This document shows, piece after piece, positions 1 through 64,000 of a stretch of 64,000 nucleotides of DNA. The stretch spans positions 202,001-266,000 of the forward strand of contig CAUYUJ010014542.1 in assembly GCA_963575745.1 (NCBI GenBank), written 5' to 3'. The notes below the pieces were generated by a model. That model was not told where the DNA came from. It saw nothing but the letters and a program-made list of their open reading frames with translations, and ran no database searches. Position numbers and translations under genes: made by a program. This stretch comes from Prorocentrum cordatum (taxonomy: Eukaryota; Sar; Dinophyceae; Prorocentrales; Prorocentraceae). The stretch's first letter is position 1. Each line of letters begins with the position of its first letter.

Positions 1-71
1 AACGTCATCAACATCATCAGCCTCATAATCATCATCAACTTCATCAGGAGCATCAGCATCGTCAACATCAT

Positions 72-108
<37 letters not shown>

Positions 109-181
109 GTCATCGTCATCATCGTCATCATCATCATCATCGACATCAACATCATCATCATAATTACCACCATCCTCACCA
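1..181. repeat. (CAT)n-rich simple repeat
   Basis: Imperfect CAT/CAG/CGT trinucleotide repeat running in from the left edge of the window. It belongs to the same array as 386-2680 and is interrupted by the unique island at 182-385. Confidence 0.9.
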
Positions 182-204
182 TCCGTTGCCATTGTTGGCT
201 CAAG
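182..204 (+). other. Relic of the dinoflagellate spliced leader (DinoSL)
   Basis: Compared with the known 22 nt leader that dinoflagellates trans-splice onto nuclear mRNAs, this 23-mer has one substitution (T for A at base 6) and one extra G. Both blocks flanking these changes, TCCGT and GCCATT then TTGGCTCAAG, are exact. The base pair after the final AG is CT, not GT, so this is not the donor end of an SL RNA gene. Known biology: leaders reach the genome when trans-spliced mRNAs are reverse-transcribed and reinserted. Inference: the plus-strand sequence downstream (205-385) could be the 5' end of such a retrocopy, but no convincing protein is seen there. Confidence 0.6.
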
Positions 205-385
205 CTCCCGGGCCAACTTCCATCGGGCGGCTGGTGCGGTGTGTGATGGCGCGGGAGGCGACTCCCTCGCGGGAGGCCGCCGCTGGCGGCGATGTGTGCA
301 GCCCGTGTGCGGCACGGCGGCAGAGGCGCCGAACTGGCCAGGCGTGGGCCCGTTGGTCTGGGGACGTGCTCGTCCACGACCTGCA
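205..385. other. Unique GC-rich island inside the trinucleotide array
   Basis: About 180 bp of non-repetitive GC-rich sequence between two blocks of (CAT)n. Several frames are open on both strands, but none resembles a protein I recognise. It follows the spliced-leader relic directly, so it may be the remains of a reinserted transcript. Confidence 0.4.
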
Positions 386-898
386 GCGGTTAGCATCATC
401 ATTATGATCAGCATCAGCATCATCATCAACAGCATCAGCATCATCATCCGCATCAGCATCATCAGCGTCATCAGCAGCATCATCAGCAACATCATCGTCA
501 GCAGCATCACCATCATCAGAATCGCCATCAGCATCATCATCAGCAGCATCATCATCAGCATCACCAGCGTCAGCCTCATCATTAGCGTCATCAGCATCGC
601 CATCAGCATCATCATCAGCATAATCACCATCATCAGCTTCATCATCATCATCATCGTCATCATCATCATCATCATCATCAGGAGAAGCATCATCAGCCGC
701 AACATCATCACCTGCATCATCAGTATCACCAGCAGCATCAACATCAGCATCAGCATCATCATCAGCATCATCGTCATCAGCATCATCGTCATCATCGTCG
801 TCATCATCATTATAAGCATCAGCATTGTCAGCCTCATCAGCATCAGCAACATCATCACCATCAACATCACCATCATCATCACAGGTATCATCAGCGTA

Positions 899-929
<31 letters not shown>

Positions 930-1708
930 ACAACGTCATCATCATCAGCATCATTATCAATATCATCATCAGCTTCACCAGCATCATCAGCAGCAACATC
1001 CTGCTCCTCATCTTCATCAGCATTCGCATCATCGTCGTCGAACATCGTCATCATCAGCATAATCAGCATCGACAACATCATCATCATCATCATCATCAAA
1101 ATCATCAGCAGCATCGTCATCATCAAAATCATCACCATCAACATCAGCATCGTCATCATCATTAGCATCATCACCCTCATCAGCAGCAGCATCAGCATGG
1201 CCATCAACATCAGCATCAACATCACAACCACCAGCGTCATCTTCATCATCCTCCTCACCATCATCGCCGTCATGATCATCAACATGATCATCAACAACAA
1301 TAGCATCAGCAGCAGCATCATCGGCAGCATCAGCATCATCATCAGCATCATAATCATCATCAGCAGCATCATCATCAGTATCATCAGCATCAGCATCCTC
1401 ATGATCATCCTAACATCATCTTCAACACCCTCATCATCAGCAGCATCATAATCAGCATCAGCATCGTCATCATCCTCAGCAGCAACATCAGCATCATCAT
1501 CATTGTCATCAGCATCATCATAATCATCATCACCATCAGCATCAGCATCATCATGGTCATGTATATTCTCCTCCTCCTCCTCATCATCATCGTCATCAGC
1601 ATCATCATCAGCAACATCATCATCAGCATCATCAGCGTCAGCATCATCATCAGCGTCATCAGCATCGCCACCATCATCATCACCACCAGCATAATCACCA
1701 TCATCAGC

Positions 1709-1739
<31 letters not shown>

Positions 1740-2680
1740 GCTTCATCATCATCACCATCATCATCATCATCAGGAGAAGCATCATCAGCAGCAACAGCAT
1801 CACCAGCATCATCAGTATCACCAGCAGCATCAACAGCAGCATCAGCACCATCATCAGCAGCATCATCAGCATCATCGTCATCAGCATCGTCGTCATCATT
1901 ATCAGCATCAGCATTGTCAGCCTCATCAGCATCAGCAACATCATCACCATCAACATCACCATCATCATCACAGGTATCATCAGCGTAATCATCATCATCA
2001 TCAACAACGTCATCATCATCAGCATCATTATCAATATCATCATCAGCTTCACCAGCATCATCAGCAACAACATCCTCCTCCTCATCATCATCAACATCCG
2101 CATCATCGTCGTCGAACATCGTCATCATCAGTATAATCAGCATCAGCAACACCATCATCATCATCATCATCATCAAAATCATCAGCATCATCATCATCAT
2201 CAAAATCATCAGCATCATCATCATCATCATCGTCATCATCATCATCATAAGCATCATCATCATCATCATCATCATCATCATTAGCATCATCACCCTCATC
2301 AGCAGCAGCATCAGCGTGGCCATCAACATCAGCATCAGCATCACAACCACCAGCTTCATCTTCATCATCTTCCTCACCATCATCGCAGTCATGATCATCA
2401 ACATGATCATCAACAACAACATCATCAGCAGCAGCATCATCGGCAGCATCATAATCATCATCAGCATCATAATCATCATCAGCAGCATCATCAGCATCAG
2501 CATCCTCATCATCCTCCTAGCATCATCTTCAACACCCTCATCATCAGCAGCATCATCAGCAGCATCATCAGCATCATCATCGTCATCATCCTCAGCATCA
2601 TCATCATCATCAGCAGCATCATCATCAGCATCATCAGCATCAGCATCAGCATCAGCATCATCATGGTCATGTATGTTCTC
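386..2680. repeat. (ATC/AGC)n array with a ~1.1 kb tandem duplication
   Basis: Trinucleotide array of CAT, CAG, CGT and CAC units. It contains two divergent copies of a longer block: a marker string beginning GCATTGTCAGCC occurs at 822 and at 1911, and the TCATGGTCATGTAT string followed by a CTC run occurs near 1551 and 2661. The copies are therefore about 1.09-1.11 kb apart. Long frames across it on both strands are Asp/Met/His/Ile-only translations of the repeat and are not credible genes. Confidence 0.85.
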
Positions 2681-2760
2681 CTCCTCCTCCTCGTCCTCTG
2701 CCTCCTCCTCATCTTCCTCACCCTCCTCCTCCTCCTCCCCCTCGCTCCTCGTCCTCCTCG
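2681..2760. repeat. (CTC)n tract
   Basis: Pyrimidine-rich CTC/CTT trinucleotide tract closing the CAT-type array. A shorter CTC tract of the same kind is at 4736-4790. Confidence 0.7.
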
Positions 2761-2861
2761 TCTGGGATTCAGATGCGCCCAGGAAAGCCCAAGCCCCTCG
2801 ATCAGATGCCTCACGGCTGCCGTGGAGGGGAGAGACCGCGGGAGGGCGCCGCCAACCCCAG

Positions 2862-2946
2862 GTCCAGTCGCGCTGGTGGATGTACATGTCGATGGCCTCC
2901 TTGGGCTTCTTGGCCTTGATGAACTCGTCCTCCAGGCGCGTCCACG
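2862..2946 (-). pseudogene. Exon-like fragment resembling IFT172
   Basis: One minus-strand frame reads LEDEFIKAKKPKEAIDMY followed by IHQRDW. This strongly resembles a helical-repeat segment of the intraflagellar transport protein IFT172 (family pattern: EEFI-A-KPKEA-MY-H-QDW). IFT172 is an IFT-B subunit that works in cilium and flagellum assembly. The similarity starts and stops abruptly and is embedded in non-coding-looking DNA, as expected for a single exon or an exon fragment; exact splice sites could not be fixed. A second exon candidate on the same strand is at 4133-4204. Alternative: a fragment of another TPR-type protein, or a relic without the rest of the gene. Confidence 0.45.
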
Positions 2947-3300
2947 ATCGGGCAGTAGCCGACCGCGCAGGCGCTAACCCACGGCGCGATCGGGCCGATC
3001 CGAGCCCTAGCGACGCCCACGCCCAGCGGATCAGAAGAGTGGAAAGCGAAGCGCACGCCATTGCTTTGCCAGGTTGCTCAGTACGCCCTCTGATCATGAA
3101 CGATGGCTCCTGGCTTCAGGCGAAGGGGCAAGCGTTCCGAAGATGACGATTAGAAAAGAACCTAGCTGGACACCGCCACATCCAGACCCGTGGGACACTC
3201 ACGAGGTAAGGACGCCCTGACAAGATCACGGAGGAGGTCACTCCTGCCTCGAGGTGGGGGGGGGTCCGAGGGCAAGGCCCCAAACCACACCTGGACAATC
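2947..3300. other. Unassigned unique sequence
   Basis: GC-rich unique DNA between the IFT172-like fragment and a local tandem duplication. I see no coding, RNA or repeat signal that I can support. Confidence 0.4.
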
Positions 3301-3540
3301 CGATCCCGCATGGCCTGGCCTTGGCTCACCCTCACCCCTGCGAAATGACCGTGTGGCCCGCTCCAGCCCCGAATCCAAGCATGACCCGCGGGGGGGCGCT
3401 GCTGTGACGCCCGCTGGCCTCCGCATGCGCCGCATGCGGGAATGTATTGAAGCCAATCCCGCATGGCCTGGCCTTGGCTCACCCTCACCCCTGCGAAATG
3501 ACCGAGCGGCCCGCTCCAGCCCCGAATCCAAAAACTGTGT
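3301..3540. repeat. Two-copy tandem repeat, period 153 bp
   Basis: A block beginning ATCCCGCATGGCCTGGCC and running through the CTCACCCTCACCCC and CGCTCCAGCCCCGAATCC strings occurs at 3303 and again at 3456, an offset of 153 bp. The copies differ at a few positions. No function is evident. Confidence 0.75.
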
Positions 3541-4735
3541 CACCTGCCGAAGAGCGCTGCTCTTACGCCCGCCGGCCTCCGCCACCCTCCCGTCGGCTTC
3601 TGCTGTTGGGCCCGCCGTCGTTCTACTTTCCGCCGGCCTTCCGCGGGCTCCCGCCGAGCAAGAGGAAGTCAACCACGTCGATCCCCAGAAGGTGAGACCC
3701 CCTCTTTGCCATGGATCGGCCGTCGCTCTTTGCCATCGCTCGGCCGTCCATTGCCCGTGCATGCTTCGGTTTCGTGCGTTTTTGCTGCAAGATAGCCCAG
3801 GATGCTCCCCGATGGTCCCCATCGAAGAAACATACACACGTCCGAGCGATGCCAAGCCTCCTGAAACGTCGTATGTGTGGCCACATGAGCAGAGCCTTAG
3901 CACGCATGAAATGGGGACGGAAAAAATGAGGGCGGTGCCCAACAGCAAGCCTTGCCCAAAACCTACAGAAGCCACTGTTGGGCAGGCGGCCATCGTCCCA
4001 AACGGACAATGCCCACGGCAACACCGACAGCGAACCCTGTTTTAAACGGACGGGGAAGGCTGTCGGTCTCCGTTCCCGTTCTTATTGTCTTCATTGCGAT
4101 CCTCCCAAGAGCTAATCGGAAAACCAACAGACCTGCCGAGCCGAAGAGTCGCTGGCATCATCCTCGGCCAGCTTGTACTGCTCGTCGTCCTCGAGCGAGA
4201 GCGCCTGCCCCCCAACATGGTGCCGTCCGATGCGGCTCACACTCGCCGACAGCAGATTCTCCGGGCTTACACGAAGGAAGTAGGAGGGGGCGACAAGTAC
4301 GAAGAGCTCAAGTACAGCCAAAACCTGGCCACAAGAAAGCGGGTCAAGAACACGAGCCCTTTCGACGAAGGTCCACCCCAAGGAGATACTCCACACGAAG
4401 AGCATTCTACGGCGGAGAGTCCAAACACGAAGAACGTAAGGTATCCCTCCAAAGCTGGGATGATTTATTATTCTTGCGCAAATAGGAAGGGGAGACGGAG
4501 GAGAAGGAACGGGGAGAGAGGGGAAGGAAGGAAGAGCGCATCGCAGACTGCCCCACCGTGCCAGAGGAAGGCAAAGAAACAGCAAAACGAGGCGGAGAAG
4601 GTGTCGACCACGCCTGGCCAGGACTCGGTTGGATCCAATGCCTCTGCGCTTTCGACCGTCTAACCCCACTGGCCCTGTGGGCGGTCGCCGGCCGCACAGT
4701 GCATTCCCAGGGCTCCTGCCCCCAGTTAGCCCCAT
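3541..4735. other. Unassigned unique sequence with one exon candidate
   Basis: About 1.2 kb of mixed-composition DNA. Open frames exist but are short and show no recognisable motif, apart from the possible exon at 4133-4204 on the minus strand. Confidence 0.35.
4133..4204 (-). other. Candidate short exon (acidic peptide)
   Basis: On the minus strand an AG ends at 4205, and the sequence after it reads ALSLEDDEQYKLAEDD then ASDSSARQ before a CAG/GT junction at the low-coordinate end. The peptide is acidic and serine-rich, with natural-looking codon use and flanking splice-like AG and GT dinucleotides. I do not recognise the protein. It could be an upstream exon of the same gene as the IFT172-like fragment, or chance. 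Confidence 0.25.
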
Positions 4736-4811
4736 CTTCCTCCTCCTCTTCCTCCTCCTCCTCCTTCACCTCCACTCGTCTTTCTTATCCGCCACCGCGC
4801 CTGCAGCGGCT

Positions 4812-6778
4812 GGTGTGTGTGTGTGTGCGTGTGGTGTGAGTGGTGTGTGACGTGTGTGTGCGCGTGTGTGCGCGTGTGTGCGCGTGTGCGCGTGTGTGCG
4901 TGTGTGCGTGTGTGCGTGTGCGAGTGTGCGCGTGTGCGCGTGTGCGCGTGTGTGCGTGTGTGCGTGTGTGCGTGTGTGCGTGTGTGCGTGTGTGCGCGTG
5001 TGCGGGAGCGCGTGTGCGCGTGTGTGCGTGTGTGCGTGTGTGCGTGTGTGCGTGTGCGTGTGTGTGTGTGTATGCGGGTGTGTGAGCGTGCGGGTGTGTG
5101 AGTGTGTGGGTGTTTGTGTGGGTGCGTGTGTGTGGGTGTGTGTGTGTGGGTGTGGATGTGGGTGTGAGCGACTGTGTGTATGTGTGTGTGTCTGCGTGTG
5201 GCTGTGTGTGTCTGTGTGTGTTGTGTGCTGTGTGTTGTGTGTTGTGTGTTGTGTGGTGTGTGTTATGTGTTGCGTGTTGTGTGTTGTATGGTGTGTGTAT
5301 GTTGTGTGCTGTGTGTTTTATGTTGTGTGTTGTGGTGTGCGCTGTGTGTTGTGTAGTGTGTGTTGTGAGTTGTGTCTTGTGGGTTGTGGGTTGTGTTTTG
5401 TTTGGTGTGCGTTGTGTTGCTTGTTGTGTGTTGTGGGTTATGTGTTGTGTGGTGTGTGTTGTGTGTTGTGTGCAGTGTGTTGTGTGTTGTATTATGTGCT
5501 GCGTGCTGTGTGTTGTGCGTTGTGTGTTGTGTGTTGTGTGCTGGGTGTTGTGTGTGACGTGTTGTGTGTTGTGTGGTGTGTGGTGTGTGTTGCGCGTTGT
5601 GCGTTGTGTGCTGTGTTGTGTAGGGTGTGGTGTGTGCTGTGTGCTGTGTGTTGTGTGTTGTGTGTTGTGTGTTGTGTACTGTGTGATCTGTGTTGTGTGT
5701 TGTGCGTTGTGCGTTGTGTGTTGCGTGTTGCGTGGTGTGTGTTGTGTGCCTGCGTGCGGCGTATTGTGCATTATGTGTTGTGTGTTGCGTGTGATGCGTA
5801 GTGCGGTGTGTGTTGTGTGGTGCGTGTTGTGTGGTGTGTGTTTTGTGTTGTGTTGTGTGCAGTGTGTTGTGTGCTGCGTGTGTGCTGTGTGCTGTGTGCT
5901 GTGTGTTGTGTGGTGTGTTGTGGCTTGTGTGCTGTGTGCTGTGTGTTGTGTGGTGTGTGGTGTGCGCGTGAGTGTAGGTTGTGTGTTGTGTGTTGTGTGG
6001 TGTGGCGCGTGTGTGTTGTGTGTAGCGTGTGTGCTGTGTGTTGTGTGCGTGTTATGCGTTGTGTTGTGTGTGGCATGTGTGTGTTGTGTGTGTGTGTCTG
6101 TGTGTGTCTCTGTGTGTCTGAGTGTGCCTGTGTGTCTGTGTGTATGTGTGTGCTGTGTGTGTCTGTATGTGTCTGTGTGTAAGTGTGTGTCGGTGTGTGT
6201 ATGTGTGTCTGTGAGTGTGTGTCTGTGCGAGTGTGCGCGTGTGTGTGAGTGCGTGAGTGTGTGAGTGTGTGGATGGTTGTTGTGTTCTTTGTGTGTGTGT
6301 GTGGGGGGGGGAGGGGTGTGTGTGTGGGTGTGTGGGGTTGTGCGTGTGTGTGTGTGGGTGAGTGTGTGGGTGTGTGTGTGTGTGTGGGTGTGTGGGTGTG
6401 GGTGTGTGCGGGTGTGCGGGCGTGCGTGGGCGTCTGTGGGTGTGTGGGTGTGTGGGTGTGTGGGTGTGTGGGTGTGTGGGTGTGGGTGTTTGGGTGTGTG
6501 GGTGTGCGGATGTATGGGTGTGTGAGGTGTGTGGCAATGTGGGTGTGTGGGTGTGTACCGTAGGTATGTGTGGCTGTGTGGAAGTATGTGTGTGTATGTT
6601 TGGGTGGGTGTGAGGGTGTGTATGGGTGTGTGGTTGCGTGGTTGCGTGGGTGTGTGGGTGTGTGGATGTGACTGTGTGGGTGTGTGTGTGCGTGCGTGCG
6701 TGAGTGTGTGTGTGTGTGTGCGTGTGGGCGTGTGTGCGTGTGTGTGTGTGCGTGCGTGCGTGTGTGCGTGCGTGTCGG
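4812..6778. repeat. 2 kb GT-rich simple repeat in four sub-blocks
   Basis: Sub-blocks change in order: TGTGTGCG units (about 4812-5220), TGTTGTG units (about 5220-6065), mixed GTGTGTCTGTGT (about 6065-6300) and GTGTGGGT units (about 6300-6775). The long Cys/Val or His/Thr frames on either strand are translations of the repeat. Confidence 0.95.
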
Positions 6779-6999
6779 GTCCAAACTGTGGCCGCTAGCT
6801 TCGTATCTGGTGAAACCAGAATGAAGGCCGCTGGGGCATAGAACCCAAACATGCATCCAAGTGTTGGACCAAACCCATGCATTGCTTACCTTCCCAGCCA
6901 AACAAATGGCCCATGATCTGAGTTCGGGCGGGGGAGTCCAGCCACCCAAAGAACCCCCCAGAGAGCTCGCCAGCTCCCCCCTTCCCACGCAAGATGGCC
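6779..6999. other. Short unique spacer
   Basis: Unique sequence between the GT array and the CCAAGA-type repeat block; nothing recognised. Confidence 0.4.
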
Positions 7000-7525
7000 G
7001 CATATGGCCTCCAAGACGGCCAATGTGGCCCCTGAGTCAGACAAGATGGCCCTACATGGCCTCCACGACTGTCCAAGATGGCCTCCAAGACGGCCACGAT
7101 TGGCCCAAGACGGACCAAGAGGCCCCCAAGACGCCCCAAGAGGCCTCTAAGAGGACCCACTGGAGGCCCCGAAGATGCCAAAGTCCCTGACTTCCCTAAT
7201 GTCTTCAGGCCGAGATTAACATTGGTGCCTTCGGTTCTCCGAACGTCACAGACGGTCCAAGAGGCCTCCAAAATGGTCCCAAGATGGCCCAAGAGGCCCA
7301 AGAGTGCCGAAAAGGCCAACAAGACTGCCCCAAGGGGGCACCAAGACGGTCCAGAGACCCCCACGGCAGAGCTAAAACGTACCAAGGAGGCCCCAAGACG
7401 GTCCAGATTGACTCCCGAGATGGCTTCCGAAGGTATCAGAAGGGCCAGTAGCACCCTAAGACGGCCCAAGAGACCCCGAGAGGCTCCCAAAAGGCCCCAA
7501 CGGAGGTCTCCCCCCAGGCGGTCGC
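7000..7525. repeat. CCAAGANGGCC-type degenerate repeat block (copy 1)
   Basis: Many imperfect copies of an ~11-12 bp unit such as CCAAGACGGCC, CCAAGAGGCC or TCCAAGATGGCC. The same family recurs at 14641-14815 and 31255-31610, on either side of the copia element. The Leu/Gly/Arg-rich minus-strand frame is a translation of the repeat. Confidence 0.75.
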
Positions 7526-7902
7526 CCGAGCGCGGTGGCGGAATTGCCCAGCAGCGCAACTGGATATCAACAACTCCTTCTCGTCGCACCACCAGACATG
7601 TTGGTAGGGCAGTCTGGGTGGGTCTCATGAAACTCTCACCATTCACAATCCTAAAGCTGATATATCCCAACAAATTCATGGATGTATGGCGGGTGGTTTT
7701 CGAAATGTGGCCTTCCCCTTAGCGCCGCGGGTTCATCCGTCTTGAAAGCTTCCAAAAGTCATGCAGATGGAGGGCAGGCCGTTTTCAAAATGTGGCCCTC
7801 GAATCGGCGCCGCACACGTTCGTCTTATACGAGCTCCCAACCGCCACAAGGCTGCCGCTCGAGACTTCCTCAGGTTGTACCACCCGTAGTGTTGAATTAA
7901 CC
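7526..7902. other. Spacer with a short internal repeat
   Basis: Two related stretches end in TTTTCGAAATGTGGCC (near 7697) and TTTTCAAAATGTGGCC (near 7781). A weaker relative lies near 9735-9830. No gene is recognised. Confidence 0.35.
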
Positions 7903-9560
7903 CGGCGCGACCCAAATTAGAGGAAAGGTTCCTTTTGCATGAGCGCATTGCTCAGCACTGCTCAGCGTTGCTTGGCATTGCTTAGCATTGCTTTGCGTTG
8001 TATTGACTGGCATTGCTGTGCACTGCTTGGCGTTGCTTGGCATTGGTTGCCTTATTGAGTATTGATAGGTGCCGCTTGGCATGTCGTAGCATTATTTGCA
8101 TGTATTAGCACTGCGTTGCATTGCTTGGCGTTGCTCGGCATTACTCGGCATTGCTTTGCAATGCCAGGGAAGCGGAGGAACAGAACCGGGGAACCCGAGG
8201 AACCTAAGCAAAGAAAAAAAACAAGGAACCCCAGGAACCCGAGGAACAAGACCAGGGAACCGAGGAACCCACGCAAAGAACGACACCAGGGAGCCCGACG
8301 AACCCAAGCAAGGAGCGACACCAGGGAGCCCGAGAAACACAAGATCGGGGAACCTTAGGGCGTCAAAGAGAACAACCTGGAAACCCGAGGCCCGTGTAAG
8401 GAAACAAAACCGGGGAACCCTCGGCTACACGCAAGAGCGACCCTAGGCCAAAGTGACCTATGGTGCGCGGCTTAACGGGGGACGCGAGGCGACCAAACCC
8501 AGGCGCGCAAGCCGCTGCTACCGCTTCGCGTTCAGCGATCGGGGGAACCCATGGGGCCCGCACCAAAGGTCACTCCAGCGAAAGGTCACTCTTGAGTCTA
8601 GCCGAAACCTCCGAGGAATCCCCTCTGTCAGGAAGCAAGACCAGGGAACCCCAGAGGAGCACCTTTGCAAGGACGCAAGGCCAGGGAGCCCCGAGGAATG
8701 CCAGGGGCCGATTGCGCCCAGCACCCACCGGCGTTGCGTGGCTTTGCGTGGCAGCGCTCGGCATCGCTTGGAACTGATGGGCCTCGTTTGGCAATGCTTG
8801 GCACTGTGTTGCATGACTTGGCATTGATTCGAGTTGCTTGGCATTGCTTGGCATTGCTGTGCATTGCTTTGCAATGCTGGGGAACCCGAGGAACAACACT
8901 GGGGAACCCCAGGAACCCGAACAAAGAACAAGACTGGGAACACGAGGAGCCCTAGGAACAAGACCAGGGAACCCCAGAAACCAAAGCGAGTGACAGGACC
9001 GCGGAACCCAGGGAATCCAAGCAATGAGCGAGACCAGGGAACCCAAGGAACAAGACCAGAGAACCCGAGGAAGGACGGCAGAGAACACGACAGGGGAACC
9101 CGAGGAACAAGACCAGGGAACCGAAGGAAAGACGCCCAGGAACAAGACCAGGGAACCCGAGGCCCTTGTAAGGAAACAAGCCTGGGGAACCCCGAGGAAC
9201 CCCTCCGTAAGGAAACTCGAGGAACCAGAGCGCCACTGAGTCCCGCACCCATGGGTTTCTTTTAAAACAATGAACCTGGCGCGACCCCAATTAGGAAACA
9301 GCTTCCAATTGCAAGGGCACAGTGCTTGGCATTGCTTGGCATTGCTTGGCATTGCTTTGGCATTGCTTGGCATTGCTCGTGGCATTGCTTAGCATTGCTC
9401 GTGGCATTGCTTGGCAGTGCTTGGCAAGAGGCACCGGGGGCGGGGAACCCGGGGAACCTGGAGAACCCTGGGAACCTCCGAGGAACGGGCGAAATACCAA
9501 TAGGCGGCACTGGGGGCGTGGAACCCAGGAAACCCGGGGAACCCAGGGAACTCACAGGAA
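7903..9560. repeat. Composite satellite of alternating repeat modules
   Basis: Three modules recur. Module 1, GGCGCGACCC followed by AATTAGG, is at about 7904 and 9269. Module 2 is tandem TTGGCATTGC-type units at about 7938-8165, 8734-8880 and 9320-9425. Module 3 is tandem GGAACCCGAGGAACAAG-type units at about 8186-8450, 8620-8700, 8880-9230 and 9430-9560. The order module 2 then module 3 is repeated each time, so this is a higher-order repeat and not simple drift. Long frames on both strands are repeat translations. Confidence 0.8.
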
Positions 9561-10600
9561 CGGGCAAAGTAACAATAATAGGAGGCACCAACCTTGAACC
9601 CAGCAAGAACCCCTTAGGCAACCCTAATTGGGGAAAGAAAAACACTAAAGCAAAGCCCGATTGGAGAACGAAAGAGGACCCCTCAGGCAAAGCCTACTTG
9701 GGGCAACAACGCAGCAGTACAAGATTGGCAGTTTCTTTTCAAAACGGGGCGTTCGCTGGAAACTTTCTCGACATGTACGACCTGGCGAGCTACAAGGATG
9801 GAGGGCAGGGTCCTCTTTAAAGCAGGGTTCTCGCCTACGAGCTCCTAACATGTACGACCCAACGTGTAACGTTCAGCAGCAGTCATCTGGATAGGGACGG
9901 CCCATTCTCAGAACAGGCTCTCCCTGAACACCTCACTGAACCTTCGCATCAGATCGCGTTCTTCAGTGCAGCCTCAGAACAAAACGAAGCCGTTGCCTGA
10001 ATGGCAGGCTCGTGGGGAACTTTTCGTTCAAGTAGGTGCTTCCCGTAGTGAAAAGGGACGCATGTAGGGATTGATGCAGAATGGACTTTGGAAAGCAGGG
10101 TATATGCCAGCATCGTTGACGCATCTCTAGGTTTACTCCTCCCTCTCGCCTCCCGGCTCCCCCATCCATCCTCCCTCCTCCTTTTCCTTCTCTTCTCCTC
10201 CTCCTTTTTGAGTTGGCCAGACATTACGCTTACGCATGTTGCGTTCCTGAAGTGCTGCAAGCAATAGAAGTGTATATGACTCGGCGCAAAAGGTACCTGG
10301 CGGGCGCCGCGGCTACGGCGGTAAAGAGAGATAGTGACAAAGCAAAGGTCGAGTAGTAGGCGCCCGCCAGGTAACGCAGCTTGTGCCTTATGGGAGAAGA
10401 CCCAACCACGTAGACAAAGTAGCAAGCAGTACAAACAAGTTTTATTAAGTACCTCATACTGCGGTCAGTGCCAAGGTAAAAACGAAAACAACGAGTTCTC
10501 CACAACCACATCTGAAGACAGCGTGGGGGTCAGCCCATGTGGGGACCCAGGTGTGTAAAGTGAGTGCTGCAGTAGGGGTTAAAGGTTCACCCCTAAGCTG
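9561..10600. other. Mostly unique spacer
   Basis: Contains a purine-rich segment (9600-9720), a pyrimidine tract (10135-10210) and a 15 bp inverted repeat (10294-10373). No coding region or RNA gene is supported. Confidence 0.35.
10294..10373. repeat. 15 bp perfect inverted repeat pair
   Basis: TACCTGGCGGGCGCC at 10294-10308 is exactly the reverse complement of GGCGCCCGCCAGGTA at 10359-10373, with 50 bp between the arms. It could be the ends of a tiny non-autonomous transposon or a stem-loop; no flanking duplication was identified. Confidence 0.5.
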
Positions 10601-12400
10601 CAAAAAAAAGCGTGCAACTTTTGGGCTGCGTCCCAGGGTTTTGTAGAATAATCCCGAACCTAAGTGTAGAAATCCTCCCCGCCGCTGCCCATCACCCACC
10701 TCCCGAAATAAGGATCAGCACTGTCGCTACGCTGCCAGCGCTCTGGGGCTGGGTGCTGGCGTGATATCGTGACAAGGCAAGGCAGCGTAAGAATCAGCTC
10801 CGGCGGGGACCCGAGTGCGCACTGTGCGTGCTGAAACAAAGTTTGTTAGGTTTACCCCGAACCTTCACGGAAAGAGCGTGCAATCGCTGGGCTGCGATCC
10901 AGGGCGTTGCAGGATATCCCCGAGGCGGGTAATGAGATCCCCCTCCGCTGCCACCGCTGGCTCTGGTCATCCACCCCACCTCCAACACGCGAGCTGCCAT
11001 GTGGCTTGGAAAGAAGACGTCAAAGTGTGGCAAGTCTACGGTTGCCGCCCAAGGGTGTTGGGCTTACCCCGAACCACATCGGCACTGGGACCCTCGTACT
11101 TGTCGTAGATTTTTCTCGGTTAAGCGCGAACGCAATTTGTCCAGCACGATAATCTTGTGATAGGTGTCGCAGGCTGGCCTTTTTAGGCTGGACTATGGGA
11201 TAAGAGCCCTATCTGTGGTTGGGCGATGCCAAGACGCTGTGAACAGCACACTCTGCGCGGGCTGATTTGCGGAGGCCCGCGCACGGGCAGACACGTAAAG
11301 CCTGGCGCAGCCAAAAACGAAAACATGAGAGCGTGGTATGCCTGGTCTGCTGTCACAGCCGGTGCTGCTGCGACGCTGCTAGCACTGTGAGGCTGGGCTC
11401 ATACAGCCTCCAATGCATACTCACGGATTCCCGGTGGGATGTAAAAAAAAGAGCGTTGTGGCCAAAGTGCTGCTGTCTAACCGTGGTCGAAGATTGCTGC
11501 CTGGCTGCGTCCGAGGCTGCATGTGCAAGTGTGCACTGCGCGCTGCAATCGGATTTAAAGGTTTGCCCCTAACTTTCAAGAACAAATGCAGACTTTGGGA
11601 TGCGACCCAAGGTTTCGCATGATAGCCCCGAAACTGAGTAGAGAGATCCGCTACGCAACCACCTCGGCAATCCACCACCGCTAGGGCGTTGAAAACCCAC
11701 TCCTAACCTCCCCCACTCAAAAAAAGTATTCAATATTTGGGCTGCGACCCGAGGTCTTCTAGGATAACCCCGAAGCTAAATGTAGATCCCCCCGCCGCGG
11801 CCCGCCATCAGTAATCCACCACCTCTGAGAGCAGCTGGGTAAGGTAGCGCGCGTGAAGAGCGCAAAGAAAAAATGCAATCCTCGGGCTGCCACCCAGGGT
11901 TTTGCAAGATAGCCCTAAGCCTGCATAAGGCAAGATACCACCATCGCGTCAAAGAACCGCGCGGGAAAGGGAGGAAAAGTGCATTGCAGGTCAGGCAGAG
12001 AACAATACGGCTGAGGAGCTGCCAGTGCACTGGGGCTGGCGTGCCGCCAGCGATGCGCACTGAAAAAGTGGCTGTCGCCAGGGTGCTGCTGCCTGACTGT
12101 GTCCGAGACTACATGTGCAAGTGTGCACTGTGCGATGCAAGTGGGTTTCTATGGCCCCCCTCCCCCCCCGTAACCTCCGAAAGAAGAGCGCGCAACCTCT
12201 GGGCTGCGACCCAAAATTTTGAAGGGCAGCCACGAACCTGAGTAGAGAGATCCCCCGCTGATGAGGAGGGAGGGCAAGGGAGATGAAAGCGAAGGAACAA
12301 ACAAGCAATCCTAGGGCTGCTACCCAGGGTTTTGCAGGTCAACCCCAAACCTATTGTTAGGCAGTACCACTGACATGCTAGGAGAACCGCGGGGAGAAAG
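10600..12400 (+). repeat. Dispersed ~75 bp degenerate repeat, about eight copies
   Basis: The core reads GGGCTGCGACCCAGGG, then TTTTGCAAGATAGCCCC, then GAACCTGAGTAGAGAGATCC. Copies begin near 10617, 10889, 11038, 11596, 11741, 11881, 12208 and 12313, all in the same orientation. Several are preceded by a shared GTGCAAGTGTGCACTGCG-like segment. The spacing is irregular, so it looks like a SINE-like or satellite-like family that has diverged. No recognisable tRNA head or tail was found. Confidence 0.65.
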
Positions 12401-12559
12401 AGGAGCAGCGCATTGCAAGTCAGTGGTCGTGGTAGAATGTCTGACTGCTGGCGCGGCTGTGCTGCCTTCAGTTGGGGTCCTTCTGCGGTAATCGTCCCCA
12501 TGGGTGTACTTCTTGTGGAAATTGCGGTATTCTGCCGCGCGCCGAACATTGTAGGTCGG

Positions 12560-14120
12560 TTGTCATGTCTAGCTCGGGTGGCTCGTCGTGGCGTTTGCCG
12601 GCGTGGCCTTGGGGGCGGCCTTGTGTATCCTTCCCGTGTGATTGGGCGGCGGCCCCCTAAATGGTACTCAACTTGTGTGTTCGTTTACGCTATTGAGGTA
12701 TGTATCGTAAGGAGCTTGGCGCACGCGCAGTCTGTCGATGTAGTTCTGAAGCGTGGGGTCATCAGCCTTGTTGATGAAGATGGTGCGTCGGTTGAAGATG
12801 TGTATGTGTTGCGTCGAGCTGCTTCTTGATGTGTTGCAATTGCTCTGGCGGCTTGCGTCGGCAAGTACGCGCGCCGCGTCGCCAGTGTCTGCGGTGCGAA
12901 CTGCAGCCACGGGATGGCTTGTAGCCATTGCTGCGTGTCGATGTCCTCTCCAGGCGGGTAAATGATCGACATCATGAGTGCTGGTGGCGGGGGGCGCGGC
13001 GGTAGGTATATGTATGATGGCGCCCATTCGATCATTGCAGTGAATGCAGGTGCAGGTGTTGTTGCCGCTGATGTTGCACGGTTGGTGCTGGGTGTGCGTT
13101 GCCTGTTGTTGGTCTAGGTGCGCTGGCGGTGGCTTGTGCGGGCGCTGGTGTGGTGCGGTCGTAGTTGCAGTGGTCGTCCTGCTACTGCGTATACTTGGCA
13201 TGGGCTTGCTTGGTATCGTGTTCTGTTTCGGTTGCATGTGTGGTGTAATGCCGCGTGGTTGCTGGTGGCGCGAGCACGTTAGGTTGCTGTGGTTGCTGTG
13301 TAGTCTGGTGTTATGCTGATTGGCTATGTGGGCTGTCAGCTGTGGTTGTTGGGCTGGTCGGTGTGATGTTAGCGGTCCACGATGGCGGTAGAGTGGGTGC
13401 GAACGATTTGAGGATGGGCTGGGCTGGTGGCGGTGGTGGCGTGGTTGGTATTTGCTGGGTCCTCTGTACTTCGCTGGTGATGCTATCTCTGTCGTTGGAG
13501 CTGTCGCTGTCGTCGCGCTTGCTGATGAGGTGTGGCCTTGGGTCTTGTGGGTTGCAGATGCGTTGTAGTAGATGTGCTGCGTCGCGTAGTCGTACCGTCT
13601 AAGTGTCTTTCATGTCGTGATCGTCGTGGCAGGTGCTGAGCCGTTGTGATACCTCTGATATGGCAGAGATCCTGGCGCTGCTGAGCGGCGCATGTCCTCC
13701 TGTGATCAGCGCAGTGGCGTAGTGATGTGGTCGTATGTGCGGACTGCTTGTGCTCAGAATGTTAGGCCGTCACGGCATTGTGCCGCAAATGCTTGCAAGC
13801 CGAGGCCGCATCGTGAGAAGTTCGGTTGCAGCGATTGGCGTGCGTCCGCTTTGACGGCGTTGTTGAACTTGATATATTGCGTGTAAGCCGCACTGGAAAA
13901 CGTATCGGTGGCTAGTGGCGTGGCTTGGAAGTCGGGTCGCAGTGGTGGCGCGGTAAGTATTGCTCGCAGTCACGGTGTGCGCAGGTCCCGTTGTTTCATT
14001 TGTTGAGGCATCTGTGCCATCCAGGTATTATTAGGTGGTCGTTGGGGAATCCGCCGACCCTGTCGGCGTGTGTGAGGGGCTTGTCCGTTCGACTCGTCAT
14101 CTCCGTCATTCGTTAGTCGT
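12560..14120 (-). pseudogene. Decayed minus-strand coding-like region, unassigned
   Basis: The plus strand is GT-rich and the minus strand reads as protein-like pieces in changing frames. One frame contains IEWAPSYIYLPPRPPPP and another NKADDPTLQNYIDRLRVRQA, consistent with one ORF broken by frameshifts near 12800. Composition matches 32030-34620, 39480-42660 and 62100-64000, where reverse-transcriptase or RNase H remains are visible, so I infer a remnant of the same non-LTR family. No catalytic motif was found here. Confidence 0.35.
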
Positions 14121-14163
14121 CGTCTCTGTCGTCTCCTTTCCCCTGCGCCCCCCCTTTCCCTGG

Positions 14164-14640
14164 GCCCGTCGCCGCTCCCCTCTCCTTCCCCAGCGCCTCC
14201 TCCTCAAGCGCGCCAGCCAAACCGAACTTGAGCAACGTCGTAATTGAGTCGAAGGGAAGCCCCTTCCCTTTGATCCCTCCCCCGCCGGGAGGGGGGGGGG
14301 GGTCCCGGGGGGGGGTCCCGGGGGGGTCCCGGGGGGGGGTCCCGGGGGGGGGCGCGCGTCAGATACGACGCCCCCTCCCCGGGGATCCCGGGGCCCAGAA
14401 AAGCCCGTCGCCGCTCCCCTCTCCTTCCCCAGCGCCTCCTCCTCAAGCGCGCCAGCCAAACCGAACTTGAGCAACGTCGTAATTGAGTCGAAGGGAAGCC
14501 CCTTCCCTTTGATCCCTCCCCCGCCGGGAGGGGGGGGGGGGGTCCCGGGGGGGGGTCCCGGGGGGGTCCCGGGGGGGGGTCCCGGGGGGGGGCGCGCGTC
14601 AGATACGACGCCCCCTCCCCGGGGATCCCGGGGCCCAGAA
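14164..14640. repeat. Direct duplication of 239 bp with G-runs
   Basis: A block starting GCCCGTCGCCGCTCCCCTC occurs at 14164 and at 14403 and is nearly identical throughout. Each copy carries several runs of 6-12 G separated by TCCC, which could fold as G-quadruplexes. The copies look recent because the G-run lengths are nearly the same. Confidence 0.9.
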
Positions 14641-14815
14641 AAGCTCCAAGACGGGCCAAGAGTGCCCCAAGAGGCCTCCAAGACGGTCCAAAAGGGCCCC
14701 GAATCGCCGAACGACTTGTCCAAGACGCCTTGACGGACTCCAGACGACCCAAGAGCCCTGCAAGACGCTCCAAGAGGCCTACCAGGAGCACTCCCAAGAC
14801 GGCCCCAAGAAGCTA
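14641..14815. repeat. CCAAGANGGCC-type repeat block (copy 2)
   Basis: Same repeat family as 7000-7525. It lies about 55 bp left of the outer edge of the copia element, whose right flank has the same family at 31255. Confidence 0.7.
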
Positions 14816-14870
14816 AATTCATTGATGTCCTATTGTTTTTTTTAATGATTTTGGCGTTCTCGACTCTTCA

Positions 14871-15154
14871 GTCGAAAACAAGCTGGTAAGCTTAGGTATG
14901 TGTTACGCTTTAAGCGTTGCCATATCCCAGGCTTTGGCTCATATCGCATGAGCAAGAGTGCAAGACGAAGCATGGGATCTGGAGTAAAGGATAGGATGGG
15001 CATCGTCAATGGAAAAGGTATTTTCCGATCTCTGATGCAAGTCGTGCGCCTCAGTGAGGCACAGTCATATATTTGGCCGGGCCCGGCTTGAGCCAGGCAC
15101 GGCAGCGGTACATGCTCGATTTATACCTCGCCTTTAACCTTCTCCGTTTAAAGT
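14871..15154 (-). repeat. 3' LTR of the copia element
   Basis: 284 bp repeat, 98.9% identical to 30961-31244. Read in the element's sense direction it begins ACTTTAAACGG and ends TGTTTTCGAC, so the ends are not the usual TG...CA. It contains a GCCTC-AGT-GAGGC inverted repeat at 15047-15059. The base pairs inside it (15155-15174) are purine-rich on the plus strand, so no normal polypurine tract precedes this LTR on the sense strand. Confidence 0.9.
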
Positions 15155-15258
15155 CGGAGGGGGAGGAGACGAGCAGGCACCGCACTTCTACACTATGCGG
15201 AAAAACAGTGCTAAGCAGCAGCGGCTGCCTACAAGGAAGGGGCGCGCGAGTAGCCTCG

Positions 15259-18200
15259 CTACCGGCGAGTTTCCTCGCTACTAAAGCGCACCTGCCCGCG
15301 GGTTTCCCCGCTGGCTCGGGAGGCAGGGCCGTCCTGAGACGACCTGCCCGCCCTATACGGCGTATGTTTCTTCAGCTCGTGCTTGAAGGATTGCTGGCCG
15401 GCCATTACTTGTAGGAGCAACGCGCGGTCAATACTACCTTTGGTATGACCATCGGCAGTCATATCCCGCGTGTCACACCATTGGACGCTTTCCACGATTC
15501 CGCGTTCCATCATCTGGCGGATCCAGCTGATGTGCCCAAGCAGAGTACATTCTGTGGGCTTCTTCAGATCTTTGCTAGACAAAGACTTGAAGACAGACTC
15601 GGCATCAATAGTCAGAGTGACTTTGATACATAGACCACCCATTTCCAATATGTTCTTTAACTGTGTGGGGGTCAATGGTCCCGAGTGTAGCTCGTGGAGC
15701 GTTACAATGGTCGGGTAGCAGTCTTCCAAGTTGTGGGCTGCTGCCAGTGTTTCCGCAGAGTAGCTCGAACGCACCTGCAGTCGATGAGACTTGCAGTATG
15801 CGTCCACCAGGTGCACGACGGGTTTCCCCGCTTGCGTGTGGCCACGCCTCAGCAGGTTAGCCCCGCGGATACCATAGCCTTTGACTTCGTCGTCTTCATC
15901 TCCGTTGAGACGACGATAGCCAGAATCGCTATGCAGGTCGACTTCTCCTGTTGGGGTCATAGCTTGATACACGATCTTCTTCGGACCTGCCTGTAGCTTT
16001 CTGGTAACCGCGTTTAGTCGTCGTACCTGGATGTTTGTCGGTTCCTGGATACGTTGTAGTGAGACAACATAGACCATCAGCCATACCTGCGTGATCAACG
16101 CATAGGCTAGAGCGCCACGAAGACTGACGAACATATCAGAAATCGTCTTTGTCGCTTTGCTCTCAGGATCAGCTCCTGTGAGTTCTGGATGTGTGATAGG
16201 ACGAAGCTGTTTGATGTATTCGTCCTGATCGAGAGTGACGCTCCCATCATCGGTCTTGTTGTACCGAACGGCACAGTTTGTGTATGTGTGCTTGTTCAGT
16301 TTGCACTTCCCAAACGTATCTTCAACACACTTGACATACTTGTCAATAGCCTCTTCCTTCCCAGTCATATTGATGTCATCAACGTGCTTGGCTGTCAAGA
16401 GGTTTGGGCTCATCTCGAACTCTTCGTCGTATGAAGTAGGCTGTAGCCCAAAGCTCCTAGTGATGGACCTGAGCTTCAGCGAGAATGCCCTGGGAGCATC
16501 CTTCGTGCCCGTCCCCGGTTTCAGACACCGGAGACAATGCTTTGATTCGTCATATGACTCAAAGCCTGGCAGTGTGCGAAGGACAGCTGCTGACCCAGGT
16601 GGTAGTGTGAAGCACACCACACGCTCTTTCTCGCCCGTTGCCGCGGCGAGCTCGCCATAGGTCAGTCCCTTCAAGAAAGCCATGTTGATGTCCAGGGAAG
16701 CGATGATCCAAGCTTTGTTGCATGCAGCAGAACTTGCGAGCAGTCTCTGGCTTGACCTCCTTGCCGTGCCAGAGAAGGTTTCGACATCAAAGGCTTCAAG
16801 GTCCATGAAGCCACGGAGTACCAAGCGTAACCTGATCGTCCTTTCCATTTCGCCCTTTTCGTTCTTGACAAACTTCCATTTGTATACGTAGCGTGACGTC
16901 ATGATGTTAGACGCCTTGCTTAAGTCAGTCATCTGGAAGCATTTGTTGTCAAGCCAAGTCTTCAATTCTGTGTAGAGGGCTTTGGAAACTTTGACCGGAT
17001 TTGCTTGGATGTCGGCCTTCGTGAGTAGATCGTCTTCCTTGACGACCACGGCACGTTTGGAGGCAGCGCTAACGTATACTCGCATAGTTGTGACGCTGCT
17101 GTCATCCAACAATCGGTGTTGCTGCTCGGACAGGACGACTTTGGACATGTCTGCAGTGAAGCAGAGCTCGATGTACTTCCCGTGCTCATCGGAGTCCAGA
17201 TCATATTTGCTATCCGGATCCGTGGAGCATAAAGGAACGTAGTAAGAAGTGTCCATGTCGTATCCTGGCGGGTGACCCCGCTCCGGCAAGTGGCCTTGCA
17301 CATCTTCACAGGTCGTAGAGACTAACACACACTGTGTGTCTGTCATGTATGTGGGAACTGTATGCATGACTTCCTCTGTGTCAGCTTCAAGGAGTGTTCT
17401 GTCATCCATCAGTTCAGCATACCACGACTTCAAGACAAAAGCATCCAGATCTTCTTCTGTTTCCTCTATGATGGTCGGGAGCCGACCATCGTTATCCGTA
17501 GGAGGCTCCTCAGGAGCAGCTGCTGGAGGTGATTCGCTTGGTGGTGGACCATCAGCGAGTTCCTCAAACTTAGTGAGGTCTTGGTCAAATCCAGCAGACG
17601 GCTTCCTGGATTTAAGACACTGGATGATGCGTGAGTGTGTAGATCCTGTGATGTCATAGATGTTCAAGGCAGTGCCATCAGCTTCATAGTAATGAAAACC
17701 AGGGGTCACATCATTATCATAGTGCACTAGTGTACAGCTGTCTGCATAGGGTGCAGCAGGCAACTTCGTCAGGCTCTTGGCAAGTCGTACAGCAACAACG
17801 TTTTCAATACGAAAGTAGTTGCGTATGAGGTACTGAAGAGCCAAGTGCACCTTAGGCGAAAGTCGGCTCGCAGCAGTCATCTGCAGCCGACCCTGTTTCG
17901 CTGGTAGATATCCGAAAGTCATGGCGGGTTTCCCCGCTGGCAGACCGGCAATAAAGGCCAATACTGTCCGAAGGGCCGTATTGTCCGATCCTATCTCGCG
18001 GACCATAAGTGCTTCGATGTACAGTGTGTGTCGTGTGTCAGGATACTGTACTCGCACTTCGCGACTGCCGACCTTCACGATGACCTGGCCTCGGTCAGGT
18101 TCGTTGCGGATGACCGGGTATGGACCACTCCATCCACCCCAGTCGTCTTTCGTGGTGGTCGGGCGATGATAGTCCACGAGATCTCCCTCTTTGTAGTGAA

Positions 18201-21200
18201 ATTCACCCGTAGCAGTAGTCTTCGTACGGAGAGCCCTGTTCGTCTTGGCAACCGCAGTGGCCTGCGTGATTGCCTCCAGACTAACCCTCCTGATTGTTTC
18301 CTCCCTTGAGTGATCTGATGATTCAGCGGACTGATCATGATCCAAGACAGGGAAATCGGGAAGCATAGCTGGTTGTCTGCCATACAGCGCATTGTACGGA
18401 GACACTTCATTGTAGAAGGTAAATGCGTTGCTGGCAAACAAGGCTTCATGTAAGAGACGAGTGAAATTGAGAGGAATATTTAATCTATTCAATTCTTCTC
18501 CCATCACGTGTAAGAGGTGTCGCAGGATGCCGTTCCTAGCTTCGATAGTTGTAGCGTGTTGGCCACGCGCTCGAATACGAAGCTCTGTTCCCTTAGCCTT
18601 AAGGATGGCCTTTGCTGTATCATTATTCAGTGCTCCTTCCCCATCGGAGTATAAGATTTTAGCAGGGCCATGTTGCATCCAAGTCGTATGATAGGCATCG
18701 AGAACAGTATGCATGGCTTTATCAGGAATCTCTGTGCCAGCTGCCCAGCGAATACAACGGTCGATGATGTGAAAAACAATATGTTCCTGTTTGTAAAAGA
18801 AAAGATCACATTCGACTTCCTCGTTGAAACGTCCTGGCAGTGACACAGAAGGCATCACCGTGTTGCCTGGTTTGTCCCAGGCTCGACATTCTCTACACGA
18901 GTCACAAATGCCTTTGATCAGACTCAAACGGGTTTCACCCAGACCAACCTTGGTTAGAATCATCCGCATTTTTGGCTCCTTGGCATGAAACCATCTCAGG
19001 TGGAGTTTGCGGAGTTCTCGCTGCACTACAGCTGGGTCGAAGCTGCGCAGGTTTTGGAGGCTGAGCTGAACGTCGAAGCGAGTCCAATCAGGGAGCCTTG
19101 GCCTTGGCCTCGGCTCTGCTTGAGGCTGCGGCGGTGGTGGAGGATCTCCTCCCTCCATGCGTCCGCGCCTTGCTGCAACTTGTGGCAGTCTACGGTGATC
19201 GTCAGAGCTGCCAGCGCCAGTGTTGCCACCATTAGCCCCTTCGGCTCTGGTGATGTCATGGCTGCTGGCGCCTGCGGTTGGATCGCCCTCACCAGGCCGT
19301 GGCGGCCTAGGCGCGCGTATGCGCGCTCTCGCGGCCGGCGCCGCTTTTGCGGCTGGCGCCGCTTCTGCGGCTGGAGCCGCTTCCGCGGCTGGCGCCGCAG
19401 GAGCGGCTTGCCCCGCCGGGCGCGGCTGGCCAAAGTTATCTGGCAGCTTCCATTTTTCGGCGAATCTGCATTGGCCAGATATCTTGGTGTGGTGAGGATT
19501 GCTCTTCTGATATTCCTTCTTACAGCTTGGACAGTCCCAGTAATACGGTTCAACATCATACCACCGACACATCTTCGGATCCCTGCTGTGCTTTGGTGAT
19601 TGCTTGTAGTTGTTGTCCACACAGCCAGGGCACCCAAGACCGCCAGGTGGTGGTCGCCAGATTTCTCCGTTTGGGTGTCTCCGGATTGTTGGGTCGTCCA
19701 AGTCGTAGCCAGCACTGTTTGTTACGAACGCATAGCTGCGTTCACGATTCGCGAATGGATCGCGACCGTAAGCAAACAGGTCTTTGGCGATTTGCACCGC
19801 ATCAACGATCAGTGACTGCATTCTGTAGGTATACTGTGCCGCCCTTGCTAGTTCTTTATTACAAGCATTGGCGTGCACATGATTACCTGGACAACGCTTG
19901 CCTCTGAAAGGTGCCAACAACTCTTCTTTGTTTGCCATCATCTGTGTTGGCTTGCGGATGTATTGTCCAAATGAATCTTTGAGACCAGTCGTGCACTGAT
20001 CAATAATCGTTTGGCAAGTGACCTTGCGTTGTGCCAGTTCCTTCCATGGCTGGATCTCATCCACCCACGTGCCCATTGGTTGTTCCCTGAGAAAGAAACG
20101 TCTTAGGTCGTCTTGTAATAGAGCGACTGTTCCACAGAACGTGATGTGAGGCAGGTCCTCTTTGTGGTGTTTAAGCCACGTATCATGGTTGACCTGTGCA
20201 TTGAAATAGGAAGGAAGTCCAGTAGTTCTGCAGCTTGGCTGCAGAATCGTGATCTTGACAAAGCAAGTCTTGAGGTAGTGGAGGACTGCTCTTTGTACTT
20301 CCGAGTTTCCAAGGTCAACCATAGATATCTTGTCAAGGTTCCCGCCTGACGAGAGTCCCCTCTTGAAGGCTAATATGGATATACCACCCTTGCCCCCACA
20401 TAATTCAAGCATGTCCACTTGATTGTTTCTGCCGTAGCATAATGACTGGACTATCGAGAAGACATCAGCATGTGAGTCAGCGGGTTGCCCCGCCGGTAAC
20501 ATCATGAAGATGTCCTCTGATTCGCTGTCCGAGTCCGAGTCGTCAAGAGGAACGTCGTTGAAATATGTGGAGCAGTCAAGCCCTTTGAGGTCCTCTCCAC
20601 AGTCGTCGTTACCGTCTTCCACTTTCTTCGGGACTTTCTTCGGTTTGATGCCGGCTTCTTTGTCAGCTTTCTGCTTTTCTTTCTGTTTTATCCTGGCATC
20701 AGTGGGCAACGCAGTTTCCGCGGAGAGATCCGCTGCGGAGGAATCCGCTGTAAAGTCAGGAAATGGCGGAATTTCAGGAAGGTTGTTGGTGGGTCGCGTT
20801 TGGCAACGCTCAATCGAAGGGGGAGGAGATCGATCGTCGTCGACGATCGTCACACGCTTTGGGCGTGGCCTTCGCGACTCACCATTGCCATGAAGAACTG
20901 GAGCCGGAGGCTCCCAGTATAGCCGAGTACTGATGTTTGTAACCCCATCAGGTAATGGAGCTACATAATTGTACCCAGTTGGCTGATCCTGGATTCTGAT
21001 ATCTTGAACGATCTTGTTCGTGTCCAGGTCGGTCGTGACTCTACGAACCACATGGTCCCATTGAGGGCCCTTTTGTGGACATTGGACGTAGTGTCTGACC
21101 TTTTTGTCAACGCGTGTACACACACTGAGGTGTACCGCACTCCGCTCATTCCTGATCATGTTGGCTTTATCGAGTTGATCAAGGAAGCGTGCAATAATAA

Positions 21201-21657
21201 TAGCCAAAGTTTTATACCGAAACTCGGCACGTTGCTGATCTTGGCCATACCAATCCAAATCATGCTCCTTGTGTGATCCACAAGTACATTTCCATAAGTT
21301 TATCGGTATATGAGGACAAGATGTAGCAACTTGTATATAAGAACCACTGGGATATTTACTGGATCGGTCAAACTTGATACCGAAATGACAGAGTCTGATT
21401 CGTATAATGCTTAGCTTCAAATCTTCGATAACATCTTTGATCGGACCCTGTTTCCAGAAATACCCGGGTGGCCCCAGGATAACTATCTGCATTCTCAGAG
21501 CACGCGCTTTGATCAGGAGATTTTGTATACGTTGATAATGTGGTCCCGCCCTCTTTCCTGGAGTACGAACGTACCAATCAGAGGGTGTGGCCACCCACAA
21601 CATATTGTAGTCTCCTGCCAACAAATTTCCCAAATACTGTGTTCCAGTTGAAGTCAT
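15259..21657 (-). CDS. pol: Copia Pol: integrase, reverse transcriptase, RNase H
   Basis: Open frame of 2132 codons from the first ATG; it is in the same frame as the protease ORF and separated from it by a single TGA at 21861-21859, so it is probably made by readthrough. Integrase zinc-binding H-x4-H is near 19000 and C-x2-C near 18900. The catalytic triad is in VECDLFF (about 18810), LYSDGEG (about 18650) and TIEARNG (about 18540). A copia-type RT (family RVT_2) follows with KWKFVKNEKGE, SLDINMAFLKG and the active-site variant HVDDINM (16386-16366). RNase H has LHSDSGYRR (about 15940) and SSYSAETLAAA (about 15770). The N-terminal ~700 residues before the integrase are Lys/Asp-rich with Cys-rich pairs (GCPGC, WDCPSCK) and are not assigned. 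It ends 105 bp before the 3' LTR. Confidence 0.9.
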   Translation of the reverse strand: MTSTGTQYLGNLLAGDYNMLWVATPSDWYVRTPGKRAGPHYQRIQNLLIKARALRMQIVILGPPGYFWKQGPIKDVIEDLKLSIIRIRLCHFGIKFDRSSKYPSGSYIQVATSCPHIPINLWKCTCGSHKEHDLDWYGQDQQRAEFRYKTLAIIIARFLDQLDKANMIRNERSAVHLSVCTRVDKKVRHYVQCPQKGPQWDHVVRRVTTDLDTNKIVQDIRIQDQPTGYNYVAPLPDGVTNISTRLYWEPPAPVLHGNGESRRPRPKRVTIVDDDRSPPPSIERCQTRPTNNLPEIPPFPDFTADSSAADLSAETALPTDARIKQKEKQKADKEAGIKPKKVPKKVEDGNDDCGEDLKGLDCSTYFNDVPLDDSDSDSESEDIFMMLPAGQPADSHADVFSIVQSLCYGRNNQVDMLELCGGKGGISILAFKRGLSSGGNLDKISMVDLGNSEVQRAVLHYLKTCFVKITILQPSCRTTGLPSYFNAQVNHDTWLKHHKEDLPHITFCGTVALLQDDLRRFFLREQPMGTWVDEIQPWKELAQRKVTCQTIIDQCTTGLKDSFGQYIRKPTQMMANKEELLAPFRGKRCPGNHVHANACNKELARAAQYTYRMQSLIVDAVQIAKDLFAYGRDPFANRERSYAFVTNSAGYDLDDPTIRRHPNGEIWRPPPGGLGCPGCVDNNYKQSPKHSRDPKMCRWYDVEPYYWDCPSCKKEYQKSNPHHTKISGQCRFAEKWKLPDNFGQPRPAGQAAPAAPAAEAAPAAEAAPAAKAAPAARARIRAPRPPRPGEGDPTAGASSHDITRAEGANGGNTGAGSSDDHRRLPQVAARRGRMEGGDPPPPPQPQAEPRPRPRLPDWTRFDVQLSLQNLRSFDPAVVQRELRKLHLRWFHAKEPKMRMILTKVGLGETRLSLIKGICDSCRECRAWDKPGNTVMPSVSLPGRFNEEVECDLFFYKQEHIVFHIIDRCIRWAAGTEIPDKAMHTVLDAYHTTWMQHGPAKILYSDGEGALNNDTAKAILKAKGTELRIRARGQHATTIEARNGILRHLLHVMGEELNRLNIPLNFTRLLHEALFASNAFTFYNEVSPYNALYGRQPAMLPDFPVLDHDQSAESSDHSREETIRRVSLEAITQATAVAKTNRALRTKTTATGEFHYKEGDLVDYHRPTTTKDDWGGWSGPYPVIRNEPDRGQVIVKVGSREVRVQYPDTRHTLYIEALMVREIGSDNTALRTVLAFIAGLPAGKPAMTFGYLPAKQGRLQMTAASRLSPKVHLALQYLIRNYFRIENVVAVRLAKSLTKLPAAPYADSCTLVHYDNDVTPGFHYYEADGTALNIYDITGSTHSRIIQCLKSRKPSAGFDQDLTKFEELADGPPPSESPPAAAPEEPPTDNDGRLPTIIEETEEDLDAFVLKSWYAELMDDRTLLEADTEEVMHTVPTYMTDTQCVLVSTTCEDVQGHLPERGHPPGYDMDTSYYVPLCSTDPDSKYDLDSDEHGKYIELCFTADMSKVVLSEQQHRLLDDSSVTTMRVYVSAASKRAVVVKEDDLLTKADIQANPVKVSKALYTELKTWLDNKCFQMTDLSKASNIMTSRYVYKWKFVKNEKGEMERTIRLRLVLRGFMDLEAFDVETFSGTARRSSQRLLASSAACNKAWIIASLDINMAFLKGLTYGELAAATGEKERVVCFTLPPGSAAVLRTLPGFESYDESKHCLRCLKPGTGTKDAPRAFSLKLRSITRSFGLQPTSYDEEFEMSPNLLTAKHVDDINMTGKEEAIDKYVKCVEDTFGKCKLNKHTYTNCAVRYNKTDDGSVTLDQDEYIKQLRPITHPELTGADPESKATKTISDMFVSLRGALAYALITQVWLMVYVVSLQRIQEPTNIQVRRLNAVTRKLQAGPKKIVYQAMTPTGEVDLHSDSGYRRLNGDEDDEVKGYGIRGANLLRRGHTQAGKPVVHLVDAYCKSHRLQVRSSYSAETLAAAHNLEDCYPTIVTLHELHSGPLTPTQLKNILEMGGLCIKVTLTIDAESVFKSLSSKDLKKPTECTLLGHISWIRQMMERGIVESVQWCDTRDMTADGHTKGSIDRALLLQVMAGQQSFKHELKKHTPYRAGRSSQDGPASRASGETRGQVRFSSEETRR

Positions 21658-21826
21658 TACCTCATTATGGGTAATCCGGTCGCATATATATCCACGGGTT
21701 CGGAGTTCAGCGCAAGCTGTGCGAATATCTTCGATGACAAGACATTTTGAATGATATTTTTCCTCTCGGGCCTCAGCGCGGCCAACGTATGTCGCGAGGA
21801 GGCCGGTATTCGGCTTCTCTTCGCAA

Positions 21827-21861
21827 GCGAGCGCCGCCGGCGCGCCCGCCTGCCCCCGTCA
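21827..21861 (-). promoter_or_regulatory. Putative stop-codon readthrough signal (UGA-CGG plus stem-loop)
   Basis: Protease and Pol share one frame, broken only by TGA at 21861-21859; every codon from 21858 to the Pol ATG at 21657 is sense. The next codon is CGG. After a 9 nt spacer (21858-21850) comes an 8 bp stem, GCGGGCGC (21849-21842) with GCGCTCGC (21834-21827), containing one G-U pair and a 7 nt loop. Established knowledge: UGA followed by CGG or CUA and a structure about 8 nt downstream is a recognised readthrough context in plant RNA viruses, and murine gammaretroviruses place a structure about 8 nt after their Gag stop. Inference: a fraction of ribosomes extends protease into Pol. 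Alternative: a point mutation that simply inactivates this copy. Confidence 0.6.
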
Positions 21862-24800
21862 GCGGCGGTCGTGTGACCACGTTGCCGTCTGACTCGGGGG
21901 CATGCTGTTAGCGGATGGCTCCGCAGGAGTCGCTGGTGCGGCTACGCTCACGATCTCCACGCGGGTTGGCCCCGCAGAGTCCGACGAACCTCCGCCCGTG
22001 TAGCTTGGTGGTGGTGGCGGTGTCGCGGGTGGCCCCGCTTGGTTCTCAGGCGTCCATTTATTCACCGCCTCCTGGACTGCCCAAAATATCTTGGACTTCA
22101 GGGCATCCTTCATATGTGGCCAGGTCCCTTCGGGACACTGTTGGCCCTCCCACCAGCTGTTCAGCGTCCTGTCCACGATCAAACGGGTCGTGTCTTCCAG
22201 GAGCTGCTTGTCGAGATACGGCTCGACAATGTACGTATCAGTCGTGACGGTCATGGACTGTCCCGTCGCGGGTTGCCCCGCTGTGGTCTCGGCGGGTGGC
22301 CCCGCACTTACTCCGGCGGGTGGCCCCGCACCTACACCGGCGGGTGGCCCCGCACTGACGGGGTCCTCTTCGTTCTCCGTCTCGGTGTAGCCATCCCGAC
22401 TGCTGCGGATTGTGAAGGTGTTCGTGACCGTCTGGCTTTTAGCCCCGTCATACAAACCGCAGGGAATGGCTAGATGTCCTGAGGGGGTTTTCTTCGCCCT
22501 CAGGACCTTGGCGCCCCTCCCCAGCTTCAGAGTATAATCTCCGCTGGGGAAGATAACCTTCTGGTAGCCTGGCTTCAGCACGATGATCGTGTCACGTGCT
22601 TCCATGGCACCAAGGCCCCAGATGGCCGGGAGGTTGGCACCCGAGCCTTCTGCGATGTTGGAGGCATACTCCTCGATACGGGGGCTTGCCTCATTGGCGT
22701 ATTGCACCCCGATCTTGAAGTTGCCCATTTTCCGACATATCGCAGCACCCTCACCGACACCGTTAATGTAGAGGGTCTTGCTCAGGGTGCATATGGCAGG
22801 TCTATGATTGTACCTGGCCATAGCCTCCTGGAAGGTTCGCGCCGTATTGGCTCCAATGATGTTCACGTTGGAGCCAATGTCTAGCATGAACGAGATGCAC
22901 GGCAGTCCGTCTTCGTCGGGAAAGAATGTCCCATTCCGCGCTGCCAGAGCCATCGTACCATGGTCATCGGTGTGGTACGTAATCTGTGAACCGAGTGTGC
23001 CTTTCAACAGGCGTTGTTCAAGCACCCATTGGCTCATGGTTAACTCGGTGCACCACATCTGCTCATATTGGCGGCGCTCCTCTACGGTAATTGGTTCCTG
23101 TTCAAGAACCCAATAATTCGCAGAGAGTGTGGACATCCATTCACCTCCTGGCGGCAGCGTGTCCGTGTCGTCACGTGCATAGGTCAGCCCTTTTGTATCG
23201 ATCATGAATGTGGTGTGGAACTGGGCTGCCTCCGCGCTCTCAGCGCTTGCCCGGCTCCTAGCGCTGACCGGGCTTGCCACACGTGAGGTCCTGGATGATC
23301 CAGTCGGCCTGCGCGTACCGCCTCCGCTCCTGCCACTCCGCCTGATGTTGGCCTCCATTGCCCTCAGGAATCCTGGATTCGGAGGTCCATTTGCGGGTGG
23401 CCCCGCTTTGGCGGCGGGAGCCGCTTCGGCGGGTGGCCCCGCTGCTGGGGGCTCCTGTGCTCGAAGCGTAGGCAGGATTGGCATCTGGATGCCTTGCTCT
23501 GGCGCTGGCCAGGGGGATGCCTGTGCAGCTGGGGCACGTGCGGATGGCTCCGCCGAGTGCGCGGCTCGAGCCTCTAGTGCCTCCACTGCTTCCCGTAGCC
23601 GACGCATTTCCCGGGCATCTGCCACGTACCTTTCCTGCTGGCGCGCCTGTTCCGACTCAGCGTCGCGCTGTCCAGCATACGGGAAATGTGCTGTAATTAT
23701 GCCCGGCCCACGACATACAGCGCAGGGGGCCTCGTTTGGCGCACCTGGCCGCTGATTGCGGACGTGCTGCTGTGCAACACGATCCCAGCATATATCGTGG
23801 AAGAAGTGCCCACACGCCAGTCTCCACACTGTGGTGCCCATCTCGTAGGTGTCCATACAGATTGGGCACTGTGTGAAGTTGTAGTCTGAAATGACTGGAG
23901 CAGGCACGTCTGGGCGAGTCCGAGCTTGGCGCTCGAAAGTGGTTTCGCCCTCCCGATATGGCGTCGGTGGCGGCCGTCTATCTGTCCGTTCAGCGGGTGG
24001 CCCCGCGTCTGCGGGTGTCCCCGCTTGGTTTTCACGCTCGATCCTTCTCTGGATCGCGCGTTGTTGGCGCAGCCTGGCGTTGTCCCGAGCCTGCTGCCTA
24101 GATGCCAGTATCGCTTGCTGCGTGTCGTGCACGTCGCGGATGTAGTCTGGCATGCTGCCCATAGCGGCTGGCACCGCGAGACCAGCTGGCTGAACCACGG
24201 TCTCGGGGTCCGTCGGCGTGGGCATGTAGGCGTAGTGCGGCATAGACTGCGCATCGACCGCTCGTGTAAACTGCAAACGAAACATCTCATTGGCAAGATT
24301 CCGAGTGTATTCGTTCGCAGGTGGCCCCGCAATCATAGGAGTGTTATTCATCTGCGCGTAGTACTCCGGGTACATCGGCGCGTCCATGGCCTGTGCCTCT
24401 GCTGGTCCATGATTGTCCCATCCATATATTGGGTGTGATGCTATTCCTGGAATAAACACCTGTCGATATGGATTCGTGGGATCAGCATTTGGAGCATCTT
24501 CAGAAGTCCAGCTCCAGAGAGGCCGAAAGTCGCCATGATTCGTAACATCTATGTTGCGGTTCCGCAACAGGCTGGGCACTCTATCAGCTTGTTGCTGCAG
24601 AAAGGTAGCCTGTGCTCTCAAGTTGGCTGCCCGACGTTCGTAGTCTGAACCTTGCTGTCCGTCAGCGGGTGGCCCCGCATGTGCGAGTGACTCCGCAGGC
24701 GTTCGCTCGGCGGGTGTCCCCGCAGCCACTCCTCCTTCACTACCCCTCGGAGTGCCAAAGGGAGTGGTCGCCTGGAGTGCTGCTGCGAGCGCCGGATTCC

Positions 24801-25392
24801 CGCGAATCGCCTGGAGTCTTTGCCACAAGCTGTTCTCGCTCGTTTCAGACGGCGGAGTCCGAAACGGCGAGCCACCATCTGATCCGCCCATAGGGACAAA
24901 CCTCGCACCTCCAGCTTGCTGCGGAGGGCGTTGTGGTTGTGGTCCTAGGATGCCTGGTGGCCCCGCAGGAGGGCGCAGGTTCCTCTGCTGTGCGTCTTGG
25001 ATACCTGTATGCACCGCCCACGGGTCAGCACGGTATAGCTGATCGGTTAGTCCAGAGACGTCGGCTGATGTCAAATGGCTGTTGAGGGCCTGGACCCATG
25101 ACTGCTGGTCCGGCCTCCAAGGAGATGCTACCGTTGCTACTGGTGTGACCACTTGTTGCCATGAACCGTCCGAGGTGTCTACCGCGGGTGTCCCCGCACC
25201 TGCGGGTGGCCCCGCTTCAGGCATGACCTCGTCCTCCTGGGCATTCATCATGAGGACTGTCTGTGTGTCGTACGGTCGTGGAGCAACATCTTGCTCGGTC
25301 ATGACCAAATTGAATGGACGACCGTCCGTCTTAGTCCAGCCCTTTAGGTACATGGCGTGATCTTCCATTACACCCAGAGTTCTGTCACACAT
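21859..25392 (-). CDS. RING-H2 / aspartic protease polyprotein segment
   Basis: 1177 codons starting at ATG 25392, immediately preceded by TAA in the same frame. The N-terminal ~470 residues are Ala/Pro/Gln-rich with many AGPPA-type peptides from family A hairpins. A RING-H2 finger spans about 23868-23713: CPIC, then ACGHFFHDIC, then CAVC, giving the C3H2C3 ligand pattern typical of ubiquitin E3 ligases. A retropepsin-like motif LDIGSNVNIIGA lies near 22880, where D-I-G-S is the catalytic loop of one protease subunit. Protease before integrase fits copia order. A RING finger upstream of the protease is not a standard copia feature. The reading frame overlaps the Tpt1 frame by 25 nt and ends at the TGA described separately. 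Confidence 0.85.
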   Translation of the reverse strand: MCDRTLGVMEDHAMYLKGWTKTDGRPFNLVMTEQDVAPRPYDTQTVLMMNAQEDEVMPEAGPPAGAGTPAVDTSDGSWQQVVTPVATVASPWRPDQQSWVQALNSHLTSADVSGLTDQLYRADPWAVHTGIQDAQQRNLRPPAGPPGILGPQPQRPPQQAGGARFVPMGGSDGGSPFRTPPSETSENSLWQRLQAIRGNPALAAALQATTPFGTPRGSEGGVAAGTPAERTPAESLAHAGPPADGQQGSDYERRAANLRAQATFLQQQADRVPSLLRNRNIDVTNHGDFRPLWSWTSEDAPNADPTNPYRQVFIPGIASHPIYGWDNHGPAEAQAMDAPMYPEYYAQMNNTPMIAGPPANEYTRNLANEMFRLQFTRAVDAQSMPHYAYMPTPTDPETVVQPAGLAVPAAMGSMPDYIRDVHDTQQAILASRQQARDNARLRQQRAIQRRIERENQAGTPADAGPPAERTDRRPPPTPYREGETTFERQARTRPDVPAPVISDYNFTQCPICMDTYEMGTTVWRLACGHFFHDICWDRVAQQHVRNQRPGAPNEAPCAVCRGPGIITAHFPYAGQRDAESEQARQQERYVADAREMRRLREAVEALEARAAHSAEPSARAPAAQASPWPAPEQGIQMPILPTLRAQEPPAAGPPAEAAPAAKAGPPANGPPNPGFLRAMEANIRRSGRSGGGTRRPTGSSRTSRVASPVSARSRASAESAEAAQFHTTFMIDTKGLTYARDDTDTLPPGGEWMSTLSANYWVLEQEPITVEERRQYEQMWCTELTMSQWVLEQRLLKGTLGSQITYHTDDHGTMALAARNGTFFPDEDGLPCISFMLDIGSNVNIIGANTARTFQEAMARYNHRPAICTLSKTLYINGVGEGAAICRKMGNFKIGVQYANEASPRIEEYASNIAEGSGANLPAIWGLGAMEARDTIIVLKPGYQKVIFPSGDYTLKLGRGAKVLRAKKTPSGHLAIPCGLYDGAKSQTVTNTFTIRSSRDGYTETENEEDPVSAGPPAGVGAGPPAGVSAGPPAETTAGQPATGQSMTVTTDTYIVEPYLDKQLLEDTTRLIVDRTLNSWWEGQQCPEGTWPHMKDALKSKIFWAVQEAVNKWTPENQAGPPATPPPPPSYTGGGSSDSAGPTRVEIVSVAAPATPAEPSANSMPPSQTATWSHDRR

Positions 25393-26265
25393 TTAAGTGG
25401 CAGGTAGTCATCGGTGCGAATCCTGTCCGCGGGTTGGCCCCGCCTCCGCGACTTGTCATAAGCCAGCGGATTGCTCCAGGCTTCGCCGACCCGATATTTC
25501 GCAATGCTCACAATCTGGAGGATATGATCGGGCGGTATACGTCCGTCGTGGCCCCGTGTCATGACTATGTCATTTGCTGATCTCCATAGGGAGAAGCCAC
25601 TGGACAGCATCTTGTTGATGCTGCAGAATATGAGCACCTCCGAGTCAGGACGGATGCCCGATTGAATCCTCGGGTCGCCCGGGAGGTAGGGGCAGCCATG
25701 CACAAATTGGCGCCCCCCCTTCCTCTTAGGGTTGTCCTGTGCGAGGCATGAAAGGCCATTAGCAAGAATGTCCTTGACATACTCCCACTGTGTCCCGTGG
25801 ATGAAATATACTGGGTCGTCTGGTTCTTTCATCCATGTTGTGATCGGCTTGTACAGCGACTCGGGACAGTGGATGCCTGGACTGCTGTGGCCGTTCGTGG
25901 CTCTGATGAAGTACTGTGGCCTGCGTGCCTTGGTCGAAACCTGGGAGGCAGCAGCATGCTGTCATCAACGCACTTCATCTGGAGCCTGCCCTTCTGCATG
26001 CCGTGATGGTCAATCATCTCACAGCAGTTTAGCAGCACCCAATACACGTATGACGTGTGGGGCCTGCCCTTGATCAGCACCTCGTGCATTTCACGATAGC
26101 CTTTCCACTGATCATTTTCAGTCCAGTTTGTCAGCAGATCGTCAACGACAACCCAGCCATCGTATGGATCGAAAGTGCTGATCTTTTCGAAGTGTCGGCT
26201 GAATCCGTCCTTCCAATATGGACTGTGGCGTAGGGCTGTAGAAAACCATATTGACACCTTGGTCA
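25368..26265 (-). CDS. Tpt1/KptA-like RNA 2'-phosphotransferase domain, split by a frame change
   Basis: The domain begins in the Gag frame (ALRHSPYW at 26236-26213, then DGWVVVDDLL) and continues in the -1 frame (YFIRATNGHSSPGI around 25911-25876; VYFIHGTQW with HGT at 25799-25791; SGIRPDSEVLIF). These match, in order, the family's LRH motif, DGWV segment, RA-x-x-GHS motif, HGT motif and S-G-(M/I)-R motif. Tpt1/KptA enzymes use NAD+ to remove an internal 2'-phosphate left at RNA splice junctions. The frame must change between the -1-frame stop at 25964-25962 and about 25900; no canonical slippery heptamer is visible, so this is either an indel in this copy or unconventional recoding. The distal half has its own ATG at 25832, overlapping the Gag stop as ATGA. 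Confidence 0.78.
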
Positions 26266-29200
26266 TCTGCCCTTCACGCGGCAAAGTCGGATCCATGCCG
26301 AACCTCTCCATGACCTTCAGGAGCTCTGCTTTATGCTGCGCAACGCGTAGTGGCGGCCTGTCTCGCAACATATTTCCCACGGTTTGTTGTTCACGTTCCC
26401 AGTCGTTGCGGCACTCGAAGTTACGACGAACAGGACAATTAATGACCTCGTATCGGTCCGTGTCGTCTGGAGTGACTCGTGGGTTTATGGTGCGCTTCGG
26501 GCCTTTGCCTTCAATGCCTTGCCAGTATTCGATGGCTCCCAAAGGGATGTTTCTTAGAACAGACATTATTGGCTGCCCTTGTGCGGGTGGCCCCGCAAAT
26601 GCAGCCGGCGGCGCTTTAACGGGTGGCCCCGCTAATGCAGCTGGCGCCGCTTTAATGGGTGGCCCTGCAGAACCTGCGGCTGACGAGGCAGCTCCAGCGG
26701 ATGACTCCGCGCCAGGGTTCGGGTGACCTTGGTCAGCAACTGCATCATCGGTTAGTTTCTGTCGGTCGCCAAATTCTTTGAGGACTTTGAAGCGTTCTTC
26801 TCTTGAGAGAGTGCCTTCTGCGGGTGTCCCCGCTGTTGCGGCTGGCGCCGCTTTAGCGGGTGGCCCCGCAGAGCCCTTGTCCTCCTTAGCCTTGGCGGCC
26901 GCTTCCGCCCGCACCGACCTCATCCCAGCTTCGGGCTTCGGCTGCGCTTTCATTCGTGCCGAACCTGGTCGTGGTGCAAGGCGCGGCTGATGCAGAGTTG
27001 GAGTCCAGTCACCTCGGAAAGCTGCCTTAGGCTTGTCGCGAACTTCGTCCTTGACATCGCCTTGGGTCGCCGGTGGCATCGGGGTCGATGGTCCAGCAAA
27101 AGCCTTCCTCCTCTCCGTCACGGACAGACCGGGAGGATCTTCCAGCTCAAGGTCGTCCGTCTTGGCGATCCCTCTGGCCTTCGCCCGCCCCTGTGTTCCT
27201 TCGGGGCTCTTGGACGGGTGCCTTTTCGCAGGAGTCGGTGAAGACGAGGAGTCGGCTTTAGGTCTTGGAGGTGGTCTGCTGCCCTTGCCCGGTTGTGGAC
27301 CAGGAGGGTCTCTAGGAGGGCCTTCTGGCTGGCCATGATCATGGATGACCTGCCTCATCTGGTCGATGTCGGCAGTACCTTTTATGGCCAGCTTGTACTT
27401 GCCATTCTCATGGCGGTAGATTACCCTCGTGCAAAACCACTTCTGCGCCGAAGAGCTGCAGTACCAGCAGGCGCTTCCATCAGGGAATGGATTCTCTGAG
27501 CCGTCTTCCGCCGCCCATTCTTCATTCAGTTCGGTGTGGTCAGTGCCGGCGGCGGACTCAGCAGCAGATGCAACAGCTATCCAATCGTCTTCCGCGGATC
27601 CAGCGGCTGGCGCTGCGTCTGCGGGTGACCCCGCTTCTTTGCTGGATTCTGCGGGTGACCCCGCCTCTTTATGGAATCGGCGGTTCCATTCCTTGAGGCG
27701 ATGGTCATTGGGAAGCTGTACCCAATTTTCCCTGACGATGTTGGCCACCTCTTCGGTCATAGGGACACGATCGGCTTCGGTGATGCGCTTTCCTCCTCCA
27801 GGGACCTCCTTATTAGGATCATGGACGTTGCCAGCGTCATCTCCATGAGACCAATTCCACGGGGTCTCACCGTGATGAGGGCTCCTGGAGGGGCGGTCCA
27901 TCGGACACCTGCGCATGTGACCTTTGAAGGGCTCGCACTGACATACTTGTTTCCTGTATGTCTTGCGATCGTTGATGATCTCCTGTTTCTTAGCCCTTTT
28001 GTCCCAAGCCTCTGGCGTCTTGGTCTTGCCACCCTTGGTACGTATTATCGCGCCAGTTTCGTCCCTTTTAGTGCAGTACTCCTTAGAATACCAGTGGCGA
28101 AGCGTGTCCATCGAGTAGCCGGGGTACCATTTGATGTACCAATCCGGCACATGCTGAGCGGATACTCCGACGGAGTGCTCAGTACTGTATGGATAGCCCG
28201 ATTCATCATGTGTAGGGCGTCTGGGAGCTGAACGGCTCCTTCTGCGGGCTGGCCCCGCTGACGCACTACCGCGTGCCATTGGCCTTTGATCGTCATGCTC
28301 TGAGTCTCGGGGAGGCGACGGTCGTCTGTCCCTCTTGGCGTAGCGCATGTCCTCCGAGTCCTCTGAGCTGTCCTGGACCATGAACACGTTTTGATACGGG
28401 CTTCTGAAGTACCCGATGTCGTTTAACTGCTCCATCGTGAGGTCGTTAATGTCCATTTGATCACAACCTTGCATGAATACATCCATAGACCAAGCGGGTG
28501 GCCCCGCTGTTGCGTCTGGCGTCTCTTCGGCGGGTGACCCCGCTAGAGCTTGGAGTGCTGTCAGCATCTGAGATGCTGACATGTCCGAATCCAAGTATGG
28601 ACGTAGACGTGCAGCTCCTGGGTGTGACAGCAGTTCGTTCATGGTTATCTGCTGATGTGCTGGCGCACTCAGGAGTCGGATTGCTTCTGAGACCTGCTCT
28701 TGGAGCATGTCCTTATAATCTTCTTCGGCTTCTTCGGAGTCGGAATGCGCGGGATGGCCCCGCATTTCGTCATCGGCGTCTCCCGCCTCCGAACCAGCCC
28801 ACGAGGGATTTGGCAGCAACGGCATGCCAATCACTTGCGGGGCCAGCACGGCGGTGAGTTCTTCCTCTGTTGCCGGGACGGTCTCGGCTTCGGAGACCTC
28901 GTCGCCGGCGGGTGGCCCCGCTGGAAGACCGAACCAAGCATTGTACGCGACCTCGTCGACCTCGTCCCAGCCGTGGAACTCGTCGAAGAGGGTCACTGCG
29001 TAGTCTTCCAGGGCTACAGTTGCTTCAGCGTAGCGGGCCATCACGTAATACGTGGAGGAGCCCGCGGCGGGAGCCGCTTCTGGATTGACGTAAAACTCGT
29101 AGTCAATGTAATCTATGTCATCCATAAAAGAATTTTGAGCCAAATGTACGGATCCCTTTCCTTTCCCCTTCGGGCATTGATCGCGCAAATGCTCTGTGCT

Positions 29201-31093
29201 ACCGCATGTATGACACTTCATAGTATTGCCAGAAGCGTCCCTAGGGTTGCCCCTCCGCCCTTTTCCCTTACCGGAGGTCCGCCTGTGACCCCGACCTTTG
29301 CCTCCGATAAGAACTTCTTCAAAAGCCATATCAGTTAAGGACGTGAGGAAAGCAGTAATACCCCTACCATGCATACGGCGTCTGCGACCCCCTTTGCCAC
29401 GACCCTTTCCAAATCGTTTGAAATGTCGGCGTACTGCACGTCTCACCTTTCTGACTGGTTTCTTCATAAAGCGCCTCCAACGGCGTTTTGATTTGCGATA
29501 AGCCATAAAGGCGGCTTCCGCTCTTTGTTGTTCAGAGAGGTGAGTGTCATCCGCTGGGTAGTCATTACCAGCAGAGACTATGCCATTGTGCTCATCGTCA
29601 GATGAGGTATCCGTGTCAGTGCCAGATTCAAACGGTGAGGGTGGCTGAGACCCTTGAGCGGATGACTCCGCTTGGCCCCAGAGGGTTGTGCCCGAGGGCG
29701 GGCTTGCAGTGTAGGCGGCGCCTGGCGAGTAGTTCGACCAGGCGTTCGCCTCAGCTGCCTCTGCCGATGCCTGGCCAGTCTGCCCTAAAAAGGCAGTGGC
29801 CTCGTTGGGCATATCGGCTGGGTCAGCCCAGGGATTTGGCTCGCCAGGACCAGCGGGTGACCCCGCAGTCGTGGCGTAGACACCTGCATGTGAGTGGTGC
29901 CCTGTGAAGATACCCGCTATGTTGCCAGGAGAGCGCTCGGCAACATGTCCGTAGTTCCTCATCCTGGTCAGCAGCCTGTCATAGTCTGCTTGTGTTCGGG
30001 GCATCTGATGATTGAAGGGCTCAAGCAGGTGTTGGGCTCGTGACGCGCCAACGCCTAACGCTCTGAAGAGAATCAGCGTTAGGATCTGAAAGTTGGGGAT
30101 GACAAAGCCAACAGAGTTAGCCTCGTCACGGGCCATCTCGAATCGAGCTAATACTGAGTCGATTCGCTCGCCCCTTTCGACGCGGAAGTCGATAAGGGCA
30201 GTGCCAGAGTTGAGCTGGCGCTCATCTTCCAGATTTTCAAATTTGGTGCTCAGTAAGTACAGTATATATGTTACTGCATCCGTTGGCTGTCCATTGACAG
30301 TTACACCATAATTGATGATCTGGGAGGGGACCTGCATGGCGATACGACGAGCCAGACCTTGAAGGCCTCGTTGTAGTGCTGCAGCTTGTTGTGGTGGTGT
30401 CATATTGCCACTCGTTACGTTTAACCATGCATGTACTTCGCGAACGTATTCGCGAAAAGGCGTAGTACCGGCAGGGTCCCATGAAGGGCCAGTAGTACGC
30501 GTGTCGTCCATCCCCTGCCGCATGTATCCCACAGCACATCCCATTATTACCCACAGAATGCCGAATATAGTTATCTTGATCCAATGCATGTGCATTTCGG
30601 CTTCGGTGATTGGTTTAGGCTGTGGTTTGTCAGGCTCTGGCGTAGTAGCCGTGAGGCGCCTGACTGGCACGGGATGCAGGTGGCCCCGCTGCGGGTAGCC
30701 CCGCAGGGTGACCACGTTCTCGATCGAGTTGCCGATTGGCATCTGGTGGAAGTCGGGAGTGAAGTAGCGCAGTGAAGTAGGAGAGAGCGTCTCGAGTTCG
30801 CGGGTTGCCCCGCTAGCTCGATCGCGGACTGGCTCCGCTCCTCGCAGAGCCGGCGCAACATGGTATTCCACCGTAGTAGTAGTCCACCAAGTTGTGCCGT
30901 GGATTACAGGAATCAGAGCGAGAGCCAGCCACACGAGAGTGTAGCCAGCTCCGCTACCAAGTCGAAAACAAGCTGGTAAGCTTAGGTATGTGTTACGCTT
31001 TAAGCGTTGCCATATCCCAGGCTTTGGCTCATATCGCATGAGCAAGAGAGCAAGACGAAGCATGGGATCTGGAGTAAAGGATAGGATGGGCAT
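25829..31093 (-). CDS. gag: Gag-like protein with two membrane-like segments and a CCHC knuckle
   Basis: The frame is open from 31201, inside the 5' LTR, but the first in-frame ATG is at 31093, also inside the LTR; later ATGs are possible. Two hydrophobic stretches, LVWLALALIPVIHG (about residue 90 of the open frame) and ITIFGILWVIMGCAVGYM (about residue 210, near 30570), look like membrane segments. A conserved-looking helical region (residues ~250-450) has the position of a copia capsid. A zinc knuckle C-x2-C-x4-H-x4-C is at 29215-29174, preceded by an Arg/Lys/Gly-rich tract. The C-terminal third is Ala/Pro-rich and then enters the first half of the Tpt1-like domain. At more than 1750 residues it is far larger than a usual copia Gag (about 300-450). 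Confidence 0.8.
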   Translation of the reverse strand: MPILSFTPDPMLRLALLLMRYEPKPGIWQRLKRNTYLSLPACFRLGSGAGYTLVWLALALIPVIHGTTWWTTTTVEYHVAPALRGAEPVRDRASGATRELETLSPTSLRYFTPDFHQMPIGNSIENVVTLRGYPQRGHLHPVPVRRLTATTPEPDKPQPKPITEAEMHMHWIKITIFGILWVIMGCAVGYMRQGMDDTRTTGPSWDPAGTTPFREYVREVHAWLNVTSGNMTPPQQAAALQRGLQGLARRIAMQVPSQIINYGVTVNGQPTDAVTYILYLLSTKFENLEDERQLNSGTALIDFRVERGERIDSVLARFEMARDEANSVGFVIPNFQILTLILFRALGVGASRAQHLLEPFNHQMPRTQADYDRLLTRMRNYGHVAERSPGNIAGIFTGHHSHAGVYATTAGSPAGPGEPNPWADPADMPNEATAFLGQTGQASAEAAEANAWSNYSPGAAYTASPPSGTTLWGQAESSAQGSQPPSPFESGTDTDTSSDDEHNGIVSAGNDYPADDTHLSEQQRAEAAFMAYRKSKRRWRRFMKKPVRKVRRAVRRHFKRFGKGRGKGGRRRRMHGRGITAFLTSLTDMAFEEVLIGGKGRGHRRTSGKGKGRRGNPRDASGNTMKCHTCGSTEHLRDQCPKGKGKGSVHLAQNSFMDDIDYIDYEFYVNPEAAPAAGSSTYYVMARYAEATVALEDYAVTLFDEFHGWDEVDEVAYNAWFGLPAGPPAGDEVSEAETVPATEEELTAVLAPQVIGMPLLPNPSWAGSEAGDADDEMRGHPAHSDSEEAEEDYKDMLQEQVSEAIRLLSAPAHQQITMNELLSHPGAARLRPYLDSDMSASQMLTALQALAGSPAEETPDATAGPPAWSMDVFMQGCDQMDINDLTMEQLNDIGYFRSPYQNVFMVQDSSEDSEDMRYAKRDRRPSPPRDSEHDDQRPMARGSASAGPARRRSRSAPRRPTHDESGYPYSTEHSVGVSAQHVPDWYIKWYPGYSMDTLRHWYSKEYCTKRDETGAIIRTKGGKTKTPEAWDKRAKKQEIINDRKTYRKQVCQCEPFKGHMRRCPMDRPSRSPHHGETPWNWSHGDDAGNVHDPNKEVPGGGKRITEADRVPMTEEVANIVRENWVQLPNDHRLKEWNRRFHKEAGSPAESSKEAGSPADAAPAAGSAEDDWIAVASAAESAAGTDHTELNEEWAAEDGSENPFPDGSACWYCSSSAQKWFCTRVIYRHENGKYKLAIKGTADIDQMRQVIHDHGQPEGPPRDPPGPQPGKGSRPPPRPKADSSSSPTPAKRHPSKSPEGTQGRAKARGIAKTDDLELEDPPGLSVTERRKAFAGPSTPMPPATQGDVKDEVRDKPKAAFRGDWTPTLHQPRLAPRPGSARMKAQPKPEAGMRSVRAEAAAKAKEDKGSAGPPAKAAPAATAGTPAEGTLSREERFKVLKEFGDRQKLTDDAVADQGHPNPGAESSAGAASSAAGSAGPPIKAAPAALAGPPVKAPPAAFAGPPAQGQPIMSVLRNIPLGAIEYWQGIEGKGPKRTINPRVTPDDTDRYEVINCPVRRNFECRNDWEREQQTVGNMLRDRPPLRVAQHKAELLKVMERFGMDPTLPREGQMTKVSIWFSTALRHSPYWKDGFSRHFEKISTFDPYDGWVVVDDLLTNWTENDQWKGYREMHEVLIKGRPHTSYVYWVLLNCCEMIDHHGMQKGRLQMKCVDDSMLLPPRFRPRHAGHSTSSEPRTATAVQASTVPSRCTSRSQHG
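30948..30959 (-). promoter_or_regulatory. Primer-binding site (initiator Met-tRNA type)
   Basis: On the sense strand the 5' LTR ends TGTTTTCGAC, then one T, then TGGTAGCGGAGC. Copia elements commonly prime from initiator methionine tRNA with TGGTATCAGAGC or TGGTAGCAGAGC; this differs from the latter at one position. The placement one base inside the LTR also fits and fixes the LTR boundary. Confidence 0.75.
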
Positions 31094-31244
31094 CGTCAAT
31101 GGAAAAGGTATTTTCCGATCTCTGATGCAAGTCGTGCGCCTCAGTGAGGCACAGTCATATATCTGGCCGGGCCCGGCTTGAGCCAGGCACGGCAGCGGCA
31201 CATGCTCGATTTATACCTCGCCTTTAACCTTCTCCGTTTAAAGT
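30961..31244 (-). repeat. 5' LTR of the copia element
   Basis: Same 284 bp as 14871-15154; the differences are a T/A at 31049, a T/C in the ATATATYTGG string near 31163 and a T/C near 31198. The minus-strand reading frame of Gag is open through most of the LTR, so the N-terminus may be LTR-encoded depending on the transcription start. Confidence 0.9.
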
Positions 31245-31254
31245 TCCCCCCCTT

Positions 31255-31610
31255 CCCGACGCTCCAAGACAAGCCAAGAGGCCCCCAAGATCGCCCTAAG
31301 ACGGCCCAAGAGGCCTCCAAGAGGGTCCCAAAACGGCCCAAGAAAGCGCAAAGACGGCCCAAGACGTCTCCAAGACGGTCCTAGAGGCGCCCAAGACGGC
31401 TCCAAGAGGGTGCCCAGATGCGGGACCCGACCTGACATGTCGAGCTCTCAGCCCTGAGAGGCTCCCAGGAGGCCCCAAGAGGCTCCAGGAGGCCCCCACG
31501 AGGCCCCAAGGAGGCCCCCAGGAAGCTCCAAGAGGCCCCCAAGCGACTCCCAACAGGCCCCCAAACTGCTCCCCAGAGACCCGAAAGAGCGCTCCAAAGA
31601 GACCCCACGA
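31255..31610. repeat. CCAAGANGGCC-type repeat block (copy 3)
   Basis: Same family as 7000-7525 and 14641-14815, beginning about 10 bp outside the 5' LTR. Together with copy 2 it suggests the copia element inserted into, or beside, such a block. Confidence 0.7.
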
Positions 31611-31635
31611 AGCATCCCAGGAATCTCACCCACGT

Positions 31636-31638
31636 CAG

Positions 31639-31669
<31 letters not shown>

Positions 31670-31725
31670 GTCGTCGTGTGACAGCACACCCGACGACGAC
31701 GATGACGACGACGACGACGACCACA
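31636..31725. repeat. (CGT)n/(ACG)n inverted array, large hairpin
   Basis: A CGT-rich left arm (about 31638-31676) and a GAC-rich right arm (about 31690-31722) are mutually complementary. They are joined by TGTG-ACAG-CACA, which itself pairs. The whole could fold as a nearly continuous hairpin of roughly 35 bp. Confidence 0.7.
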
Positions 31726-32030
31726 GCGCACTGAGCCAGCCCGCGCCGCCCCGCCGGTGGGCCGAGCCGCGCCCGCCGCCCCCATGAAGGCGGCACGGGC
31801 GCCCCTGGCCGCAACCTCACGCCTCGTGAGGCCTCCAGGGTCGGCGGCACCGGCCGTAAGGCCTTCGCAATATGAATACGCATGTGTTGGTTGCTTCTTG
31901 GTAGTATACTGCATGGTGCCCGGTGTCGTCTCCTTGGGCGCCCTCGTCTGCATCGCCGGCGAAATGATAGTAGGGGGTCCAGCCACTGGGAAACTGCATG
32001 TCATGATATATGTTTGGTTTGGACAGTGAT
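31726..32030. other. Unassigned spacer
   Basis: GC-rich then mixed sequence between the CGT hairpin and the GT-rich region. No feature is recognised. Confidence 0.35.
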
Positions 32031-32343
32031 GGACATGCTTCGTGGAAGCCGGATGCTCGGCTCATCTTGGCCGATGAGTCGTCTCTGTCGCTGTTGTTGT
32101 CCTCTGATGCCGAAACGCCGTAACGTTCGTATTGGTCGTCTTACCCTTGGGCTGTTGGCGCGTTCTCGTTCTTCTGCGTCGGTGGCATCGGCATCCGCGG
32201 TGGCTCGGGTGGGATGTGTTTGCGGCTGTCGTCGTGTCTTTTTTTTGTCGTGTTTAGCCTTATACGATTGAAGGTGAGGTTGGGTATAGCTTGCTCTGGT
32301 GGTAGCGTGTTCCTCGGACCGTTGTACATGAATCGCAACTCTT

Positions 32344-33886
32344 CTAGGTGGCCGTAGACGTCCTTCTCGATGTCGTACCGTTATGCAAGATGTTGAACAA
32401 ATGCGTAGTGCTCATCGTCTGGTAGTAGGTCGGCATGGAATCGGAAACCATCGTTTGTCTGTACGGACATCGGAGGGTCGCATGCGAATTGTGGTTCATG
32501 AGGGTGCGGTAGACGTCGGATGGCTGGGCCTGAATGTAGTTCGGGTTGCAGCCGTCGTAGATGACGTATTTGCTTGGGTAGAGCTCTGTGATGGGCGTAG
32601 GTCCGAGGCTTCTTGGGGTTGTGTCTGGTTGGCGATGTGAGCTCGTAGTGCGTTGGAGGTGTAGGGCCTGCGCGGCAACTGGGCTGGAAGCGCGCAGTGC
32701 CCCCCCCCCGCCCATTGGCTGAGCAGCTGGCATTAAAAATTTGGCAGCTTCTGCTAGTTCGACGTATTTGGGCTGCTCCGTACGCGACTGGCGGGGCGAT
32801 GCGGCGCCGGCTCGTTTCAAATACGCGCGCTGCCCATGGTGGGTGGAGGGTCGAGGCGCCTGACGTGCGTAGTGCGTCTGCGAAGTAGTTGGCAAGTGAG
32901 AGTAGCTCAGACCCTGAGGCGACGATGTGGCGTGAGTCTGTCATCGTGCATACGAATGCACGTGCTTCGTGTTTCTTTACGTCGTACTTGAACTTCGCGT
33001 GGATGGCGCAGCCCTCGCCCATCTGGGACTCGTACCTCTGGGTGCTCTGCTGGCAACATATATTATACAGTGTATATATAAAGCTATTTTCGGTGCCGTC
33101 CTCATTGAAGTAGAAGTATTTTAGTCGTGCCTTGTTTTGATCGGTGTCGCTGCTGAGCTGCTACCAGGTGCTGTGTAAGCGTGGTGCTTTGCGCAAACAT
33201 ATTGGCAGCTCCTCGCCTTCGATGAATGGCTGGTGGTCGGGTCTGTAACCGGTTTCCCTGCAGTGTGCGATTTCCTTTGGCCGTTGTGACCATTGTAATT
33301 CGACCTGATGGCGCGCGCATGGGTACATCCAGGCGGTAAGTGCTGACGCGAGTCGCTCGCGTAGCCGGTTGAAGTAGTTATTGCTGATGTCGGGTAGATA
33401 TGCAATTGGATGATGCGTCTCTCGCCTGGCCGTGGCCCAGCCTTTGCTGGTCGGTGCAGGCAGGTACTCGCGCCCTAGTCGTGGCGAGACGTAGACGAAG
33501 TGCTTCTCGCTGTCGGCCTCGGTGATCACGTCCTGTTGGTCTGGTTCGAAATGCGCGCGTTGTGGTTGAGCGCGTGCTGGGTCGCGCGTGGATGGGGTAG
33601 CCGTGAGTAGTAGATCGGGTATGTTGTTCCTGCCGTGAGCGCGGAATAGTGGAGGCGCGGACTCGTTTCCTCCATCAATGTACTGCTCGGTAGACCGTCG
33701 GTGCAGCGATTCGATCAGGTGCATGCACTCTTCGGCGATGTCGTCGCCCTTCTTGAGTGGCCATGTCACGTGGGCCGACAGCGAAGGTAAGTAGGCGAAC
33801 CGTGGCGCATTGGCCCATGCACTCTCCGAAACAACGCGAGCACTGCCGTCGGTCAGATTGTAGGGGGGCGGCGCCGGGGGCATCAC
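32344..33886 (-). pseudogene. Decayed minus-strand ORF, retroelement-like, unassigned
   Basis: Two long pieces share a frame (33886-33161 and 33022-32381) and a third continues in the -1 frame (32895-32344), so one ORF of about 500 codons appears broken by a stop and a frameshift. Pieces include YNLTDGSARVVSES, where TDGSA resembles the first RNase H motif, and EARAFVCTMTDSRHIV. No complete catalytic set is present. GT-rich composition on the plus strand matches the other decayed non-LTR regions in the window. Confidence 0.35.
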
Positions 33887-33899
33887 GCGGAATAAGCAT

Positions 33900-34620
33900 G
33901 CAAGGGCGAACGTGTCAGCAATTGACTTGAGTCCGATGGTAACGGAGACTGCGCGTTAGAAACGACACAGCTAATCTTGTCAATCGGCACACGCTTCATA
34001 AGTGTCCCCGGGTCCATGCACAAGCCTCCCCATCGACGTCTCTCCCCGAGGCATGCCTCTAAGGGCCCCCGTGCAGGGCATGAGGTTGCGAGTAATTATC
34101 TGCGACGCATGGGCAGCATGATGATGAACGAAGTCGGCTTCAGCCATGTTTGCATGCTGGGCCCCTGCATCAAATTTGAAAGCAGATTTACGGCGCTTGA
34201 AGCGAATTGACCGTCCGATACTTGTCGTGGGTGGACTTGCGAATGTTTTGTCGGCGCCAACAATTGTCTGAACAATGGGCATGCATGTCACTTGTTACTG
34301 GGGTGCCTGTCTCATATAAGGTCGCATCACGCATGTACCTCCTCGATGCTTCGCGGGCAGCCTTGTCGAGCTGGGCCTCTTCCCCAAGCGTGCCCCTGGG
34401 GGCTCCCATGCAGGGCATGAGGCAATAGTTAGTTGCCCGTCGTTCGCTGGCATGCGCTGGGCGTTGTCGCGCTGTGGCTGCGCGGTGTTGCCCGATGCCA
34501 GTGGCTTGTGCCTCTCCACCAGGTACGCCCTGTAAGGCTCCCATTCAGGGCATGGGGCTGCTTGTCGAGCTGCAGTCAAGTTAAGGTGCGCTGTTGGTCC
34601 ACTTTTACATAACAGCGAAG
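33900..34620. other. Spacer carrying three copies of a ~45 bp palindromic repeat
   Basis: The repeat pattern CTC(T)CCCC-AGGCATGCCC, then AAGGGCCCCCATGC, then AGGGCATGAGG occurs near 34036, 34379 and 34507. It recurs near 39850 and 40010. The CATGCC and GGCATG ends can pair. No coding region is supported. Confidence 0.55.
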
Positions 34621-34730
34621 TTTCGAGTGGTCTCAAAAGAGAGCATCATGACTCCCCAAGGGAGTCTGGGCAGATGCCCGACGGGTGCCCCGGGAATCCG
34701 GGGACTCCTTTTTTAGCCAACAGTAACGCA

Positions 34731-35095
34731 CTTCGTGGTCTTCGAGTTCCCAGAACTCCACTCCTGGGCATGATTCTGAATGCCCGGAGCCAACTGTAGG
34801 CCACTTCGTGTTCTTCGAGTTCCCAGAACTCCATTCCTGGGCATGATTTTAAATGCCCAGAGCCAACTGTAGGCCACTTCGTGGTCTTCGAGTTCCCAGA
34901 ACTCCATTCCTGGGCATGATTTTGTTTGCCCGGAGCCAACTGTAGGCCACTTCGTGTTCTTCGAATTCCCAGAACACCATTCCTGGGTATGATTTTAAAT
35001 GCCCGGAGCCAACTGTAGGCCACTTCGTGTTCTTCGAGTTCCCAGAACTTCATTCCCGGGCCACATTTTGAATGCTAAGGCATCTTGAGGCTGAG
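34731..35095. repeat. Five-copy tandem repeat, period exactly 73 bp
   Basis: CTTCGTGKTCTTCGAGTTCC begins at 34731, 34804, 34877, 34950 and 35023. Each unit contains CAGAACTCCATTCCTGGGC and GCCAACTGTAGGCCA. Adjacent units have no unique spacers, so this is not a CRISPR array. The minus strand is open across units only in rotating frames, as expected of a period not divisible by three. Confidence 0.9.
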
Positions 35096-37335
35096 GCAGG
35101 CTGAGGCTGAGGCAGGCTGAGGCTGAGGCTGAGGCTGAAGGCAGACTGAGGCTGAGGCTGGGACAGGCTGAGGCTGAGGCTGAGGCAGGCTGAGGCTGAG
35201 GCTGAGGCAGGCTGATGCTGAGGCAGGCTGAGGCTGAGGCTGAGGCTGATGCAGGCGGAGGCTGAGGCAGGCTGAGGCTGAGGCAGGCTGAGGCTGAGGC
35301 CGAGGCTGAAGGCAGACTGAGGCTGAGGCTGAAGCAGGCTGAGGCTGAGGCTGAGGCTGAGGCAGGCTGAGGCTGAGGCTGAGGCAGGCTGAGGCTGAGG
35401 CTGAGGCTGAGGGCTGAGGCTGAGGCTGAGGCCGAGGCTGAAGGCAGACTGAGGCTGAGGCTGAGGCTGAGGCTGAGGCTGAGGCAGGCTGAGGCTTGAG
35501 GCTGAGGCAGGCTGAGGCTGAGGCTGAGGCAGGCTGAAGGCTGAGGCCGAGGCTGAAGCGGCTGAGGCTGAGGCTGAGGGCTGCTGAGGCTGAGGCTGAG
35601 GCTGATGCAGCTGTGGCTGAGGCTGAGGCAGGCTGATGCTGCAGGCTGAGGCTGAGGCTGAGGCTGATGCAGGCTGAGGCTGAGGCAGGCTGAGGCTGAG
35701 GCCGAGGCCGACGGCAGACTGAGGCTGAGGCTGAAGCAGGCTGAGGCTGAGGCTGTGGCAGGCTGAGGCTGAGGCTGAGGCAGGCTGAGGCTGAGGCTGA
35801 GGCAGGCTGATGCTGAGGCAGGCTGAGGCTGAGGCTGAGGCTGAGGCAGGCTGAGGCTGAGGCAGGCTGAGGCTGAGGCCGAGGCTGAAGGCAGACTGAG
35901 GCTGAGGCTGGAGCAGGCTGAGGCTGAGGCTGAGGCAGGCTGATGCTGAGGCAGGCTGAGGCTGAGGCTGAGGCTGATGCAGGCTTAGGCTGAGGCAGGC
36001 TGAGGCTGAGGCCGAGGCTGAAGGCAGACTGAGGCTGAGGCTGAAGCAGGCTGAGGCTGAGGATGAGGCAGGCTGAGGCTGAGGCTGAGGCAGGCTGAGG
36101 CTGAGGCAGGCTGAGGCTGAGGCTGAGGCTGAGGCAGGCTCAGGCTGAGGCAGGCTGAGGCTGAGGCCGAGGCTGACGGCAGACTGAGGCTGAGGCTGAA
36201 GCAGGCTGAGGCTGAGGCTGAGGCAGGCTGAGGCTGAGGCTGAGGCAGGCTGAGGCTGAGGCAGGCTGAGGCTGAGGCTGGGGCTGATGCAGGCTGAGGC
36301 TGAGGCAGGCTGAGGCTGAGGCCGAGGCTGAAGGCAGACTGAGGCTGAGGCTGAAGCAGGCTGAGGCTGAGGCAGAGGCAGGCTGAGGCTGAGGCAGGCT
36401 GATGCTGAGGCTGGCTGAGGCTGAGGCTGAGGCTGATGCAGGCTGAGGCTGAAGCAGGCTGAGGCTGAGGCCAAGGCTGAAGGCAGACTGAGGCTTTGGC
36501 TGAAGCAGGCTGAGGCTGAGGCTGAGGCAGGCTGAGGCTGAGGCTGAGGCAGGCTGATGCTGAGGCAGGCTGAGGCTGAGGCTGAGGCTGATTGCAGGCT
36601 GAGGCTGAAGCAGGCTGAGGCTGAGGCCGAGGCTGAAGGCAGACTGAGGCTGAGGCTGAAGCAGGCTGAGGCTGAGGCTGAGGCAGGCATGAGGCTAGCG
36701 GCTGTGGCAGGGCTTGATGCTGGGATTGGTGAGGCTGAGGTGAGGCTGATTGCAGGCTGAGGCTGAGGCAGCCTGAGGCTGAGGTCGGGGCTGAGCAGAT
36801 GAGGCTTGAGGATGAGCCAGCTTAGGCTGAGGCTTGGACAGGCTGAGGTGAGGCTGATGCAGGAGGCTGAGGCCTTGAGGTGCAGCTGTGGTGGCGGCAG
36901 GCTGAGGCTGAGGCTGAGGCTTGTGAGGGGGGGATGCTGAGGGCAGGCTGAGCTGAGGCTGAGGGCTGAGGCTGAGGCTGCGTCTGAGGCAGGCTGAGGC
37001 TGAGGCAGGCTGAGGCTGAGGCTAGGGCTGATGCAGGCTGAGGCTGAGGCAGGCTGAGGCCGAGGCCGATGGCAGACTGAGGCTGAGGCTGAAGCTGGCT
37101 GAGGCTGAGGCAGAGGCAGGCTGAGGCTGAGGCAGGCTGATGCTGAGGCAGGCTGAGGCTGAGGCTGAGGCTGATGCAGGGTGAGGCTGAGGCAGGCTGA
37201 GGCTGAGGCCAAGGCTGAAGGCAGACTGATGCTGAGGCTGATACAGGCTGAGGCTGAGGCTGAGGCAGGCTGAGGCTGAGGCAGGCTGAGGCTGAGGCAG
37301 GCTGAGGCTGAGGCTGAGGCAGGCTGGCCCTGAGG
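35096..37335. repeat. GGCTGA hexanucleotide array with higher-order structure
   Basis: 2.2 kb of AGGCTG units with inserted GGCAGGCTGA and GAGGCCGAGGCTGA variants. A marker, GGCAGACTGAGG, recurs about every 130-180 bp (near 35140, 35311, 35441, 35711, 35889, 36023, 36178, 36331, 36481, 36638, 37070 and 37222), showing a higher-order unit. The Ser/Ala/Gln/Pro frame on the minus strand is a repeat translation. Confidence 0.95.
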
Positions 37336-37924
37336 CTGTGACTGCGACTGCCGTTGCCACTGCGACTGTCATCGCGAATGCGACTACGACTGCGAGAACA
37401 GCAGAATTCTACAACTGGATTCTCATCTGAATCTTAAGGGGAATGCTTCCAGATATGTCCCTACACATCGCTGTTAGGTTGCTTTGCCGGGATAATTACT
37501 GGGCTGCGCTGAGCAGTGCACTGTGCATCGCATAGACAGGCGCTGCGTCGGTCCGCAGAGCATTGGAGCCAAGAGCGGCACGGAAGGTGGGCACAAATAG
37601 CGAGGGTGCGCCGCTGGATCTTCCCAGGGGGTGGGGGGTGGGGGGCCTCCCACCCCCCGCCCTTTTCCCCGATCCGTCGTCGGCCCCTCCCCCCCTTTCC
37701 CGGTCCGTCGTCGCCCCCCCCCCCCCCTTTCCTGGCCCGTCGTCAGGGAACCCACCCACCCACCCCTTTCCCCTTTTCAAAAGGAGGGGGGGGTCCAGAC
37801 CACCCCCCCTACCCCCTTTTGGCCGCTAGATTCGACCCCCCCCTCCCCCCCTGTCGCCACGGCGCCATCTGGCTCTGGAACCCGGACCCCTACCACCTCT
37901 ACCACTACCACCCTGGCCACCCGC
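37336..37924. other. Spacer with C-runs
   Basis: Unique sequence to 37600, then C-rich tracts (37625-37850) with runs of up to 12 C. No gene is supported. Confidence 0.4.
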
Positions 37925-37950
37925 AACCCTAACCCCAAACCCTAATCCCT
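37925..37950. repeat. Short interstitial telomere-like motif
   Basis: AACCCTAACCCC, then AAACCCTAATCCC. These are three degenerate copies of CCCTAAA, the complement of the TTTAGGG telomere unit reported for dinoflagellates. Too short and degenerate to be a telomere here. Confidence 0.5.
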
Positions 37951-37963
37951 AGCTCCAAACAGT

Positions 37964-38985
37964 ACTCAGTACTTAGACATTCTTCACTACTCACTATCCA
38001 CTACTCACTACTCGCAACTCACTACTCACTTCTCGCTACTCACTGCTCACTACTCACGACTCACTACTCACTACCCACTACTAACTACCCACTACCCACT
38101 ACTCACTACTCACTATTCACTACTCCCTTTCCCAACTCACTACTCACTACTCACTATCCACCACCCACTACTCACTACTCACTAGACACTACTCACTAAG
38201 ACCCACTACCCACGACCCACTATTCATCAATTACTAACTCACTACCGACTAACCACTATCCACTACTCACTACTGGCACTACTCAACCCAGTACTCACAA
38301 TTCACTACTCACTACTCACTGCCCACAACTCACTAAGCAATCTCCGCTGCTCGCTACTCGCTACTCCCTACTCTTTACACAATCCGCACTGCTCACTACT
38401 CAAGTCTCACTACTCGCTACTCCCTACTCGCTACCCGATACGCAGTATTCACTACCCACTACGCACTACGCACGACTCATTACTCCATACTCCATACTCC
38501 CTACTCACTAGTCGCAAGTCACAAGTCACTACTCACTACTCACTACTCTGTACCCACTACTCACTACTCACGACTCATTACTCACTACTCTCTACTCGCT
38601 ACTCCCTACTCACCACCCACTACCCACTACCCACTTCTCACTTCTCACTACTCGCTACTCACCACTCACTACTCACTGATCGCTACTCCCTACTCGCTAC
38701 ACACTACTCCCTACTGAGTACTCACTACTGGCTACTCCCTCCTCACTACTCACTGCGCACAATGCCGTACTCGCTACTCACTATTCACTACACGCTACCC
38801 CCTACTCGCTAGATATTCACTACAGACTACCGACTCCCCACTGCCCACTACTCACTCACTTTTCACTGCGCACTACTACTACTCACTACTCACTACTCGC
38901 TACTATCTGCTCCCGTCTCACTTTTCAGTACTCACTACTCACTACTCCACTCACTACTCAATCCCCACTACTCACTATCCCGAGA
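37964..38985. repeat. (CACTACT)n degenerate array
   Basis: About 1 kb of CACTACT/CGCTACT/CCCTACT units with scattered deviations. It follows the telomere-like motif directly. No coding region. Confidence 0.9.
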
Positions 38986-38989
38986 ACAG

Positions 38990-38998
38990 ACGCCCCCC

Positions 38999-39046
<48 letters not shown>

Positions 39047-39375
39047 GCCGAAGAAGCGCCCCCCGCCCCCCCCCCCCAGCCCCCTGTTCGGGGAAGGGGG
39101 GGGATGGGGGTCGAAATCTCCCCCCCCCCCCCCCCCCCATTTGGAAGGAGCGAGGGGGCTGGCGGGGTCTCTGCGAGCCCCCCTTCCCCCCCTTTCGATT
39201 ACAAGGCGATCCAGCGGCGCGCGTTCGCAAATAACTGCGGCGCGGGTGGGTGGGCGTGCGCGTGCGTGTGTGCGCGTGCGCGCGCGTGTGCGCGTGCGCG
39301 TGTGCGTGTGTGTGCGTGTGTGTGTGTGTGTGTGCGCGTGTGCGTGTGTGTGTGTGTGCGTGTGTGTGTGTGGGG
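38990..39375. repeat. Homopolymer and GT tracts, including a 42 bp poly(A)
   Basis: C-run, then 42 A (39004-39045), several G/C runs of 10-17 (39062-39145), then GT/GC alternation (39250-39375) ending in a G-run. A TTCGGGGAAGG-type core and a short unique part (39145-39240) intervene. Confidence 0.9.
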
Positions 39376-39479
39376 GGGGGGGGGGGAGGGGGGGGGGGCA
39401 TTGCACTGGCACTGGCTGGCGCATGTCATGGCGTAAAACTTGTCAGATCATCGAATGAGTGTCAATGTTCCTTGCAAAA

Positions 39480-40130
39480 CTGAACGGTTGGTAGTGTAGG
39501 AAGCGGCTGAAGTAGGGGCATGAGGCCTTGCAGTTCGCACTGTGAGCTATCGGCTCATGGTATGCATGCACGTGTAGCATCACGTACAGGGCGCCGTAGG
39601 CGTGTGAGCATCGGACCCTATCTGCCCCCGTGCCAGACTTAGGTGCGCGTGCACGCCCATGTGCTTATGGATGTATAAGGGTAAGCTGACTGGTGGCCCT
39701 GGTGCAACAGAACAGTGAGCTGCGTATCAGCACAATGCAAATATTATAAATATATATCTTCAAAATAATACATTAGATGAGGAAGTCGCGTTAAAAAACT
39801 GATGCCTCTGCCGCATGATTAACTGAAGTATATGAATGTACCGACCATGCTCCTCCCCCAGGAATGCCCCGTAGGGCCCCCATGCAAGGCGCGAGGTAAT
39901 GCCCACTGTAGCTGGATGTCGCTGTCCTGTTACTGTTGAGTCCACGTGAGTGGTGCTGGTGTTGTGCGTTGTCGCTGCGCGGTGCTGCCCGTGCCGGCAT
40001 CGTGCGCCTCTCCCCCAGGCGCGCCCCTCAGGGCTCCCAGACGTGCGGGTCGTGGTTGCACTGCTAAGTCCGTTGCCCGCGGGTTGGTGCCATGCGGATG
40101 CGCGGCGTAGGTGATTGGGCAGGCGCTGCG
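39480..40130. other. GT-rich spacer with two palindromic ~45 bp repeats
   Basis: Copies of the repeat seen at 34036-34560 occur at about 39850-39905 and 40010-40045. An open minus-strand frame (40167-39760) covers them but has no recognisable motif. Confidence 0.4.
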
Positions 40131-40133
40131 TCA

Positions 40134-42743
40134 TTATGCGTGGTAAGCCGCAAAGGTAATGCTGCATTGACGGCGCAGGTGCAACTTGCTACGGAATTGC
40201 ACTGTGATGTATAGCGCAACCCTCGTCTTAGATGTCACCTCTCTTAATGTAACAGACATGCGTATGCGACAGCTTATATGTTGTAGTGTGCGCGTGTAGG
40301 TATATACCATTGCTGGATGTCGCTGAGTCTGTTGGGCGATAGTTGCCATTGTGGTGTTGGTATGGGGCTGGACCTACGATTCGCGGTAACTGGGCAGGGC
40401 TTTGTTGTGCTCGTGTTTAAAAATAAGAATCAAGCGGTATCTATCCCCACGCGGCCCCTGGTGCGCCTGGCGCTGGAATTGCGCTAGTCGGTCCGCTATG
40501 CACGTGGTGATATGGTAGCGCATGCGTGCTGGATTGCTGCGGGGATCCTGCGATGTCGCTCGTGCGGTCCTGCGAGTGCGCCACACGGGTGCATGTGCTG
40601 CAGGTGCTCATGGTATTGAGTGAGTGTACGAGTCGTGGTATTTGCCATGATCGTATTTGCGTTGTGCTCTGGTCGCCGTGGCCCATTGTGCATAGGTTGA
40701 TGATGTTGTGTTATGCTAAGCTGTTCGCTGCTTTTCAAATTGTGCCTTGTCTTGTGCAAGGGCACAGCCGTTTCGTGCTTCCACGTAAGCGGCTCTTGCT
40801 GGCATAGTGGCGCTTTGAATCGGAGCGGGCGCGCGCGTCTGGCTTCACAGGCGGGTGGGTTGAAGAGGGTCGGTTGTGATACGGTCGAGTCCTAGTTGTT
40901 TGCGTCTCTGTAATTTTCTGATTAGAGTGGCGAGCCTCGCCATGGTGACAACGCGTTGGAATGATACTGGCGTCGTCGGAATGGTCGTTGTGTTGTTGTA
41001 AAGGTTGCACATGCAGTCATTGTCTGCGAGCGCGGCGTCTTCTTGCTTCGCAAAGTGTCGTGTGAGCACATTTCCTTGTTGCTCGTCCGAGCCGAGTGCG
41101 CTCCGGTCAGAATCGGCGAAGATTGGCACAACTCGTACTTTGTTTGCGTTTTTTTCTGGCATTATTATTATTCTCCTGGTGGCTGGTCCGGATCGTAGCG
41201 CTGCTCCTGCGTGCTGCCATGCTGCGCTGTGTTCATGTATGTCCTGTAGGTATTGGAATTGGTTGGGGAATTGGGTAATGTGGTTGGCTCGGTCAAACTT
41301 CAGTTATATCGCTAAGTGTGTTCTGGTTGATATGAAGAAGATGCGCGCTGCTGCGTGTGCGTCGATTTGGGCGTCGTGTTCGGCTGCATGCAAAGCTAAT
41401 ATTAATGCGTAGATGTGTCGGTCCGTCTGTCTACCTGTTGTTTATTTCGTCGGGTCATCGCTGAGCTCGCAATACATTATGGCTGGGGTGGTCTTGCGGT
41501 CTTGTCGTAGAACTGTGATGGCGCGTCGACGTAGTCGGATGAGCTTCATGGTGTCGGCAGCGATGCACGGTTGCCTTGGTGTGAACTCGTCCTTTGGGAA
41601 GTGGACTCTAGCTGCTGCGTGTAGCGTGTCAGTTACTGTCTGGTCTGCTCGTTGATGGTTGCGCCCCATGTAGGTAGCGGCTGTTTATCGGTCATCTCCG
41701 CAAAAGCTGCTTGTTCGAGGGTCTTGCATCTTGAGCGGGTCGCATGTTGCATGCCTGCCGTTGCTCTCGGTGGCGATTCTGGCGCATTGGGAAGTGGTCT
41801 TCGTTTTGGGCTCCAGAGTCGCCTTGGTGGTCGATGTGGGGCCCCTGCATGCGCGGCGCCCCGTCGTTGGCAACGGCATTGCAATCTTTTGGGGGTTTGA
41901 GCGCGCTGCCTCTGCATTGATCGACGCGCGCGCGGCGCGAGGACCGTCTCGAGCGCTTGTTGCGCCGATGCACGCGAGGCCGCGCGCTGACATGAGTAGT
42001 CTCACATGCGCTGCGTTGCCGCATTCTTTTCGCTGGGCTGCGGGCGGCGGCGCGCCGCCAATGCCAGGTGAGAGCGTCTCTGAGACGCGGGCGCCGACGT
42101 CGGCAATAATGATGGCCGGCGGCCATTTGGTCGCCAGCGCGCGAAGTGTTTCCCGCCGCGTGGCTGGGCGGCTTGGGTCGCGACTGACGCGCGGGGCGCG
42201 CGGCGCGCGAATGGCCTCGCGAAAGACTGGCGCGTAGAGCTCGGGGATCAGGAGGCGGGAAGATGAGCGCAGTGCCCTGAAATATAAGCATTCGGAATAT
42301 AGCTCTTTCTTGGGCGCAGTCGCTTAAGGCATTGAGGCGTTGACAGATAAGCCGCGCGCAAGCTTGGGCGGGCGTTGCGGAAGGGTGGATTGGAGACACG
42401 CGTTGAAGTCGCTGCGTGCTGTTGTTTCTTGTATTTCCATTATATGGGTCCTGCGAAGCAGCGCTCGTGCTCGCAGGTGGTCTCCTATCGGCGCGTGCTG
42501 CAGTGTCTACTTGTCATATGACGTCTCTTCGCTGAATACATCGACGTTTGCTACGTGTGCGCTGTATGGTGTTATTTTGATGTGGATATCCGTTGAGTTG
42601 GCGTTGTTGTCGGTGTGGTCGGGCATGGCGCTGGTCTGATGCTGCAGGTTTAAGTGCGCATTTTGGAAGCGAGCTCTGTCTCTGCTTTCGCCAAAAATTA
42701 TGAAGGAGATCTGATTTACGTCTGCACTGGAACACTGATTCAA
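40134..42743 (-). pseudogene. Decayed non-LTR retrotransposon: endonuclease and RT remains
   Basis: Protein-like pieces on the minus strand follow LINE order with repeated frame changes. An endonuclease-like stretch (IIIADVGARVSE then HVRLLMSARGLACIGAT, about 42115-41940; HIDHQGDSG further on) resembles the GDFNA and DH motifs. A linker contains ADTMKLIRLRRRAI (about 41550-41500). RT domain starts include LIRKLQRRKQLGLDRI (about 40930-40880) and RYRLILIFKHEHNKALPSYR (about 40440-40380), which match the GLDGI and K-x-YR-I motifs. Later RT motifs are missing, so it is truncated and inactive. Confidence 0.55.
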
Positions 42744-44450
42744 GTCTGGCCCTCAGCGCCAACTCTGATTTAGGTCTGACTGGAAATATCACTTCACTCT
42801 GGCCCTAAGACCCAACCCTGACTTAGGCATGATCGGGAGATCAAATTTAAAAAGGATTCCGGTCTGGCTTAGGCCCGCCGACACCAATGTCGCGGCGTCG
42901 GCCCAGACCGCTGCCAGCTCGGCCCGCGCGCGCGCGTCCTCGAGAACAACACAAGACATGCGTGAGCCAAGTGGCGGGTCATGGTTGGGGGCCCAGCCGC
43001 CAGCTGCCAAACGCTGCGAGCTGGGCCCGCCTGCGCACGCCGCCCTGCGGCGACGCCAAGGCTGAAGCCTGCGCGTGGGGCGCGGGGCAGCGCCCCCCCA
43101 CCTGCGCGGCCCTGTCCAAAACTGCACAGCGGCAGCTCGGACGAAAAAGCGCTCGCCTGAGGCTCGCCCCTCAGGGCTGCCGGCCGCCGCGCCGCGAAAG
43201 CGCGCGCTGCGCGGCAGACGCCCCAACCCCCGCCGCCCGCCCAGGACTGGTCGGGGGCAGGCAGCGCAGAGGAGGAATGCCGCACTTTTCGGAAGGTTCG
43301 GGGGCGCGGGAAGTGCCCTGGGATGTTTGTGAAAAGCTTCGGGGAATGGAGGCGGTCCGGGAAGGGCTCGGAAGGTGTTCGAGGGCGGGGGCGGCCCGGG
43401 AAAGCGCCCCGGGAGTTTGGGGGGAGTGGGGGGGGGGGCTGGGAAGGATTGCTCAGAGGTTAGGGGGGTGTCGAAAGCCTAGCAGGGCTTTGAAGGCGCG
43501 CGGGGGGACTGGCCCGAAAGCTTTTCGGATGTTGCTGGAGGGCGCCAGAGCATTGGAGCTGCTTCCGAACGCTCGAAAAAAGGGTTCCAGAGGTAGCGGA
43601 TGGCTTTGGGAGGGCACGGAATGCGCCGGGGCATTTTGGACCGCAGCGGGGCTCCTTCGGGCGCATTTGGGGGCGAGTTTTCCAAGCAGCAGGGGGGCGA
43701 AAATGCGTCGAAATCGGCTCGCGTGGAAAGCGGGTTGGTTTGCCCGACATTCGTTCGGCACTTTCGCCTGCCCAGATGCGCCCCCCCCCCGTTTGCGTCG
43801 TCGGCGGGGGGGTCGCGCGCGAACGGAGCAGCGGCGTTTCTTGGCTTGCGGCGCAAAGCGGCAAGGGAGCCACCCAAAAAAAGAAAGCGCGCCGCGCGGC
43901 CCCGCGCCGGTTCGGAGCGGCGGGGACGGGCGGGGGGGATTCCATCAGCGTCGGAGGCGGCGCGAGGCCCCGCCCGGAAGATTCTCGAAGCTCTGGCGAG
44001 GCGCGAAGGGGCCGAGCGGGATTCAAGCGGGGCGGGGGCTGCGGCTTGGGGCCGCCCCCATGCGGGCGCGGGCGCCGTCGGGGGAATGCTGCGGAGGCGC
44101 CTTCGGCGGGCCTTCAAAACAACTTTGGCGCTCTTCTGGGCCGCGCCGAGGATGTTTTGAGCCGTCTGGCGCCATGGCGCTGTCGGGCCGCCAAGCGAAT
44201 TGCGTGGCTGCATGACTGGGCGCATCTGGGCAGCGGTCTCGGAAGCGCTTCGGCGCTCGCCAGAGCCCTCGGCCGGCTTTCTGGGGCCATGTGGGGGGCC
44301 CGTTGGGCGGTTGAGTGCCTCGGCGCTGTTTCGGGAGAGCCCCAGGTCAATCCCGGGTCGCTTGGATGCCATCGCTAGCCGCCTCAGGGCGACGGGGCGG
44401 GCGAGAGCGCGAAAACCGCTGGAAAAAATAGCCTGGCGAAAAACCCAACC
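42660..44450. other. Unassigned GC-rich region
   Basis: Begins with several CTGATTTAGGTCTGG-like units (42700-42830), which recur in related form at 61860-62060. The rest is very GC-rich with long open frames in most phases of both strands, which is a composition effect; none shows a recognisable domain. Confidence 0.35.
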
Positions 44451-44479
44451 ATGCGCAATTGTGGATGCCGCAATGGTGA

Positions 44480-44660
44480 ATGCCATCTTCGCCCGCGCCC
44501 CCAATTTGGCCACTGCTTCCCGCCGGGGCCCGACATGTTCAGGGGCGCGTTCGCGGCCGTCTTCGCGGGCGCCGACGACGACGAGGACGGCGCCCCCCTG
44601 ACCGAAGAGCAGAAGCAGGAGAGGGCTCTGAGAGCCATGGGAGAAGCTGCCACTGGCGCC
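44480..44660 (+). other. Possible exon-like acidic segment
   Basis: The frame reads FPPGPDMFRGAFAAVF, AGADDDEDGAPL and TEEQKQERALRAMGEA. It looks more protein-like than its surroundings and runs into the 90 bp tandem repeat that follows in the same frame. I do not recognise it, and no start or splice site is certain. Confidence 0.25.
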
Positions 44661-44699
44661 CCTCGTGGTTCGCGGCGTTGGGCCCTGGCGCCCCCACTA

Positions 44700-45920
44700 G
44701 GGCCTTCGGTCCTATGGGGCCACAAAGCGTGTGAGGGGTGTGCCAAAATGGGCGTGGGCACCGCGCGCGAGTTCCGGTGGGGCACCCTATGGGCACCGAA
44801 ACGCGTGAGGAGTGTGCCCAAATGGGTGTGGGTACCGCATGCGAGTTCCGCCGCTGAGAGTGAGGGGTGTGCCAGAACGGGCGAGGGTACCGCATGCGAA
44901 TTCCGCCACTGGGGCCTTCGGTGGAGCTCCCTATGGGGCCACAAAACGCGCGAACGGTGCGCCACAATGGGCGTGGTTACCGCATGCGAGTTCCGCCACT
45001 GGGACCTTCGGTGGAGCTCCCTATGGGGCCGCGAAACGTGGGAGGGGTGTGCCAAAATGGGTGCGGGTACCACGTGCGAGTTCCGCCGCTGGGACCTTAG
45101 GTGGAGCTCCCTACGGGGCCACGAAACGCATGAGGGGTGTGCTAAAATGGGCGCAGGTACCGCATGCGAGCTCCGCCGCTGGGGCCCTAAGTGGAGCTCC
45201 CTATGGGGCCGCGAAATGTATGAGGGGCGTGCCAAAATGGATGTGGGTACCGCATGCGAGTTCCGCCACTGGGACCTCAGGTGGAGCTCCCTGTGAGCAC
45301 CGAAGCGCGTGAGGAGCGTGCCCAAATGGGTGTGGGTACCGCATGCTAGTTCCGCCGCTGGGAGCGAGGGGTGTGCCGAACTGTGTGTGGGTACCGCATG
45401 CGAATTCCGCCATTGGGGCCTTCGGTGGAGCTCCCTATGGGGCCACGAAACGTGTGAATGGTGTGCGAAAATGAGCGCGGGTACCGCATGCGAATTCCGC
45501 CACTGGGACCTTCTGTGGAGCTCCCTATAGGGCCACGAAACGTGTGAGGGGTGTGCCAAAATGAGTGTGGGCACCGCATGCGAGTTCCGCCGCCGGGACC
45601 TTAGGTGGAGCTCCCTATGGGGCCCCGAAGCGTGTGAGGGTTGTGCCAAAATGGGCGTGGGTGCCGCATGCGAGTTCTGCCGCTGGGACCTTCGGTGGAG
45701 CCCCCATATGGGGCCGCGAAACGTACGAGGGGCATGCCAAAATGGATGTGGGTACCGCATGCGAGTTCCGCCACTGGGACCTTCGGTGGAGCTACCTATG
45801 GGGCCGCGAAGCGTGTGAGGGGTGTACCGAAATGGCCCGGGGCCGCCATGCGAGTTCTGCCACTGGGGCCGAAGTTGGAGCCCCCTATGGGGCCACGAAA
45901 CGCGCGATGGGGTGCGCCGA
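44700..45920 (+). repeat. 90 bp tandem repeat, about 13 units (open as a 30-residue repeat)
   Basis: GTACCGCATGCGAGTTCCGCC recurs at 90 bp spacing (for example near 45157, 45247, 45481, 45572, 45662 and 45752); some units are shortened. Because 90 is divisible by three, the plus strand reads as units such as GTACEFRHWDLRWSSLWG followed by HETCEGCAKMGV, and the minus strand is open too. Coding and non-coding explanations cannot be separated from sequence alone. Cys and Trp positions are kept in most units. Confidence 0.85.
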
Positions 45921-45929
45921 AACAGAGAC

Positions 45930-46559
45930 ATGCAAGGGGCAGAGGCAAGGAGGGAGAGGGAGGGGGGGGCAGCGGGAGGAGAAGGAAGGAGGACGCGGGC
46001 GCTGTCTTTTCAAAACGAGGACCCAACACCACAAGACGGTTGGGAACCAAACAATTGGGCGCACATGGCGCAGCCCATAGGAATTCTTTGTCAATTTCAT
46101 TGTTTTGAACGGGTCGGGTTGGGTAGTTTTGAAGCGGCCCTGGGGCAGCTTAGGGTCTGTGCGCGCGCGTTTGAAGTGCATGGAGGCAGCTTTGGGCCCT
46201 CGCGGGGGGGCCGCGGCCGGTTTGGAAGCCATTCCGGGCAATCTGGGCGCTCGAGCGCGCGGCGCGCGCGCGCGTCCACGGTTCGAGCGAGGCCGGGGGG
46301 CCGAGCATGAGGCGGACGGGGGAAAAGGGTGCGAAAAAGAAAAAGAAGGGCCGGGGGGCCAGGCCGAGAATCGAGAAGCCACCCCCGGCGCGGGCGGGGG
46401 AGAAGGGGGGGGGGGGATGGGGAGAGAAACGCGGTAGTGCGTTTTTCTGGGGGAAGGGGTGCAGGGGGCAATGTCTGGCTCCAGGACCCTCTGGGGGAGG
46501 GGGGGGGGGCGCGGGGGAAGAGCAGAGGAGGGTCGCAGCTAGCCTCGGAGAGACAGCGG

Positions 46560-46560
<1 letters not shown>
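45930..46560. other. Unassigned GC-rich spacer
   Basis: Contains G-runs (46395-46520) and no supported gene. It leads into the (GA)n tract next to the large non-LTR element. Confidence 0.35.

Positions 46561-46564
<4 letters not shown>

Positions 46565-46655
<91 letters not shown>
46565..46655. repeat. (GA)n tract at the 3' end of the non-LTR element
   Basis: About 90 bp of nearly pure GA on the plus strand, i.e. (TC)n on the element's sense strand. It marks the 3' boundary of the large element and matches the longer (GA)n tract at its 5' boundary. Confidence 0.9.
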
Positions 46656-46657
<2 letters not shown>

Positions 46658-47021
46658 GGACAAGTAGGCGGACCAGGGTCCGTCCGCGAGGCGCACTGCG
46701 GTGCGACAACTCGCAAGCACTATTTGCGGCGGTGCAGCCTTAAGATACGAGGGCGGGCTACAAAACCCCCTCCCCCGGCGCAGTGCGACTGACGCTACAG
46801 ACGGCGGACAGACGATGAAGATCTCACCTGACAGACCGCGTGAGGTAAAAGGCCCCAACAAGAAAGGCGACGTGCTGGCACGTGGCTAGGCGGCTTGGCG
46901 GACCGCCAGTTGGGCGCTTGGCCGCTAAGCGGCGCGCAGTGACGGGGCACCCCCCGCCCCCACGCCCTGACACCGTGGACGCGGAGCCACACGTACACAC
47001 GGGCAGGCAGAAAGGAGGAGA

Positions 47022-50000
47022 TCAGCGCGGGGCACCAGGTGGAGCGCCGCGGAACGATGACAACATAGCTTGGATGTTGAGTGACGGCACGACACCATCG
47101 GGCGAGGTGGTGAGCAGCTCGGCGAAGGCTCGCCCAGCGCTGTGGAGGCGCTGGAGTAGAGGACCTTGACGAGCTTGGGCAGCGGCGAGGTCCGCGGCGA
47201 GAGCTAAGCACTTCTGCTGAAGGGCAGCCATAGCCTGTGACAGCTCGGTTTCACGGTCGGTGAGAGGTGGCTGCTCAGTGACATCCGCCGAGGATCTCGA
47301 GACAGAGGCGAGGTCCTCGGTACGCCTGTCCAGGTGGGCTAGCGGCGTGCGGGACCCTGAACGCTGACGTCCGTCACCGTTAAAAGGTGACTGGAGGGGC
47401 CGGCGCGACCCCAGGGCTGGAGCCGCTAGGGCCGCGCCCCGAGAGGTCAGGGGAGCCGCTTCCTCTCGCTCAGCAACGGAGGAAGCGTGGGTGGGGCACG
47501 AGGGCCTGTCTGGTTTAGTACCCTGCGGGGGGGCTGAAGCCGCCCCCGCGGGTCGCTGACGATGGGGAGGTGAAGTGGTATGCGCGGTGGGGCCAGTCGT
47601 GATGCCGTGCAAGGCCGCTGAGGTCGGTCGCGTAGAGGGTTGGTGACTCGGTGGGGCGGCATGGTCGGCAGCGTGTGGTGTCGGCGGTGCGTCCTCAATG
47701 CCACCCAATCCTCGGGGGGCACTCGGGTCGTGGTCGGCGTCCTGGCGGTGACCGATATCATCGTATGTGGGCGTTAACGCTCTTGGGGACGGCGTCGCAG
47801 TAGGGTTTGCGAGGTTTCCCGACGGGGCGGGGTTTTCGTTGGCTGGTCCGTCGTCCAAAGCGTCCGATCCCCCACCGAGGCTGAAAAGGTCATCGTCCTG
47901 CTCATCAGCGTCTTGAAAAGGAACGGCGTTGTCATGTGGGTGGGCTGACGCACTCAATGGCGGAGTCGGGGGCGCCGTGCGGGTGCCCGCCGGGGCAGGG
48001 TTGGCGCTGGCTGACTCGTCGCCCAGGAAGTCCAAACCTCCACCAAAGCCGAACGGGTCGTCCTCCTGTTCGTCGAATAACCCCCGTTGGGCCTCGGCCC
48101 AGAGCTCGTCGGGGTTTTGTGGGATGTCTGGTCCAGCCGCGGGTGGAGCCTGGTCAGACAGCAGGGGATTTGGTTCCATTTTGTTTAGTTCTGCAGCAGT
48201 GAACCCAGCCCTGCGGTGTGGGAGAGGAAGAGTACGATGTCTCCGCTCGTAGATGGCAACGGCGACTCCATGGAGCACGGTCGCTTGGCGGTGTCGTGCT
48301 TTGGCAGCTTCAACGATGTCGTCTGGGAGGTTATGAGTACGTGCCGCCGCTGTGGCGAGGGCGTCAGCCTGACGATTGAACTCCTCCGCGATGGGCCCGA
48401 TGAGCCCGAGGTCGATGCCCGTGTCGCCCTGGTGGCTAGCGACTTTCTCTACGCGGAACATGTTTGGCTTGGCCATGACACATCGGTGGACCTTTTCCCA
48501 GAACTCCACGTGCGTGCCCTGCGGAGGTGAGTGTCCGTCGATGATCCTTTGGAAGCCGTCGACCACCGCCTGGTTGTCCACGAAGACGTGTACGGGCCGT
48601 TCAGCACATGCCGTGAGGTGGACAATGGCGAGGGTCTCCGCAAGCTGTGCGTTCTGCGTGATGCCGTGAACGCGCGCACTGTAGTTCATGCGGTGGTCGA
48701 TGCCGTAGTAGACGCCGTAGCCCGCTCTTGCAAGCAAAGGGATGGCTTGGTTGGTGCATGCACCGTCCGTGGCAGCGTAGACCCATGTCCAACCAGTGTC
48801 GTGGTCAAGGTAAGTGGTGTAGGAGTCCTGGGCTGAAGCCGCAGGATCTCCCTCAGGCGGGGGCCGCGGTATGGGTTGAGGTAGCGGGTCCCTCGCGAGG
48901 TCGGCTTGCAGATCGAGGAGGGCTGGGTCCTCATCGAAGAGCCCGCAATGTCTTGTGTGCGGAGGAAGACGTGCCCACTGCTCGTCACTGATGAGGGTGG
49001 TGAGAGGGACTCTTTCACGGGCCCAGCACTTGCAGTCACGCACAGTGTGCTCCTGAGTTTCCTCTTCCTCATCACAGTAACGGCAAATAGGGCTGGGATC
49101 AGCGGACGTATTTGATCGAGAACGTCGCTGTTGGGTGTGGTCCCCGCCCGACAGGTAGTTTAAGAGGAGCGCCAGCTGCCATGCGTTGCATTTGGCAGCT
49201 CCTTTGGTGCGGGCGAGCCACGTGCTGGCGAAAAGGTCGAGGCCCTGTCTGACCGAAGCAAGGTGGCCAAGGTCATGACGCCGTGGCTTGATTTTTCTGA
49301 GAAAGGCTCTGCGTTGCGAGGCGCGCAGCATGTGAAGGAAGGCGTTTTGGGGAAGGTTCAGCCAACTGATCTGACAGCCCCAGTCGTCGTACATGGTGCC
49401 AAATGTGGGCCAAGTCCAACGGAGCTGCTGAAGCGTCTGAACAAGTCGTCCAACAGGTCCTCCGCCAAAAAGGGTCTGGACATGGTGTTGGAGATCCCTG
49501 ACGAGGCCGCAAAGAGTGGCGTCGCGGTTGACCTGTCGCCGCAGGCACAGGAAGACTTCACGCTGCATAATGGCGTCAATCTCCAGGGCGTGCCCTGGGA
49601 CGCACACGGCCATGAGAGTCCAAAACTCGACCCACCTGTTTCCCTTGGGGCGGATAGCCGCCTTAAGGGCATGGTTGTAGGCAGTTTTGACGGGGCCTGA
49701 TGGGGCTTGGATGTCAGTGCCCGTGGTACAGACGCTGGCAGCAAGGGAGCGGGCGTGCCGCGCCTTAATACGCATCGGAGATGGGAGCTTGCCAATACGC
49801 GGCAGGCGACTAGTCGCCCTGCGAACACGGGCGTCAGCGGTGGCCGTGAGGTTGAGCGCGGCTGGAGCCGGCGCTGCCTCGGCGTTGATGTAACTTCCGA
49901 CGAGCTTGAAGGAGTCGACCACGCGTAAGGGCCGTTCCGCCAAGGTGAGCTGGGTAACGGCGGTGTGAAGCTCGTCAGTAAGCGCCCACCCCGCCACTTT

Positions 50001-51512
50001 TCCAGGATGAATGCGTTGACCAGAAAATCGATCAAACTTGGCGGTTTCATCAAGAGATTTCTGCAACTCGGGCGCGGTGTGGGTAGTGGAGTTGCTGTCG
50101 TCAACAAAAGTAGTGCTGAGTGACCGCGGCACGTAACGATGCTGTCTCTTGGTCCAGACGCACATGAGCAGCTTAATGTCGTCCAGGGACCAAGAGCTTC
50201 CCTGGAGGTGACCGTTTGTCCTGGCCAGTTCCTTAGAGTACGCACCGTTCATGCGGATGTAACGTTTGTGGCGCCTGTAGAAGTTTCTGCGGACAGTAAC
50301 GATGTCTTGGGGACACCCCGCGTGAAGCGCGAGGTTAAGGCATATGTCCGTGATGAGATAGTCGAAACACTTCTGACGGTCCAGGGCAGCTCCAGCCAAG
50401 GGAAGGAGAAGGGCTCTGGCGTGTTCGATGCGAAGGGCGAGAGAAGTGCTGACGTCCCCAATGGTAGCTTTGGGGACAGCGCCAAAACTCGTGGCGTGGG
50501 TCCATCCTTTCCGCCATTCCGTGAGGCTGCGGTAAGCTGGTGCTTCCCACGCGTACATCCAAACGGAAAGCACCGAGAGAAGTCGTTGGTCCGTTGGGAG
50601 TTCGCCTCGGCCTTTTCGGAGGCACGGGTTTGGGACGTGGAGGAGGGGTTCTGGGATGGTGCCAGTGCGTTGCATAGCTCGTAGAACGCTGGCGAAGAGG
50701 CGAAGAATGTCGTCGGGAAGCTCCTTTGCCTCCTTAGTAGTCCAACCGTCCAGACCCCCCGCGCGTCTCGGTGAACGGGTGCGAATGAAGTGGATGAGTT
50801 GGTCGTCGGTGAGGTGGAAAGGGGTAGCTGGTGATGGCGTAGGCAGCTCCTGTCGGTACTCGTCGTAGAAGTCGGCCCACGTCGGCATGGCTTCGGCATC
50901 ATGTCCCGCACGTGCGCGGTACCTGCCCAAGATGGGCTCCCAGGTGTCGACCATGAGCTTCAGCATGTCCTTGATGTTAGCAACAATGGCGTTGGCAGGG
51001 AGGATGTCGGGGACTTGCGCAGGTGGTGGTTCACGGGTGTGGTCTTCGTCGCTGTCCGTGTCGGGCGAACTACCGTCGCCGGGGCTGAAGCCGCCAGCTT
51101 CGGTGTCAGCGTCGCTGTCGTCCGTGCAAGCTTCGTCAGGTTTGAAGGCGTTGGTGTCGCAGTGGAGTTGCGTATCGTCAGGAGTGGTAGGCGTGCGGAG
51201 ATACGCCGTGGGCGAGCTATCAGCAGCTCGTGCGTATATGGCCGCCTTTCGCCCGCTTGGCTCACGGACGCCCTCGGCCCATATCCTGATGCGTTCCGCC
51301 TTGGCACGGTTCGCGCGTCGCGCCAGCTCTAAGTCGAGATGTTGGATCAAAACGTCAAGGTGCTCCCCGTGCGGCACTGGCTCGTCTGGGGCCCAGGCCT
51401 CGGGGAATTCCAGGAGAACCGTGGGGCGCAGCTTGTGGCATAAGAGGCGGGCCGCGGCCCACGTGCAGTCGATGCGCTGCGCGAGGTACGGCGGGAATAG
51501 CACGGCAATCAA
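47022..51512 (-). CDS. Non-LTR reverse transcriptase with zinc finger and RNase H
   Basis: Open frame of 1496 codons that starts without an ATG inside the endonuclease ORF's 3' end (overlap 51355-51512), shifted by +1, so it is probably the continuation of that ORF after a frame change. The linker LARRANRAKAERIRIWAEG is typical of the region before a LINE RT. RT motifs: GGLDGWTTKEAKELP (about 50760-50715), AALDRQKCFDYL (about 50390-50350) and the catalytic TFVDDSNS (50111-50091). A zinc finger CRYC-x8-H-x4-C is near 49090-49030. RNase H motifs: ATDGACTN (about 48770-48745), AETLAIVHL, FVDNQAV and VASHQGDTG. The ~390 C-terminal residues are Ala/Pro-rich and unassigned. Confidence 0.88.
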   Translation of the reverse strand: MIAVLFPPYLAQRIDCTWAAARLLCHKLRPTVLLEFPEAWAPDEPVPHGEHLDVLIQHLDLELARRANRAKAERIRIWAEGVREPSGRKAAIYARAADSSPTAYLRTPTTPDDTQLHCDTNAFKPDEACTDDSDADTEAGGFSPGDGSSPDTDSDEDHTREPPPAQVPDILPANAIVANIKDMLKLMVDTWEPILGRYRARAGHDAEAMPTWADFYDEYRQELPTPSPATPFHLTDDQLIHFIRTRSPRRAGGLDGWTTKEAKELPDDILRLFASVLRAMQRTGTIPEPLLHVPNPCLRKGRGELPTDQRLLSVLSVWMYAWEAPAYRSLTEWRKGWTHATSFGAVPKATIGDVSTSLALRIEHARALLLPLAGAALDRQKCFDYLITDICLNLALHAGCPQDIVTVRRNFYRRHKRYIRMNGAYSKELARTNGHLQGSSWSLDDIKLLMCVWTKRQHRYVPRSLSTTFVDDSNSTTHTAPELQKSLDETAKFDRFSGQRIHPGKVAGWALTDELHTAVTQLTLAERPLRVVDSFKLVGSYINAEAAPAPAALNLTATADARVRRATSRLPRIGKLPSPMRIKARHARSLAASVCTTGTDIQAPSGPVKTAYNHALKAAIRPKGNRWVEFWTLMAVCVPGHALEIDAIMQREVFLCLRRQVNRDATLCGLVRDLQHHVQTLFGGGPVGRLVQTLQQLRWTWPTFGTMYDDWGCQISWLNLPQNAFLHMLRASQRRAFLRKIKPRRHDLGHLASVRQGLDLFASTWLARTKGAAKCNAWQLALLLNYLSGGDHTQQRRSRSNTSADPSPICRYCDEEEETQEHTVRDCKCWARERVPLTTLISDEQWARLPPHTRHCGLFDEDPALLDLQADLARDPLPQPIPRPPPEGDPAASAQDSYTTYLDHDTGWTWVYAATDGACTNQAIPLLARAGYGVYYGIDHRMNYSARVHGITQNAQLAETLAIVHLTACAERPVHVFVDNQAVVDGFQRIIDGHSPPQGTHVEFWEKVHRCVMAKPNMFRVEKVASHQGDTGIDLGLIGPIAEEFNRQADALATAAARTHNLPDDIVEAAKARHRQATVLHGVAVAIYERRHRTLPLPHRRAGFTAAELNKMEPNPLLSDQAPPAAGPDIPQNPDELWAEAQRGLFDEQEDDPFGFGGGLDFLGDESASANPAPAGTRTAPPTPPLSASAHPHDNAVPFQDADEQDDDLFSLGGGSDALDDGPANENPAPSGNLANPTATPSPRALTPTYDDIGHRQDADHDPSAPRGLGGIEDAPPTPHAADHAAPPSHQPSTRPTSAALHGITTGPTAHTTSPPHRQRPAGAASAPPQGTKPDRPSCPTHASSVAEREEAAPLTSRGAALAAPALGSRRPLQSPFNGDGRQRSGSRTPLAHLDRRTEDLASVSRSSADVTEQPPLTDRETELSQAMAALQQKCLALAADLAAAQARQGPLLQRLHSAGRAFAELLTTSPDGVVPSLNIQAMLSSFRGAPPGAPR

Positions 51513-54500
51513 GATGGTGGTGCTGTCCGATGAAACGGAGCTCGCAGAGTTGCCGATGGAGCTTGCGCAGTCGGTTCATGTGAATCGTGGAAGCTCCGTA
51601 GGTGGGGAACGCGCGGGGGACAACCGGTCGATCCTCGAACGTAGGCGTGAGCCCGTGCATGGTGGGGGGCTTCTTTTTTGGTTGGTGGGGCGGTGGAGGT
51701 GGCAGATCGCGTAGACGGGTGAGATGGTACTCATGACTGGCCTCGTTAGCCAGGGTGAACATGCGCTCCACGTCGTCTCGTGCGTCGGCCTGCTCCATGC
51801 GGTCCTGGTACCGCCCAGCGATGAGGGTCCCAAGTGCTTGCAGCTCGTGCCCCTCATGAACTCCATCGTCGGGCGGGTAGGGCGTAGGGGCAAGAAGACG
51901 TCGGGCCGTATGGTCGAGGCGACTGAGGTCAAGCGTGACCTGCAGGCCAACGTGAGACTTCGCAGGCAAGTCGCGAAGGTAGCAGAAGTCGGTGACAAGG
52001 GATCGCGCCGCCTGGTTGGCAATGATATAATCGATGCGCGAAGTGCGGGGGCACTTGGTGACGCGGTCCCAATCAGGGATATTGCCATAGGTGTGCATGG
52101 TGTGATCTGGTGTGCCCTCAGCGACGTTGGACCATCCGTGCTGCAACATGTGCAGAAGGTGTGGATTGTCGTCAATGTTCGTGTTGGCGTCCATGCAGAT
52201 GAAGTAGGGTGCTGAGCCGACCCTAGCGGCGGCACAGTCAGCGAGCCGAAAGAGAGCTGTGCTGTCTCCTCCAGCAATCCCGTAAAGGCTCGCTATGTAG
52301 ATCCCCGCGGGCCCATGATTATTTCGTCGCCGCCTACGGCGGTGTTGAGTGCAGAGTGGGAGAAAGACCTCATGCCATCTTTTCTTGGCCTTGAGGGCGG
52401 CGATACAGGGCGCATTGTCGTCGACAGTGGAGTCGACGATGGCATCCTTAGAGAGAATGGCGACCCCTCCCGAGGCGCCAGTGTTGCCCACAACGGTGTG
52501 ATCAGTGCCGCCGTGGGCAGCTCTGCGCTGGGCTCGCGCCAGATCAAGGTCAGGCCCAAGACTGGCGTGGTATCCACCGTGGAGAGGATTGGCGGCGCTG
52601 GTAGCGATGGCTTGCCTAGTCGGCTTGGCATGTCGGGTCTCCTGCAGTGCTATGACAGCGGCGTTGTGGTCGACACCAAGGGCGGTGATGGTTGGCCAGT
52701 TCGCTGAGAGACTGGTGATGTTAAGGCTGACGAGGTGTATGGAGCGACCTGGCCCGTCTCCATCGGTGGAACTGGGGTTTGCGCGCCCCGCACGGTGAAG
52801 GTCAGCTTGACCCTCGCCCCAGTAGGAGGCTTGGCCACAGTAGGAGCTCATGGCGTTACTATGGGCTAGCTTGATCGGGGCTGAAGCCGCCGTCAGGCCA
52901 ACCATATAGGAGGGACACGGTCGGCACTGCGCCAGGGGGGGTTCATAAATATTAGTAAAAATGTCACGAAAATTCCTCCTCACTCCTGTACTATAGGGGA
53001 CGAGGGGAGGAGAAGTGAGACGGCAGCAGTGGGAGAGGGAGGCGACTCCTCGATCCATCCTGCCGAACACAAAGACAAAAACGAGACAGCGGCGGCGGCC
53101 AGGCGCGGCGGCGGCACAACGCACGCGCATGTACTGCGCACGCGCCACCGCTGGTCCCTCCTGCGGTGACACGCCCGCCCCGTCAGTGTCTTGATGAGCA
53201 GCATCTGGTGGAACGGCTCCAGCAGCACGATCGGAGGCCTGACGCTGGGCCTCGTCCATGCCCGCTGCCGTGAGGCCCACGTTGCGGACAGGGCTGATTC
53301 CCCGCGGGGCCGCAGCTGCCGCGGCAGCAGCCGAGGTGGCGGGGGCACCGCCCCGACTCTGAGGTGAGAGCGGTGAGCCCCCGCCAAAACCCGCCACAAG
53401 GTTCTTGACACGGTACTTGTTCTTGAACGGGTCGAAGGTTGGCGCCTCGTCGATGGGGACGATCACGCGGGTGGGCAGCTGCGGCTCGTGGTCCGTGGAC
53501 GGCGTCGGCTCGAGGTCGACCTGGCTAGGGTCGATGACGCTGGCTCCGAAGCGTGGCACCACTTCGGGGGGTCGGGCATCGGCCTGAGTCTCGCGAGGCG
53601 GCGAGCTCGTGGAGCTCCCTGGGGCCTTGCGTGAACTGTGGCGGCTGCAGGTCCTGCTGCGCGGGACGCGCCCGCCCGTGTGACGGTCGCGTGGCGAAGT
53701 CGCCTGGGCATTAGCGCGCTCAGAATCCGCCCTGCTCGGGGATCGGATCGGCGCCGCGCAGGGTGATGGGCTGGGCTGGCGAGAGGCGCTTGTGCCGCCT
53801 TCCGCCGTGGCTGTGGCCTGGTCGGGGTCGGCCGCGTCTGGGCGGGGGCTGACGTGGTGGGCGCTTCCCTCGCTGTGCCTCGGGGAGGCGCTGCGATGCG
53901 CCTGGATGCGCGTGAGGACGAGCGGGGTGAGCGGCTGCCTCTCCCGCACAGGTGGGGCGGGTTTGGCCTGGGCAGGGCGCAGTGCTGCAGCTACATTTGG
54001 CGGGGGCGTGTGCTGGCGCGGTTGCCAAGCGCGCACGTTCGCATCGCGCCATCCTTCGGGGCGCCCAGCCCTGCCACGGTTCGTTGCAGCCCCCTGGGCT
54101 GAAGCCGCAGGGGTTATCACTGCAGGCTGGTTGCTGGAGGGGCCCTCATGTCGGCCTGAGTAGAGGCCCCAGGCGCGCGTGGACCCTGGCACTGGCGAGG
54201 TGGCCCTTAGGGCATGTAGGGGTGCACGCGAGTAGCCGATGGCCGCTGGGTGAACCCTGGCGTTGGGGGCTTGGCCGTAGCTGGAGGCGGCTGCTCCAGC
54301 AGCCGCAGGCATGGCACCTATGGGACCACGGTGGTAGGCGGCAACCCCGTCGTAGGCCGTGTTACCGCCTGTCGGGACTCGCGCAGGGGAGCGGTAGCGT
54401 GGTGTGCCCTGCTGTCCTGCGTCACGTTGGTCCCGCTGCTGGATGCGCTGCTGGTGCTGTTGGTGGCGCTGCCAGTCGGCTCTCGAGAGGGGACGGGTGT

Positions 54501-57500
54501 CGGGGAGGATGGTGGGCACGTCGGGCCGCTGCCAGCCCCGATAGACGTGCTCGAAGGCGTGGTCAGGGTAGGTCTCCCCTACGGGTGAGTATCGTCGCAC
54601 ATACTCCGTGTAGTCGATGTTCTGCGGCTCTGAGATCGCCGTAATGTTGATGGCCCGCTGGTGCGCTGGTCCGTAGAGGCAGAAACTACCACGGTTGCTG
54701 CGGTCGTGGTTTAGCTCAGCTTCGGTCGTGGCACGGCTCACCATGGCGTCACAGAGTCGCATATCGTAGTCGAGAGCTTGAGGCCCAGGACCACCCTCGG
54801 CGTCCCAGTACAGTACCACATCTCGCCAGCGGGTGCGGGTCATGTGGGTGCGCTCGGCGATCAACTCGCAGACGGTCCTGACCGTGACACGATCCCTGTA
54901 CATGTTGGTAATGGCTAGGGAGAAGGGTCGGCGGACCGTCTTGTTGAAGGTGAGTTCCTCCTTGAGGGCCTGATGGGGGCTGAAGAGCACATAGCCTTCC
55001 CTCCAAAGCGGTTGGTCGGGGGAAGGTTCTTCGGGCATCCCCGTTCCTGTGAATCCAGGTGGCCGCGTTGTGCCGTCAGGCAATCCCTGCCTGGGGACAC
55101 GCCGCGGCTGTGGTGGGAGGTACCATTGGCCCTGGTAGCCTACTTGCCCTGGTTGTGGAGGTTCTCCCCCGGGGCCTGAAGGCGCTCGGGGGGGTTCCTT
55201 GAGGTCGTGGAGGGCTGGCGCGTTGCCGAATTGGCGGGCAAGGATGTGCGGCGGCATCCCTGTGGCACGGACGTCGAGCTGGTTGTGTGGCCTGGGAGGG
55301 TGGGGACACCTGCTGGACAGGCAGCATGTGTCAGAGTCCCTCTTATTGGTGCTGTATGCACACGTCCAACTGTTGCACGAGTAGTCCGTGGACCAGTCCA
55401 TAAGTGTACGCAGTCCGCTGCGGCCGCAGTCTGGGCACGTTGGTTGGCCCGAGGTGCCAAGCTGTGTGTTGCGGCGAGCCGCGCAATATTGGCAGCATTG
55501 GAATCGACACTGTAGGCAAGACCAGCGTCCTGGTAAGGGCGGTAGCGCATGCTCGTTTGTGCCTGGGTCGTCTGGGTGGGGTCTCGGGCGGTCCCACAAG
55601 GGCCAGACGTCAGCAAACCAGGATTGGCCTGTAGTGCGGACTACCTCGGCGGGGAGGCGTGCGTCCTCGGCATGGCACCTGATCCACTGGGGCCCCATAT
55701 CCGCTGGTACCATGACGGTGCGCCAGGAGTCGTCCCCCTTAACGTGGACTTGGGTCGGTGCCCAGAGCTTAGTAGTGGTGTCGCCGTGATCATGATGGAG
55801 GATGACCCAGCCGTCACGCCCGTCCACCGTAGGGTCAATGACGCGGTAGCCCATGACTGTCGTCCCCCACGGTAAGTAGGCGCCATCGTGGTGATCACCA
55901 GGGTCGAGCCAGACCTCGATGCCAGGGGCGTTGACACGGGACCGCACATCACGCACGTGGTAGGCGAGGACGTGGTAGGCAGTCGGCTCCTCCTCCGTCA
56001 CAATGTGCTCCCACGTCTCGATGCCGCTGTTGTCGGAGGTGGAGTTCCCGTCGCTCTGTCGTGACGAGCGAGAGGCAGATCGTCGCGCACGGGCGCGGCC
56101 TCGGGCGAGGGCGGCGGCCGCGCTGATGAGGGATGGCGTACGGCGTTCGTCGACTCCAGATGACGTCGATGAGGGGTCTGGACTGCGGGCTAAGGCTGTG
56201 CCTGACTTGTGCGTGCGTGGTGGGTCCGACGCGGCCCCAGGGCTGGAGCCGCTGGGGCGCGACCCGTGTGCGTCAGGGTGCCCCCGCACGGGGACAGCTT
56301 GCAAGCCCGTGTACACCAGGTCGATGAGTGGTTTCGGGTCCAGCTGGAGTATGTGGAGCGAGACGCGTGGTCGAGGCTGATTAGGGTCGTCCCTGGTGGC
56401 TGCTTCCGTGTCGTAGTGCTGTTTGGCCCATGCTCGCGCCGCTTCTGGCGAGTATAGCGCCTGCGGTGGTGGCCATGCTGCCGCGATGGTTGATCTGCGC
56501 CTGGTGCTAGCTTCCTGGTCGTGAGCTTCAGCCGCCTCACGGAGATCTGGATGATCGTAGCCAGCAATGTGGAGGGCGTGCGCGCAGTCACCCATGCCAT
56601 AGGCGTGTGGGAGGGCACGGCACCTGGAAGCAGCTTCTGTGGGGGCACACCAGTCCATGCGGATGAGGAGGCTCAGGACCCGAGGGTAAATGAGGCGCGC
56701 TCCGTGGGCCTCCCCTTTCACGTAGTTGTGCCTGTTTTCCCCGCGCGGTGGTTGGGTGGCTTCGCACATCCAGAGTGCGATGGGTCCCCACGCGAGGGTG
56801 TCGTCTTCGAGGCTGTAGGGCGGGTGGGGCGGTATCGCGTACCACGCGGCCAGCGAAGGGTGCACGCTCACGTACGTGCGGCCAACGTTGGTGCCAGTTC
56901 GACCCTTCGTTTCACGGCGGGGGCCTGGCAAGAGGTGCCCTCCACAGGCAGCAAGACGGGCCGCAAGGTCGCCGCGGGTCCCATGCCAGAAAACAGTGGG
57001 CGCGTCGGTGGTGGGTTGACGGAGGTCCCACGTGAGGTATGGGAAAATTGTCTCGCCCGAGTTGCCGCCCGAGTCTTCCAGCACCCAAGTGAGGCGGTTC
57101 GGTGGCCTCTGCATGATGTCCGTCCACGGCCCCAGCACTTGGAGTGTTGGGTCGTGAGTGAATCGAGGGTGGTCGTGGAGTCGTAGAGCGTCTTTGATGT
57201 CCTCAGTGGACACGCCACTGTTCCCTAGCGCGAAGCCGTTTTGGTACAGGGCGTTAAGTATGCTCTTCGGCGGCTCGGGGACCGCTGGGTCACGCTGGAT
57301 GGTGTTGCGTGGGTTGCGTGTCGGTGGCTTGAGGGCAGTGTAAGGCGTACCAGGGCCTGAAGGCGCCTGGGGCCTGTCAGGTGATGCATAGCGTGCTCGC
57401 CGTCGTGGTGGTTGGGTGTCCGCGTCGGAGGAGGAACCACGAGCGTCAGCATGTCGGAAGATGGACCACGGGCTGCCATGGGTGCGTTCTCTCGTTTCCC

Positions 57501-59458
57501 TTGGCTCGGTGTCGCTACCGTGTGCTGTGGCATCCTCGTTGGTCGGTAGGTTGCCGAATGTCGTGCCGTTCTTGGAGCCGTCTCGTGGCGTCGGGCTGGT
57601 CGATCTTGGTGTGACCGACGAGGCTCGCGATACGGCGGCTGTGACTTCCGCGATGGCGGCGGTAGTGGCGGTGGTGACGTCGGCGACTGCGGCGGCAACA
57701 GCTGCGGCGTAGTGTTCCTGTAGCAGCGGATGTCGGAGTGCGTGCACCTGCTGGTCGTCGTGTTCGTCGGCGAGCGTGCACGGCATTTTGTGTGTGGCCT
57801 CGTCCTTCGGCTTCCTGCTCGGTTGGCAACAGCGGAGGCACCAGTGGGCAGTGGATGAGTCCAGGGCCCGCGCACATATGCGGGCGCCTACGTGTCCGAC
57901 AGCTCCCTGGGCAAGGAGTTTGGCACCGACGAGTAGAAGACCACACACAACTCCACCCGTGGCTATGGCCCCTAGCTTGCCGCTGGCCCATTTAAGGACG
58001 CCCCCGAAGCCGCTCCCGACTGCAGTGGCTCCGCCCGAGACACCATCTCTGAGTTTGTCGCTGGTCCATTTGAGAGTGGCCCTCAATGTGGACGTGACAT
58101 AGTATGTCGTTTTGCGTCGGAATATAGTGGACACCGATGGGCCTGGTGCGGTCGCTTGGCGTCGTCGTCGTTGTCGGTAGCTGGGGTCTCGGCTCGGGGT
58201 CGGCAAGTATCCATCGATCTGGTCCTTGTACGGCATTGCTATCGCGATGGCGTACGTGGCCACCAGGAGGCAGATGAGGCAGCCACAATGTCGTGATGCC
58301 GCTGAGCTGTGCTGGGGCTCGTGGGGACCGCTGGCATCTGGGTGTTCATCATCGATGGGGTCGTTGTCGATGTCGGCCTGCCAGTGGTCGATGGCACTGG
58401 GGTTGGAGTCAGTCACGTTGTCACCTCCTGCGGTCTGGGGATGTCCAGGTCTAGCCAGTGGTGCAGCGGGGCTGAAGCCGCCACTGCACGGCCTGGCATG
58501 AGCTGGCGAAGCAGTGGAATGGCTAGTCACATCAGCGGCAGTGACGCCTTCATCGTCGTTAGGCCGCGCAGAAGGGTCGGCCTGATCTGAGGTGTGGGGC
58601 GCACTGCGTTGCCACGGGGCGAGCCCAGAGTGAGGCTCACTGTCGCGGTCACGCTGAGCCGAGTCGCCTGATGGTATCGTGCCGTCTCGATCCTGGATAT
58701 CGATGTCGTCCTGGCTATCCTCCGACGCGTGGAACGAGTCCATGGATGTATTGCCGATATCACTGGCCGCGATGTGCTGGAGCAGCCATGATACGGGATC
58801 TTCTGCGGCCTGATCGGTGCCGTCCGTCGGCGCCGCCGCGAGCTCCGCCTCGACGAGCGGCAGCATGTCTGGCGGTTGGTGCAGGATAACATCAGCGAGG
58901 TACGCCATGGCGTCATGGTCGGGTGGAGGGAGACCTCTTGGTAGCAGAGCATGGGCCCGTGAGAGGTATGGCGGCAAAGGTGCCATGAAAGCCTCAGGGC
59001 CAACGAGCGTGGCACGAGCGCCCTGGTACTCCAGAAGGAGGCCGAAATAGCGGGTGGCGTACTCGCGGCTGCTCTGGATCCGAGTGAGGTTGCGGTTGAT
59101 GCGCTGCCTGTCGGGGCCCGCTCTGTGCCAGATGTCCTCGCACATGTCGACCGCGGTGCGATGACGCAGGGCGTCGGTGGTGTCCTCGGACGCCTCAAGG
59201 AAGAGGTGATCGTACTGTGGCAGATGGAGCGTCGCCAGGATGTACGGGACGCAGTCCTCGAGCCATGCCCAGAACATGTCCTGGTTATCCTCACCTGGTG
59301 CCCACGCCGCAGCACACGGTATGAGCCGGGCGCGGATCATCATCAGGTGCCAGAAAGCAGGGTCTTCCTCGGGTTCGCCCCTATCTCGCATGGGAGTGGT
59401 GGGACCCGTAGGGCAATAGCGGGGCACAGCAGCGGGGCTGAAGCCGCCACTGTGTGCC
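47402..59458 (-). repeat. Family B hairpins: 12 copies across the non-LTR element
   Basis: The plus-strand core is GGCTGAAGCCG or GGCTGGAGCCG, or its compensated form GCCTGAAGGCG, flanked by arms that differ between copies but pair. Arms: 47402-47438 (11 pairs, 2 mismatches), 47525-47549 GCGGGGG/CCCCCGC, 48826-48846 TCCTG/CAGGA, 49855-49875 AGCGC/GCGCT, 51078-51098 GCCGG/CCAGC, 52872-52895 TGA(t)CGG/CCGTCA, 54091-54113 CCCCTG/CAGGGG, 55166-55192 CCCCCGGG/CTCGGGGG, 56234-56258 GCCCCAG/CTGGGGC, 57350-57370 CCAGG/CCTGG, 58461-58489 GTGCAGcGG/CCaCTGCAC, 59423-59458 (long, one bulge). On the sense strand each is outer stem, bulged C, 3 bp, loop UUCA or UCCA, 3 bp, outer stem. Confidence 0.88.
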
Positions 59459-59769
59459 TGGCCAATACTGCACGGACTCGCGGCAGCGGTGCCGTTGACG
59501 ATCGGGTCCAAGATGGTGCAGTGATCGTACTTGTAGATGCTGTCATCGTAGAGGTAGAAAAGGGACGCACGTTCGACGTGCTGCAGAAGAAACCCACCTC
59601 CATGCTGGGGCGCACCGCCTGAAGACGGGTGTGCTCCAGCGAGCGAGGGGAGGGCCAGGCTGAAAGCAAATCGCCACATGATGGCGAGGCCTGGCAGGCG
59701 GCGCGAGCGATGAGCCAAAAGCTGCATGTCAGCACGCATCTTTAGGTACCCCTGCATGCTCATGTACAT
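51355..59769 (-). CDS. Giant ORF ending in an apurinic-type endonuclease
   Basis: The frame is open from 59787; the first ATG is 59769 (about 2800 codons). The C-terminal ~330 residues are an EEP-type endonuclease that would nick target DNA: SLNITSLSANWP, ALQETRHAK (about 52640), GGVAILSKD, ICMDANTNIDDNP (about 52190), RIDYIIANQA (about 52035) and KSHVGLQV (about 51955). The N-terminal ~2100 residues hold hydrophobic stretches (LICLLVATYAIAIAM; GGVVCGLLLVGAKLLAQGAVG), an HGT-containing segment described separately, a Cys-rich block (CLQCRFQCCQYC then CPDCGRSG) and Ser/Pro/Ala-rich regions. The segment about 53170-52900 looks like untranslated spacer read by chance, so two proteins may be made, the second from an ATG in YMVGLTAASAPI. 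Confidence 0.75.
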   Translation of the reverse strand: MYMSMQGYLKMRADMQLLAHRSRRLPGLAIMWRFAFSLALPSLAGAHPSSGGAPQHGGGFLLQHVERASLFYLYDDSIYKYDHCTILDPIVNGTAAASPCSIGQAHSGGFSPAAVPRYCPTGPTTPMRDRGEPEEDPAFWHLMMIRARLIPCAAAWAPGEDNQDMFWAWLEDCVPYILATLHLPQYDHLFLEASEDTTDALRHRTAVDMCEDIWHRAGPDRQRINRNLTRIQSSREYATRYFGLLLEYQGARATLVGPEAFMAPLPPYLSRAHALLPRGLPPPDHDAMAYLADVILHQPPDMLPLVEAELAAAPTDGTDQAAEDPVSWLLQHIAASDIGNTSMDSFHASEDSQDDIDIQDRDGTIPSGDSAQRDRDSEPHSGLAPWQRSAPHTSDQADPSARPNDDEGVTAADVTSHSTASPAHARPCSGGFSPAAPLARPGHPQTAGGDNVTDSNPSAIDHWQADIDNDPIDDEHPDASGPHEPQHSSAASRHCGCLICLLVATYAIAIAMPYKDQIDGYLPTPSRDPSYRQRRRRQATAPGPSVSTIFRRKTTYYVTSTLRATLKWTSDKLRDGVSGGATAVGSGFGGVLKWASGKLGAIATGGVVCGLLLVGAKLLAQGAVGHVGARICARALDSSTAHWCLRCCQPSRKPKDEATHKMPCTLADEHDDQQVHALRHPLLQEHYAAAVAAAVADVTTATTAAIAEVTAAVSRASSVTPRSTSPTPRDGSKNGTTFGNLPTNEDATAHGSDTEPRETRERTHGSPWSIFRHADARGSSSDADTQPPRRRARYASPDRPQAPSGPGTPYTALKPPTRNPRNTIQRDPAVPEPPKSILNALYQNGFALGNSGVSTEDIKDALRLHDHPRFTHDPTLQVLGPWTDIMQRPPNRLTWVLEDSGGNSGETIFPYLTWDLRQPTTDAPTVFWHGTRGDLAARLAACGGHLLPGPRRETKGRTGTNVGRTYVSVHPSLAAWYAIPPHPPYSLEDDTLAWGPIALWMCEATQPPRGENRHNYVKGEAHGARLIYPRVLSLLIRMDWCAPTEAASRCRALPHAYGMGDCAHALHIAGYDHPDLREAAEAHDQEASTRRRSTIAAAWPPPQALYSPEAARAWAKQHYDTEAATRDDPNQPRPRVSLHILQLDPKPLIDLVYTGLQAVPVRGHPDAHGSRPSGSSPGAASDPPRTHKSGTALARSPDPSSTSSGVDERRTPSLISAAAALARGRARARRSASRSSRQSDGNSTSDNSGIETWEHIVTEEEPTAYHVLAYHVRDVRSRVNAPGIEVWLDPGDHHDGAYLPWGTTVMGYRVIDPTVDGRDGWVILHHDHGDTTTKLWAPTQVHVKGDDSWRTVMVPADMGPQWIRCHAEDARLPAEVVRTTGQSWFADVWPLWDRPRPHPDDPGTNEHALPPLPGRWSCLQCRFQCCQYCAARRNTQLGTSGQPTCPDCGRSGLRTLMDWSTDYSCNSWTCAYSTNKRDSDTCCLSSRCPHPPRPHNQLDVRATGMPPHILARQFGNAPALHDLKEPPRAPSGPGGEPPQPGQVGYQGQWYLPPQPRRVPRQGLPDGTTRPPGFTGTGMPEEPSPDQPLWREGYVLFSPHQALKEELTFNKTVRRPFSLAITNMYRDRVTVRTVCELIAERTHMTRTRWRDVVLYWDAEGGPGPQALDYDMRLCDAMVSRATTEAELNHDRSNRGSFCLYGPAHQRAINITAISEPQNIDYTEYVRRYSPVGETYPDHAFEHVYRGWQRPDVPTILPDTRPLSRADWQRHQQHQQRIQQRDQRDAGQQGTPRYRSPARVPTGGNTAYDGVAAYHRGPIGAMPAAAGAAASSYGQAPNARVHPAAIGYSRAPLHALRATSPVPGSTRAWGLYSGRHEGPSSNQPAVITPAASAQGAATNRGRAGRPEGWRDANVRAWQPRQHTPPPNVAAALRPAQAKPAPPVRERQPLTPLVLTRIQAHRSASPRHSEGSAHHVSPRPDAADPDQATATAEGGTSASRQPSPSPCAAPIRSPSRADSERANAQATSPRDRHTGGRVPRSRTCSRHSSRKAPGSSTSSPPRETQADARPPEVVPRFGASVIDPSQVDLEPTPSTDHEPQLPTRVIVPIDEAPTFDPFKNKYRVKNLVAGFGGGSPLSPQSRGGAPATSAAAAAAAAPRGISPVRNVGLTAAGMDEAQRQASDRAAGAVPPDAAHQDTDGAGVSPQEGPAVARAQYMRVRCAAAAPGRRRCLVFVFVFGRMDRGVASLSHCCRLTSPPLVPYSTGVRRNFRDIFTNIYEPPLAQCRPCPSYMVGLTAASAPIKLAHSNAMSSYCGQASYWGEGQADLHRAGRANPSSTDGDGPGRSIHLVSLNITSLSANWPTITALGVDHNAAVIALQETRHAKPTRQAIATSAANPLHGGYHASLGPDLDLARAQRRAAHGGTDHTVVGNTGASGGVAILSKDAIVDSTVDDNAPCIAALKAKKRWHEVFLPLCTQHRRRRRRNNHGPAGIYIASLYGIAGGDSTALFRLADCAAARVGSAPYFICMDANTNIDDNPHLLHMLQHGWSNVAEGTPDHTMHTYGNIPDWDRVTKCPRTSRIDYIIANQAARSLVTDFCYLRDLPAKSHVGLQVTLDLSRLDHTARRLLAPTPYPPDDGVHEGHELQALGTLIAGRYQDRMEQADARDDVERMFTLANEASHEYHLTRLRDLPPPPPHQPKKKPPTMHGLTPTFEDRPVVPRAFPTYGASTIHMNRLRKLHRQLCELRFIGQHHHLDCRAIPAVPRAAHRLHVGRGPPLMPQAAPHGSPGIPRGLGPRRASAARGAP
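56590..57130 (-). other. Possible ADP-ribosyltransferase-fold segment inside the giant ORF
   Basis: Reads TVFWHGTRGDLAARLAACGG, then GRTYVSVHPSLAAWYA, then LAWGPIALWMCEA. The HGT followed by a small-residue/Gly loop and then a Y-V-S...A-W-Y segment resembles the H-Y pair of the ADP-ribosyltransferase superfamily (PARP, Tpt1). I see no LRH or RA-x-x-GHS motif here, so it is not clearly Tpt1. Low confidence; other His-Gly-Thr proteins could match by chance. Confidence 0.35.
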
Positions 59770-59940
59770 TGCAACAAACACTCCCACAGCAAGATGACAG
59801 GTGTCCCTACACCAGGTAGCTTGCTCGTGCTGCTGCCAAAAATGACATGATATAGCAAGGAGGAGGTACGGCGAGAAGTGAGAAAGGATGCCTCTGAAGG
59901 CGCTTCCTCGGAGGGCTGAGGCGGGCCCTCTGAGGCACCT

Positions 59941-60729
59941 TCAATAGGGTTCCTGTGTGGCCCGCCCTTTGTCTTTGCCTTTGTCAGCCCCTGGGGGCCC
60001 CGTCCCTGGGGTGACCTGGCCTGGCTGGTCGATCCACCCGCAGACAGCCACGGGATCGGCAACTGGTGCAGCTTCCTCCTTTTTGGTATCGAGGGTGGCC
60101 ACCTGGGGCAGGTGGATGGTACCCCCCGTGAGGTGCCCGAGGAGGGCCTGGATGTCGCCGCGCAGTGCAGCAGCTTCGGTAGTTGCCGTCTGTTGCTGAG
60201 TGACGACGGTGGCAAGCCCTCGTTCCAAGCCTGTAACGTGCTCCGTGAGTGTGGCCTGGGATGAGAGAACGCCCGCAAGCTGGACCTGCATGTTGTCCAC
60301 CGTGTTGGCAAGCAGCTCGTGCTGTTGTTCCATGTGTTGGATGCGGGTCGTAGCGGCATCTGACAGTTTAGGGGCCGTAGCGAAGCGTTCGCCGAGGGTG
60401 TTCAGTTCGCGCGATGCCACGCTGAATTCATCCTCTGATGAGAGGATCTCGACGTCGCCTGGTACCTCGGCGGCTGCGTCAACGTGCCCTTCCGTGTGGC
60501 CCCCACCTTCGGTCGCCCCCGTGCCAGGTTGCGGGTCATGCCCGTCCCCACCTGGTCCTTGGACGTCCGTCTGCTCGGCAGCTCCATCCGTGCCGTGCGG
60601 GGGTGCAGAGGAGCTGCGGCCTGGAGCGCCGTGTGATCTTGCGTGCGGCGTGGCGTCGCGTTTCCCGCTGGAGGATCGGTGGCGCTTGGCTAAAGGCTCC
60701 TCCTTAGGGATCGGGAGCGGTGCGACGCC
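59941..60729 (-). CDS. Coiled-coil ORF1-like protein of the non-LTR element
   Basis: An open frame of 263 codons begins just after a TAG at the (GA)n border and has no ATG in its first ~120 codons, so the start is unknown (non-AUG, or supplied by upstream leader). The N-terminus has a basic patch (LAKRHRSSSGKR), then an acidic segment (VEILSSEDEFS), then a long heptad-like region (HMEQQHELLANTVDNMQVQL to ALRGDIQALLGHL) predicted to form a coiled coil. The C-terminus is Lys/Asp-rich (GADKGKDKGRA). LINE ORF1 proteins typically trimerise through such coiled coils and bind RNA; no RNA-binding fold is identified here. Confidence 0.5.
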   Translation of the reverse strand, partial: GVAPLPIPKEEPLAKRHRSSSGKRDATPHARSHGAPGRSSSAPPHGTDGAAEQTDVQGPGGDGHDPQPGTGATEGGGHTEGHVDAAAEVPGDVEILSSEDEFSVASRELNTLGERFATAPKLSDAATTRIQHMEQQHELLANTVDNMQVQLAGVLSSQATLTEHVTGLERGLATVVTQQQTATTEAAALRGDIQALLGHLTGGTIHLPQVATLDTKKEEAAPVADPVAVCGWIDQPGQVTPGTGPPGADKGKDKGRATQEPY

Positions 60730-60732
60730 CTA

Positions 60733-60796
60733 GAGAGAGAGAGAGAGAGGGAGGGAGGGAGGGAGAGAGAGAGAGAGAGAGAGAGATAAAAAAGGA

Positions 60797-60831
<35 letters not shown>

Positions 60832-60838
60832 GAGAGAG

Positions 60839-60906
<68 letters not shown>

Positions 60907-61254
60907 GGGGAGAGAGAGAGAGAGAGAACAAAAAAAAGAAAGAGAAAGAGAAAGAGAAAAACAAACAATAATAACATATAAGAGAGAGAGAGAAATAGAA
61001 AGATAGAGAAATAAAAAGAGAAAGAACAAGAGAAAGACAGAGAGAGAAATAGAAAGAGAGAGACAGAAAAAGAAAAAGAGAAAGAGAAAGAGAAATAAAG
61101 AGAAAGAGAAAGAGATAGAGAGAGAGAGAGAGTGAGAGAGAGAGAGAGATAGCGAGAGAGAGAGAGAGAGAAAAGGAGAGAGAGAGAGAGAGGGATATAT
61201 ATATATAGAGAGAGAGAGAGGGAGAGAGAGAGAGAGAGAGAAAAAACAAAAAGA

Positions 61255-61292
<38 letters not shown>

Positions 61293-61350
61293 GGAGAGAA
61301 AGAGAGAGAGAGAGAGAGAGAGACACAGAGAGAGACAGAGAGAGAGAGAG
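60733..61350. repeat. (GA)n microsatellite with A-rich interruptions
   Basis: About 620 bp of GA with GGGA, AAAA and AAAG interruptions. It starts directly at the 5' end of the large non-LTR element. The Ser/Leu/Phe frame on the minus strand is a repeat translation. Confidence 0.95.
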
Positions 61351-61860
61351 CGTTTCTAGTGGGGTGCGCGCACGCACCCCCCCTCAACGGGATCGCCGGG
61401 GGGTGGGGCGCCCGTTCGCGGGCTATGCGATTCTCGTGCCCCAGCCCCCCCGCCCTGCCTCGGCCGCGCCCGAAAGCGAAATCCCTCCTCGCCCCCGTCA
61501 CCGCGCAGCCCCCGTAGAACGGGGGGGGCGCATCGCTGCGCGACTGCGCCTTTTGCCGCGCGCGCGGGTCCAACGCTCCGACGAGACCCAAGCCCCGACG
61601 GCGCGATGTTTTCATGGCGTCGACCCCCGGGTCTCGACCCATCCCCCGGGCCCGGCTTTGCATCCTGAGTCGTCTTCTGACGGGCCCCGGCCCGGCAGGG
61701 GCCCCGGGATGCCGAAAATAACGAAACGCCTCCCGTCGTGTCTTTTTTCTCCCACGACGCGATGTTTCATGTCCTGGGGAATCAGATCGACGCCCTACAG
61801 ATTCCCATGCATTTCCTCTGGAATCCGCACCCTCCGCCCCGAACTGCCGGAACTCTGACG
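61351..61860. other. Unassigned GC-rich spacer
   Basis: Open frames on both strands but no recognised domain. Confidence 0.35.
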
Positions 61861-62095
61861 ATGCGATGATTCTACTCTGTTTTGACTCTGGCCTGAAATT
61901 CCGCTCTATCTCTGGCATAGCAAAACTCTGATTTAGCTCTGGTCACATCTGTTTTCAACGGCTGGAAAAATATCCAAATCAGAATTAATCAGAATTCAGA
62001 CCAGAGCTAAAGCGGACCTTCCAAACAATGAATCAGAAATCCGAGCCAGAGTTGCATCATAGTTGAATCAGAGTACCACTCGGAAGTTTTAGGAG
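61861..62095. repeat. CTGATTTAGCTCTGG-type units in both orientations
   Basis: Units such as CTCTGATTTAGCTCTGG and their reverse complements (CCAGAGCTAAAG, AATCAGA) alternate, so parts can pair. Related units are at 42700-42830. It lies immediately 3' of the RNase H remnant and may be its tail. Confidence 0.5.
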
Positions 62096-62100
62096 TTTAA

Positions 62101-63021
62101 CTATGAGGTTAGTTTGCCTCCAAATTTCACGTTTAGATGTAAGTTGGCAGTCGTGAGTGGCTCGATTTGATGTGCCATGCGTGATGCGTAATGTAATCCA
62201 TTGGTTGAGATCAGTGGGTATGCACAGTAGTCAGTGTTGCTGGCTGCTTTGTGCATGGTCCAGTAGATGTTTGGATGGCCTGACAATACCGCTTGGCTTC
62301 CGTCGTCTGGTTGTGTTGGTCTTTTCGCGATGTTGCTGAAGTCGTCTTGTGCATGGGCGGCGGCGTGGTGCTTTGCGATTGCGTCTGCTAGCTCGTTCCA
62401 CTGGCGGTCGTCGCGCCCGTGGGCGCTGTGGGTGGTGGCGCGGCGCCGTTGCTTAGCAGTATGGAAGATAGCCTGTGCTAGTCGCGCGAGTGGGTCGGCT
62501 GCGTCTTGTAGTCGTGCGATTAGGTACATTGCGTTCTCTGGGTCGGCGTGCATCTGTTTCTCTATGTGGGGTGGTTGCTGCGTCGCGCACCTGGTGGTCC
62601 ATGTGATTGCTGCTAGCTCTAAGCCGGCGCTGCCGAGTCGGTCGTAGTCTATGATGGAGAGCGCGTTATGTGCGAAGCTGCCGGAGTAGTACCCCACGTA
62701 GCTCGGCGGGTGTCCATCGCAGCGGAACGCCGCAAATGCTCGTGCTGAATTGTCTTTCGGCGCCTGTAAAAATGCATCAGGGTAGCTGAGTAGGCTTTTG
62801 GTTGTAGGTAGTTGTATAGAGTAGAGATGTAGCGCGGCTCCGGTCACTGGGTGGAGATCAATGTCAGCGAGGTCGCGCGAGAATCTGATTCTGGGTTGTG
62901 AGTCGGAAGTCCATTGGGGGGTGCATTTGGGAACGGGCTGCTGGATGTGGCGAGTGCCGAGCATGGTTTCAGCGGCTAAACTAAGGCGGATGGGGTCTCT
63001 GCTCAGCGTCATCGCGTCCAC
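62101..63021 (-). pseudogene. RNase H end of another non-LTR retrotransposon
   Basis: Open frame of 306 codons. It contains AAFRCDGHPPSYVGYYSG (first catalytic Asp region), SAGLELAAITWTTRCA (the Glu of the ELAA motif) and GRDDRQWNELADAIAKHH (the terminal N-E-x-A-D-x-I-A motif). The second catalytic Asp is not obvious. A short Gly/Lys C-terminus follows. Upstream frames are broken, so this is probably a remnant or a copy needing sequence correction. Composition links it to the 40134-42743 remnant. Confidence 0.6.
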
Positions 63022-64000
63022 ATCGTGGGTCGCACGGCGCTGAGCTTACAGCAGCGCAGGTGAAACTTGTGAGCGGTTGAGCCGGGTCGGATACTACTTA
63101 TTGGGGGCGCCGGTCGCTCCTGTGAAATCTGGCATGGTCGGTGGTTGTCGCGATGCTCGTGGGCTGCGCCGAAGTGAGCTTCTTCGGGGTGGGCGCGAGG
63201 CTTCTGGTCTGTCGTCTGCAGCGGCGTGGATGGTAACATTCCGTGTGGGGAGTACTCTTCTTCTTCTCTAGTTTGCTATAGCGCGTCGCATTGTGCTACT
63301 GCCCCTTGCTGTTGGGGAGTGTTAAAAGTATATTGATGTGTCTCCAGTGGTCATGTCGTGTGTGAGTCTAGCTCTGGGTTCTGGTGCGCGTTGTAGTGAG
63401 TCGTGCTCGCTTGCTAACTTAGTCGGCGCTGTTGATATGCATCGTCATTGGTGCTCTCGGCGCGGCTGTTTCTGCCGGCGTGATTGGAGCGGATTCTGTC
63501 GGCGTGCACAGCGACAGCTGGGCGATGGAGTCGATGGTTCTGTCGTTGTGTTTTATGTTGGCTCCAATGTGCTCTCGTCGCAACGTTCTTTGTACTGGCC
63601 GTCTCAAACTGTGCTCTCTGGAGTTGCGTCGTCGATGATGCCACTCAGTTGGCCTCGTATCCGTTGAAGCCCCCCCTCTTCTGATTGTGATCGTTGTGAT
63701 TGCGCTTGTTTCGCATGCTGTTGCCCCTTGTCGATGGCACTGCGATCTAGGTCGGCGAAGTGGCTGGTTCTTCCGTCTTCGCCCAAGTCTCGGTCGTCAG
63801 GCAGCGCTGGCAGTTCGCGTCGTGGTTGTGCTTGTCGTAGTATTTAGTGGTATACCTATGTCTGTTTTTGTCTGCGCCATCACTCGGATTGTGTTCGCGC
63901 CCCCTCGTATCTCTCAAGCTTGGGCTGTCGTTGTCCAATATGGCTTGCCGTGTCCAGCTGGCACTGCTCAACCGTGGTCACATCTAGCCGGTAATGTCGA
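63022..64000 (-). pseudogene. Broken upstream part of the same non-LTR element
   Basis: GT-rich on the plus strand with short minus-strand pieces in several frames. One piece contains NCQRCLTTETWAKTEE, which resembles the Cys-Cys zinc-binding linker found between RT and RNase H in LINE proteins. The rest runs off the right edge of the window. Confidence 0.4.

Follow-up and report, generated by a model that had tools for sequence, protein, structure and literature searches.

A copia-type LTR retrotransposon of the dinoflagellate Prorocentrum cordatum carries dozens of 14-nt hairpins dispersed along its genomic RNA. The element occupies positions 14870-31244 (minus strand; RNA of ~16 kb) of the window, i.e. 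the whole 64-kb stretch of DNA that was analysed. A preliminary description of this DNA had proposed that the hairpins are RNA elements. Comparisons of sequences strongly support their being an RNA structure held by selection on the genomic RNA, given their sense polarity, the tolerance of G-U pairs, the conservation of the stems, and compensated changes both within and between element families.

Borders and coding content of the element

The hairpins had been placed at 15246..30838; the element is larger, its LTRs reaching 14870 and 31244. The 3' LTR (14870-15154) and the 5' LTR (30960-31244), both on the minus strand, which is the sense strand, form a direct repeat of 285 nt with 3 differences. 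In sense the LTRs run ACTTTA...TCGACT, with approximate borders, and a target-site duplication is not evident by eye. Judging from the hairpin positions, no GCG...CGC hairpin lies inside the 3' LTR.

All ORFs are on the minus strand. ORF1 (25829-31201) codes for a gag-like protein with an arginine-rich stretch and a CCHC knuckle, and its C-terminus looks like the start of a KptA domain. As its frame overlaps the 5' LTR, the true start of ORF1 is probably downstream. A short ORF (25368-25832) encodes the C-terminal part of a KptA/Tpt1 RNA 2'-phosphotransferase domain (PF01885, E 9.7e-11). ORF2 (21859-25392) harbours a RING finger and a DIGSN motif, which we take to be aspartic-protease-like. 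The sole domain found by the Pfam search of ORF3 (15259-21657) is a copia-type reverse transcriptase (RVT_2, PF07727; E 2.3e-10, above the cut-off). With both an RVT_2 reverse transcriptase and long terminal repeats, the element belongs to Ty1/copia.

Integrase and RNase H regions are probably also present within ORF3. Among the matches listed, the identity of ORF3 relatives ranges from 74% down to 34%, and PF00665 occurs in 5/120 of them. Protein searches yielded one match for ORF2 and 10 for ORF1. Scans of viral contigs and genome contigs confirmed no relative. A 25-mer of the element has 559 exact matches in the genome, versus 0 for its reversed control, which provides ample material for further comparison.

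Hairpin census and controls

We counted 43 exact hairpins (5-bp stem, 4-nt loop) with the stems GCGGG/CCCGC, GCGGC/GCCGC, GCGGA/TCCGC or GCGAG/CTCGC in the element, with starts between 15246 and 30800, and none elsewhere in the 64-kb window, in line with the earlier figure of at least 42, all inside the element. All four stem versions that had been described are present, and the set extends to other compensated stems (GCGTT/AACGC, GCGTG/CACGC, GCAAG/CTTGC); perfect GCG...CGC stems number 47. Sense loops are of the GNNA type in 37/43 four-stem hairpins, much as first reported (36/42), and in 39 of the 47 GCG...CGC stems. Most of these loops are GCCA or GTCA, and strict GNRA loops amount to 6/47, so the window element does not fall in the GNRA class. 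No Rfam match at gathering score was found in the element or in L038.

The excess over codon-preserving shuffles implied by the claim of RNA elements was found. The three large ORFs contain 42 family hairpins. In 200 synonymous shuffles the mean was 3.0 and the highest count 8; 200 shuffles of codon order gave 0.2 on average and never more than 2. The commonest 14-mer has 8343 matches in the genome, and its reversed control 127. When 174-nt segments were folded, just 28/47 stems reached a pairing probability of at least 0.5, because the arms compete with one another.

That changes in one arm are always matched in the other was circular as originally put, having been drawn from perfect copies only, yet it is supported by a test in which pairing is not assumed beforehand. 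Sense frames of the form GC-NNN-GNNA-NNN-GC were collected, in which only the outer GC/GC and the G and A bounding the loop are fixed. All three inner pairs are matched in 43/59 such frames of the element. The controls gave 4/11 (antisense), 0/7 (ANNG loops), and 0/32 and 1/22 in the rest of the window (1/54 altogether). The latter proportion, together with the pairing frames of C250, the sole mid-distance copia element examined in the genome (0/16 and 2/14), disfavours a general feature of the host.

Five-bp GNNA hairpins of any stem are found 47 times in sense and nine times in antisense orientation within the element. Among near copies with one non-Watson-Crick pair, seven of nine have a G-U pair in the sense RNA, including all five sites first singled out for this property (15828 lies inside 15818-15831). 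These features bear on the idea of a palindrome acting at the DNA level, such as a dyad site for a DNA-binding protein of the host or of the element. The 14-mer is indeed a nearly perfect dyad in double-stranded DNA. Nevertheless, loop letters are sense-polar, G-U pairs are tolerated, and the G and A of the loop are conserved, which makes this explanation very improbable.

Each of the three large ORFs contains hairpins, and every reading register is represented, with 38/47 copies in one register, eight in the other two and one in noncoding sequence. The predominant register would fit an amino-acid repeat, AGPPA or AAPAA, whose DNA is palindromic by chance, and AGxPA does resemble a flexible linker. 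However, the presence of hairpins in all three registers implies that they do not represent such a repeat, and codon usage makes the idea barely credible. In 24/26 AGxPA peptides the codons are GCG GGG NNA CCC GCN, with a free base outside the stem; the other two are a copy with CCT and an AGLPA with unrelated codons. Residues of A[GAEV]x[PAST]A peptides are also coupled, G going with P in 26/28 cases, A with A in 13/19 and E with S in 4/7. Lastly, six of the seven hairpins in ORF3 of a second element family are in another register and encode other residues.

Hairpin sites along the element

Sites are given from the 5' end of the element, all of them on the minus strand; C3 and C18344 are elements described further below. 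The hairpin GCGGG-GCAA-CCCGC at 30800..30813 (register 1) is perfect in 9/9 copies. It is followed in register 2 by a perfect hairpin at 30691 and one with a G-U pair at 30676 (30676..30704). At 30440..30453, GCGAA-TACG-TTCGC has a GCG stem without a GNNA loop and is a doubtful member. The site of GCGGG-GTCA-CCCGC (29853..29866) aligns with GCAGG-GCAA-CCTGC in C3. GCGGA-GTCA-TCCGC at 29658..29671 encodes AESSA; in the relative P0125 an AGQPA is found a few residues away, with a gap of the alignment in between.

Sequence and copy comparison together define GCGGC-TCCC-GCCGC at 29064..29077, GCGGG-GCCA-CCCGC at 28908..28921, two hairpins at 28494 and 28530 (28494..28543), three with 18-nt spacing at 26820..26869, 26583 with its G-U copies 26619 and 26637 (26583..26650), two with 18-nt spacing at 23993..24024, GCGGA-GCCA-TCCGC at 23540..23553, GCGGG-GCCA-CCCGC at 22025..22038, and GCGTG-GCCA-CACGC at 15834 with the G-U copy 15818 (15818..15847). 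The hairpin at 24317..24330, with one G-U pair, comes from the count of near copies.

Several sites vary among copies. Hairpins 27651 and 27621 lie in a repeat of 30 nt, present in two to four units depending on the copy, and are accompanied by the mismatched 27603 (27603..27664). GCGGA-GTCA-TCCGC at 26697..26710 has a G-U pair in two copies and is decayed in one. The two hairpins with 18-nt spacing at 25184..25215 are three in copy L021. At 24665..24723, a variable hairpin at 24683 lies between 24710 and 24665. Three hairpins are found at 23393..23442, where a two-hairpin unit of 36 nt is duplicated in copy L017, and four with 24-nt spacing at 22268..22353, in numbers that differ among copies. 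GCGGA-GCCA-TCCGC lies at 21911..21924. Two hairpins with GCGGA stems and loops TTCC and TCTC (20720..20748) are three in four other copies.

GCGTT-GCCA-AACGC at 20796..20809 is in register 2, and GCGGG-GCAA-CCCGC at 20480..20493 is identical in 9/9 copies. Site comparison defines an array with 18-nt spacing at 19313..19416, made of GCGGC hairpins at 19385, 19367, 19349 and 19331, a mismatched one at 19403, and GCGCG-CATA-CGCGC at 19313. GCGGG-GAAA-CCCGC at 17924..17937 aligns with GCGGG-GCGA-CCTGC in C3 and GCAGG-GAAA-CCTGC in C18344. The adjacent hairpins 17268 (GCGGG-GTCA-CCCGC) and 17286 (GCAAG-GCCA-CTTGC; 17268..17299) correspond to other stems in C3, in C18344 and, at the protein level, in 12 to 15 of 22 relatives. 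Close to the 3' end (15246..15311), 15298 and 15265 are in register 1 and 15246 lies just beyond the ORF3 stop; the stem of the last two is GCGAG/CTCGC.

Conservation and covariation among copies

Nine copies were compared, and divergence was computed from seven other genomic copies, leaving out the window element and its near twin. Stems diverge eightfold less than flanks (0.010 versus 0.081), and at third codon positions the values are 0.025 and 0.111, respectively. The covariation score of the window element is 0.489, versus 0.134+-0.030 for shuffled controls, and 0/500 shuffles reach it. At allelic sites among haplotypes, 22 G-U pairs were found versus 11 other mismatches; as a background, CT and AG polymorphisms outside the hairpins number 862 and 777. 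The G and A of the loop are conserved at these sites, and many loops keep site-specific letters. Stem loss upon mutation of an arm, the outcome that would argue against RNA elements, occurs at single sites, 26697 and 24683 (an A-C mismatch in 7/9 copies), and is not the rule.

Hairpins in other elements and relatives

A second family, represented by C18344, has ~52% protein identity to the window element and 20 hairpins in 9 kb. Inner pairs are matched in 20/25 frames of the pairing test. Its covariation score is 0.576, versus 0.120+-0.035 for shuffled controls (0/500 shuffles reach it), and in 16 hairpins differing positions represent 2/160 in stems versus 59/384 in flanks. The ORF3 part contains eight hairpins, versus a mean of 0.7 (maximum 4) in 200 codon-preserving shuffles. 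Some sites are common to both families despite stem changes, one of them passing through G-C, G-U and A-U. C3 is a diverged member with the same class of hairpins, in which just 8/32 frames are fully Watson-Crick paired and more are paired if G-U is counted.

The hairpins had been viewed as a private family. This is correct for the amplified GCGGG version; the class as such is also present in C3 and C18344, and probably in database relatives, as judged at the protein level. A blind protein-level scan for stems with strict GNRA loops beat all 24 shuffles in 3/23 relatives (P0016, P0022 and P0125); it missed ORF1 and ORF2 of the window element itself, whose loops are mostly non-GNRA. A protein-level coupling, xG[ND]x', was observed 93 times versus 54.0 expected over 306 sites in 22 close relatives (z 6.1; mid relatives, z 2.7). 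It is weak, unspecific evidence, as the control xG[ST]x' is equally high (z 6.9). The 22 close relatives have few AGxPA motifs, five in all; these relatives are ORF3-type proteins, and ORF3 of the window element itself has just three.

Multiplication of hairpin segments

Tandem unit number differs among copies, with units of 18, 24, 30 and 36 nt. Two hairpin-bearing segments look copied between distant sites. In L009 and L015, site 21911 contains a 42-nt segment resembling 24710-24683, with the hairpins at 24665..24723 as the apparent donor; in L017, a stretch like 26870-26815, with one perfect and two imperfect hairpins, is found near 27282. Hairpins thus appear to have been gained by copying at new, non-homologous sites; these events and the tandem changes were judged by inspection of the nine copies.

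The same observations would be expected of functionless, selfish mini-palindromes spread by template switching of reverse transcriptase, with in-frame copies tolerated in coding sequence. In C3, a hairpin unit with a mismatch seems to have been inserted into a conserved stretch; this and the amplification of the GCGGG version in one element family are also in their favour. We nevertheless consider this explanation unlikely. The sequence is not unconstrained after insertion: allelic stems are conserved far beyond the flanks, with many loops retaining their specific letters. Furthermore, instead of one spreading version, 12 distinct inner triplets are found in the second family, each of them compensated. 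Sites common to families with different compensated stems, although few and partly known at the protein level, imply more than mere tolerance. Of the earlier suggestion of a self-propagating insert tolerated in coding sequence, propagation is therefore retained and mere tolerance is not.

Candidate function of the hairpins

We favour, with about even confidence, a joint reading in which selected genomic-RNA hairpins are candidate Gag docking sites multiplied by template switching. In this reading the hairpins are structures of the sense genomic RNA in one clade of copia-type LTR retrotransposons from dinoflagellates. Comparison shows a unit with a stem of 5 bp, whose outer pairs are typically G-C and C-G and whose inner pairs vary but are compensated, closed by a tetraloop bounded by G and A. 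It is placed in any reading register that fits, and its pairing is kept by selection. Comparison also shows that hairpin segments multiply inside the element by tandem duplication, and two look copied over long distances, as described above; the copying presumably proceeds through template switching of reverse transcriptase at the hairpins. The hairpins may provide many weak docking sites, whose shape (the tetraloop and the base of the helix) would be read by an RNA-binding protein that the element encodes, most likely the arginine-rich and zinc-knuckle region of Gag. Docking would allow the 16-kb RNA to be compacted and selected for packaging, much as dispersed packaging signals serve certain RNA viruses. 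A correlation between the basic stretch of Gag and the hairpins is not supported, as the ORF1 basic stretch and CCHC are also present, at the protein level, in six relatives devoid of the AGxPA motif (P0128-P0133).

Other roles of the RNA alone would be compaction or dimerisation via GNRA-type contacts, control of translation or of pausing by reverse transcriptase, or evasion of RNA surveillance by the host. GNRA loops, GAAA in particular, are known for tertiary contacts, and the 21 GNNA hairpins of the second family are mostly GAAA (12/21) and GNRA (18/21); that all three large ORFs carry hairpins is also consistent with such roles. However, the loops of the window element are mostly of other types, spacing is irregular, with no regular interval found between hairpins, and halves of the 11-nt tetraloop receptor are not in clear excess. 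One such half, CCTAAG, occurs six times versus ~4.0 expected in the window element, and 0 versus 2.2 in L038. A tetraloop receptor and regular spacing are thus unsupported, and RNA-only roles appear rather doubtful.

Many similar, apparently selected stem-loops along one genomic RNA are what dispersed packaging signals consist of. As in single-stranded RNA viruses, e.g. MS2 (PMC6281560, a review; PMC4751978), many short, stem-sequence-tolerant stem-loops with a common loop and stem theme run through the coding RNA of one genome. Here, in contrast, they belong to a dinoflagellate copia-type retrotransposon, the protein binding is putative, and stems are copied internally. The genomic RNAs of the LTR retrotransposons Ty1 and Ty3 are also structured, with packaging-linked roles (PMC5454406 for the Ty1 5' RNA, PMC11381356 for the Ty3 genome map), but the opening parts of the abstracts do not mention a covarying mini-hairpin present in dozens of copies.

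Genes of Rickettsia carry in-frame palindromic elements much longer than 14 nt. As with these, palindromes are tolerated and multiplied within protein-coding sequence; unlike these bacterial elements, the present ones are 14 nt long and found in one retroelement group, and their stems covary. Papers on such bacterial palindromes include PMC3767692 and PMC2229807.

The boxB hairpins of lambdoid phages are read by arginine-rich N peptides at one or two sites per genome. They are likewise small, with GNRA-like loops, and their stems are phage-specific; their partner is proven, whereas here dozens of hairpins have a putative one.

A broader proposal, which we put forward tentatively, is that of a clade-wide, iterated hairpin code read by shape, with 20 (in 9 kb) to ~47 hairpins per element and free base pairs, through which the element's own protein would distinguish its own RNA from other RNA, new copies being seeded by jumps of reverse transcriptase from one hairpin to another. 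Among the literature matches listed, we found no description of such a code for any retroelement, nor, in the opening parts of the abstracts, any report of such hairpins. To our knowledge, the way in which LTR retrotransposons choose their own RNA for packaging is little understood except in yeast and retroviruses. If correct, this proposal would imply an RNA packaging code that copies itself within protein-coding sequence. In these elements nature has repeated a compensatory-mutation experiment many times, so that the sites, the tolerated stems and the loop rules can be read and tested directly. The element also illustrates that a signal in RNA structure can be overlaid on a protein-coding message and multiply within that message.

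The element and neighbouring repeats

Judged from its sequence, the minus strand of 14870–31244 is an LTR retrotransposon, with 285-nt direct repeats at both ends that show 3 differences between them. Its minus-strand ORFs encode a gag-like protein, which has a CCHC knuckle and a stretch rich in arginine, and, by domain matches, a copia-type reverse transcriptase and a RING protein. Among the matches listed, its named relatives are dinoflagellate (Symbiodinium) proteins, and parts of it share 94–99% identity with proteins attributed to Prorocentrum cordatum, most likely the host.

The repeat ends at 14870 and 31244 do not read TG...CA, and a target-site duplication is not evident there. A PF01885 match in the short ORF 25368–25832 (minus strand) identifies a KptA/Tpt1 RNA 2'-phosphotransferase domain in the element, apparently split over two overlapping frames, that ORF and the 3' part of 25829–31201 (minus strand). 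Three P. cordatum gene models contain pieces of ORF1, 94–99% identical, that neighbour the KptA/Tpt1 region. The RING finger (residues 508–561 of ORF 21859–25392, minus strand) shares its ORF with a protease-like motif, and RING models were also found in several database relatives; it is possibly an element-encoded ubiquitin ligase. Arrays of 11-nt CCAAGAGGCCC-like units at 31249–31572 adjoin the 5' end of the element, with a related copy at 14631–14700, close to the opposite end. Single element copies hold inserts of ~50–200 nt of nearly pure T or A (e.g. in copy L019, close to the site matching window position 22312), which may reflect biology or an assembly artefact. Outside the element lie five dispersed copies of another imperfect palindrome, GGGGCTGAAGCCGC (47530, 51081, 52877, 58468 and 59434), and the outer flanks of these copies differ and partly pair. 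Dense degenerate GCTGAGGC/GCCTCAGC repeats occupy 35087–37288, with ~20 dispersed clusters.

Hairpin abundance and pairing

The preliminary description had claimed at least 42 perfect hairpins, 14-mers with a 5-bp stem and a 4-nt loop. We found 43 with the four stems GCGGG/CCCGC, GCGGC/GCCGC, GCGGA/TCCGC and GCGAG/CTCGC, all inside the element, and their excess withstood a codon-preserving control: the three large ORFs contain 42 family hairpins, whereas 200 synonymous shuffles averaged 3.0 and never exceeded 8. Constraint on the encoded peptide, AGxPA for GCGGG-type hairpins, was considered as their cause. The codons GCG GGG NNA CCC GCN encode 24 of the 26 AGxPA peptides, the base directly outside the stem being free; one of the remaining two has CCT (a G-U pair), and the other, AGLPA, has unrelated codons. 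One register accounts for 38 of the 47 perfect GCG...CGC stems and each of the other two for four, the last stem being noncoding. Since codon use mostly follows the stem and the hairpins spread over three registers and a noncoding copy, peptide constraint is ruled out.

Pairing was assessed by taking every sense GC-NNN-GNNA-NNN-GC frame, without presupposing that the inner triplets pair. All three inner pairs were matched in 43 of 59 sense frames. Because the frames are paralogs from a single element, and 28 of those 43 share the GGG triplet, the counts do not represent independent events. Controls gave 4/11 on the antisense strand, 0/7 for ANNG loops, and 0/32 and 1/22 for the remainder of the window, one figure per strand. 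The covariation score was 0.489 versus 0.134±0.030 after shuffling (32 distinct frames).

Conservation and spread among near copies

Eight further copies, 92–98% identical to the window and 87–99% among themselves (first 10 kb), were compared in two parts, L022 and L024 being incomplete in the second. With the window and its near twin left out, pairwise difference was 0.010 in stems and 0.081 in flanks, and the non-hairpin part of the element gave 0.059; in the loops it was 0.022 for the G and A and 0.066 for the middle. Third codon positions differed by 0.025 in stems versus 0.111. At variable sites, the non-Watson-Crick pairs among haplotypes comprised 22 G-U and 11 other mismatches. As exceptions to stem conservation, site 24683 is A-C mismatched in seven of nine copies, and hairpin 26697 has decayed in one.

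Length variation between copies often corresponds to hairpin units (18, 24, 30 or 36 nt), and 12 of 45 indel blocks of ≥9 nt overlap a perfect hairpin. Any enrichment is an impression because the list mixes homopolymer inserts, contig ends and hairpin-free in-frame indels (e.g. 21 and 66 nt). Site 21911 in L009 and L015 holds 42 nt matching site 24710–24683 as found in L021, and L017 contains near 27282 a segment that resembles 26870–26815 and includes three hairpins, only one of them perfect. Such segment copying would be read most simply as template switching during reverse transcription.

Diverged relatives

The hairpin family is also present in C3, a diverged member in the same genome whose ORF3 protein is 43–73% identical by block (55% over the longest, 940 residues). 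The third pair in its clear copies, ~10 less regular ones being left out, is G-C in eight (GCGGG/CCCGC), G-U in nine (GCGGG/CCTGC), A-U in three (GCAGG/CCTGC) and A-C in none. A second family, represented by C18344 (52% identity in ORF3), has 34 five-bp hairpins in 9 kb, 21 with a GNNA loop, 18 of these strict GNRA and 12 GAAA. Its frame test gave 20/25 matched with 12 different inner triplets (antisense 0/3, control loop 0/3), its covariation score was 0.576 versus 0.120 (22 distinct frames), and all four Watson-Crick types were found at pairs 3 and 4. A twin copy of C18344 (90.3% identical) differs at 2/160 stem versus 59/384 flank positions. The sole mid-distance copia element examined, C250, gave no hairpin signal (frame test 0/16 and 2/14).

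By alignment, no same-place counterpart in the second family could be demonstrated for most of the window element's hairpins. The stem at site 17924 reads GCGGG/CCCGC in the window element, GCGGG/CCTGC (G-U) in C3 and GCAGG/CCTGC in C18344. Near 17268–17299, the window has GCAAG/CTTGC and GCGGG/CCCGC, C3 has GCGGG/CCTGC and C18344 has GCTCG/CGAGC. Hairpin-compatible peptides were flagged there in 15 of 22 close database relatives and in none of the other seven, although ~18% of peptides of this kind would be compatible by chance; 12 were judged clear and three doubtful (P0005, P0008 and P0023). At the protein level, the clear peptides (LGDE/LGNE, HGNV/HGDV, RGNT, PGNR and TGNG) would imply at least five different stems. 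Two further aligned sites have exchanged peptides in relatives, the window being without a hairpin at both.

Possible recognition and role

The window element and L038 gave no Rfam match, and no openly licensed paper among the matches listed appeared to describe hairpins of this kind in an LTR retrotransposon. In local folding, 28 of 47 stems form at a probability of ≥0.5, and equal arms compete. The hairpins may serve in RNA compaction, translation effects or pausing. Because the outer pairs are typically G-C and C-G, the inner bases free but paired and the loop G..A, these sequence features suggest that the shape is recognised rather than the stem sequence; the outer pairs are preset by the frame test itself, and they occur in 20 of the 21 GNNA hairpins of C18344's unrestricted list. 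From general knowledge of retroelements, Gag would be the natural candidate to read the hairpins; its basic stretch and CCHC are also found in relatives that lack the AGxPA motif. As a working analogue, the dispersed packaging signal of RNA viruses comes closest, a class of which the element would be a putative member.
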